From: Deltaproteobacteria bacterium
GTDB lineage: Bacteria > Desulfobacterota > RBG-13-43-22
NCBI GenBank assembly: GCA_016219225.1
Contig: JACRBX010000316.1
Location: forward strand, 1-34,581
DNA: 34,581 nucleotides
Direction: 5' to 3'
Shown here: piece by piece, positions 1 to 34,581 of the stretch
How positions within the stretch are numbered: the stretch's first letter is position 1
Layout: each line of letters opens with the position of its first letter
Made by a program: the position numbers and the translations under genes
The notes under the pieces: generated by a model
The model's input: only the letters and a program-made list of their open reading frames with translations
The model's database searches: none
What the model was told of the DNA's origin: nothing

Positions 1-420
1 CTGGATATAAGTCAGCCACTTCTTGAAACGCTCAAAATAATCCGTGCCGTATTTCTGGTCGATTTCATAGGTCACCGAATAGGTGGCATTGATACCGTCC
101 AACCCCACACAACGTTGAAAGCAGGACCCGGTCTTCCGGCCCAGGGCACGCAGCAATTTGGCTTTTTTAATTAAATCTTCCACATTCTGGTGGATATGGG
201 TGAAGCGGCTGATGGTCTCACCGGTCAAATGGGAGGTGACTGTCGCCAGGTCCTTATATTCCGGATCATTGGCCAGGGCATAAGTCATGGCTGCGGCCCG
301 CACATGGGGGGCCGTGGCCGGATGACGGGTGACATCCTTGATTCGCTTGCCTTTGTAATAGATCAAATGGTCCAACGTACTCAAGCTTTTGATATAATCC
401 TGAGTTGTTTTCATCTTCAT
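1..420 (-). CDS. abfD: 4-hydroxybutyryl-CoA dehydratase / vinylacetyl-CoA isomerase, N-terminal part (runs off the window)
   Basis: The first 140 codons are present; the gene continues past the left edge. The family converts 4-hydroxybutyryl-CoA to crotonyl-CoA using FAD and a [4Fe-4S] cluster. The segment KTGSCFQRCVG places cysteines at residues 100 and 104, matching the two N-terminal cluster ligands (C99 and C103) of the Clostridium aminobutyricum enzyme. The stretches AAAMTYALANDPEY and TYEIDQKYGTDYF also fit AbfD. The related flavin hydroxylase HpaB lacks these cysteines, so the dehydratase reading is preferred. The ATG has a good AGGAG site about 10 bases upstream. It is the last gene in view of the catabolic array, 117 bases after gldA. 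The remaining ligands (a His and a Cys) lie outside the window, and homologues acting on other hydroxyacyl-CoAs cannot be excluded. Confidence 0.85.
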   Translation of the reverse strand, partial: MKMKTTQDYIKSLSTLDHLIYYKGKRIKDVTRHPATAPHVRAAAMTYALANDPEYKDLATVTSHLTGETISRFTHIHQNVEDLIKKAKLLRALGRKTGSCFQRCVGLDGINATYSVTYEIDQKYGTDYFERFKKWLTYIQ

Positions 421-537
421 TACCGATTATCTCCTTGAATTTATGTCAATATTATCTTGAGACAGTTAATATTACTCTATGATTACCATTAAGACTGTCA
501 TCGAGGTCATTGTATTACGCCAAATATGCATCTTAGA

Positions 538-1641
538 TTAAATTGCTTTAACCTTATATTTACGTCCCAAGGCATCTGCTGCAACGATAGCGGCATAGGT
601 CATGTTTTGATCAACTGCAAAAGATTCGTTGTGGATAAACTGCCCTTCTGCACAAGCTGCTTCAGCGACCATCATAAGATCCTTGCGACTAAGATTATCA
701 TAGCTCAGATCTCCCAATGTGACGGGAAGCCCAACATCGACACAGAACTTCATTACTTCTTCAAGTTGACTTGTAGGGCTGTTCTCAAGAATCAACTGAA
801 CCAACGTACCGAATGCAACATATTCTCCATGCCAGTTTTTGTGATGATCATCCAGCACGGTAAAACCGTTGTAAATTGAGTGAGCACATGCGCAGCCATT
901 ACTCTCAAAGCCAACGCCACTCAAATAGATATTTGCTTCCACCACATTTTCAACAGCATTCGTTACAACCTTTTTTTCCGCTGCCAATTTGGCTTTCAAA
1001 CCATCCTGAATAAGAATATCATAGCAGAGCTTGGCAAGGGCCAACGCTGCTTTGGTTGATTTGCCTCCCGCAAAATTCTTGGTATCGCTTTTTGCGCAGG
1101 CCATGGCCTCAAAATACGTCCCCAATGCGTCCCCCATCCCCGCTACTAAAAACCTTATCGGGGCATTGGCAATAATACCCGTATCTACCAGGACAATTTC
1201 TGGATTTCTTGGAAGGGCGACCCACCAGTCAAATACGCCCTTGTCAGTATAGATGACAGATAGGGAACTGGTAGGCGCATCTGTAGAGGCTATTGTGGGC
1301 ACAATAACCAAGGGGCTTTTTACATAGTAGACAATTGCTTTGGCAGTATCAAGTGCTTTCCCTCCACCTAAACCCACAACCACATCACAATTATTTGCCT
1401 GAAATATTTCCTTCAGTCTGCTTATTTCAGTATTGGAACACTCACCATTGAATTTCTCGAACACCAGTTTTGCACCACTATCCTTGAAGCTTTCTTCAAT
1501 GGTCCCCTTCGCGCTTGCCATAGCATTTGAACCGGCAATGAAGAAAAAAGTATTTCCCAAATGCGAAATATGATCCTTTATTCTGCTGAGTTCCCCGTCC
1601 CCCTGGATATATTTAACCGGTGATATCAATATCCTCGCCAT
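538..1641 (-). CDS. gldA: Glycerol dehydrogenase family protein, iron/zinc-dependent (GldA-like)
   Basis: This is a 367-residue protein, the same length as E. coli GldA, and it aligns with it from memory almost end to end. Shared landmarks are SPVKYIQGDGE at the start, the NAD-binding GGGKALDTAKA, PTIASTDAPTSSLSVIYTD and ANIYLSGVGFESNG. The expected metal ligands are present: Asp in AGMGDALGTYFEA, His in CACAHSIYNGF and His in NWHGEYVAFG. An upstream in-frame codon would add 17 residues, but AAAGGAGA lies just before the ATG chosen here. The family oxidises glycerol to dihydroxyacetone with NAD+; relatives reduce other small oxo or hydroxy compounds. Its position between glcDF and an abfD-like gene suggests a hydroxyacid or diol of this pathway may be the real substrate. 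That last point is inference. Confidence 0.9.
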   Translation of the reverse strand: MARILISPVKYIQGDGELSRIKDHISHLGNTFFFIAGSNAMASAKGTIEESFKDSGAKLVFEKFNGECSNTEISRLKEIFQANNCDVVVGLGGGKALDTAKAIVYYVKSPLVIVPTIASTDAPTSSLSVIYTDKGVFDWWVALPRNPEIVLVDTGIIANAPIRFLVAGMGDALGTYFEAMACAKSDTKNFAGGKSTKAALALAKLCYDILIQDGLKAKLAAEKKVVTNAVENVVEANIYLSGVGFESNGCACAHSIYNGFTVLDDHHKNWHGEYVAFGTLVQLILENSPTSQLEEVMKFCVDVGLPVTLGDLSYDNLSRKDLMMVAEAACAEGQFIHNESFAVDQNMTYAAIVAADALGRKYKVKAI

Positions 1642-1868
1642 TATTATTTTCTCCTTTCTTTTTAATCTTTTAACAATGCCTTGATTTTGCAAAAGTGTCG
1701 GAGGTTCTAGATTCGAGACGTCCGGGATAAAGCTGTAAAAGTATACCGCGAGATCTGGACAACGAAGAAAATGCGGCCTCCCAGACTTTCCCGAAGGGTA
1801 AAAATTGATCGATAATTTCCTTGATGCTGGACTTCACCCTATGAGAACGTTTATAAAACAAAACTCTT

Positions 1869-3020
1869 TTACTGTGTTCCGGACCCACGGATTTTTTTAT
1901 TTCGGCCGTTGGCTCTTTCCAGGAGATGATTGATAAATTCGGGAATATTATAGATTTCCAGAGGCTGTTTCCGTAGCTTGGAATATCTCGTTTTGGCATT
2001 GGATAGATTTTGAACGCAGGAATTGCAACTGGTCAATAAAATATCCGCTCTGCATTCTATGGCCTCTTCCAGGCGGGCGCGAGCCAAAGCGATGGAGTTG
2101 GAGGGATAAGCTCCGCGCATACCTCCTCCCGCACCACAACAAAGGGAATCGCCCCGATTGTGAGTCATTTCAACATAGTCAGGTGTAATTTTTTGGATGA
2201 TCTCCCGGGGCTCTTCATAAATTCCGGAATGTCGTCCCAGGTCGCAGGGATCATGGTAGGTCAACCGCTTTTCCGTAGTTACTCCGAAATCGATATCTTT
2301 CAAAAATTGAACCAGATGGACTACTTTGATATCTTTGGTTCTTAATATCTCGTATTGCGGCAGTCTGAAAGTCCGAAAGCAATAAGGACAGGCAGTAACA
2401 ACCGTTTCTGCTCCGGTTAACAAAATCGATTGCAGGTTTTGATTAACCAAATTCTCATGAACGCGATACCCGACATCCTCCAATACACCGCTGCAGCAAA
2501 CCTCGTCCAGCAAAGTGTAGTCGATGTTCAATCGATCCAGCAGTGCCAACGTCTGCCGGGTAGAATCTATACTTCGATAGGATCCGACACAGCCGATAAA
2601 AAAGACCACTTCGGCCTTTTTATTTTTTTCTTGGCCGAAATCGGGCGGGATCATTTCTCCATATATATTGGTTTGCTTCAGAAGGATCTCATTTAACCCT
2701 TGGAAAGCGGGGTGGAAGGCGCCCAACTGCACCATATCCTTTCTGACCTGTTTAATAATTTCAGGAACATCCACCCCGGCCGGACAACTTTTGGCGCAAC
2801 GGGCACAGGTCGTACACTGGAAGAGAGTCTCAACAAGCTCCTGATCCAAGGCCACCGTACCCTCAATCACCTCTTTCAACACCAGCATTTTCCCCCTGGC
2901 GTTTAAGGCGGGACGGAGGGTTAAGCCAAAGACCGGACAGACAGCCTGGCAATACCCGCAGGAGGAGCATTTTAGGACCAACTCCCCGAATTTTTCTATA
3001 AACCTATGTCTGGGATCCAT
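1869..3020 (-). CDS. glcF: GlcF-like iron-sulfur subunit of a 2-hydroxyacid dehydrogenase
   Basis: This 383-residue protein carries two ferredoxin-type [4Fe-4S] motifs near the N-terminus (CSSCGYCQAVCP and CTTCARCAKSCP), then two cysteine-rich CCG domains (around CCSGVLEDVG and CCGAGGGMRG) as in GlcF, LldE and HdrB. It should take electrons from the flavoprotein encoded immediately upstream and pass them to the quinone pool or another carrier. Its ATG directly follows the TAA of glcD with no spacer, and the GGAGG for it lies inside the end of glcD, so the two are translationally coupled. The substrate could be glycolate, D-lactate or 2-hydroxyglutarate; sequence alone does not decide. Confidence 0.88.
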   Translation of the reverse strand: MDPRHRFIEKFGELVLKCSSCGYCQAVCPVFGLTLRPALNARGKMLVLKEVIEGTVALDQELVETLFQCTTCARCAKSCPAGVDVPEIIKQVRKDMVQLGAFHPAFQGLNEILLKQTNIYGEMIPPDFGQEKNKKAEVVFFIGCVGSYRSIDSTRQTLALLDRLNIDYTLLDEVCCSGVLEDVGYRVHENLVNQNLQSILLTGAETVVTACPYCFRTFRLPQYEILRTKDIKVVHLVQFLKDIDFGVTTEKRLTYHDPCDLGRHSGIYEEPREIIQKITPDYVEMTHNRGDSLCCGAGGGMRGAYPSNSIALARARLEEAIECRADILLTSCNSCVQNLSNAKTRYSKLRKQPLEIYNIPEFINHLLERANGRNKKIRGSGTQ

Positions 3021-4400
3021 TTAGACCTCCAAGCCCATTTTGCCTGGATTTAGAATATTATTCGGATCAAACATCTGTTTGACTTCCCTCATGACCCGCA
3101 TGGCCACCGGGCTATGTTCCAGGGGCATAAATGGAGCCTTTGCTAAACCAATGCCATGCTCCCCGGTAAGGGTCCCGCCCAAATGAATAGCCAGTTGGAA
3201 CAATTCTTCAGAGGCTTTTTCGGCCCGTGATTTTTCCTCGGCATTACGGCCGTCAAAAATAATATTGGGATGCAAATTTCCATCGCCCAGATGCCCCAGG
3301 GTAGCAATCAGGACATGGTTCCGCTCACCGATTTCCTGGGTGCCGATCAGCAATTCTGGTACTCGGCTGATCGGAACGGTCACATCCTCGGCAATCATGT
3401 TAAAGCTGAGCCGATAGAGAATTCCCCCGATTCCCCGCCGGGCTGTCCATAATTTTTCTATCTCTTCCCGGGAGTCGGCTTGGGCCACCTGGCTGGCATG
3501 GTTCTTTTTAAAAACCTCCACAACTTTTCCAATCAGATATCCGGTTTCTTCTCGGGTGTAGCCGTCCGCCTCGGCTAAAACCATGGCAGCCGCCTCCGGC
3601 AGATTCTGGCCGCCATGCCGGTTAAGCACCATTAGACATTGTTCGTCTAATATTTCGAGAACCGAGGGGGTAATGCCGGAACGCATTATTTCGCTGATGG
3701 CCTCCCCTGCGTCTTTTATCTCCTGAAATGTTGCTGAGCAGGTGGCAATAGATTTTGGTTTAGGATTGATCTTTAAAGTAATTTCGGTGATCACTCCCAA
3801 TGTCCCTTCCGAACCCACAAAGAGCCGGGTCAAATCGTACCCGGAAACGCATTTCATCGTCCTTGACCCTGTTTTGAGGATTTCACCGTCGGCTAAGACC
3901 ACTTCCAGTCCCAATACATAATCCCGGGTGGTCCCATATTTGGCCCCCCTCAATCCCCCGGCATTTGTGGCTACATTTCCGCCCAGGGTGGCTATTTTTC
4001 CGGAAGCGGGGTCCGGGGGAAAATGAAAATCATAGGGATCCAGAGCTTTTTGTAATTGGGCATAAACAACCCCGGGCTGCACCACGACCAGTCGATCCTC
4101 GATCTTGATTTCCAGGATCCGCTTCATCCGGGCCATATCAAGGACAAGCCCCCCCTTCTCGGGAACGGCCATCCCGCTTAAACCCGTGCCCGCCCCCCGC
4201 GGAACGATCGGTACCATTTCCCGGTTGGCGAGTTTGAGGATCGCCGAAACCTGCGCGGTGTTTTGCGGCCAGACTGCGCCGATTGGCCGGTGCCGGTGCT
4301 CAGAGGCATCCTTTGAATAAGAAATCAAATCAATGAGCTTGTCGGTAACATTATTCTCACTGACAATTTCTGCAAGCTTTTGTCTTAATATCTTTTCCAT
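3021..4400 (-). CDS. glcD: FAD-linked 2-hydroxyacid dehydrogenase, GlcD/D-lactate dehydrogenase type
   Basis: This 459-residue flavoprotein of the VAO/PCMH fold oxidises a D-2-hydroxyacid to the 2-oxoacid. The N-terminal FAD domain shows PRGAGTGLSGMA and GGNVATNAGGLRGAKYGTT. The C-terminal FAD-oxidase domain shows HLGDGNLHPNI and GTLTGEHGIGLAK, which carry the conserved catalytic histidines of the family. The length is usual for GlcD. It pairs with the GlcF-like protein directly downstream. The 2-oxoacid it makes could feed the oxoacid:ferredoxin oxidoreductase encoded at the other end of the array (inference). Confidence 0.9.
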   Translation of the reverse strand: MEKILRQKLAEIVSENNVTDKLIDLISYSKDASEHRHRPIGAVWPQNTAQVSAILKLANREMVPIVPRGAGTGLSGMAVPEKGGLVLDMARMKRILEIKIEDRLVVVQPGVVYAQLQKALDPYDFHFPPDPASGKIATLGGNVATNAGGLRGAKYGTTRDYVLGLEVVLADGEILKTGSRTMKCVSGYDLTRLFVGSEGTLGVITEITLKINPKPKSIATCSATFQEIKDAGEAISEIMRSGITPSVLEILDEQCLMVLNRHGGQNLPEAAAMVLAEADGYTREETGYLIGKVVEVFKKNHASQVAQADSREEIEKLWTARRGIGGILYRLSFNMIAEDVTVPISRVPELLIGTQEIGERNHVLIATLGHLGDGNLHPNIIFDGRNAEEKSRAEKASEELFQLAIHLGGTLTGEHGIGLAKAPFMPLEHSPVAMRVMREVKQMFDPNNILNPGKMGLEV

Positions 4401-4431
4401 TTCATGCTCTTCACTATCATATATTTATTTC

Positions 4432-4611
4432 TTACTTATTCGAATTATTAAAAGGAGAGATAAGGTTAAATTGATTATCAAATTCCAAAACCGACTGGGG
4501 TAAAGCGATTTCAATATCTGATCGCTTGAAGAGATCAAAGAGGCAAGTCTCTCGATATACGGTGATCCATAGCCTGTATCTCCCCCCCATCAATCCATAT
4601 CGTAATTTCTT
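4432..4611 (-). pseudogene. Possible C-terminal remnant of an MscS-type mechanosensitive channel
   Basis: The 383-base gap between glcD and the MoaD-like gene holds no intact gene. One minus-strand frame stays open from a TAG at 4612-4614 to a TAA at 4432-4434. It encodes LFDLFKRSDIEIALPQSVLEF, which resembles the C-terminal end of MscS proteins, where an amphipathic helix is followed by a G/D-I-E-I-P-x-PQ motif. There is no usable start and no pore region. I read it as a decayed gene end, on motif resemblance alone. A chance match remains possible. Confidence 0.33.
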
Positions 4612-4783
4612 CTATATCCGCCTCCAGGTCATCAGCACTTTTCTTAGCCGAAGTTCCGACTAAACTCATTTGAGTTTGAAAAAATAGAGCGGCCTATCCG
4701 GAAATTATTGGGGTTTTCTGAATTTTGTAATGAAGTAAATTACCGCTGGCCCTTACTGGACCGAAGCTATTCGGTTTGCCAGC

Positions 4784-5065
4784 TCAACCCATGCAAGCCG
4801 GGTAGTGGATCGAGATCTCGTCACGATCCTGAAGCACTGTTTCCATACTTTTCTGATAGTAGACAAACATCCGGTTTTTGGTAACCAGGACATCCCTCCT
4901 AAGTCTTGTGTTATCTTCATAAAAAAGTGTTTTTCTTTGAGATTCGGTTTTGCAAATAAATTCCAACAGATCTCGTACTGTGGCCCTGTCTGGAAGTTCA
5001 ACTTCCGTTTTTTCAAATTGAAAGGCATCTCGAAATCTGGAATGAAATTTTAACGTGATTTTCAC
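4784..5065 (-). CDS. MoaD/ThiS-like ubiquitin-fold protein without the terminal diglycine
   Basis: This is a 93-residue small protein with a GTG start. The pattern ITLKFHSRFRD, then VELPDRATVRDLLEFI, then VLVTKNRMFVYYQ and DRDEISIHYPA follows the beta-grasp layout of MoaD, the sulfur carrier of molybdopterin synthesis. Functional MoaD and ThiS end in GG, which is adenylated and thiocarboxylated. This protein ends ACMG and then stops, so the usual chemistry would be impaired. It follows the binding-protein gene of the transport operon and a perfect 12-bp hairpin. A role in pterin supply for the upstream molybdenum enzyme is tempting but unproven. Confidence 0.6.
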   Translation of the reverse strand: MKITLKFHSRFRDAFQFEKTEVELPDRATVRDLLEFICKTESQRKTLFYEDNTRLRRDVLVTKNRMFVYYQKSMETVLQDRDEISIHYPACMG

Positions 5066-5079
5066 GGCAATTCTTTCTA

Positions 5080-5116
5080 GGAACCATCCCGAATAAGATA
5101 ACTCCGGGATGGTTCC
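5080..5116 (-). other. Perfect 12-bp intergenic hairpin before the MoaD-like gene
   Basis: GGAACCATCCCG at 5080-5091 is exactly complementary to CGGGATGGTTCC at 5105-5116, with a 13-base loop. It lies between the stop of the binding-protein gene and the GTG of the MoaD-like gene. On the minus strand no T-run follows, so a classical intrinsic terminator is unlikely. A 3'-end-stabilising or attenuating stem within the operon transcript fits better. Confidence 0.55.
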
Positions 5117-5142
5117 TTCTTCCGGAAATACCCACTAAACAA

Positions 5143-6516
5143 CTACTTCACAAGAAGGTCTTTCCCGAAAACTCCATCTCCCCAGTACATATCCTCTTTA
5201 TAATACCACCCGAGATACTTAGCCTGGTTTTTATCAATGATGACGCGTGCATAATGAGGCAAAATGAGCTGATTTACATACATTTTCATTGAGGGTGCAG
5301 TCTGCGGCGTTACGAAAACCTGTCCCGGACCTCTGACACCATCAACTTTCAGCTTCAGCATTGCAGACTTGATTTTGTCGCTGTCTGTCATGGTGTTAGC
5401 ATTCTCCACCGCTTTAGCGAGGAACAACATCTGATCATATCCGTTATCCTCCAAAAGGCCAGGGAGACGCTTATGCTTGGCCTGCATTTTATTGATAAAT
5501 TCCGCGCGCATCGGATATTTTTGAGCTACTTCAAGCGGCATATCCTGGCCGGTGGACAAGCTGCCTTTCAAGCTGATCCCTTCTTTCCATAACGGATCTA
5601 TGACATGGCCCCAGTTGAAGTCGTCATTGGTATTAACGAGCAGTAAGTTGCCATTAGGTCCAAAGTCATATCCCATTTCTTTAAGCGCCCGACATAATTT
5701 AAGGGTATCTTCGTAGATATAAAGACCGACGTAGATGATGTCGGGTTTGCTGGCCATCATCCGCTGCACATAGGGGGTCACATCGGTGGTTCCAATAGGA
5801 TACATAGTCCCGCCAACGTACGTCAATCCCTGACTTTTGCCGAAAGTTTCAATCGCTGCTTTGGCGCCAAGATCGGCATAAACGCAGTACATTTCATCCC
5901 TTCCGTAATAGGCCACTTTCTTGTTTTTGAAAACGTACCGTTTATCAACTGCCGGATCAATACCGGCCTTCTTCAACTTTTCAGGTTTATCGGTTAACAG
6001 CCTCACAAGAGAGACGGATTCAGTCCAACCCGAGTCACCTAGCAGTACCCCGTATTTTTTCCCCAGAAACACACCAGGATAAGAAGCGACAGCCGCAACT
6101 ACAAATACCTTCTTCTTTTCAGTAATCTGCTGACAAGCTTCTATAGCTTCGTTCATTCTGAGGCCAACAATTACTTTGACTTTGTCCTTATTGATCAATG
6201 AGTATGTGGCGTCTATTGCCTTCTTGGGGCTGGCTTCATCATCGAAATAAATTACTTCAATGGGCCGTTTCTTCCCCTGAACCATTACACCTCCATTTTT
6301 ATTTAAGTCCGCAAGGGCGATTTCAATTCCATCTTTTTCAAGAAGGCCCATGGCTGCCATTGGCCCACTTAGGGTTAGGATCGCTCCGACCTTGAATGTT
6401 TCCGGTTGTTTCTCTGCCGCCGTGGCATTTTTCACTAAATACAGGGGGCACAGCACCATTGCCAATACAAGTAGTCCTGCCAAACAATGTCTCCACTTTT
6501 CAATTTTAACGCACAT
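5143..6516 (-). CDS. Periplasmic substrate-binding protein of a Liv-type ABC transporter
   Basis: This 457-residue protein of the type I periplasmic-binding fold (Peripla_BP_6, LivK-like) starts with a signal peptide: a basic n-region, the hydrophobic stretch CLAGLLVLAMVLCPLYLV and a probable cleavage after NATA. The mature start TFKVGAILTLSGPMAAMG is typical of the family. At 457 residues it is longer than LivK (about 370), as seen in binding proteins for aromatic or organic acids. It is the last member of the livHMGF group, 107 bases after livF. The ligand is probably the compound degraded by this gene array rather than a branched-chain amino acid; that is inference from context. Confidence 0.88.
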   Translation of the reverse strand: MCVKIEKWRHCLAGLLVLAMVLCPLYLVKNATAAEKQPETFKVGAILTLSGPMAAMGLLEKDGIEIALADLNKNGGVMVQGKKRPIEVIYFDDEASPKKAIDATYSLINKDKVKVIVGLRMNEAIEACQQITEKKKVFVVAAVASYPGVFLGKKYGVLLGDSGWTESVSLVRLLTDKPEKLKKAGIDPAVDKRYVFKNKKVAYYGRDEMYCVYADLGAKAAIETFGKSQGLTYVGGTMYPIGTTDVTPYVQRMMASKPDIIYVGLYIYEDTLKLCRALKEMGYDFGPNGNLLLVNTNDDFNWGHVIDPLWKEGISLKGSLSTGQDMPLEVAQKYPMRAEFINKMQAKHKRLPGLLEDNGYDQMLFLAKAVENANTMTDSDKIKSAMLKLKVDGVRGPGQVFVTPQTAPSMKMYVNQLILPHYARVIIDKNQAKYLGWYYKEDMYWGDGVFGKDLLVK

Positions 6517-6623
6517 AGCACGCTCCTTTTAAATTCTTCCCCTCTATTGATTTGGGGAATTTTTTAAATATTTAAAAGCTCCACCTGATAAAGATATACG
6601 TTGCTCAGCAATACACCATACTC

Positions 6624-7328
6624 TCAGGCACCCAAATAGGCCTTCCTTATTTCTTCTTCCCTGGACATTAGATTATCCGTTGTTCCTTCTGCGACGATTC
6701 TTCCATTCGAAATGACGTAACCTCGTGTGGCCGAACCCAAGGCAAATTTGGCATTTTGCTCCACAAGCAACACTGTCAAACCTAATTGAACCAAATGTTT
6801 TATGGTTGTTGCAAGATTCTTGACAATTATTGGAGCCAAACCCAAACAAGGCTCATCCATGATCAACAACTTGGGATCATTCATTAAGGCTCGGCCAACA
6901 ACCAGCATGGATTGTTCTCCCCCGCTTAAAGTCCCTCCTTTCTGTTTTGATCTTTCTTGCAATCTTGGGAATATTTGAAAAATTTCGTCCAATTTCTTTT
7001 TGTTACTTTTGGTATCATGAACATAGCCGCCCACCAGAAGATTTTCCAAAACCGTCATTTCATAAAATACCTTGCGTCCTTCCGGTACTTGTGAAATACC
7101 CAAACGCACGATATCGGATGTAGGCAGGCCTTTCAAATCTTTACCTTCAAAAGCTACTCTCCCACTTCCAATATTTATCAACCCGCAAATGCTCCGCAGA
7201 AGAGTTGATTTTCCAGATCCGTTAGGGCCAAACAAGGATACTATTTCGCCTTTTTCAACAGTCAGATCCAGACCGTGCAAAACCTCTGTTTTTCCATATC
7301 TTACAAAGATATTCTTAATGGTCAGCAC
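6624..7328 (-). CDS. livF: Branched-chain-type ABC transporter ATP-binding protein LivF
   Basis: This 234-residue ABC ATPase has Walker A GPNGSGKST, signature LSGGEQSML, and Walker B LLIMDEPCLGL. A longer frame extends upstream into livG, but the GTG at 7328 (giving VLTIKNIFVRYG) matches the usual LivF start and length. It overlaps or abuts the livG stop within ATGATGTG, indicating translational coupling. It forms the nucleotide-binding heterodimer with LivG. Confidence 0.92.
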   Translation of the reverse strand: MLTIKNIFVRYGKTEVLHGLDLTVEKGEIVSLFGPNGSGKSTLLRSICGLINIGSGRVAFEGKDLKGLPTSDIVRLGISQVPEGRKVFYEMTVLENLLVGGYVHDTKSNKKKLDEIFQIFPRLQERSKQKGGTLSGGEQSMLVVGRALMNDPKLLIMDEPCLGLAPIIVKNLATTIKHLVQLGLTVLLVEQNAKFALGSATRGYVISNGRIVAEGTTDNLMSREEEIRKAYLGA

Positions 7329-7329
7329 A

Positions 7330-8097
7330 TCATTCTCCCAGATATACTTCGGATACCTTTTTACTACTGATAATCTCCGAAGGAGTCCCTTCGCAGACAA
7401 GTTCGCCAAAATTTAGAACCATCACCCTGTCCGCTACACTCATGACCGCCTCTAAGTTATGATCTATCAGCAATATGGATGTCCCCGCTGTTTTTGTTTT
7501 TCTCATCAAATCCAAAACCTCTTGTGATTCAGATTGGTTTAGTCCAGCCAGCGGCTCATCCAACAGCAACAATTTAGGCTCAGATGCCAACGCAGACGCG
7601 ACGGCCACTCTTTTTTTGTCAATAATGGATAATTCATTTACCGGCCTATTCATGTATTTGCTGTTAAAATTGACGAACTTTAAAACGTCTTTGAGTATGT
7701 TTGATGCACGTTCATCGGTTTCTCTTTGGCTTCTATTGATAGAAATGAGACTCAAAATATTCCTTAGACCTGTTTTGACCCGCGACGAATGGCCGATAAT
7801 TATATTATCTGCGGCCGTGAGATTTTCAAAAACAGTAAGAGTCTGAAAGGTTCTTGCTATCCCCAATTTGACGATATCATGTCGGGGTAAGCCATCAAGG
7901 CTTCTTTGGCAAAAAACCACATGACCTTTGTCTGGCTTTATAAAATTGGTTAGCAGGTTGAGCAAAGTGGTTTTTCCTGCTCCATTCGGTCCGATCAAAG
8001 CTAAAATAGTCGCTTTCTCGATTTCGAAACTGACCTCCCTTATTGCATTTAGGCCTCCAAACGATTTACAAAGATTTTCCGCTTTAAGTAGGATCAT
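7330..8097 (-). CDS. livG: Branched-chain-type ABC transporter ATP-binding protein LivG
   Basis: This 255-residue ABC ATPase has Walker A GPNGAGKTT and Walker B LLLLDEPLAGL. The signature region reads VNELSIIDKKRVAVA in place of canonical LSGGQ, so the C-loop is degenerate: LSIIDKKR. The last residues (VSEVYLGE) are typical of LivG. It overlaps livM by 14 bases and is followed at once by livF. With LivF it powers uptake by the LivH/LivM channel. Confidence 0.9.
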   Translation of the reverse strand: MILLKAENLCKSFGGLNAIREVSFEIEKATILALIGPNGAGKTTLLNLLTNFIKPDKGHVVFCQRSLDGLPRHDIVKLGIARTFQTLTVFENLTAADNIIIGHSSRVKTGLRNILSLISINRSQRETDERASNILKDVLKFVNFNSKYMNRPVNELSIIDKKRVAVASALASEPKLLLLDEPLAGLNQSESQEVLDLMRKTKTAGTSILLIDHNLEAVMSVADRVMVLNFGELVCEGTPSEIISSKKVSEVYLGE

Positions 8098-9037
8098 CGC
8101 TTATTGTCCGGCTTAAAATAGTTTTTAACAAACCTGCAATCCCGCCCCTGAGATAGAGCATCACCAATACAATGATCAACCCATACGCCACCATGCGCCA
8201 ATTACCCAGCACTTCTAAATAGAGCGACAATGTAATAAGAAGGTAAGCTCCGAAGAAGGGTCCTATGAGACTGGCCAGCCCGCCGATAATGATAATGGTT
8301 ATGAATTCCGTAGACCCGGCCATGGCAAAGGAACCCGGATCAATATGACCCAGGTAAAAGCCATAGAGCACTCCTCCTAATCCAGCAAGGAGGCATGTTA
8401 AGGCAAAGCACTGGGATTTTCTCGCGTTAACGTTAACTCCAAGGGATTCCGCTAAGGACTCATTTTCTCGTATGGCAATCAGTTCCTTACCGAACTGTGA
8501 CTTTACGAGCAAGGCAATACCGCTTACAACCAGGAGTACCATGAAATGAATGAAGTAGTACCAATGAATTAATTCGAATTCCAAATCATATAAACCTGGT
8601 ATGATGATCCCTGCCCTAGGGAGGTTGAGTCCCATAAATCCACCGGTGACCGGAGACCAGTTATAATAAATGGAATAAAATATTTCTCCTAAAATAAGCG
8701 TCCCGATTGAAAAATATATGCCTGACAATCTAAGAATTGCCACTCCCAACAAGAGGGCAAAAAAAGCCGTCAAAATGGGAGCCACCGCTAAGCCCACCCA
8801 GAATGAAACTCCAAAGCGTTGCGCTAAAACTGCAGAGATATAGGCCCCTATCCCCACAAATGCGGCATTCCCAAAGGATACATACCCCATATACCCGGTA
8901 AGCAGATTCAACCCCGATGCTATGATAATCAAAACCCCGGTTATGGTCATCAAATGAACAATATTTTCCGGGGCGATGGCTGGAATAGCGGCATAACCCA
9001 AAAGGATAATCCCGATGATGAGGTTCTTTTTATTCAA
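8084..9037 (-). CDS. livM: Branched-chain-type ABC transporter permease LivM
   Basis: This 317-residue integral membrane protein has about eight to nine hydrophobic segments. It contains the family stretches SGLNLLTGYMGYVSFGNAAF and AIRENESLAESLGVN, the latter being the cytoplasmic coupling region that contacts the ATPases. The start is a TTG just after the livH stop, with GGGGAATGA as a plausible ribosome site. It forms the translocation channel with LivH. Confidence 0.92.
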   Translation of the reverse strand: MNKKNLIIGIILLGYAAIPAIAPENIVHLMTITGVLIIIASGLNLLTGYMGYVSFGNAAFVGIGAYISAVLAQRFGVSFWVGLAVAPILTAFFALLLGVAILRLSGIYFSIGTLILGEIFYSIYYNWSPVTGGFMGLNLPRAGIIIPGLYDLEFELIHWYYFIHFMVLLVVSGIALLVKSQFGKELIAIRENESLAESLGVNVNARKSQCFALTCLLAGLGGVLYGFYLGHIDPGSFAMAGSTEFITIIIIGGLASLIGPFFGAYLLITLSLYLEVLGNWRMVAYGLIIVLVMLYLRGGIAGLLKTILSRTISDDPT

Positions 9038-9040
9038 AGC

Positions 9041-9907
9041 TCATTCCCCGAAAAGGCCTTTTGGCCGCAAAATGAAAATGATCAAAAGTGTGAGCATCGT
9101 GAAGGCATAAGCGAAGGTAGGGGCAACGGCAAAAGCCAAAACATTTTGTAGTACACCGACCATCAGTCCAGCTATTACAGTGCCCAGGATGCTCCCCATG
9201 CCTCCAAAAACCACGATGACAAATGCCATGATCATCGGAGAAAAGCCCATGGCCGGGTTTACCGAAGCAAGTGACCCAACCATGGAACCAGCTACCGCGG
9301 CGAAAGCGCCACCCAAAAAAAACACGGAAAAGGATACTCGATTTGTGTTAATTCCCACCAATTGGGCTGTTTCTGAATCTGAGCTTGCCGCCCTGATGGC
9401 CCGGCCAATTTTAGTCTTTTTTAGCACGGCAGCCATCGACAGAAGAATAATCAGACACAGCCCGGCCAATATTAATTTTTGTAAATTGGCATACAGGCCC
9501 CAGAACCTGAATACTTTCTGATTAGCTATGGCATGGATGTGAAGCTCTCTGGGGCCCATGATTATCCAGCCAATATTCTCTAGCGCATAATAAATCCCCA
9601 AACCAGCCACTAAAGCCACCCAATCTGCACTGCCCTTCAATTGCCGAAACACGCTCCTTTCTATGAAAACCGAAAGCCCTCCTGCCAGAACCATGGCAAT
9701 GAAGGTAGCCAGATAAATATTGAATCCCAACTTGGTCGCAAATATGTGACAGGCAAAGGCCCCCCACATATAGACTGCTCCGTGAGCCAGATTAATTATG
9801 CGATAGACACCGAAAATCAAGGTAAGCCCCAAGGCAACCAAAATGTAGCTGGTGCCGGTGAGCAACCCGTTCAGTATCTGCTGACTAATTATGTCAAATG
9901 TAAACAT
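9041..9907 (-). CDS. livH: Branched-chain-type ABC transporter permease LivH
   Basis: This is a 288-residue membrane protein if read from MFTFDIISQQILNG. An earlier in-frame ATG at 9940 would add 11 residues overlapping the upstream gene and gives no better ribosome site, so the shorter start is preferred. LivH landmarks are GLTLIFGVYRIINLAHGA near the N-terminus and a glycine-rich VVFGGMGSILGTVIAG near the end. It lies directly downstream of the molybdenum enzyme genes, linking uptake to catabolism. Confidence 0.9.
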   Translation of the reverse strand: MFTFDIISQQILNGLLTGTSYILVALGLTLIFGVYRIINLAHGAVYMWGAFACHIFATKLGFNIYLATFIAMVLAGGLSVFIERSVFRQLKGSADWVALVAGLGIYYALENIGWIIMGPRELHIHAIANQKVFRFWGLYANLQKLILAGLCLIILLSMAAVLKKTKIGRAIRAASSDSETAQLVGINTNRVSFSVFFLGGAFAAVAGSMVGSLASVNPAMGFSPMIMAFVIVVFGGMGSILGTVIAGLMVGVLQNVLAFAVAPTFAYAFTMLTLLIIFILRPKGLFGE

Positions 9908-9914
9908 GAAATTC

Positions 9915-10892
9915 TTAGTCGAAACAGCCCAGAACAGCATTGGTTACTAAAGTTTTCGCAACAGGGACCATGAAATCATTGTCGCCCAACGGCTGAGCCC
10001 CCTCAATTGCCGCCTCACCGGCACCTTCTGCAACCTCTCTGGATATTTCTTTCACGATCAAAAATTGTTCAGCAGAAACAGCACGGTACGGTTTTACATA
10101 GACCGCATTTAAACAAACCCGTGCCCCCGTAACGTGACCACCTGTGTTCCATAAAGCTGCGGCACAATTGACAATTGGAAAATCAATTGATTTCCTAAAA
10201 GCGAACTTCAAAAAAGTGCTCCTGCTTTTTTTGGGGAGTTTTGGAATGTGTATTTCGGTGACGATTTCGGCATCCCCAAGCACCGTCGTTTTCGTGACCT
10301 CAACCTGAAAAAAATCTTCAACCTTTATCCTTCTTTTCGATGTTTGTACATAGGCTCCAAGGGCCACCAAAGCCGGGGCCAGATCGCTTGGATGGACGGC
10401 CAAACACCCTTCTGGCACGCTGCCCCCGAATATGGAGTGGTATCGTTTGTCCCCTTCCCAGGCATAACATCGTCCCCCTCCTTTGCGTAAACAAGGAAAG
10501 CGATTTCCAGGGTTCCGATAATACCAGCAGCGAATGTCCTGGCTGATATTACCTCCAATCGTGCCCATCTCCCGAAGGTGAGGGGAAGCGGTTCTTCGCG
10601 CAGCCTGGGCCAAGGCCCTATATTTGTTTTTAATGGTCGGATGATGAGCAATGTCTTCCAAAACCGTCAGCGCCCCTATCCTAAGAAAGCCATCCTTTTC
10701 CTCAATTTCATTCAGGCCTTTAATCGTTTTTATATTGACCAAAGCCTCGGGATAGGTTGGAAGAATGCGGTCTTTCATCTTGCCGAGCAGATCCGTCCCT
10801 CCGGCGATCACCTTGGCCTTGCCCCGGTAGCGTTCCAGAATTGATACGGCCTCATCTATCGTCTTGGCATTAAAATGTTCGAAAGTCTTCAT
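9915..10892 (-). CDS. FAD-binding subunit of a molybdenum hydroxylase, with an extra 4Fe-4S loop (4-hydroxybenzoyl-CoA reductase beta type)
   Basis: This 325-residue subunit has the CoxM/HcrB FAD domain, with VIAGGTDLL near residue 29 and GTIGGNIS near 110. After GGNIS comes an insertion with cysteines at residues 122, 134, 142 and 163 (DIRCWYYRNP, FPCLRKGGG, RCYAWEG, EGCLAVHPSD). In the beta subunit of 4-hydroxybenzoyl-CoA reductase a comparable loop holds a fourth, [4Fe-4S], cluster that shuttles electrons between FAD and the 2Fe-2S centres. Carbon monoxide dehydrogenase and ordinary xanthine dehydrogenases lack it. Its ATG overlaps the TAA of the large-subunit gene by one base. The cluster is inferred from cysteine spacing. 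Confidence 0.87.
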   Translation of the reverse strand: MKTFEHFNAKTIDEAVSILERYRGKAKVIAGGTDLLGKMKDRILPTYPEALVNIKTIKGLNEIEEKDGFLRIGALTVLEDIAHHPTIKNKYRALAQAARRTASPHLREMGTIGGNISQDIRCWYYRNPGNRFPCLRKGGGRCYAWEGDKRYHSIFGGSVPEGCLAVHPSDLAPALVALGAYVQTSKRRIKVEDFFQVEVTKTTVLGDAEIVTEIHIPKLPKKSRSTFLKFAFRKSIDFPIVNCAAALWNTGGHVTGARVCLNAVYVKPYRAVSAEQFLIVKEISREVAEGAGEAAIEGAQPLGDNDFMVPVAKTLVTNAVLGCFD

Positions 10893-13342
10893 TAGCTTTC
10901 ACCCCTAATTTTTCCTAACGCTCTTAGAATTCTGCTGGGTGTAATAGGATAATCATCGATCCATATTCCTATGGCATTGTAAACCGCCGGACCCAAGAGA
11001 GCCGGAATTATAGTCGCCACATCCTCCCCAATCCCAACCAAACCGTAAGGTCCGAAACCCAATTTGGATTCCATAAGAATGGTGTCAATCGGCCCACAAT
11101 CTTCTATGGTCGCGATCTTGTAATCCAGCAAATTGCCATTGAGCATGACTCCAGTTACCGGATCATGGATCACTTCTTCCCATAAAGCCCTCCCTACACC
11201 CATGTAAGTTCCCCCGTACATCTGGCCTTCACAGGCCATGGGATTTATCGCCTTGCCGACGTCATTGACGTTGACCACTTTGGTTACGGTAATTCCTCCG
11301 GTTTCCGGGTCGACTTCCACTTCCATAAAATGGGCCTGCCGGATGAATCTTGGCCTAACTCCGCCCCGGTAGGCTCCTACCTGAACATGATAGCCATAGG
11401 CAAACATGGGTTCGCTGAAGGGCGTGCGCTCCGTTCCGTATAATTCATAAAAGACCATGGAGCCTTGATCCCCTGAAGGGCCTACGAATTCTGCCAGAGT
11501 CAGCCTTTTGGTCGGGTCTTTTTTGACGAAAATAACGCTTTCTTTGATGTCCAGATCTTCAGGCCTGCAATCTGGGAAGAAAGGCGGATAGCTGCCGCGC
11601 TGGGTTACGGCCCTAAGACTGGTAGCCGCTTTTAATATTTTTTCTCTCAAAATCCGTGCGGCATGTCTTACCGCGAAACCGTTAACGCTCATGTTAGTCG
11701 AGGAATCCGGGGTTGCGGTGAAGAAACCGGGATCAACATGGGGCCGGTAAAAAACATCCTCGATTTTCATACCTATTTCATCGGCAGCTATTTGACAGTA
11801 AGCCGTTTCGGCATTTACACCATTGTCACAACGCATTCCCAAGATTCTTAAGGTTCCGTCATTGCGCTCCAGGCGCAGAGCGATCTCTCCAGACCCGGCT
11901 GAGTCTTCCCATTCATGGTTCCATGTGAATCCTAACCCGTGCATCCGGCCATTGGGCAGCTTCCTGGCTCCGGGAGGATGCCAATTTTGGTCCCAGTTAA
12001 TCGCCTTCTTTCCGGCTTGAACACAATCCCGGAGACTACTAGTATCAGGAAACCCCATTTTTTTCTTTTCTTCCCTGGCCCACTCCATGTCATGTCCGTG
12101 AACACCATCGTTTTTCATCGCTACATCAATCGGGTCAAGTCCCAAATGGGTGGCCACATGATCAAAAACCAGGGTCAGTGTATGTGTATTGGGAAGCTGC
12201 TCGCAACGGACGGCTGTATTAGGACCTTTGTTGGTAAGGGCCAGAGATCGTTTTCCATAAAGGTTTGGAATTTTTGTGCATTCTTCTAGATGCAGAACCG
12301 GCCCTTGTCCACCCCACATGGGATTGGAATAAATTGTCTCTGCTTTTACAGCCATAATGGTCCCGTCTTTTTTGGCCCCAACCTTGTAATGATGAAAGCC
12401 CTCATCCATGGACCCTCCATAAAAATCCTCTCTTCGTGTGAAAGTCCATTTAATGGGTCGTCCGGTTCTATGGGATAAGATCGCGGCACAATAATTTCCA
12501 GCCAAGTTCCAACCGAATTGAGACCATCCGCCAAAGCTGGCCCCCTGATAGAGGATGTGGAGTTCAATCCGGTTCATAGGGATTCCCCCGAACCAGGAGG
12601 ATACCGCCCGTTTGACGATGTGAGGTCGTTGCTGTTTACACCAAATCTCTGGATATTCACCATTCCATCGCCAAACGCCACAAGGCCGTTCGGGGCTAAT
12701 ATAAGTATGTTGGGTTCGGCGGGAAGAGAAATCAAAAACCACGTCGGAATCCTGAAAACCTTTCTCAACGTCACCCCGACCCGACTCATAAACCGCTTCC
12801 AGATTGCTATCTGGAAAATCTTCAGGATTTACCAGAGGGGCACCGGGTTTCAAGCTGTCTCTCGGATCCAGGATAAAAGCACGCGTGGTCCATTCGACAT
12901 TTATAAGTTCCAAGGCCTCTTCGGCAATATCCTCTGATTCGGCGGCAACGGCTGCTCCGACCTCCTCCCCTTGAAAATGGGCCACACCAGGTAAAGGCAT
13001 CCTTGGAGAGACACCGTGACCGCCTAAGTCCTCTTCTACCTGGACCGAAGGATCGTCGTATCTGAGAATGGCCCGAATTCCAGGCAATGTCTCAGCTCTG
13101 CTGATGTCCATGCTTTTAATGGCGGCGTGGGGGTAGGGTGAAGTAAGAAACCGCATGTAAAGCATTCCTGGGAGTCGAATATCCATTGTGTAATTAGCAT
13201 AGCCACTGGCTTTCTCGATTCCATCCAGGCGGCGCACCCCACTGTTTCCGATATTGAGTTGCCTCTCCTCCGGGAGCGGATATCGGTCGAATGTCAAATT
13301 ATCCAACAGTTCTCTGGCTTTTTCTTTTTCGCTTTTAGCCAT
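10892..13342 (-). CDS. Molybdopterin-binding catalytic subunit, xanthine dehydrogenase / 4-hydroxybenzoyl-CoA reductase family
   Basis: This 816-residue catalytic subunit binds the Mo-pterin cytosine dinucleotide cofactor. Near the C-terminus GLVGIGEDV carries the conserved glutamate that acts as base in this family. The motif usually written GGGFGGK reads GASFGGW here, so one cofactor-contact loop is divergent. The start MAKSEKEKARELL at 13342 is chosen over a longer frame because GGAGGAGAGAGGTG lies just before it; it overlaps the small-subunit stop by 8 bases. The order small-large-FAD differs from hcrCAB naming but gives a complete three-subunit enzyme. The substrate is unknown; with the 4Fe-4S loop in the partner subunit, an aromatic acyl-CoA or N-heterocycle is plausible. 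Confidence 0.9.
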   Translation of the reverse strand: MAKSEKEKARELLDNLTFDRYPLPEERQLNIGNSGVRRLDGIEKASGYANYTMDIRLPGMLYMRFLTSPYPHAAIKSMDISRAETLPGIRAILRYDDPSVQVEEDLGGHGVSPRMPLPGVAHFQGEEVGAAVAAESEDIAEEALELINVEWTTRAFILDPRDSLKPGAPLVNPEDFPDSNLEAVYESGRGDVEKGFQDSDVVFDFSSRRTQHTYISPERPCGVWRWNGEYPEIWCKQQRPHIVKRAVSSWFGGIPMNRIELHILYQGASFGGWSQFGWNLAGNYCAAILSHRTGRPIKWTFTRREDFYGGSMDEGFHHYKVGAKKDGTIMAVKAETIYSNPMWGGQGPVLHLEECTKIPNLYGKRSLALTNKGPNTAVRCEQLPNTHTLTLVFDHVATHLGLDPIDVAMKNDGVHGHDMEWAREEKKKMGFPDTSSLRDCVQAGKKAINWDQNWHPPGARKLPNGRMHGLGFTWNHEWEDSAGSGEIALRLERNDGTLRILGMRCDNGVNAETAYCQIAADEIGMKIEDVFYRPHVDPGFFTATPDSSTNMSVNGFAVRHAARILREKILKAATSLRAVTQRGSYPPFFPDCRPEDLDIKESVIFVKKDPTKRLTLAEFVGPSGDQGSMVFYELYGTERTPFSEPMFAYGYHVQVGAYRGGVRPRFIRQAHFMEVEVDPETGGITVTKVVNVNDVGKAINPMACEGQMYGGTYMGVGRALWEEVIHDPVTGVMLNGNLLDYKIATIEDCGPIDTILMESKLGFGPYGLVGIGEDVATIIPALLGPAVYNAIGIWIDDYPITPSRILRALGKIRGES

Positions 13343-13937
13343 TTTCAACACCTCTCTCCTCCGCCTGCAGCTTTTTGGAAACCTGGAGAATGGCCTTGGG
13401 GTGCTGTGGATAGGTGCCACACCGGCATAGATTGCCACCTAGGGCTTCCTGAATTTCTTCCAGAGACGGATTAGGATTTCTGTCCAATAATGCCTTGGCA
13501 GTGGTCAAAAAACCGGGGGTGCAGTATCCGCATTGCATACAGTGGTTTTCCACGTAGGCTTCAATTAATGGGTGCTTGGCAGCGGCAATACCTTCCGCAG
13601 TTACAATTGATTTTCCGTCACACTCGATTGCCAGAACCATGCAGGACAAAATCGGGCGGCCATCCATAATTACCGTGCAGGACCCGCAGGCACCGCGGTC
13701 ACAAAACATCTTAGGGGAAGTCAGCCCGATTACATCATGGATTAGGTAGTTCAATGTCCATTCTGGCCTTACCAAAATCTGGAATTCTTCCCCATTAATT
13801 TTCAGCCTAGTCAAACCTTCTATCAATGGATCAGGTTCCTCCCTATGCGCCTGAAGGACATGTGTTTTCAGCCTTTCAAAATTTTCACAGAGTTCTGCAC
13901 AATACGGGCACAAGTACTTGCTTTTTTCCTCTTTCAT
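13335..13937 (-). CDS. 2Fe-2S subunit of the molybdenum hydroxylase with an N-terminal C2H2 zinc-finger-like extension
   Basis: Residues 45-195 are a standard CoxS-type subunit. The plant-type cluster uses C79, C84, C87 and C99 (FCDRGACGSCTV, LSCM), and the second 2Fe-2S cluster uses C136, C139, C171 and C173 (CMQCGYCTPG, CRCGTYP). Ahead of it, residues 1-40 form CPYC followed 12 residues later by H-x4-H (C10, C13, H26, H31), the spacing of a C2H2 zinc finger. Typical subunits are about 150-165 residues, so the extra 40 are real excess. The ATG has GGAG about 9 bases upstream. It is followed by the large subunit with an 8-base overlap. Confidence 0.9.
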   Translation of the reverse strand: MKEEKSKYLCPYCAELCENFERLKTHVLQAHREEPDPLIEGLTRLKINGEEFQILVRPEWTLNYLIHDVIGLTSPKMFCDRGACGSCTVIMDGRPILSCMVLAIECDGKSIVTAEGIAAAKHPLIEAYVENHCMQCGYCTPGFLTTAKALLDRNPNPSLEEIQEALGGNLCRCGTYPQHPKAILQVSKKLQAEERGVENG

Positions 13938-13950
13938 ACCCTCTCCAATC

Positions 13951-15213
13951 CTAATCCTGGTTGTAAGATGCCGGCTTTCCGGAAGACGGTATAGACTTCA
14001 GGCTCCTGAGCAATACCGATTGACTGATCCGACCTGCGAACGCTTCCCGAAAATATTGCAGACTGTCGCGCACCGGAGTAGGTGCCGACTGGCCGAGACC
14101 GCATAGTGAAGCGGAGGCCATTGGGGCACATGAGACCTCCAAAATCTCAAGGTCACCCTGGACTCCCTCGCCATTTACTAATCGGTCCAATACTTCGATT
14201 AAACATTCAATCCCTTCCCGGCATGGTGTACAAAGCCCACAGGATTCCTCGTTCAGAAACTCTATAGTTCTATAGAGGAAATCCACCATATCTCGGCTGT
14301 GGTCGAAGACGATCACGGCACCGGAACCCAAGACGGATTCATAGGCTAAGGGAATATCGATCATAGAAAAAGGAAGGACCCGCCCGGTGGAACCGCCCAC
14401 CTGAACCATCATAACGTCCTCTCCCCCGGCCAAACCAATCACAAGATCCTTGAGGCTGCTACCCATCTCCAACTCATAGATCCCGGGCCGGGAGACATCT
14501 CCGCTGACACAAAAAAGCTTGGTCCCCTTGCTTTCCTTGGTGCCCATCCGGCTATACCAATCAGCCCCATTCCGGATAATTAAAGGAACATTAGCCAGAG
14601 TCTCCACATTGTTAATAATAGTTGGAAAACCAAAAAGGCCGTTTACCGGTGGAAAAGGCGGTCGAAATCTGGCCTCGCCCCTCTTTCCTTCAATTGAATT
14701 CATAAGGGCCGATTCCTCACCGCATATATAAGCGCCGGCTCCTTCCCTGATTTCGATATCCAGTTCCTCCAATAATCCGCTGTCTTCGGCCTGCCGAAGA
14801 GCATTTCGCAGGCCCTCCAGTAAATAGCGATACTCCGCGCGGAGATATATGAAGGCTTTCTCCGCCCCAATGGCGAAAGCCGAGATCGCCATCCCCTCCA
14901 ACAAACTGAACGGGTCGTTTTGGATGAGAAATCGATCCTTGAAAGTGCCCACCTCACCCTCATCAGCGTTACAGATGAGATACTTTTTCTCCCCTTCGGC
15001 CCTTCCCGCCAATTCCCACTTTAACCCGCAGGGAAATCCGGCGCCGCCCCGCCCCCGCAAACCCGCCCGTTTTATCTCTTCAATGACCTGTTGGGGAGTC
15101 ATAGTTTTGCGAGCCTTTCGCCAGGCCTGCAAACCCTGTTTTGCCAAATAAGTATTTATGTCCTTAGGATCGATAAGGCCGCAATTCTCGGTTAAAATTC
15201 TTTTTTCAGACAC
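13951..15213 (-). CDS. NuoF-like NADH-binding FMN flavoprotein
   Basis: This 420-residue protein resembles complex I subunit NuoF and the flavoproteins of NAD-linked hydrogenases and formate dehydrogenases. GLRGRGGAGFPCGLKW (about residues 52-67) is the FMN/NADH loop, GAGAYICGEESALM lies in the nucleotide site, and ESCGLCTPCREG plus SLCGLG supply the [4Fe-4S] N3-type ligands. It lacks the C-terminal double ferredoxin domain that the second NuoF-like protein (33232-34581) has. It is sandwiched between a NuoE-like and a molybdenum-enzyme gene, so it probably moves electrons between NAD(P)H and the Mo enzyme or ferredoxin. Which direction is not visible. Confidence 0.9.
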   Translation of the reverse strand: MSEKRILTENCGLIDPKDINTYLAKQGLQAWRKARKTMTPQQVIEEIKRAGLRGRGGAGFPCGLKWELAGRAEGEKKYLICNADEGEVGTFKDRFLIQNDPFSLLEGMAISAFAIGAEKAFIYLRAEYRYLLEGLRNALRQAEDSGLLEELDIEIREGAGAYICGEESALMNSIEGKRGEARFRPPFPPVNGLFGFPTIINNVETLANVPLIIRNGADWYSRMGTKESKGTKLFCVSGDVSRPGIYELEMGSSLKDLVIGLAGGEDVMMVQVGGSTGRVLPFSMIDIPLAYESVLGSGAVIVFDHSRDMVDFLYRTIEFLNEESCGLCTPCREGIECLIEVLDRLVNGEGVQGDLEILEVSCAPMASASLCGLGQSAPTPVRDSLQYFREAFAGRISQSVLLRSLKSIPSSGKPASYNQD

Positions 15214-15233
15214 TGCTTGTTCCTCCAGTGGGG

Positions 15234-15662
15234 TTAATCAAATGATTTCAGGATCTTGGCAACCCTCTCCTGGTTGAGATCCCCATAGAGCACATCATCA
15301 ACAAGCATGGCGGGCGACTGGTCACATGCTCCAATGCAGTTGGTCAGCTCAAAACTGAACCGGCCATCGGGCGTTGTCTCTCCCGCATTGACTCCCAGAT
15401 AATCACCAATCCAAGAAGCTACCATTTCTGAGCGTTTTAAATGGCAGGGCACACTCTTACAAGATCGGACGACATGTTTGCCTTGAGGTTTTACAGAAAA
15501 GAATGTGTGGAATGTGACCACGCCGTAAACTTCGGCCACGGGAATACCGAGCCACTGAGCCATGGAAAACATAGAAGATTTAGAAACGAACCCTAATGTT
15601 CGTTGCTCTTCGGTGATCATCGCCAAGAGCGTATCCCTTTTATCTGTGGATATGCCGGTCAT
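15234..15662 (-). CDS. NuoE-like thioredoxin-fold 2Fe-2S subunit
   Basis: This 142-residue protein has the NuoE/HydC layout: a helical N-terminus with ITEEQRTLGFVSKSSM, GVVTFHTFFSVKP, then the four cluster cysteines in CKSVPC and CIGAC (C-x4-C and C-x3-C). It is somewhat shorter than complex I NuoE (about 166) but normal for the soluble modules. It lies 20 bases before the NuoF-like gene and 14 bases after the NuoG-like one. Confidence 0.9.
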   Translation of the reverse strand: MTGISTDKRDTLLAMITEEQRTLGFVSKSSMFSMAQWLGIPVAEVYGVVTFHTFFSVKPQGKHVVRSCKSVPCHLKRSEMVASWIGDYLGVNAGETTPDGRFSFELTNCIGACDQSPAMLVDDVLYGDLNQERVAKILKSFD

Positions 15663-15676
15663 TTTTAGCTACTCCT

Positions 15677-16312
15677 TTACCCTGTTTTAGTCAGTGCGCT
15701 GGTAGGACAAAAATCAACACACACACCGCATTCCAGACACTCGGTTTTATTTAGAGTCCCATCACAATCCACAACTACTTTGGAGGAAAAACCCCGGTAA
15801 GCCATCGAGAGAATATTCTTTTTCGCGATCTCCTTGCAGGCCCTGATACAGCGCCTGCAAAGAATACATTTTGAAAGATCACGCCGAACATAAGAATTGA
15901 TTTCCTCCACTGGATAAAGCCGGGGATTTTTAACCCGGAATCGAGGCAGCCCAATCTCCATCTCAGCGGCCAACCTATGGAGTTCGCAATTTCCGACATT
16001 CGAATCCATTACACAAGGCCCGGTGTGCGCGGTCAGTAACCACTCCAATACCGCTCGTCGCGCCTCCAATACCATAGGGGAGCCCGTAAATATGACCATT
16101 CCCTCGTTAATCGGGGTGTGGCAAGAAGCCACCAGACGTGGAGCACCTTTAACCTCAACCAGACAGATACGGCAATTTCCGCTGGGGGTTAATTCCGGGC
16201 TATGGCAAAGGGTGGGAATGTAAATTCCTTCATTTTTTGCTGTTTCAAAAATCGTTTTCCCCCGTTTCCCGACTATTTCCTTTTCATTGATTCTCAGGGT
16301 AATTTCTTTCAT
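15677..16312 (-). CDS. NuoG/HydA-like N-terminal iron-sulfur subunit (2Fe-2S, modified HxxxC motif, two 4Fe-4S)
   Basis: About 211 residues, equal to only the N-terminal iron-sulfur part of NuoG. A plant-type 2Fe-2S domain (CHSPELTPSGNCRICLVEV then SCH) is followed by HTGPCVMDSNVGNCELH, where the usual H-x3-C-x2-C-x5-C has Asp in place of the middle Cys. Two 4Fe-4S motifs follow (CILCRRCIRACKE and CLECGVCVDFCP). No molybdopterin domain follows, so catalysis must be supplied by a partner, presumably the Mo hydroxylase encoded downstream. I start at MKEITLR (16312), which has GGGGAAG upstream; an ATG four codons earlier lacks a ribosome site. Confidence 0.88.
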   Translation of the reverse strand: MKEITLRINEKEIVGKRGKTIFETAKNEGIYIPTLCHSPELTPSGNCRICLVEVKGAPRLVASCHTPINEGMVIFTGSPMVLEARRAVLEWLLTAHTGPCVMDSNVGNCELHRLAAEMEIGLPRFRVKNPRLYPVEEINSYVRRDLSKCILCRRCIRACKEIAKKNILSMAYRGFSSKVVVDCDGTLNKTECLECGVCVDFCPTSALTKTG

Positions 16313-16349
16313 TTGCTTCCCCATTAAATATTTCTAAGATTTTAAAGAA

Positions 16350-17108
16350 TTACCATGCCAGCCAGCCACCATCCACGGGCATTATCGTCCCATGGATAAA
16401 ATCTGAAGCCGAAGAGGCCAGGAATACAACGGCTCCGGCAATATCATTCGGAACCCCCCATCTGCCGGCCGGAATACGTTTTTGGATAAGATCATAACGG
16501 TCTTTATCTTCCTGGAGCGCTTTTGTAAACCCGGTGGCGAAATACCCGGGGGCGATGGCGTTAACATTGATCCCTTCGCCGGCCCAGGCATTAGAGAAAG
16601 CTTTGGTCAGCCCCACCAGGCCATGCTTGGAAGCGGTATAGGCCGGTATATTTATTCCTCCTTGAAAGGCCAGGATGGAGGCCACCGTAATAATTTTCCC
16701 CTGTTTTTTTTTGACCATCAGCTTGGCGGCTCCCTGTGACAATATAAAATTGGCGGTGAGGTTGATTTCCAGGGTGGTATCCCAATCCGCTTCCGAAAAA
16801 TCCAAGACGGGGGCCCTCGGACAAATCCCGGCATTGTTGACCAGGATATCCAGCTTATCCATTTTTTGTAAAACCGCCGGGATGACGGTCCTCGTTTCAT
16901 TTCTTTTGGTCAGGTCGGCCGGATAATGGAAATATCGTTTTCCCGTTGATAGGATAGCCTTTTCGATCCCCGGATCTCCTTGGCGGCTGACTACCGCCAC
17001 ATCCGCCCCGGCCTCGGCTAAGGCCTGGGCGATGGCGCCGCCGATGCCTTTGGTACCGCCGGTCACCAGGGCCACCTTCCCATCTATCCGAAATGCATCC
17101 AAAATCAT
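16350..17108 (-). CDS. Short-chain dehydrogenase, KduD-like
   Basis: This 252-residue classical SDR has the cofactor motif TGGTKGIG, NNAG, and catalytic YTASK. The flanks MILDAF.IDGKVALVTG and RIPAGRWGVPNDIAGAVVFLASSASD...VDGGWLAW follow E. coli KduD (2-dehydro-3-deoxy-D-gluconate 5-dehydrogenase, 253 residues) closely from memory. Close relatives act on many hydroxy or oxo acids, so no exact substrate is claimed. It sits between the oxoacid oxidoreductase genes and the NuoG-like gene, with short gaps consistent with co-transcription. Confidence 0.85.
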   Translation of the reverse strand: MILDAFRIDGKVALVTGGTKGIGGAIAQALAEAGADVAVVSRQGDPGIEKAILSTGKRYFHYPADLTKRNETRTVIPAVLQKMDKLDILVNNAGICPRAPVLDFSEADWDTTLEINLTANFILSQGAAKLMVKKKQGKIITVASILAFQGGINIPAYTASKHGLVGLTKAFSNAWAGEGINVNAIAPGYFATGFTKALQEDKDRYDLIQKRIPAGRWGVPNDIAGAVVFLASSASDFIHGTIMPVDGGWLAW

Positions 17109-17149
17109 TGGCAGTCCTTTTTATTTAAACATTCCAAAACCAATTGGTT

Positions 17150-18049
17150 TCAATTTAATAAACCGAACTTTTCGATGTTCCTGTCCGCAAGGGCCTGGAT
17201 CTGCCTGAGTGCTTCTGATCCCCCTTTTCCCGCAAATAAGTGTCTGAACCGTTTCTGGGGTTTTAAATAGGATTCCACCGGAATTTTTTGCTTAATTTTT
17301 CGAATGGTCTTGATTTGGCCCTCTTCCATTTCAAAGAGGGGAACCAAACCGCACTGAACCCCCAGCCTGCCGATTTCCAGGGTTTGATCGGAAGGAAAAC
17401 CCCAGACAGAGGGACAGGGTGTATCAATCTGGATATATCGGGAGCCGTGGTATGTCATGGCTTTTTTGACTTTTTCCCGTAAGTCCCTAAGATAAGCGGA
17501 TGAAGCAGTGGCTACGTAAGGGATCCCGTGAGCGGCTACAATAGCCGGAAGGTCTTTTTTGATTTGCCTTTTGCCCATGGAGGCCTTGCCGGCCGGTTCG
17601 GTGGTCGTCGAAGAAAATAATGGTGTGGCGCCGCTTCGTTGCCCCCCAGTGTTCATATAGGCCCCATTATCAACACAGATGTATAACACATCATCCTCAC
17701 GCTCCAGCATCCCGGACAGGGCACCAAACCCGATATCGAAGGTAGACCCGTCACCACCTATGACCAGAACCCTTACACTATCCTGCTTTTGGGCTTTGAG
17801 GGCCGCGGCGACGCCGGAAGCGACGGATGGGCCATTTTCAAACAGGTGATGGATCCAGGGAACACGCCAGGGAGAAAATCCATAGGGGGAGGAAAAGGTT
17901 TCCAGACAACCGGTGGGAGTCACTACAATAACTTCCTTCCCGGTGGCCCTTAAAATGTGTCTGACCGCCAAGGCCATACCGCAACCGTGGCAGGCCCTGT
18001 GACCTGAAACGAAGTAATCTTCTTTTTTTTGGTAAGGCTTCTTTCCCAT
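17150..18049 (-). CDS. porB: 2-oxoacid:ferredoxin oxidoreductase, beta (TPP-binding) subunit
   Basis: This 299-residue subunit binds thiamine diphosphate; the motif GDGSTFDIGFGALSGMLER with NGAYMNTGGQRSG is the TPP/Mg site of PorB. The N-terminal CHGCGMALAVRH carries two of the cysteines that hold a proximal [4Fe-4S] cluster. It oxidatively decarboxylates a 2-oxoacid to acyl-CoA with reduction of ferredoxin, working with the alpha, gamma and delta subunits encoded immediately upstream. It could be pyruvate, 2-oxoisovalerate or another oxoacid; I use the por symbol only for the subunit type. Confidence 0.9.
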   Translation of the reverse strand: MGKKPYQKKEDYFVSGHRACHGCGMALAVRHILRATGKEVIVVTPTGCLETFSSPYGFSPWRVPWIHHLFENGPSVASGVAAALKAQKQDSVRVLVIGGDGSTFDIGFGALSGMLEREDDVLYICVDNGAYMNTGGQRSGATPLFSSTTTEPAGKASMGKRQIKKDLPAIVAAHGIPYVATASSAYLRDLREKVKKAMTYHGSRYIQIDTPCPSVWGFPSDQTLEIGRLGVQCGLVPLFEMEEGQIKTIRKIKQKIPVESYLKPQKRFRHLFAGKGGSEALRQIQALADRNIEKFGLLN

Positions 18050-18059
18050 AATCGATCCC

Positions 18060-19250
18060 TCAGGGGAAAAGGGTCGGATTAAGTCCCACCCAGTTGGGTT
18101 CTTTCAGGAAAGGTGGTTTTTTTCCCACCGTATCCAACTGTTGTAAAATATTACGCAAAGCCCTTTTATTGATTTCTCTCCCACCCAAACCGGCAATAAA
18201 GTCCACCAGGAGAGGGGCATTTTTCAGGCCATACAACTTGGCTTTCAAATCCATGCCTACGGCCCCTTCGCTCCCCATGGAAATGTTCGCATCCAAAACC
18301 GCGATCCTCCTAGCGCCTTTGATGGCTTCCCAAATATCTTCAAAGGGAAAAGGACGATAACACCGAATTTTTACCATTCCTATTTGATGACCCTCGGACC
18401 GTAGATCATCCACCGACTCCTTGACCGTTCCGGATACCGAACCCAGGGCGATTACTATGGTGTCCGCGTCTTCCGTCCTGTAGGCTTCGACCAGGCCCCG
18501 ATAATCTCGCCCGGTTAATAGAGACAGCTCCTTAAAAATCTCCCTGATCCTTTGTTTCCCATCCTGCATCGCCTGGTGAACTGCGTATTTGAATTCCATC
18601 AGGACATTGTCATCGGCATAGGATCCCCAGCTTTTGGGGTTTTTTATGTCCAAAAAGTGCTCTGGTTCGAAAGGGGAGAGAAAGCGGTCAATCTCTTCCT
18701 GTCCCATATAAGCCACGCTTTCATAGGAATGGGTCAGTATCCAACCATCCATACACACCATAACCGGAAGGGAAATCTTAGGGTCTTCAGCAATTTTAAA
18801 GGCGGCAATATGGGTATCGTAAGCCTCCTGGACGCTTTCGACATAAAGCTGAATGATTCCCGAATCCCGCAGACTCATGGTATCCTGGTGATCGACCTGA
18901 ATGCTGATCGGGGCTGAAATGGTTCGATTAACCCCGGTTATTACAAAAGGAAGGCGCATCCCGGCGCTGGCATAGATTACTTCGGTCATGAGCAGTAATC
19001 CCTGGGAAGACGATGCAGTATAAGCCCGACTCCCGGTGGCAGAGGCTCCACTGACGACGCTGGCTGCCGAAAATTCGGATTCAACCCGGACATACTGCGC
19101 ATCCAGTTCTCCATCAGCCACCATTTTGGCCAGGTTTTCGACGATATGGGTTTGGGGACTTATGGGATAAGCCGAGACAACCTGGGGCCGGCAGGCTTTT
19201 ATCGCCATGGCTACGGCCTCCGATCCTTCAACGACACTCATTCGGTCCAT
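18060..19250 (-). CDS. porA: 2-oxoacid:ferredoxin oxidoreductase, alpha subunit
   Basis: This 396-residue PorA-type subunit shows AYPISPQTHIVENLA (the conserved TPP-contact YPITPxT stretch, with S for T), ASSSQGLLLMTEVIYASAGMRLP and DHQDTMSLRDSGIIQLY. It lies 10 bases before the beta gene and one base after the delta gene. It forms the active site together with the beta subunit. Confidence 0.92.
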   Translation of the reverse strand: MDRMSVVEGSEAVAMAIKACRPQVVSAYPISPQTHIVENLAKMVADGELDAQYVRVESEFSAASVVSGASATGSRAYTASSSQGLLLMTEVIYASAGMRLPFVITGVNRTISAPISIQVDHQDTMSLRDSGIIQLYVESVQEAYDTHIAAFKIAEDPKISLPVMVCMDGWILTHSYESVAYMGQEEIDRFLSPFEPEHFLDIKNPKSWGSYADDNVLMEFKYAVHQAMQDGKQRIREIFKELSLLTGRDYRGLVEAYRTEDADTIVIALGSVSGTVKESVDDLRSEGHQIGMVKIRCYRPFPFEDIWEAIKGARRIAVLDANISMGSEGAVGMDLKAKLYGLKNAPLLVDFIAGLGGREINKRALRNILQQLDTVGKKPPFLKEPNWVGLNPTLFP

Positions 19251-19251
19251 A

Positions 19252-19509
19252 TTATTTCTCCTCCGGAATCATTTGAATGGCTTCCGTAGGACATTCACGG
19301 GCACAAATTCCGCACCCTTTACAGAAGTCGTAATCGATGGAGAAAGCCCCATCTTCCACATGAATAGCCCCATCCGGGCAATCTTCTTCACAAACCCCGC
19401 AGGCTTTGCACCATGATTGATTAAGGACCGGTTTTTGATCCCGCCAGTCTCCGGTTTTATATTCGAGGGAAGTCCCGCCGGTTACGACAGCCCCTTTGGT
19501 AATTTTCAT
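19252..19509 (-). CDS. porD: 2-oxoacid:ferredoxin oxidoreductase, delta (8Fe ferredoxin) subunit
   Basis: This 85-residue protein has two [4Fe-4S] motifs, CKACGVCEEDCPDGAI and CKGCGICARECPTEAI. It carries electrons from the TPP subunit to external ferredoxin. It overlaps the gamma gene by four bases (ATGA), so the two are translationally coupled. Confidence 0.93.
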   Translation of the reverse strand: MKITKGAVVTGGTSLEYKTGDWRDQKPVLNQSWCKACGVCEEDCPDGAIHVEDGAFSIDYDFCKGCGICARECPTEAIQMIPEEK

Positions 19510-20060
19510 TTATTTTCCCTCAATAAATATTTATAGCTTTCTTCCACTACCAGAACGTTTTTCTCACCCAGACTCCCGGAAAATTTACTTCGAACCGCCC
19601 GTAGAACGGCCTCTAAACTTAATTCTCCGGTGATTGCGGCAAAGGCCCCCAATAACGCTGTATTCATGATGGGTCTTCCCAGAATTTTCCTGGCTAATTC
19701 TTCGGCAGAAAAAATGATAAAGCGAAAGTTTTTAGGTACTTCAAGAGCCTCAGGGGACTTGTCTGTATTAATCAACACCATTCCTCCAGGTTTCAACCCT
19801 TCAAAAACGTCGACTTCTTTTAGGATAGTCGGGTCCTGCACTATGGTGTAGTCAGGTTCACTCACCCGACTCCTTATTCGGATGGGCTCTTTATTGATCC
19901 GGCAGTAGGCTATAATCGGTTTCCCTCGCCGCTCCCCCCCACCCCCCAAAAAGGGAAAAGCCTGACCGAACCTTCCATCTTCCGAAGCGGCGATAGCCAT
20001 GAATTGAGCCAGGACCAAGGATCCCTGTCCTCCCCTTCCGTGAATGGTAATTTCTTTCAT
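19506..20060 (-). CDS. porG: 2-oxoacid:ferredoxin oxidoreductase, gamma subunit
   Basis: This 184-residue PorG-type subunit begins KEITIHGRGGQGSLVLAQ, the family signature GRGGQG. FPFLGGGGERRGKPI and MVLINTDKSPEALEVP follow. It is the first structural gene after iclR, and a composite operator lies 18-46 bases upstream of its start, so it probably opens the catabolic transcript. Confidence 0.92.
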   Translation of the reverse strand: MKEITIHGRGGQGSLVLAQFMAIAASEDGRFGQAFPFLGGGGERRGKPIIAYCRINKEPIRIRSRVSEPDYTIVQDPTILKEVDVFEGLKPGGMVLINTDKSPEALEVPKNFRFIIFSAEELARKILGRPIMNTALLGAFAAITGELSLEAVLRAVRSKFSGSLGEKNVLVVEESYKYLLRENK

Positions 20061-20077
20061 AATATCCCTACATCATA

Positions 20078-20106
20078 TTTCATAATATGAAATATGATTT
20101 CATAAT
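20078..20106 (-). promoter_or_regulatory. Composite operator before porG (probable IclR-protein site)
   Basis: TTTCATAATATGAAA at 20078-20092 is a perfect odd-centred palindrome (extended arms reach 20074-20096). Five bases further on lies a half site TTTCATAAT (20098-20106), 20 bp from the first half site. The same arrangement occurs before iclR at 20891-20919. It sits in the porG leader, where a bound regulator would block or modulate transcription. Confidence 0.72.
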
Positions 20107-20123
20107 TAAAAGAATAAATTTTT

Positions 20124-20873
20124 TTACCATTTCAAATTGGCGGAGATATCCTCTGCGGTTTTCTTAACTAAAGGGATCAATTCTCTTTGGATCCGTTCCA
20201 TGGTTATGGTAAAAATGGACCCTGTAACACTGAGAGACGCCATAATCTTCCCGCCGGCCCGGATAGGGGCCGCCACGCAGCGAACCCCCTCGTAATATTC
20301 TTCATTATCAATAGCATAGCCCTGGACCCGGATATTTTTAATTTCTTCCAATAAACGAGACAAGTTGGTAATGGTATTCTTTCCATAGATTTTTAAAGAC
20401 CTATTTTTATATATTTCTTTCACTTCATTATCAGATAACTCGGAAAGCAAAATTTTTCCCCCGGCGGCCGCATGAGGATCAGTCGTAAACCCGATATAGG
20501 TGTCTAAAGAGAGCCCGCCCTCTTTTTGGACTTTATCGATATAAGTCACCATCCCGTTTCTTAATATGGATAAATGAACCGCTTCATTGCATTCCTGGTG
20601 AAGTTTTCGGATATAATCGTGGGCCGTCCTTCGAATATCAATATTGTCAAGTATCGCACGGCTGATTCCTAAGAATCTCAACCCCAAAGCATATTTTTTC
20701 AGTTCCGGGTCTTGGGTAACATAATCATAGGGAATAAATGTACTTAGAATATGATGGATGGTGCTTTTAGGAAATCCGAGTTGTTGATTTAATTGTAAAA
20801 GGCTTAAACCCTGGAGATTTTTACTGAGGAGTTCGATAATTTGAAGGGCTTTATCCAGAGAAGATATTTTCAT
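20124..20873 (-). CDS. IclR-family transcriptional regulator
   Basis: This 249-residue regulator has an N-terminal winged helix-turn-helix (SLDKALQIIELLSKN, LGFPKSTIHHILSTF) and a C-terminal effector domain (AHDYIRKLHQECNEAVHLSI, GYAIDNEEYYEGVRCVAAPI, ending SANLKW). IclR members commonly control anaerobic or aerobic catabolism of aromatic and other carboxylic acids. It is transcribed in the same direction as the por genes. Matching operators before both iclR and porG suggest autoregulation plus control of the array. Confidence 0.92.
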   Translation of the reverse strand: MKISSLDKALQIIELLSKNLQGLSLLQLNQQLGFPKSTIHHILSTFIPYDYVTQDPELKKYALGLRFLGISRAILDNIDIRRTAHDYIRKLHQECNEAVHLSILRNGMVTYIDKVQKEGGLSLDTYIGFTTDPHAAAGGKILLSELSDNEVKEIYKNRSLKIYGKNTITNLSRLLEEIKNIRVQGYAIDNEEYYEGVRCVAAPIRAGGKIMASLSVTGSIFTITMERIQRELIPLVKKTAEDISANLKW

Positions 20874-20890
20874 ATTATTACTTTATATAA

Positions 20891-20919
20891 TTTCATATTA
20901 TGAAACTTGATTTCATTAT
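20891..20919 (-). promoter_or_regulatory. Composite operator before iclR (autoregulatory site)
   Basis: TTTCATATTATGAAA at 20891-20905 is the exact reverse complement of the palindrome before porG. Five bases on lies TTTCATTAT (20911-20919), again 20 bp from the first half site. It sits 18 bases upstream of the iclR start and just downstream of the predicted -10 box, the expected place for a repressor site. Confidence 0.72.
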
Positions 20920-20924
20920 AAACA

Positions 20925-20953
20925 TAAATATCAGTAGTCAAGTCTGTTGTCAA
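20925..20953 (-). promoter_or_regulatory. Predicted sigma-70 promoter of iclR
   Basis: On the minus strand TTGACA (20953-20948) is followed after 17 bases by TATTTA (20930-20925). A second pair, TTGACT (20941-20936) and TATAAT (20920-20915), overlaps it with a 15-base spacer. The composite operator begins directly downstream. Confidence 0.5.
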
Positions 20954-21101
20954 GTTTTTTTTAATCTATCAGGAAAAATTTTATTAAAAAAAAGAAACGA
21001 TAGAATAATCGGGGAGAAATGCCCTTGAATCTCCTGTTAGTCAGACCCTTTTCTGTCCATTAGACCTGGCTGGTCCGATTGTTCGGCAGGCGGAAAGGAG
21101 G

Positions 21102-22643
21102 TTAGTTAGAAGGTCTCCTACCCGACCTGTTCCCGGACCGAATGTCCGGCCTCCGGCCGGAGACAGCGGGCTTTTTTGCAATTTCCGGGCGGCGGTTTTT
21201 CCTGGGACCTGACGGTCTTGGTAAATCAAGCCATTCTTCCGGCGGCTGGATACAACTGAGGTTTCTGCCCATATAGGCCTCGATGGGTGGAAGGTAGAAG
21301 GCTTCCTTTTCATCGGCGAAGCTGATGGAGGTCCCGGCGGCCCCCGCCCGCCCGGTGCGTCCGATTCGGTGCACATAATCTTCCGGATCATGGGGCAGGG
21401 TAAAATTGATCACATGATTCATCCCTTCGATGTGCAGACCCCGGCCGGCCACATCTGTGGCCACCAGGACCCGGAACTTTCCGGTCTTGAATTGGTCGAG
21501 ACGTTGGATCCGCTGGTTCTGAGGGATATCACCGGAAAGTTCCGCGCAGGTGATTCCGTATCGGGTGAGCATCTCTGCCAGCCGTCTCACTTCGTCTTTC
21601 CGGTTGCAAAAAACCAAAACCCTCTCCAGCTTCAGCTTGTCGATGATGTTATAAAGGAGGGCGAATTTCTGGTCCGTGGTCACGATGTAGACGATCTGGT
21701 CCACCGTTTCCACGGCCACCTGCTCCGGTTCGATATCCACCGTCACCGGGTTATGGGTCCACTGGGCGGCCAGGCGGGTAATTTCTTTGGTCAGCGTGGC
21801 GCTGAAAAGCAGGGTCTGGCGCTTTTCCTTGGGCGGGGTGCTGTGGATGATCTTCCGGACGTCCGGGATAAATCCCATGTCCAGCATCCGGTCGGCTTCG
21901 TCGATGATCATCACCTCTACCCGGTTCAGGATCAGGTCCCGTCGTTGTTGAAAATCGAGCAACCGGCCGGGGGTGGCTACCACGATATCCACCGGAACAC
22001 CGACCAGTTGCCTCTTCTGCTTTTCGAAATCCATACCGCCGAACAGGGAGATCACCTTAAGATCGGTGTACTTGATGAGTAGACGGGCTTCCTCAAATAT
22101 CTGAAGCACGAGTTCCCGGGTGGGGGCAATCACCAGGACCCGGGGCGTTCCGGGCTTCCTCCCGCCATGGATGGGATTGTTCAGCATCCGGGTAATCACG
22201 GCAATGAGAAAGGCCGCTGTTTTGCCGGTTCCGGTTTGGGCCCGCCCGCTGGCGTCTTTGCCGGATAGTGTACTGGGAAGAATTTCCGCCTGGATCGGGG
22301 TACAATACTGGAAACCGAGATCCATGATGGCATGCATAAGCGGATCGGGAAGTTCAAAATCGTGAAAGCGGGTTTTTCCTTCGGCCGGCGGAACCTTGAA
22401 CTGGGAGATCCGCCAGGGCACTACCGGTGCTGGGGTAGCGGAAGCTGGTGATCCACCCGCTGCCGCAGGGGTTCCATGGCCTCTTTTTCGGGGGCGCCTT
22501 CTGGGCTGGGAACGGTTTTCCATGGCCGGAAGGGGTAGCTCCGGTAGGGGCACAGGAGAGGCCCCTTTCGCTTTGAGACCTTTTTCTCCGGGTCTGCCGA
22601 TATTTCTAATCTTCTGTACTACTTTTTGAATAAAATTTCTCAT
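21102..22643 (-). CDS. DEAD-box ATP-dependent RNA helicase (RhlB/RhlE type)
   Basis: This 513-residue helicase has an unconserved basic and proline-rich N-terminus of about 90 residues, then the Q motif region ([23 protein letters not shown]). The core motifs follow in order: [41 protein letters not shown] and [10 protein letters not shown]. The tail is basic and suits RNA binding. It unwinds short RNA duplexes in ribosome assembly or mRNA decay. It is unrelated to the catabolic genes around it. Confidence 0.93.
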
Positions 22644-22670
22644 TGTTTTAAAAATTCAGGTCTAAACAGG

Positions 22671-22886
22671 TTAATGTTTTCGGCGGGTGTAAATGATCTT
22701 ATACTGGTCACAGGCGGCCATCAGACAGCTCGTGCATTCACCGGTCATTTCCGAGGGATTTATCGGTTCGACCAGGACCTCGAATCCCAATTCCCGATAT
22801 TCTTCCACGGCCTCGGAGAGACGGGGCTCATCGGCGGTGAATTGTCTGGTCCAGCCTAAATTTTCCAATTCCTGTTGTCTGGTCAT
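22671..22886 (-). CDS. Small cysteine-containing protein of unknown function
   Basis: This is a 71-residue protein if started at MTRQQELENLGW, where GGGAGGTAATT gives a strong ribosome site; an upstream in-frame ATG would add 13 residues without one. The C-terminal stretch GECTSCLMAACDQYKIIY holds CxxC and a third Cys. The segment before it is predicted acidic and helical. It is the last member of the ferredoxin/ATPase cluster. I do not recognise a family. The cysteines may bind a metal or cluster. Confidence 0.65.
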   Translation of the reverse strand: MTRQQELENLGWTRQFTADEPRLSEAVEEYRELGFEVLVEPINPSEMTGECTSCLMAACDQYKIIYTRRKH

Positions 22887-22939
22887 AATTACCTCCCGGT
22901 GCAGGGGCCAAAGGTTTGAATACACGGTTCACGGTGTAC

Positions 22940-22979
22940 GGTCCAAGGTTTAAGGTTAGAGCCCTTGGACCTTAAACCT
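22940..22979. repeat. Inverted repeat in the 313-base gap before the small protein
   Basis: AGGTTTAAGGT at 22946-22956 pairs perfectly with ACCTTAAACCT at 22969-22979, and GGTCCAAGG at 22940-22948 with CCTTGGACC at 22963-22971. The two alternatives overlap, so the RNA could form either stem. The 18-mer starting at 22940 recurs exactly at 23503. Apart from this and the CCGATCC triplet, the gap 22887-23199 shows no gene. Confidence 0.7.
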
Positions 22980-23170
22980 AAACAAATCTACCTCGTCGGC
23001 CTGCCACTTTTTCATATATACCATATTCTTGCGGATATTGATAGGTAAACCCATAACCCGTAGATCTAAAAAACTTTAACCGCCCGTTCGCTTGAGGCGG
23101 ACTTGATTAAGGGTTCAAGGTTTTTTTCACTTGTAACAGGCAACTTGCAACTTTATTCTTTAACGAAGTC

Positions 23171-23191
23171 CCGATCCCCGATCCCCGATCC
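23171..23191. repeat. Tandem heptamer CCGATCC, three copies
   Basis: Three exact head-to-tail copies of CCGATCC lie just beyond the stop codon of the ferredoxin gene. The 7-base period matches the style of other short repeats in the neighbouring gaps. Confidence 0.8.
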
Positions 23192-23199
23192 CTGCCTCT

Positions 23200-23490
23200 T
23201 TACCAGGAATGGCCGATGGCCCCCTTTTTACAGGCAACCACACAGGGCAAGGGGGACCGGTCCGAAACCGGTTTACAAGAACCGCAGGCATATTTAATCT
23301 TTTTTCGCTCCGATTCCTTAACTGCGGCCACCGGTATCTCCCGAAAGGGGTCATAGGGATCTTCGTCCCTGACCTCAAAAACCCCGGCAGGACAGACCGG
23401 AAGACAATCCCCGCAGCCATCGCATTTATCGGTGTCCAGGCTGATAAAATATTCCCCGGACCCGTCTTTGTAGCCAAAATGGGCGATCAT
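23200..23490 (-). CDS. 4Fe-4S ferredoxin-like protein linked to the BadF-type ATPases
   Basis: This is a 96-residue protein from the ATG at 23490, preceded by AAGGAA; a longer frame would add 20 residues lying in a repeat. The first cluster motif is CDGCGDCLPVCPAGVF. The second is spaced out: CGSCKP, then PCVVACKKGAIG about ten residues later. The likely role is to deliver electrons to the ATP-dependent activator encoded just upstream, as in benzoyl-CoA reductase clusters where a ferredoxin gene accompanies the ATPase subunits. Confidence 0.82.
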   Translation of the reverse strand: MIAHFGYKDGSGEYFISLDTDKCDGCGDCLPVCPAGVFEVRDEDPYDPFREIPVAAVKESERKKIKYACGSCKPVSDRSPLPCVVACKKGAIGHSW

Positions 23491-23502
23491 AATAAATTCC
23501 TT

Positions 23503-23520
23503 GGTCCAAGGTTTAAGGTT
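23503..23520. repeat. 18-bp direct repeat of the sequence at 22940
   Basis: GGTCCAAGGTTTAAGGTT is identical to 22940-22957. It flanks the ferredoxin gene on its upstream side as the other copy does downstream. The adjoining text up to 23588 keeps returning to CAAGGT/AACCTT units (for example CCTTACACCTTGAACCTTA), so this is part of a degenerate heptamer-like array. Confidence 0.75.
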
Positions 23521-23588
23521 TACGGTGCAAGGTGAAAACAACAAACGCATTAACCCACGATTTTACCCTGAACCTTACACCTTGAACC

Positions 23589-24503
23589 TTATGCCTTTCC
23601 TTTATCCTTTTCCACCAAGTCCTTGGCCAACAAGGCCGCACCGACTGCACCGGCGATCTGGGTATCATATTTAGGCGTCAGGGCCTTGATCTTCAATTCT
23701 TTTTCCAGCCGGGAGACGACGCCGATATTCTTGGCAATGCCGCCGGTAATGGCAAAATCGGGTTCCATGCCGATCCGTTCCAGCAGGGTGGCGACCCGAT
23801 GGGCCATGGCCGCGGTGTAGGCGGCAAGGACCTTTTCCTTGGGCCACCCCCCCCGCAGCAAACCCGAGGCCTCTGATTTGGCAAAAACCACGCAGGTGCT
23901 GCTCACCGGAGGCGGCTCTTCTTCCACCTTTAAGGAAAGCTCTCCGATTTCATTGATGGAGACCCCCAAAAGATCGGCAAAGACTTCCATGCCCCGGCCG
24001 GTCCCGGCGGCACATTTGTCGTTCATCAAAAAGTTAGTTACCTTACCTTTTTCATCGATATGGATGGCCTTGCAATCCTGCCCCCCCATATCCAAAACGG
24101 TCCGAACCGTCGGGCCATACATGAAATTGGCCCCCCGGCCGTGACAGGAGATCTCGGTAATAGCCCGCTTCGCAAAGGGTACATTGACCCGGCCATAGCC
24201 GGTCCCCACGGTGTATTGTAAATTTTCCAGGATCATACCGGTCCCATCCAAGGCCCAGTTCATGGCCTTAATGGCACTGTTCGGGCTGTCCGAACCGGTC
24301 CGCATATTGCTGTAGGCAAACAATTCCCCATCAGTCATAATAACAGCCTGAGAACTCACCGAACCGACATCCACGCCGGCGGTTATGATCTTGGCTAATT
24401 TCCAATCTATATCCGGTGCGGTCCACCGGGATTCCGTCCATCTCCAAAACTCCTCTGCCACTAATCCTCCCCTTATCTTTGAGTATAAATCGTTTAGTTC
24501 CAA
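23589..24503 (-). CDS. BadF/BcrA/HgdC-family ATPase, BzdQ-like
   Basis: This 304-residue ASKHA-fold ATPase starts at TTG. The phosphate-binding loops read GVDVGSVSSQAVI and VLDMGGQDCKAI. The conserved cysteines that hold one [4Fe-4S] cluster across a dimer are present in NDKCAAGTGRG and SSTCVVFAKSE. In this family ATP hydrolysis drives low-potential electrons into 2-hydroxyacyl-CoA dehydratases or class I benzoyl-CoA reductases. The extended N-terminus (WRWTESRWT...IDWKLAK) is like Azoarcus-type BzdQ from memory. The second ATPase is encoded 227 bases upstream and the ferredoxin follows after about 100 bases. No catalytic subunit lies in the window. Confidence 0.85.
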   Translation of the reverse strand: MELNDLYSKIRGGLVAEEFWRWTESRWTAPDIDWKLAKIITAGVDVGSVSSQAVIMTDGELFAYSNMRTGSDSPNSAIKAMNWALDGTGMILENLQYTVGTGYGRVNVPFAKRAITEISCHGRGANFMYGPTVRTVLDMGGQDCKAIHIDEKGKVTNFLMNDKCAAGTGRGMEVFADLLGVSINEIGELSLKVEEEPPPVSSTCVVFAKSEASGLLRGGWPKEKVLAAYTAAMAHRVATLLERIGMEPDFAITGGIAKNIGVVSRLEKELKIKALTPKYDTQIAGAVGAALLAKDLVEKDKGKA

Positions 24504-24593
24504 AATAGGGCTCAGCGCTTACCGAGTTCTATTTTCATGATTCGTGGTGCCACGCCCCAAAAGGCGGGGCATGTCGGTTTAATACGAAAAATC

Positions 24594-24698
24594 AGTTCGG
24601 AGTTCGGAGCAAACCATTTTCATCCTTCGTGGCTCCCGCAGTAGGCAGGCGCCACGAACATTGAAAATATCTTTCCCGGAACACGGACACGGACACGG
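24594..24698. repeat. Short tandem repeats and a hairpin between the two ATPase genes
   Basis: AGTTCGG occurs twice in tandem (24594-24607). TTCGTGGC (24626-24633) is exactly complementary to GCCACGAA (24651-24658). ACACGG occurs three times in tandem (24681-24698). The 227-base gap shows no gene. The stem could be transcript structure or the scar of a small mobile repeat. Confidence 0.7.
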
Positions 24699-24730
24699 TA
24701 TTTTCTCACTAATTACTCCGAACTCTAAAC

Positions 24731-25498
24731 TTAATTGCCGGCCGCCAGCAAGGCCGCACCTAGAGCACTGACGAATTCCGGTTCTTCCGGGACAATCACT
24801 TCCATTTCCAACTCCCTGTTCAGGGATTTCAAAAAACCCACATTTTTGGCCACCCCCCCGATGAGCATGGCCTCCTTCTCCAGGCCCACCCGACGGACCA
24901 TGGAAACGACCCGGTCGGCAATGGCATCATGGACGGCCCGGGCCATGTCCGGTGTGGGGGTTTTGGCATGGACCAGGGTCACCAGTTCCGATTCGGCAAA
25001 AACCGCGCACTGGGCGTTCATGGCCACGGCCCGGGTGGATTGCAAAGAGAGCGGTCCAAGTTCTTCCAGCTTGATCTCCAAAGCCCGGGCCATAGCCTCG
25101 GTAAAGGCCCCGGTGCCGGCGGCACATTTTTCATTGATGGCAAAGTCCACCACTTTCCCCTCGGCATTGATCCTGATGGCCCGTCCTTCCTCGGCCCCGA
25201 CATCAATAACCGTCCGTACCCGGTTGTCCAAAAAGATGGCCCCTTTGGCCGCTGCCGAGACCTCGGAGACTTGTCCTGGGACCCTATCCGCTTCCTTTTT
25301 GCCGGCCCCGGTGGCCATGATTCTTTCTATCTGTTTCATACCGATACCGGCCTTGGGCAAAACTTCATCCCAGGCCCTATTTAAGGATTCCCGGACGTCG
25401 TAACCGGCCATAACCAGGGTCCGCCCGATAATCACCCCGTCTTTCATAATCACAATCTTAATTGTTTTGGCACCAATATCTAAACCTGCGGTAATCAT
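24731..25498 (-). CDS. BadF/BcrD/HgdC-family ATPase, BzdP-like
   Basis: This is a 255-residue protein from the ATG at 25498, which has GGAGG upstream; the longer frame starts in the neighbouring pseudogene. Family landmarks are GLDIGAKTIKIVI, VIDVGAEEGRAI, the cluster cysteines in NEKCAAGTGAF and NAQCAVFAESE, and GGVAKNVGF near the end. It is the shorter partner of the pair; heterodimeric ATPase subunits occur in class I benzoyl-CoA reductases (BcrAD, BzdPQ), whereas dehydratase activators are homodimers. The pair therefore points to a BCR-type system whose reductase subunits must lie elsewhere or be lost. Confidence 0.85.
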   Translation of the reverse strand: MITAGLDIGAKTIKIVIMKDGVIIGRTLVMAGYDVRESLNRAWDEVLPKAGIGMKQIERIMATGAGKKEADRVPGQVSEVSAAAKGAIFLDNRVRTVIDVGAEEGRAIRINAEGKVVDFAINEKCAAGTGAFTEAMARALEIKLEELGPLSLQSTRAVAMNAQCAVFAESELVTLVHAKTPTPDMARAVHDAIADRVVSMVRRVGLEKEAMLIGGVAKNVGFLKSLNRELEMEVIVPEEPEFVSALGAALLAAGN

Positions 25499-25521
25499 CC
25501 TCAAGCCTCCGTTAAAAACTC

Positions 25522-26092
25522 CTATCTTTCCATACTGACTATATCCCATTTTGTAAGCAGCGACAATAGCCGTTCCGTATCTCCACCTGTCCGGACATGG
25601 GCAAGATAAACTGCATCAGCCAGGGCGGCCACCATCTCGTTGCGATATCGCGCGGATTCGCGGTCAACACGCCTCGGTTTTTCTGCAAACGGTGATAGGA
25701 ACAGAATCCTCCCGGCCTCAAAGGCAGGCCGGCATTCGGCAGGAATGCGCATTCCCTCAATGGCCCGGGCCGGGCAGATGATGATGGGCTGCTTTCCGCG
25801 CAGGAGAATGCGTACACTCTTCTTCGATGGGCGAGTGAAAACCGCTGATGACCGTCTCTCCCTCATCGCGCAGGTGACGGGCCACATCATGGGCGCACAG
25901 GATGGCGTCTCCCGGTGTACGGGCGGAGCAAAAAATGGCCGTTTTCCGGTGGACAAGTAACTCAATAGGCCCAATAGCCGTCAGCGTCTCCGGGGCCTTT
26001 TCCCTAAGGCGGTCAAGCAGGATGGCCGGATAGGTCCTGTGGCTTCGGGCAAGAAGCTGTGCATCGTGAGATAGTTTCTTGTTTTTGTTCAT
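25522..26092 (-). pseudogene. Frameshifted DprA/SLOG-like protein
   Basis: Two overlapping frames make one protein of about 190 residues. The first runs from MNKNKKLSHDAQLL (ATG at 26092) through TAIFCSARTPGDAIL to ISGFHSPIEEEC. The second continues VRILLRGKQPIIICPARAIEGMRIPAEC to the stop at 25522. The switch is at about 25805-25815, where GAGTGTACGC would need two extra bases to read on. The GFHSPIE...LLRG...P.I.CPARGI pattern recalls the Rossmann-like SLOG domain of DprA-type DNA-processing proteins. It may be a true frameshift mutation or a sequencing error. It ends just upstream of the BzdP-like gene. Confidence 0.65.
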
Positions 26093-26183
26093 AACCTGGC
26101 ATCTCAAGAAATAGTTTTTCTCGTAACAATTTAGCCCTTTGAAAAACTTGATACTTCACTTGAAAAATCCTGACTTTCGCATA

Positions 26184-26265
26184 CCGTCATTCCGGTGAAA
26201 ACCGGAATCCAGGTGTTATGCTGAGACGAAAAGAACCTGGATTCCCGTTTTCACGGGAATGACGG
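26184..26265. mobile_element. MITE/REP-like element with 30-bp imperfect terminal inverted repeats
   Basis: The left arm (26184-26213, starting CCGTCATTCCGGTGAAAACC) and right arm (26236-26265, ending TTTTCACGGGAATGACGG) are complementary at 28 of 30 positions. The two differences preserve the small hairpin inside each arm (ATTCCGG/CCGGAAT and ATTCCCG/CGGGAAT). The core is 22 bases. This is the well-known ATTCC-type repeat found scattered in many proteobacteria. It has no coding capacity and lies at the end of the truncated toxin-like reading frame. Confidence 0.8.
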
Positions 26266-26270
26266 AGAGG

Positions 26271-26399
26271 TTATCGACGTTTTTTCAAAAAGCTAAACAG
26301 ATACTTTTTCTCAAGATAACTTTTATATCGGATATTTCTGTGGCTCCTAATTTCCCCAGCTTCCTCAATATAAACCGTTTCAAAGTTATAGGTCATCAT
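26271..26399 (-). pseudogene. Stub at the toxin position of a toxin-antitoxin pair
   Basis: A 42-codon frame starts MMTYNFE inside the last codons of the antitoxin gene (ATGATG overlap), exactly where the toxin of such pairs starts. It ends five bases from the MITE-like repeat. The remaining residues (VYIEEAGEIRSHRN...) show no toxin motif I know. A toxin replaced or truncated by recombination is the simplest explanation; a very small functional partner cannot be ruled out. Confidence 0.4.
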
Positions 26400-26589
26400 A
26401 GATGGCGTCCTTTTCCGAATATCCTTTTAAAAATTGGGACATCGTAAAATTTTTCCAATCTGATTCTTCATCCCCGATCAAAAGCATGACTTTCACTTGA
26501 GCCATCTCCTTTAATTTATCTTTTAAATTATCAGGGACTGAAAGATGACCATCAGATAAAATTTCGGCTATATATTCATAAGTTTCCAT
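26386..26589 (-). CDS. Antitoxin-like small protein
   Basis: This is a 67-residue acidic protein, METYEYIAEILSDGHLSVP...DWKNFTMSQFLKGYSEKDAIYDDL. The N-terminal beta-strand pattern and the LKGYSE-D-x-IYDDL ending are typical of small antitoxins encoded before a toxin gene in type II modules; the family name is not certain. GGAGG sits just before the ATG. The partner frame downstream is only a stub, so the antitoxin appears orphaned. Confidence 0.65.
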   Translation of the reverse strand: METYEYIAEILSDGHLSVPDNLKDKLKEMAQVKVMLLIGDEESDWKNFTMSQFLKGYSEKDAIYDDL

Positions 26590-26657
26590 TTAGACCTCCT
26601 TCCAACCTTGGCATGGCGAATTAGTTAAAAATCAAAGAATATCATTGGACTACACAT

Positions 26658-27276
26658 TTATGTCATGCCCAGCGCTTTAATAGCCGCTATCATGGGATCT
26701 GAAAAGAAGATCGGATCGACCCGTTCTACGATGTCTCCAGAGACTTCCAGGAAATTTCTCTTATTCTCTAAAGGCACCAGCGCCCGGCGAGCGCCATTAT
26801 CCATACCAACATGGAGGGGCTCTACTAAGGACCGTAACGACTTGATATTGCCCTGGATGCTTAGATCCCCGAGTATCACAAGTCCCGCCAGCACCGACTG
26901 TTTCTTGATGGCGGAGTAAACGGCGACAATCAGGGCGATGCCTGCTTCACAGGGCACATGACTACTGATCAGATCTTTGCCTTCAACATGGAAGTCAGTA
27001 GTATCCACGAGCGAAGATGCCGGATTCGCAGTAAGTCTTGAGGGTTGAGACTACTTCTTTCGGCATTTTCTGGAGATCGGCCACCTCGTCGAAGGCAACG
27101 ACGTCCCAGAGGCCCACCAGTCCCATCTTTCCGCTCGCCATGTTGTAAAAGAGGTTGGCCACAGTGGTGGGACCGGTCAGGAGGATGGTGTACGGTGACA
27201 GCTCCTGATACGCATAACTTTTTCCCGTCCCTCGTGGTCCCAACTCCACGAGGTTATAGTTATGTTCGCAGAGCCA
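26658..27276 (-). pseudogene. brxL: brxL (BREX Lon-like protease) with a large internal deletion
   Basis: The upstream piece (to about 27000) reads EHNYNLVELGPRGTGKSYAY and GLVGLWDVVAFDEVADLQKM, the AAA+ region of BrxL, ending at SGIFARG. It then runs out of frame into a C-terminal Lon-protease piece (26658-27008) with PCEAGIALIVAVYSAI, VILGDLSIQGNI and MDNGARRALVP. The region expected between them in the roughly 680-residue BrxL is missing, including the end of the ATPase domain and the start of the protease domain. The N-terminus is also lost by fusion to pglZ at about 27270. BrxL is an effector of type 1 BREX. No functional product is expected. Confidence 0.8.
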
Positions 27277-28015
27277 ACCGCTGTCAACTCTTGCGGAACA
27301 AATTTACCGAGGCCTGAAACAAAATCGGTCATCAAAATGTGCCGGCCCAGACGTTGCCGGAGGTCCTCCATCCCCCCACCATCAGGAACGTTGAAGCCGA
27401 AGTCGCGCTGCAGAATCTCTTCAAGTTCACCCTTGGCGTCTTTCTGAGTAATGCTTTCGTCAAGCCGATCCTTGTCGAGGAAAGAAAGGGCGACCTCCTG
27501 TAGGTTGCCGGTGCCGAAGAGAAGGGCGATCACTCCTTTGGAGATCTCGCACCCTTTGTCGGCCAGGGCATCAAGGTCAGCCAGGGACAACTTTCCTGCC
27601 TCGGCCTGCTTCTCAACATAAGCGGCGGTATCATCGCCCAGAACGCCTTTCAGGGCGTTGCGGGCCACGACGGCCAGACGGGTGTTGCGAGCCGGGGGTT
27701 GCTGACCGGGCTGCATGATCACGCCCGCCGCTTCCATCTCGATGAGTGCATGCTGGGTCTGGTCCTGAGACAACGGCACATAAACCTACAGGCGTGGAGC
27801 CTCTTCGCCGTCCATGAGATGCTTTTGGTCTATTTCCCAACGCAGCCGGATAAAACTGCCATTATAGCGAAGGATTGTGGCGTCAGGTAGCTCCAGATCC
27901 TTCACCACCTCGTTATAAAGGCCATCCGGGTCGTACCAGACTACAAGGCCTGATCGTTTGCTTGTTTAGCAATTAAATTCCGGATGTATTCGCTGAAACG
28001 ATTGTCATCATTCAA
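27277..28015 (-). pseudogene. pglZ: pglZ N-terminal remnant with frameshift, nonsense codon and truncation
   Basis: The beginning reads NDDNRFSEYIRNLIAKQ, then the frame shifts near 27950 into SGLVVWYDPDGLYNEVVKDL, the hallmark start of BREX phosphatase PglZ. An in-frame TAG at 27786-27788 interrupts APRL-VYVPLSQDQTQHA, where a leucine codon is expected. The frame then stays open through SLADLDALADKGCEISKG and RLGRHILMTDFVSGLGKF until it is cut at about 27275 and joined to brxL. The alkaline-phosphatase-like catalytic domain is absent. Position after the P-loop gene fits a type 1 BREX order. Confidence 0.8.
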
Positions 28016-28066
28016 ACCTGTTTTTAATTTTCTTTTCGTCCCAGGTCTTTTACCAAACCAAGGAGC

Positions 28067-29533
28067 TTATTTTCGGGCGACCGCTTTTACGCCGCCTTTG
28101 CGGCCCAAACCATAACCAACCCGATAAACATCGGGAAGATTAACCCGATCGTCAGTCATGCGTTCGAATACTCCCAGTGTTTCAATGTCCTGCCTTATGC
28201 CATTTGCCCCTTCTTTCAAATGCACCGGAGGAAGCTTGACCGCGGCGCTGGAAATATCATGTTGCAGGCGATTTAAAATATTTCCATCTTCCCATCGCCG
28301 GGAGATTTCCGCAAAACGACAGGGAACCGTAAGACCAGATAAGGGTTTCAATAATATGTCCACCCATGGATAATCTTCTTGCATTTCCCGGACCCGAATG
28401 CGCGACGCTTCCTGGACACCCCTCTTGATACTTTCATAGTAAAGTGCGTAAACATATTCTGATCGCGGATTATCCTCCGAGGCTTGGCGGATGGCGGACA
28501 GAAAGCTCCTGGGGCTTACCTGCCCGCTGGCGTCTCCAAGGTGGTTCGGTAACCATGTATAAGGAAAACCACGGCGGCGGTCCCTACCCATCCAAGGGCC
28601 TGTAATGGAATGAAAAATTTCTTTCTGAACTTCTTCTTCGGTTCGCATCTTGTCAGGAACCGTCCAGACTTCTCTATATTGGTTCCACGATAGATTGCGA
28701 AAACTTTGACAACCCTCCCGGAAAAGCCGTCCTTGATTCGGTTCATTGCTTAGGTATTGCCAAAGCAGGCCATACAGCTCAGTCCTCGGCCATCGCAACT
28801 CAACTTTTTGACTGAGAATTTTCGATGAGTCAGGAAAATCAATGGGTTTCGTATCTTCGAGGTGATCAGGCCGTACAAATGCTTTAGGCCTGATACGCTT
28901 GTAGGATCTGAACTCTAATAGAACCTGCAAAAGGCCGCGTATTATTTTTAGCATGGTCGGCCAATCATCCGCGGTCCTGTCCAACGCATCGAAAAGAATT
29001 AACCGGTGGACGCTCGCTTTGTCCAACTCTTGATCTGCCTTAAACAATAGGCGCTCCACGTCCTCCGGATGATCAATCACCCATTTGATTGTATCGACCC
29101 AACCTGAAGTAGGTAATAACAGATCTTCGGCCTTACCCTTTATGACCTGGCGCACTGTAATGGAACGCCATATCTGACGGGGATCGAACTCCTCGCTTAA
29201 TCGCACAAGCGTATCTTTACCGGGGTAATCGTCCGGAGAGGAGCGCTCTCCAAACCCTACCGAGACTTTTGTGTTTTCACTGATATCGGATTTGGGTAAG
29301 AGATGCGCTACCATTCGACGGTGTTCCTCGCTTTGCAGAACAGTCCACCAAAAGCTTTTTCCCGCCCCCCGGATTCCACTAACCAGCATGGCGTCCGGAT
29401 GTAAAGCTCTTGAGTGTCCCGTAGGCGTAAATGTGTATTTAAGATCTGGGGTTTGGCCAAAAACTGCAGTATCCTGCGGCAGGGCATCCCTTATCACATC
29501 TCGTATTTCTTGGGGAAAGCGGTAGTCTTTCAT
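28067..29533 (-). CDS. P-loop NTPase of the preserved three-gene module inside the BREX remnant
   Basis: This 488-residue protein has Walker A SGIRGAGKSFWW at residues 52-63 and a Walker B-like LILFDALDR around residue 195. Between them lies a helical segment with SVGFGERSSPDDYPG. The rest is unassigned and rich in W and R, with repeated RPDHLED and YTWLPNHLGD-like polar stretches. No transmembrane segment is visible. It starts in the last four bases of the ParA-like gene (ATGA) and shows no frame damage. It is probably an ATPase partner or sensor of the module. I do not recognise a named family. Confidence 0.8.
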   Translation of the reverse strand: MKDYRFPQEIRDVIRDALPQDTAVFGQTPDLKYTFTPTGHSRALHPDAMLVSGIRGAGKSFWWTVLQSEEHRRMVAHLLPKSDISENTKVSVGFGERSSPDDYPGKDTLVRLSEEFDPRQIWRSITVRQVIKGKAEDLLLPTSGWVDTIKWVIDHPEDVERLLFKADQELDKASVHRLILFDALDRTADDWPTMLKIIRGLLQVLLEFRSYKRIRPKAFVRPDHLEDTKPIDFPDSSKILSQKVELRWPRTELYGLLWQYLSNEPNQGRLFREGCQSFRNLSWNQYREVWTVPDKMRTEEEVQKEIFHSITGPWMGRDRRRGFPYTWLPNHLGDASGQVSPRSFLSAIRQASEDNPRSEYVYALYYESIKRGVQEASRIRVREMQEDYPWVDILLKPLSGLTVPCRFAEISRRWEDGNILNRLQHDISSAAVKLPPVHLKEGANGIRQDIETLGVFERMTDDRVNLPDVYRVGYGLGRKGGVKAVARK

Positions 29534-30849
29534 GCGTCTTCCTCCTCTTTAAACACCATGGTTTCAGCCTCATTCATGAACTTTCCCATGGCCGCTTCTG
29601 CAATCTGTTCGTCAATGCCGATGTTATTTCGCAAAGGGTCGAATTCCTGCAATGCCCGATTCCAATAGACAGGCAACGGGTAATGAGGCGCCTCTTCATT
29701 GTCCACATCAAAGCTGAAGACATCTGTAGTTTGCGCGCCCGCTTCATCATAAAGATGCTCCCTAAATAGGTCCCAGGAATTTTCTCGGAACCTTTTCAGA
29801 TACTCATCGCGCCCAGTCTCCGGTATCATTCCGGCCACTATTTGCAATTTTTTCCTGAATTCTTGAACTTGCGGGTGATTCCGCCAGTGTCTAAACAGGA
29901 AAGCATAAGCATTCCAAGTCTGGATCGAATCAGCGGCAAAGAGAAAGGCGTCGGCGTCCATCCTGGTGACGGATACTGCAGCGATGTCATGAAGACCTGC
30001 CCGGCTGTCTAATATTACCAAATCTGGATCTTCCATTTTTTCCATCTGCTCAACCATTTGTTGCAGACGTTCGGCCCAGGGGATGGATGAATTTCCGCTG
30101 AATGTGGCGTAACATCTGGCGAGCTTGGACAGGTAATCGCCTGTATCTCTACCGAAAGCAGGCACAATTCGGATTTCCCCCGGTAGATCCATAGATAGAG
30201 AACTTGATGAGACCATTGTATTTTTTACGAGATCAGCCTGACCGACGCCATCTTCTACGAACCAGTCCACGATGCCGTAATCGGACAAATAATCCTGTGG
30301 CAGTAGCGTACTGCTCACTCCCGGAGACTCCAGATCCAGATCCAATACCAAAATTTTTTTCCCTTGTTTGGCCAGCCACCAGGCCCAAATCACCAACGCG
30401 GTTGAACGTCCTACACCACCCTTAATCCCGAAAAAAGTAACGCGGCGATTTTTTGTTCTGCGCTGAAGTGGGGCGCGCGACCAATCCTGACCGATGATCT
30501 GTCGGTCAAGAAGCCAAATCTTCAATTCTCCTTCCTCAGCGAGGAACCGCAGGTCATTGGAAACAAGGATCTCGTCACCCTGGATAAGATCACCTGCATA
30601 GAGAACCGCTCTGTCCGGCGGAAAACCGTAAGCGCCAAGAACCTTTGCCATTTCGTTGCTAAACTTGTTCACGGCCGCTTTTTGCTCATTAGATAACGTC
30701 TTATAGCGCCCGGGAAAAACCACACGGATTCGTCCGCGCAGGTCTCGAATCAAAACAACTTTATCGCCAAAGACTGTACCGACGTTCTTAGTCTTATCGA
30801 TCGCAATCTCCAAAGCATTTTCAAAGAGTACCGACGTCTGTTTAGTCAT
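29530..30849 (-). CDS. ParA/MinD-like ATPase with variant Walker A (KGGVGR type)
   Basis: This is a 439-residue protein. Residues 1-130 form an N-terminal domain of unknown function (IRVVFPGRYKTLSNEQKAAV). The ATPase domain follows with the deviant Walker A FFGIKGGVGRSTA at about 140-151, Walker A-prime-like LVLDLDLESPG and switch DLVILDSRAGLHD. The canonical ParA sequence is KGGVGKT/S; here the signature lysine after GVG is arginine, while the first lysine is kept. Variants of this kind are known in phage-defence neighbourhoods. It overlaps both neighbours by four bases, so three genes are made together. Confidence 0.85.
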   Translation of the reverse strand: MTKQTSVLFENALEIAIDKTKNVGTVFGDKVVLIRDLRGRIRVVFPGRYKTLSNEQKAAVNKFSNEMAKVLGAYGFPPDRAVLYAGDLIQGDEILVSNDLRFLAEEGELKIWLLDRQIIGQDWSRAPLQRRTKNRRVTFFGIKGGVGRSTALVIWAWWLAKQGKKILVLDLDLESPGVSSTLLPQDYLSDYGIVDWFVEDGVGQADLVKNTMVSSSSLSMDLPGEIRIVPAFGRDTGDYLSKLARCYATFSGNSSIPWAERLQQMVEQMEKMEDPDLVILDSRAGLHDIAAVSVTRMDADAFLFAADSIQTWNAYAFLFRHWRNHPQVQEFRKKLQIVAGMIPETGRDEYLKRFRENSWDLFREHLYDEAGAQTTDVFSFDVDNEEAPHYPLPVYWNRALQEFDPLRNNIGIDEQIAEAAMGKFMNEAETMVFKEEEDA

Positions 30850-31268
30850 ATGATATCTCCATTCAAAATGGCATTATCGAGGACTTGTTTGGCCATCTGG
30901 GCAGCCTGTTGGTGGTCTGCGGCAATAACGGGCGTCACCCCCGTACGATTATCGTAACGCTGATTGACATCCCAATTCGCAAAAGGATTGAGGACCCCAG
31001 AGAGATGGGAAATATAGTGAACGCCACTCCTCTGATGAGCAAACGTGATAAATTCATTCCACAAATGGTTGATATGAACACGATGCATTCTATCCGCGGG
31101 GGCACCATCCGGTCTGAGTGTCATACCCATTGACAGCATAACCGCCTTCAGTGCGCATTCAGCGGACAAGCCAAACAAGTGATCTGCATTTGCCAATCTT
31201 GTTTCCGCTAACAAATGCCCCGCGTCTTCCCAATGGCGCTCTGCCGCATCACGAAAATCAACCGGCAT
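30846..31268 (-). CDS. HEPN-domain protein with R-x4-H motifs
   Basis: This 140-residue helical protein starts RDAAERHWEDAGHLLAETR...SAECALKAVM, the first two helices of HEPN domains. At residues 60-68 RMHRVHINH offers two overlapping R-x4-H motifs (R60-H65, R63-H68), the active-site signature of HEPN ribonucleases, though HEPN relatives without activity exist. It overlaps the end of the pglX remnant by 11 bases and the ParA-like gene by four. Role in the module inferred: a nuclease effector gated by the two NTPases. Confidence 0.72.
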   Translation of the reverse strand: MPVDFRDAAERHWEDAGHLLAETRLANADHLFGLSAECALKAVMLSMGMTLRPDGAPADRMHRVHINHLWNEFITFAHQRSGVHYISHLSGVLNPFANWDVNQRYDNRTGVTPVIAADHQQAAQMAKQVLDNAILNGDII

Positions 31269-31615
31269 GATTACCTCCTGTATTTAGATCGTAAATATCC
31301 TCCAGACCATGGGCAATTGCCATGGATCGGTCCTTTTTACATAGCTCCTTTACCCGGTCAGGCCAGAGATGGTAAGCGATGTACGACCAGTCGTATTTGC
31401 CTTCCTGGAGTTCCTCCCAGTATTTCTTCGGCTCCTTCCATGGGACCAGTTCCCAAAGAGGCGCTATGTTCAGGATTACGCCGTCGTTGAGATCAAAATC
31501 AAGATGAAGGTTTGCCACTCGGCGCAGTTTGTTCGCAAAGTCGTGCAGCTCGGAGATGAACTGTTCCAAGAGATCGATATCCTTTTCGATCTGTTTGGCC
31601 TCCCGACCGGGAAGG
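31258..31615 (-). pseudogene. pglX: pglX (BREX adenine methyltransferase) C-terminal remnant
   Basis: About 118 codons remain: REAKQIEKDIDLLEQFISEL, then DLNDGVILNIAPLWELVPWK, EELQEGKYDWSYIAYHLWP and SMAIAHGLEDIYD. This matches the C-terminal tail of BREX methyltransferases (BrxX/PglX, over 1100 residues). The methyltransferase domain is gone. The upstream end is a fusion to brxA near 31600-31620, in a different frame. Confidence 0.75.
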
Positions 31616-32024
31616 TTAAGCGAGTGACGCTACCAGCGACGTGATACTCCAGCAGGCCATTCTGATGCGCTTCCAGAAGAAAGCGCTCTACTCCCTCGCG
31701 CGACAGAAAGAACAGTTTCCAATCAACCAGGTCAAGCAGTTTGGCCCCCGATGGTTGGTGTTGCTTCAAGTAAAATACGATGTAAGAGAACGCTTGTAGG
31801 GACAAATAGGCTGGGGCGATGCGTTTTTTGACCGCTCCCTGAAGAACCCCAAAATCACGGAGTGTTGAGAGCACCCCTTGTGTCACCCTTAGTATGGTGG
31901 AATCACCCCAGGCACCTGAAGTCTTTCCCTCTGCAACCCATTTTCTCAACGATGCCTCAATCTCTCGAACATCAATCTCCATGGTGCCTCGGGATCTATG
32001 TGGCACCAGAAGCTCAATCACCAC
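31616..32024 (-). pseudogene. brxA: brxA (DUF1819) C-terminal half
   Basis: About 135 codons match the later part of BrxA: TILRVTQGVLSTLRDFGVLQ, AVKKRIAPAYLSLQAFSYIV, LLDLVDWKLFFLSREGVERF and YHVAGSVTRLTFPV. An intact BrxA is about 200 residues; the N-terminal part is missing or out of frame (an in-frame TAA lies six codons before the first GTG). After TFPV the frame runs on into pglX sequence in the wrong frame. Confidence 0.72.
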
Positions 32025-32164
32025 ATCGATCTTCCATTACGGACTCCAGTCGCTTCATATTCCGTCCTACGTTTTGAAGGCCTTCACCACTTAGTTGAAC
32101 GGAGTAGTAGCCTGCAGATGGACGCTATCGGCTTCCATCCGGCCAAATCGTACCAAACTGGCTT

Positions 32165-32194
32165 ACATTAGATAAAATTCAACGCGCTTGTCAA
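32165..32194 (-). promoter_or_regulatory. Predicted sigma-70 promoter of the BREX-remnant operon
   Basis: TTGACA at 32194-32189 is followed by an A/T-rich TTTTATCTAATGT, giving possible -10 boxes TATCTA or TAATGT with 15-18 base spacing. It lies about 130 bases upstream of the brxA remnant and would still transcribe the intact HEPN/ParA-like/P-loop genes. No clear gene lies between it and brxA. Confidence 0.42.
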
Positions 32195-32553
32195 TCGAAT
32201 TATCTGGTTTCTCCCGATTGATTGAACTGAGCTATCGGGACCAACAAGTGAGGCAGAGAAGCCCCTTTTTGTTACGGTCGCCAAGACAAAATAAAACCCC
32301 ATTTTGTTTAAAATGAAACAAGGCTTTAAATTTTTGTCCAATCCTCTCCCGGTTACGGTTAAAGGGAAAAAGAAAAGAGAAATTAACAGGATGGCTAATG
32401 GAATACCACAGTTATCGGCCCCTTGTCAACGGGTTCGATTACCTTTGAGTCAATGAGTGGTGGTGTATTTCCAGTGGAGCAGGATATCGGAGGCAAGGAA
32501 GAAGACGATTCAGCGAATTGGCTTTCCATCTAACGGGTTAACCTGGATGGTGG

Positions 32554-32585
32554 CCCACCCAGGACTTTTTTTCATCCGGGGTGGG
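32554..32585. terminator. Hairpin in the 32195-32632 gap
   Basis: CCCACCC (32554-32560) pairs with GGGTGGG (32579-32585), with three more inner pairs (GGA/TCC). TTTTA follows only on the plus strand, where I see no gene to terminate. On the minus strand it lies 48 bases beyond the stop of the NuoG-like gene and could stabilise that transcript's end. Nothing else in the 438-base gap looks like a gene. Confidence 0.35.
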
Positions 32586-32632
32586 TTTTATCAGTGGGCG
32601 TATCTTCGATGCTTGAGGCAGACGGAATAACG

Positions 32633-33235
32633 CTATTTCTTGGATTCAGGGGAGTGCGAACCGAGCGCTTCGACTAAGACGTAGGCGGCCTGCAGGGCTT
32701 CTGTTGGGCAAAGGGGGAAACATTCTTTGCAGTTCCAGCACTCCTTGGAGGCGATCTCGGGAATAAAACTGATCTCTTTCCGGATTCCCCGGTCCACAAA
32801 CCCCACGGCGTTCTTCTTTTTAATCTCGGCACAGTATCGTATGCATAGGCCGCAATGAATGCAGAAAGAGGCCTCTTTTTCAAACCGGTTTTTGTCGGCA
32901 CCGTACTCTTGAGCCAGATCCTGCAATTCGAAGGCCTCCGGGGCATGGGCCAGCAAGAGCTCTAAAATCATTTTGCGGATTCTATCGATCTTTTCAGACT
33001 TGGTCCTGACGACCAAATTCTTTTCGACCGGGTAAACGCAGGAAACCACGATTCTGGGTCCGCCGCGTCCTTCTAATTCGACGATACAAAGACGGCATCC
33101 CCCGTAAGGTTCTAATTTCTCGTGGTAACAAAGGGTCGGGACCGCTATTCCCGCACTTCGTGCAGCCTCCAGGATAGTCATCCCTTCCTTGGCCTTGACT
33201 TCTTTTCCATCGATCTGTAAAAGGATCTCACTCAT
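32633..33235 (-). CDS. Second NuoG/HoxU-like iron-sulfur subunit lacking the HxxxC cluster motif
   Basis: This 200-residue protein has an N-terminal 2Fe-2S domain ([28 protein letters not shown]) and two 4Fe-4S motifs ([11 protein letters not shown] and [12 protein letters not shown]). In the segment that normally carries H-x3-C-x2-C-x5-C it reads [16 protein letters not shown], with no cysteine, so that cluster is absent. It overlaps the NuoF-like gene by four bases. Modules like this pair with hydrogenases, formate dehydrogenases or heterodisulfide reductase-type partners; the partner is outside the window. Confidence 0.88.
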
Positions 33236-34581
33236 TTTTGTTTACTCTCCCTGACTATCGCTCTCGCTTCTTCGGGAATAGGAGGCGGCACAGGCTCACC
33301 GGAAATCTTTTTAACCGAACGAAAGCGAGGGGGGCAAACTTCAAAGCAGGTTCCACACTTGGTGCACTTCTCCTGGTCGATCACATGGATCCGGTTTTTG
33401 CCACCTTCAATCGCCCCGGCAGGACATTTCTTAAAGCAAATCATACAGGCCTGGCACTTAGCCGGGTCGATATGAAAGGCGATCAGTTCCTTACAGGAAA
33501 GGGCCGGACATCTCTTTTCCTTGACGTGAGCCTCATACTCGTCTTTGAAGTACTTTAGGGTGCTCAGAAAGGGGTTAGGGGCGCTCTTGCCTAAAGCACA
33601 AAGGGCCGCTTCTTTGGCTGTCTCGGACAGCTCATCTAAAAGCGCGATGTCGCCCTCTTTCCCTTTTCCCTGAGTGATATTGGTGAGAATCTTAAGCATC
33701 TGCCTCATGCCTTCACGACAGGGGACACATTTGCCGCACGATTCATCGGTGAGGAAGTCAAGAAAATACCTGGCCACATCGACCATGCAGGTATCTTCAT
33801 CCAGGACAATCATCCCGCCGGACCCCATCATGGAACCGGCCTTGGTCAGCTCATCAAAACCGACCTGTAAATCCAACAGTTCCTCGGGAAGACATCCACC
33901 GGACGGTCCCCCGGTCTGAACCGCTTTGAATTTTTTGCCTCCGGGGATGCCGCCGCCTATCTGGTAAATAATATCCCGCAACGGCGTGCCCATGGGTACT
34001 TCCACCAGACCGGTATTGGTAATTTTGCCGACCAGGGAGAAGATCTTTGTCCCCTTGCTGGTTTCCGTTCCATATCGCCTGAACCAGTCAGCACCATTAT
34101 TGATGATCAGGGGCACATTGGCCCAGGTCTCCACATTATTCAAAACACTGGGTTTGCCCCAAAGGCCCACGACGTTGGAGCGGACATACTTCGGTCTGGG
34201 CTCTCCGGCCCGGCCTTCCAGGGCCGTCATCAGGGCCGTTGATTCCCCACAGACAAAAGCACCGGCCCCCTGGTGCACTTTAACAATAAAATCAAAGCCT
34301 GAGCCCAGGATATTTTTTCCGAGAAACCCATACGCCTCAGCCTGCCTGATGGCCGTATGCACATTCTCTACCGCCAGGGGGTATTCCTGTCGCACGTAGA
34401 TATAGCCCTCGTGGGAGCCGACGGCGTAGGCCCCGATGGTCAGCCCTTCGAGGACGGCGTGGGGATTCCCCTCCAGAAGGCTCCTGTCCATATAGGCGCC
34501 GGGGTCCCCCTCGTCGGCATTGACAATCACGTATTTTATATCGCCAGGGGCATTGCGGGTTCCTTCCCACTTGCGTCCAGC
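33232..34581 (-). CDS. Second NuoF-like flavoprotein with C-terminal double ferredoxin domain (5' end outside the window)
   Basis: 450 codons remain including the stop; the frame is open to the right edge ([17 protein letters not shown] before [11 protein letters not shown]). It shows [14 protein letters not shown], the N3-type ligands [12 protein letters not shown] and ALCALG, then a C-terminal 2[4Fe-4S] domain ([12 protein letters not shown] and [12 protein letters not shown]). The tail is the layout of HymB/HndC-type subunits of about 600 residues found in bifurcating or NADP-reducing hydrogenases and formate dehydrogenases. This differs from the shorter NuoF-like protein at 13951, so the two modules are not simple duplicates. 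Confidence 0.9.

Follow-up and report, generated by a model that had tools for sequence, protein, structure and literature searches.

A six-gene operon joining a Nuo-type NAD module to a xanthine-oxidase-family molybdenum enzyme in a deltaproteobacterium, with signs of an exchangeable molybdopterin subunit

Gene content of the operon

The window (the whole stretch of 34,581 nucleotides that was analysed, contig JACRBX010000316.1 of a Deltaproteobacteria bacterium) contains on its minus strand, between positions 9915 and 16324, six genes in the order NuoG'-NuoE-NuoF-MoS-MoL-MoFAD. The first three encode NuoG' (215 residues; 15677-16324), which corresponds to the N-terminal iron-sulfur part of proteins of the NuoG/HydA/HoxU type, a NuoE-like [2Fe-2S] subunit of the thioredoxin fold (142 residues; 15234-15662), and a NuoF-like FMN/NAD(H)/[4Fe-4S] subunit (420 residues; 13951-15213) that has a non-bifurcating residue pattern and no terminal ferredoxin domain. 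The other three encode MoS, a subunit for two [2Fe-2S] clusters with a C2H2 zinc-finger-like N-terminal extension (200 residues; 13335-13937), MoL, a molybdopterin subunit of the xanthine-oxidase family (10892-13438, with a likely start at ATG 13342), and MoFAD, an FAD subunit with a four-cysteine insert of the type found in 4-hydroxybenzoyl-CoA reductase (HCR) and aldehyde oxidase (9915-10892). The intergenic gaps are 14 nt (NuoG'/NuoE), 20 nt (NuoE/NuoF) and 13 nt (NuoF/MoS), and there are overlaps of 8 nt between MoS and MoL, counted from ATG 13342, and of 1 nt between MoL and MoFAD.

All six family assignments are far above chance, the family searches giving E values of 2e-133 for NuoF (TIGR01959), 4e-41 for NuoE (PF01257), 8e-60 for NuoG' (HoxU/HydA-type N-terminal region), 1.5e-87 for MoL (TIGR03194), 5e-41 for MoFAD (PF00941) and 4e-26 for MoS (PF01799). 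The Mo proteins contain the domains of a three-subunit xanthine-oxidase-family enzyme (MoCoBD domains, Ald_Xan_dh_C, FAD_binding_5 and Fer2_2), and NuoE, NuoF and the NuoG N-terminal part make up an NAD-linked module of the FdsABG/HoxFU kind, with conserved cluster ligands except for an Asp at one ligand position of the NuoG His-Cys cluster. The original prediction, that genes for the small, large and FAD/4Fe-4S subunits of a molybdenum hydroxylase are directly preceded by NuoG-, NuoE- and NuoF-like genes, is thus confirmed for all six; the NuoG-like gene is present, but as the N-terminal part rather than the whole subunit.

Conservation in related genomes

MoL searches of genomes of the same phylum, together with the surroundings of the matches, gave a clade of 26 MoL loci with at least 44% identity, in which L094, nearly identical to L052 but found in a different genome, was counted, L023 and L051, which share one contig, were counted once, and L055 (40% identity to MoL, with no Nuo genes in the stretch examined) was excluded. 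Nuo genes adjoin the Mo genes in 18 of the 26 (the window, L023, L024, L056, L057, L058, L052, L094, L093, L053, L054, L084, L085, both sets of L086, L091, L096 and L090, the last counted by the end of a NuoF at the contig edge). They were not seen in five loci (L089, L092, L095, L088 and L009, the last from the window's genome), of which L088 and L009 lie close to contig ends, and three loci (L072, L087 and L049) are cut by contig ends. A Desulfarculaceae MAG (L023) and HGW-Deltaproteobacteria-12 (L024) have close relatives of the whole operon and were the sole matches in a scan of genome contigs. A tblastn search against plasmids returned 992 records, all below 60% identity and with the eight matches listed at about 31%, and no close relatives among them.

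The gene orders found across loci include G-E-F-S-L-FAD, G-E-F-L-S-FAD and S-L-FAD-G-E, and four loci (L053, L054, L084 and L093) have a NuoG-NuoE fusion; thus, the link between Nuo and Mo genes has survived rearrangement. A 740-residue open reading frame in L052 was considered as a NuoGEF fusion and rejected, as tblastn placed NuoF in a different frame from NuoG and NuoE. Most of these genomes are in many contigs, so that binning errors are possible. XdhC-like and MocA-like genes for the Mo cofactor, named by eye, lie directly behind the Mo genes in L052 (5916-7609) and L093 (7003-9182). In the window's genome, L009 (contig C58) contains at 8843-12366 two adjoining clade MoL genes and MoFAD, with no MoS; the second MoL is truncated by the contig end, and only one clade MoS was found in that genome.

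Several sequence signatures are shared by these loci. The zinc-finger-like motif of MoS (13845-13910, minus strand) reads C10-x2-C13-x12-H26-x4-H31, and an N-terminal extension of the form C-x2-C-x(11,12)-H-x(4,5)-H is present in 16 of 17 full-length Nuo-linked MoS proteins, the odd one (L093) missing one His. None of seven MoS proteins from other loci of the window's genome has the extension. It is also absent from MoS of L092, a locus without Nuo genes, and present in MoS of L089, yet no Nuo genes were seen there. Near the Mo trimer of L092 are EtfA/EtfB-like genes (4354-6170, named by eye), possibly a swap of partner in place of the Nuo module. The four-cysteine insert of MoFAD (10404-10529, minus strand; C122, C134, C142 and C163), a predicted [4Fe-4S] site, aligns with both 1rm6_B (HCR) and 5y6q_B (aldehyde oxidase). 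In NuoG' (15977-16027), H-T-G-P-C-V-M-D-x5-C-x-L-H replaces H-x3-C-x2-C-x5-C, and Asp stands for the second Cys of this cluster in all 15 complete rows. MoL has a conserved Glu (11024-11026) and, where RGxG is usual, an RCEQ motif (12197-12208) that is invariant in 25 of 25 clade rows; nine MoL paralogues of the window's genome have RG or RT at this position. AlphaFold models of MoS and MoFAD, from three-row alignments, were too poor to use (mean pLDDT 53.9 and 52.2).

Five co-evolving subunits and a possibly exchangeable sixth

Co-evolution was assessed by Mantel tests on pairwise distances from 14 complete loci. NuoG', NuoE, NuoF, MoS and MoFAD were mutually correlated (r 0.62-0.76, p 0.001 each), whereas MoL against these five gave r of 0.01-0.21 (p 0.055-0.41); when each was compared with the other platform subunits concatenated, the five reached r of 0.77-0.84 and MoL 0.16 (p 0.125). 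Among the 10 loci of MoL clade A, MoL and the platform were correlated with r 0.84. Clade A has support of 100/100 in the MoL tree, the B-type rows form two supported groups outside it, and a single clade of the four MoL-B loci used is rejected by the platform data (p-AU 8.5e-6). At L086, two tandem platforms are sisters (100/99) and carry heads from MoL clades B and A, an arrangement in which gene conversion could possibly mimic MoL exchange. In another genome, G501, locus L106 consists of NuoG'-E-F-MoS-MoFAD without MoL, MoFAD directly following MoS, and the sole clade MoL of that genome is on a different contig (L095), beside an iron-dependent alcohol dehydrogenase (Fe-ADH) and a 2-oxoacid dehydrogenase complex.

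Taken together, the co-evolution, L086 and G501 put the natural joint around MoL rather than at the boundary of the Nuo and Mo genes, and no other sequence evidence speaks as strongly for a shared complex. These results suggest that NuoG', NuoE, NuoF, MoS and MoFAD are a lasting electron-transfer base that accepts different catalytic subunits. A further extension is less likely than not: one NAD platform may serve several interchangeable MoL subunits, some encoded far off by the pathway of their own substrate, with docking through the zinc-finger-like end of MoS and with a Cys in the MoL loop at the place where CO dehydrogenase holds copper.

Proposed function and relation to known molybdenum enzymes

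The observed gene content, conservation, co-evolution and cluster-ligand patterns are best explained by a single soluble, NAD-linked molybdenum hydroxylase as the product of the six genes, made up of a five-subunit platform and a plug-in MoL, a reading to which we give a probability of about 0.68. What we infer about the physical complex, its direction, its substrate and its cofactors is as follows. MoL, with its Mo cofactor, would oxidise the substrate; electrons would pass from MoL to the two [2Fe-2S] clusters of MoS, then to FAD and the [4Fe-4S] cluster of MoFAD, and from there, by way of the NuoG' iron-sulfur clusters, to the FMN of NuoF (together with NuoE), the site at which NAD+ would be reduced without ferredoxin. 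The platform would remain stable as MoL, the catalytic part, is exchanged, different MoL clades being fitted to similar platforms, and docking may involve the zinc-finger-like N-terminus of MoS. An aldehyde is the probable substrate, for example a 2-hydroxyaldehyde formed from a diol by Fe-ADH, and, to judge from the neighbouring genes, the product would be carried on through 2-hydroxyacid and 2-oxoacid to acyl-CoA.

These neighbours, all on the minus strand, begin upstream with a short-chain dehydrogenase as the next gene (16350-17108), followed by genes for PorB, PorA, a PorD-like protein (19252-19509) and PorC of a 2-oxoacid:ferredoxin oxidoreductase (17150-20060). Behind the operon are an ABC transporter of the LivK-F-G-M-H type (5143-9940) and a MoaD/ThiS-like protein (4784-5065), both also kept behind the operon in L023 and L024 and the MoaD/ThiS-like one recurring near Mo genes, then GlcF-like and GlcD-like subunits of a 2-hydroxyacid oxidase (1869-4400) and an Fe-ADH of the glycerol-dehydrogenase family (538-1692; PRK09423 subfamily, 516 bits with a cut-off of 336). 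Fe-ADH of this type recurs (window, L024, L054, L084, L090, L095 and L088), as do 2-hydroxyacid oxidisers of four kinds, namely GlcDF (window and L023), LutAB-type (L052, L094 and beside L009), LDH/MDH-like (L053) and D-2-hydroxyacid dehydrogenase (L009), and 2-oxoacid oxidoreductases (Por in the window and L053, IOR-beta in L052, E1-E2-E3 in L095, and E2 and E3 in L088). The simplest common scheme would run from diol to hydroxyaldehyde, 2-hydroxyacid, 2-oxoacid and acyl-CoA; the Mo enzyme would act on the aldehyde, and most loci show just part of the scheme. Because the neighbour references were drawn from the clade's own neighbourhoods, the contrast with ten control loci, which gave weak matches (GlcD/GlcF at 25/29% in L062, GlcF at 29% in L068 and E3 at 28% in L066), is biased and is given no statistic.

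Elsewhere in the window, positions 23200-25549 encode a BzdQ-type activase above its cut-off (417 bits with a cut-off of 380), a second activase of the BcrA/D type and a ferredoxin; reductase subunits were not recognised beside these genes. Fragments of a BREX locus (BrxL C-terminus, a PglZ piece and a BrxA piece; 26658-32024) surround three genes that match A, B and C of the PADLOC candidate defence set PDC-M28 over nearly their full length (153, 504 and 611 bits).

Among characterised enzymes, HcrABC (1rm6) is likewise a three-subunit member of the xanthine-oxidase family with a four-cysteine insert in the FAD subunit, and gives the best PDB match of MoL, but unlike HcrABC the operon has its own NAD module and RCEQ for RGxG, and it scores far below the curated HCR cut-offs TIGR03193/4/5 (133.7/257.8, 294.8/994.55 and 154.7/404.55 bits), for which reason filing it under HCR was rejected. 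The 4Fe-4S insert is not diagnostic of HCR, because aldehyde oxidase 5y6q_B aligns across it and both MoL and MoFAD fall far short of the HCR cut-offs. MoFAD finds its best PDB match in 5y6q_B, with all four Cys aligned, and its third in PaoB (5g5g_B), but the large subunits of aldehyde oxidases are little like MoL (PaoC E 2e-32, 5y6q_C 7e-27), which reaches 175.1 of the 1180 bits of the PaoC cut-off NF041671; we know of no Nuo-type partners of the 5y6q enzyme or of PaoABC (5g5g). FdsABG and other soluble NAD-dependent formate dehydrogenases, and HoxFUYH, resemble the operon in joining a catalytic metalloprotein to NuoE/NuoF/NuoG'-like subunits; their catalytic partner is a DMSO-reductase-family or NiFe protein, whereas here a trimer of the xanthine-oxidase family, which brings an FAD and a [4Fe-4S] of its own and is seemingly exchangeable, takes that place. 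Modules of this kind reduce NAD+ without ferredoxin, according to PMC9304861 and PMC7311640.

The HCR-like features might also be read as those of the same complex working in reverse, with NADH driving a reductive dehydroxylation at Mo as in HCR or Ucdh. The match of MoL to HCR (1rm6_A, E 1e-56), the four-cysteine insert, the BzdQ-type gene of aromatic metabolism in the window and the use of NADH by Ucdh, whose closest characterised relative is HCR (as stated in PMC12771579), are consistent with this; however, the HCR cut-offs are missed widely, the neighbours point to oxidation of alcohols, 2-hydroxyacids and 2-oxoacids, and the genome has a closer HCR-like enzyme elsewhere, so reversal seems improbable. 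That enzyme (L061, 8544-12436 on contig C116; 753 of 994.55 bits) has the four-cysteine insert and no Nuo genes.

Dedication of the Nuo module

Nuo genes adjoin none of the nine other Mo-hydroxylase loci fetched from the window's genome, a count that covers the fetched loci and leaves out weaker Mo-hydroxylase matches on C309, C63, C52 and C28; in one of the nine (C180), NuoE/F/G genes of bifurcating type are located about 24 kb from the Mo gene. Conversely, a search of 395 genomes for NuoF at E 1e-135 or better found it in six of them, all six places being clade Mo loci, and in the NuoF tree a branch with support of 100/99 separates 16 Mo-linked NuoF from six other NuoF of the window's genome, among them a second NuoF at the end of the window. 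The exclusive linkage, the separate NuoF branch and the lack of Nuo genes beside the other Mo loci together indicate that the module is dedicated to the Mo enzyme. The six-subunit assembly proposed originally is therefore supported, as a predicted complex, by a conserved and reciprocal linkage that has outlasted gene rearrangement and by the co-evolution of NuoGEF with MoS and MoFAD. It could still be argued that NuoG'EF is a free NADH dehydrogenase, merely co-transcribed with the Mo enzyme, since contact between the subunits is a prediction and five of the 26 loci have no adjacent Nuo genes; in view of the reciprocal exclusivity of NuoF and Mo loci, the co-evolution of Nuo subunits with MoS and MoFAD, and the five-gene platform without MoL in G501, we consider two separate complexes improbable, a little more so than reversal.

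Electron bifurcation

The original prediction also held that the complex might combine NADH and ferredoxin, which is unsupported. Non-bifurcating homologues lack clusters B2-B5, as described by Schut et al. 2022 (PMC9304861), and the residues of bifurcating subunits, by the criteria of Losey et al. 2020 (PMC7311640), are A/E and M, F, and GGPSG. The window NuoF has T and K, Y, and GGSTG at these positions; among clade NuoF, K is present in 15 of 15 and Y in 16 of 16, GGPSG in none of 16, and the bifurcating-type Ala occupies the first position in three of 15. The protein spans residues 115-527 of the 597-residue 7t2r_B, and in this alignment it has neither the N-terminal [2Fe-2S] nor the C-terminal ferredoxin domain of BfuB. 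Other NuoF of the window's genome do have A/M and F (L011, L012, L013 and L017) or GGPSG (L011, L013 and L018). The domain content and residues of NuoF make direct NAD reduction the more likely mode, and bifurcation was rejected on these grounds. A second HoxU-like and NuoF-like pair lies at 32633-34530; its NuoF, which is cut by the contig end, has residues of the bifurcating type and carries a 2x[4Fe-4S] domain at its C-terminus.

A Bfu-type complex in which the Mo reaction is coupled to both NAD(H) and ferredoxin would agree with the homology of the NuoE/F/G' parts and with the top PDB scores of NuoF and NuoG', which are against bifurcating HydB/HydA-type chains (7t2r and others) of this HydABC-type family. 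It is nevertheless very unlikely, as the terminal cluster domains are absent, all clade NuoF that could be read at these positions have K, Y and a non-GGPSG sequence, and the B2-B5 clusters that define Bfu enzymes, in the account given in PMC9304861, have no counterpart in NuoF.

The active-site loop of Mo/Cu CO dehydrogenase has the motif AYxCSFR. RCEQ is found in all 25 clade rows shown, and with both queries tried its Cys aligns with the Cys of AYACSFR in CoxL 8uem_A, the copper-binding Cys of CO dehydrogenase; but an NAD-linked relative of Form I CO dehydrogenase (CoxSML) with a second metal at this invariant Cys is hardly credible, because the rest of the loop motif is absent, family scores are far below the cut-offs (150 of 991 and 178 of 950 bits), and the operon has an importer and alcohol genes not needed for CO oxidation.

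Conclusions

Nuo-type NAD-reducing modules were already known on formate dehydrogenases and hydrogenases, and searches of open-licence papers turned up no account of such a module on an enzyme of the xanthine-oxidase family. By the genomes compared here, this combination is a real, conserved variant, and its Mo subunit shows signs of being exchangeable. The separation of platform and MoL in G501 makes the claim directly testable. If the soluble NAD-linked hydroxylase is as proposed, it would explain how anaerobes can hand the electrons of a Mo hydroxylase straight to NAD+, and it would offer a natural set of parts, in which several catalytic heads share one electron-transfer base, for the engineering of NAD-linked hydroxylations.
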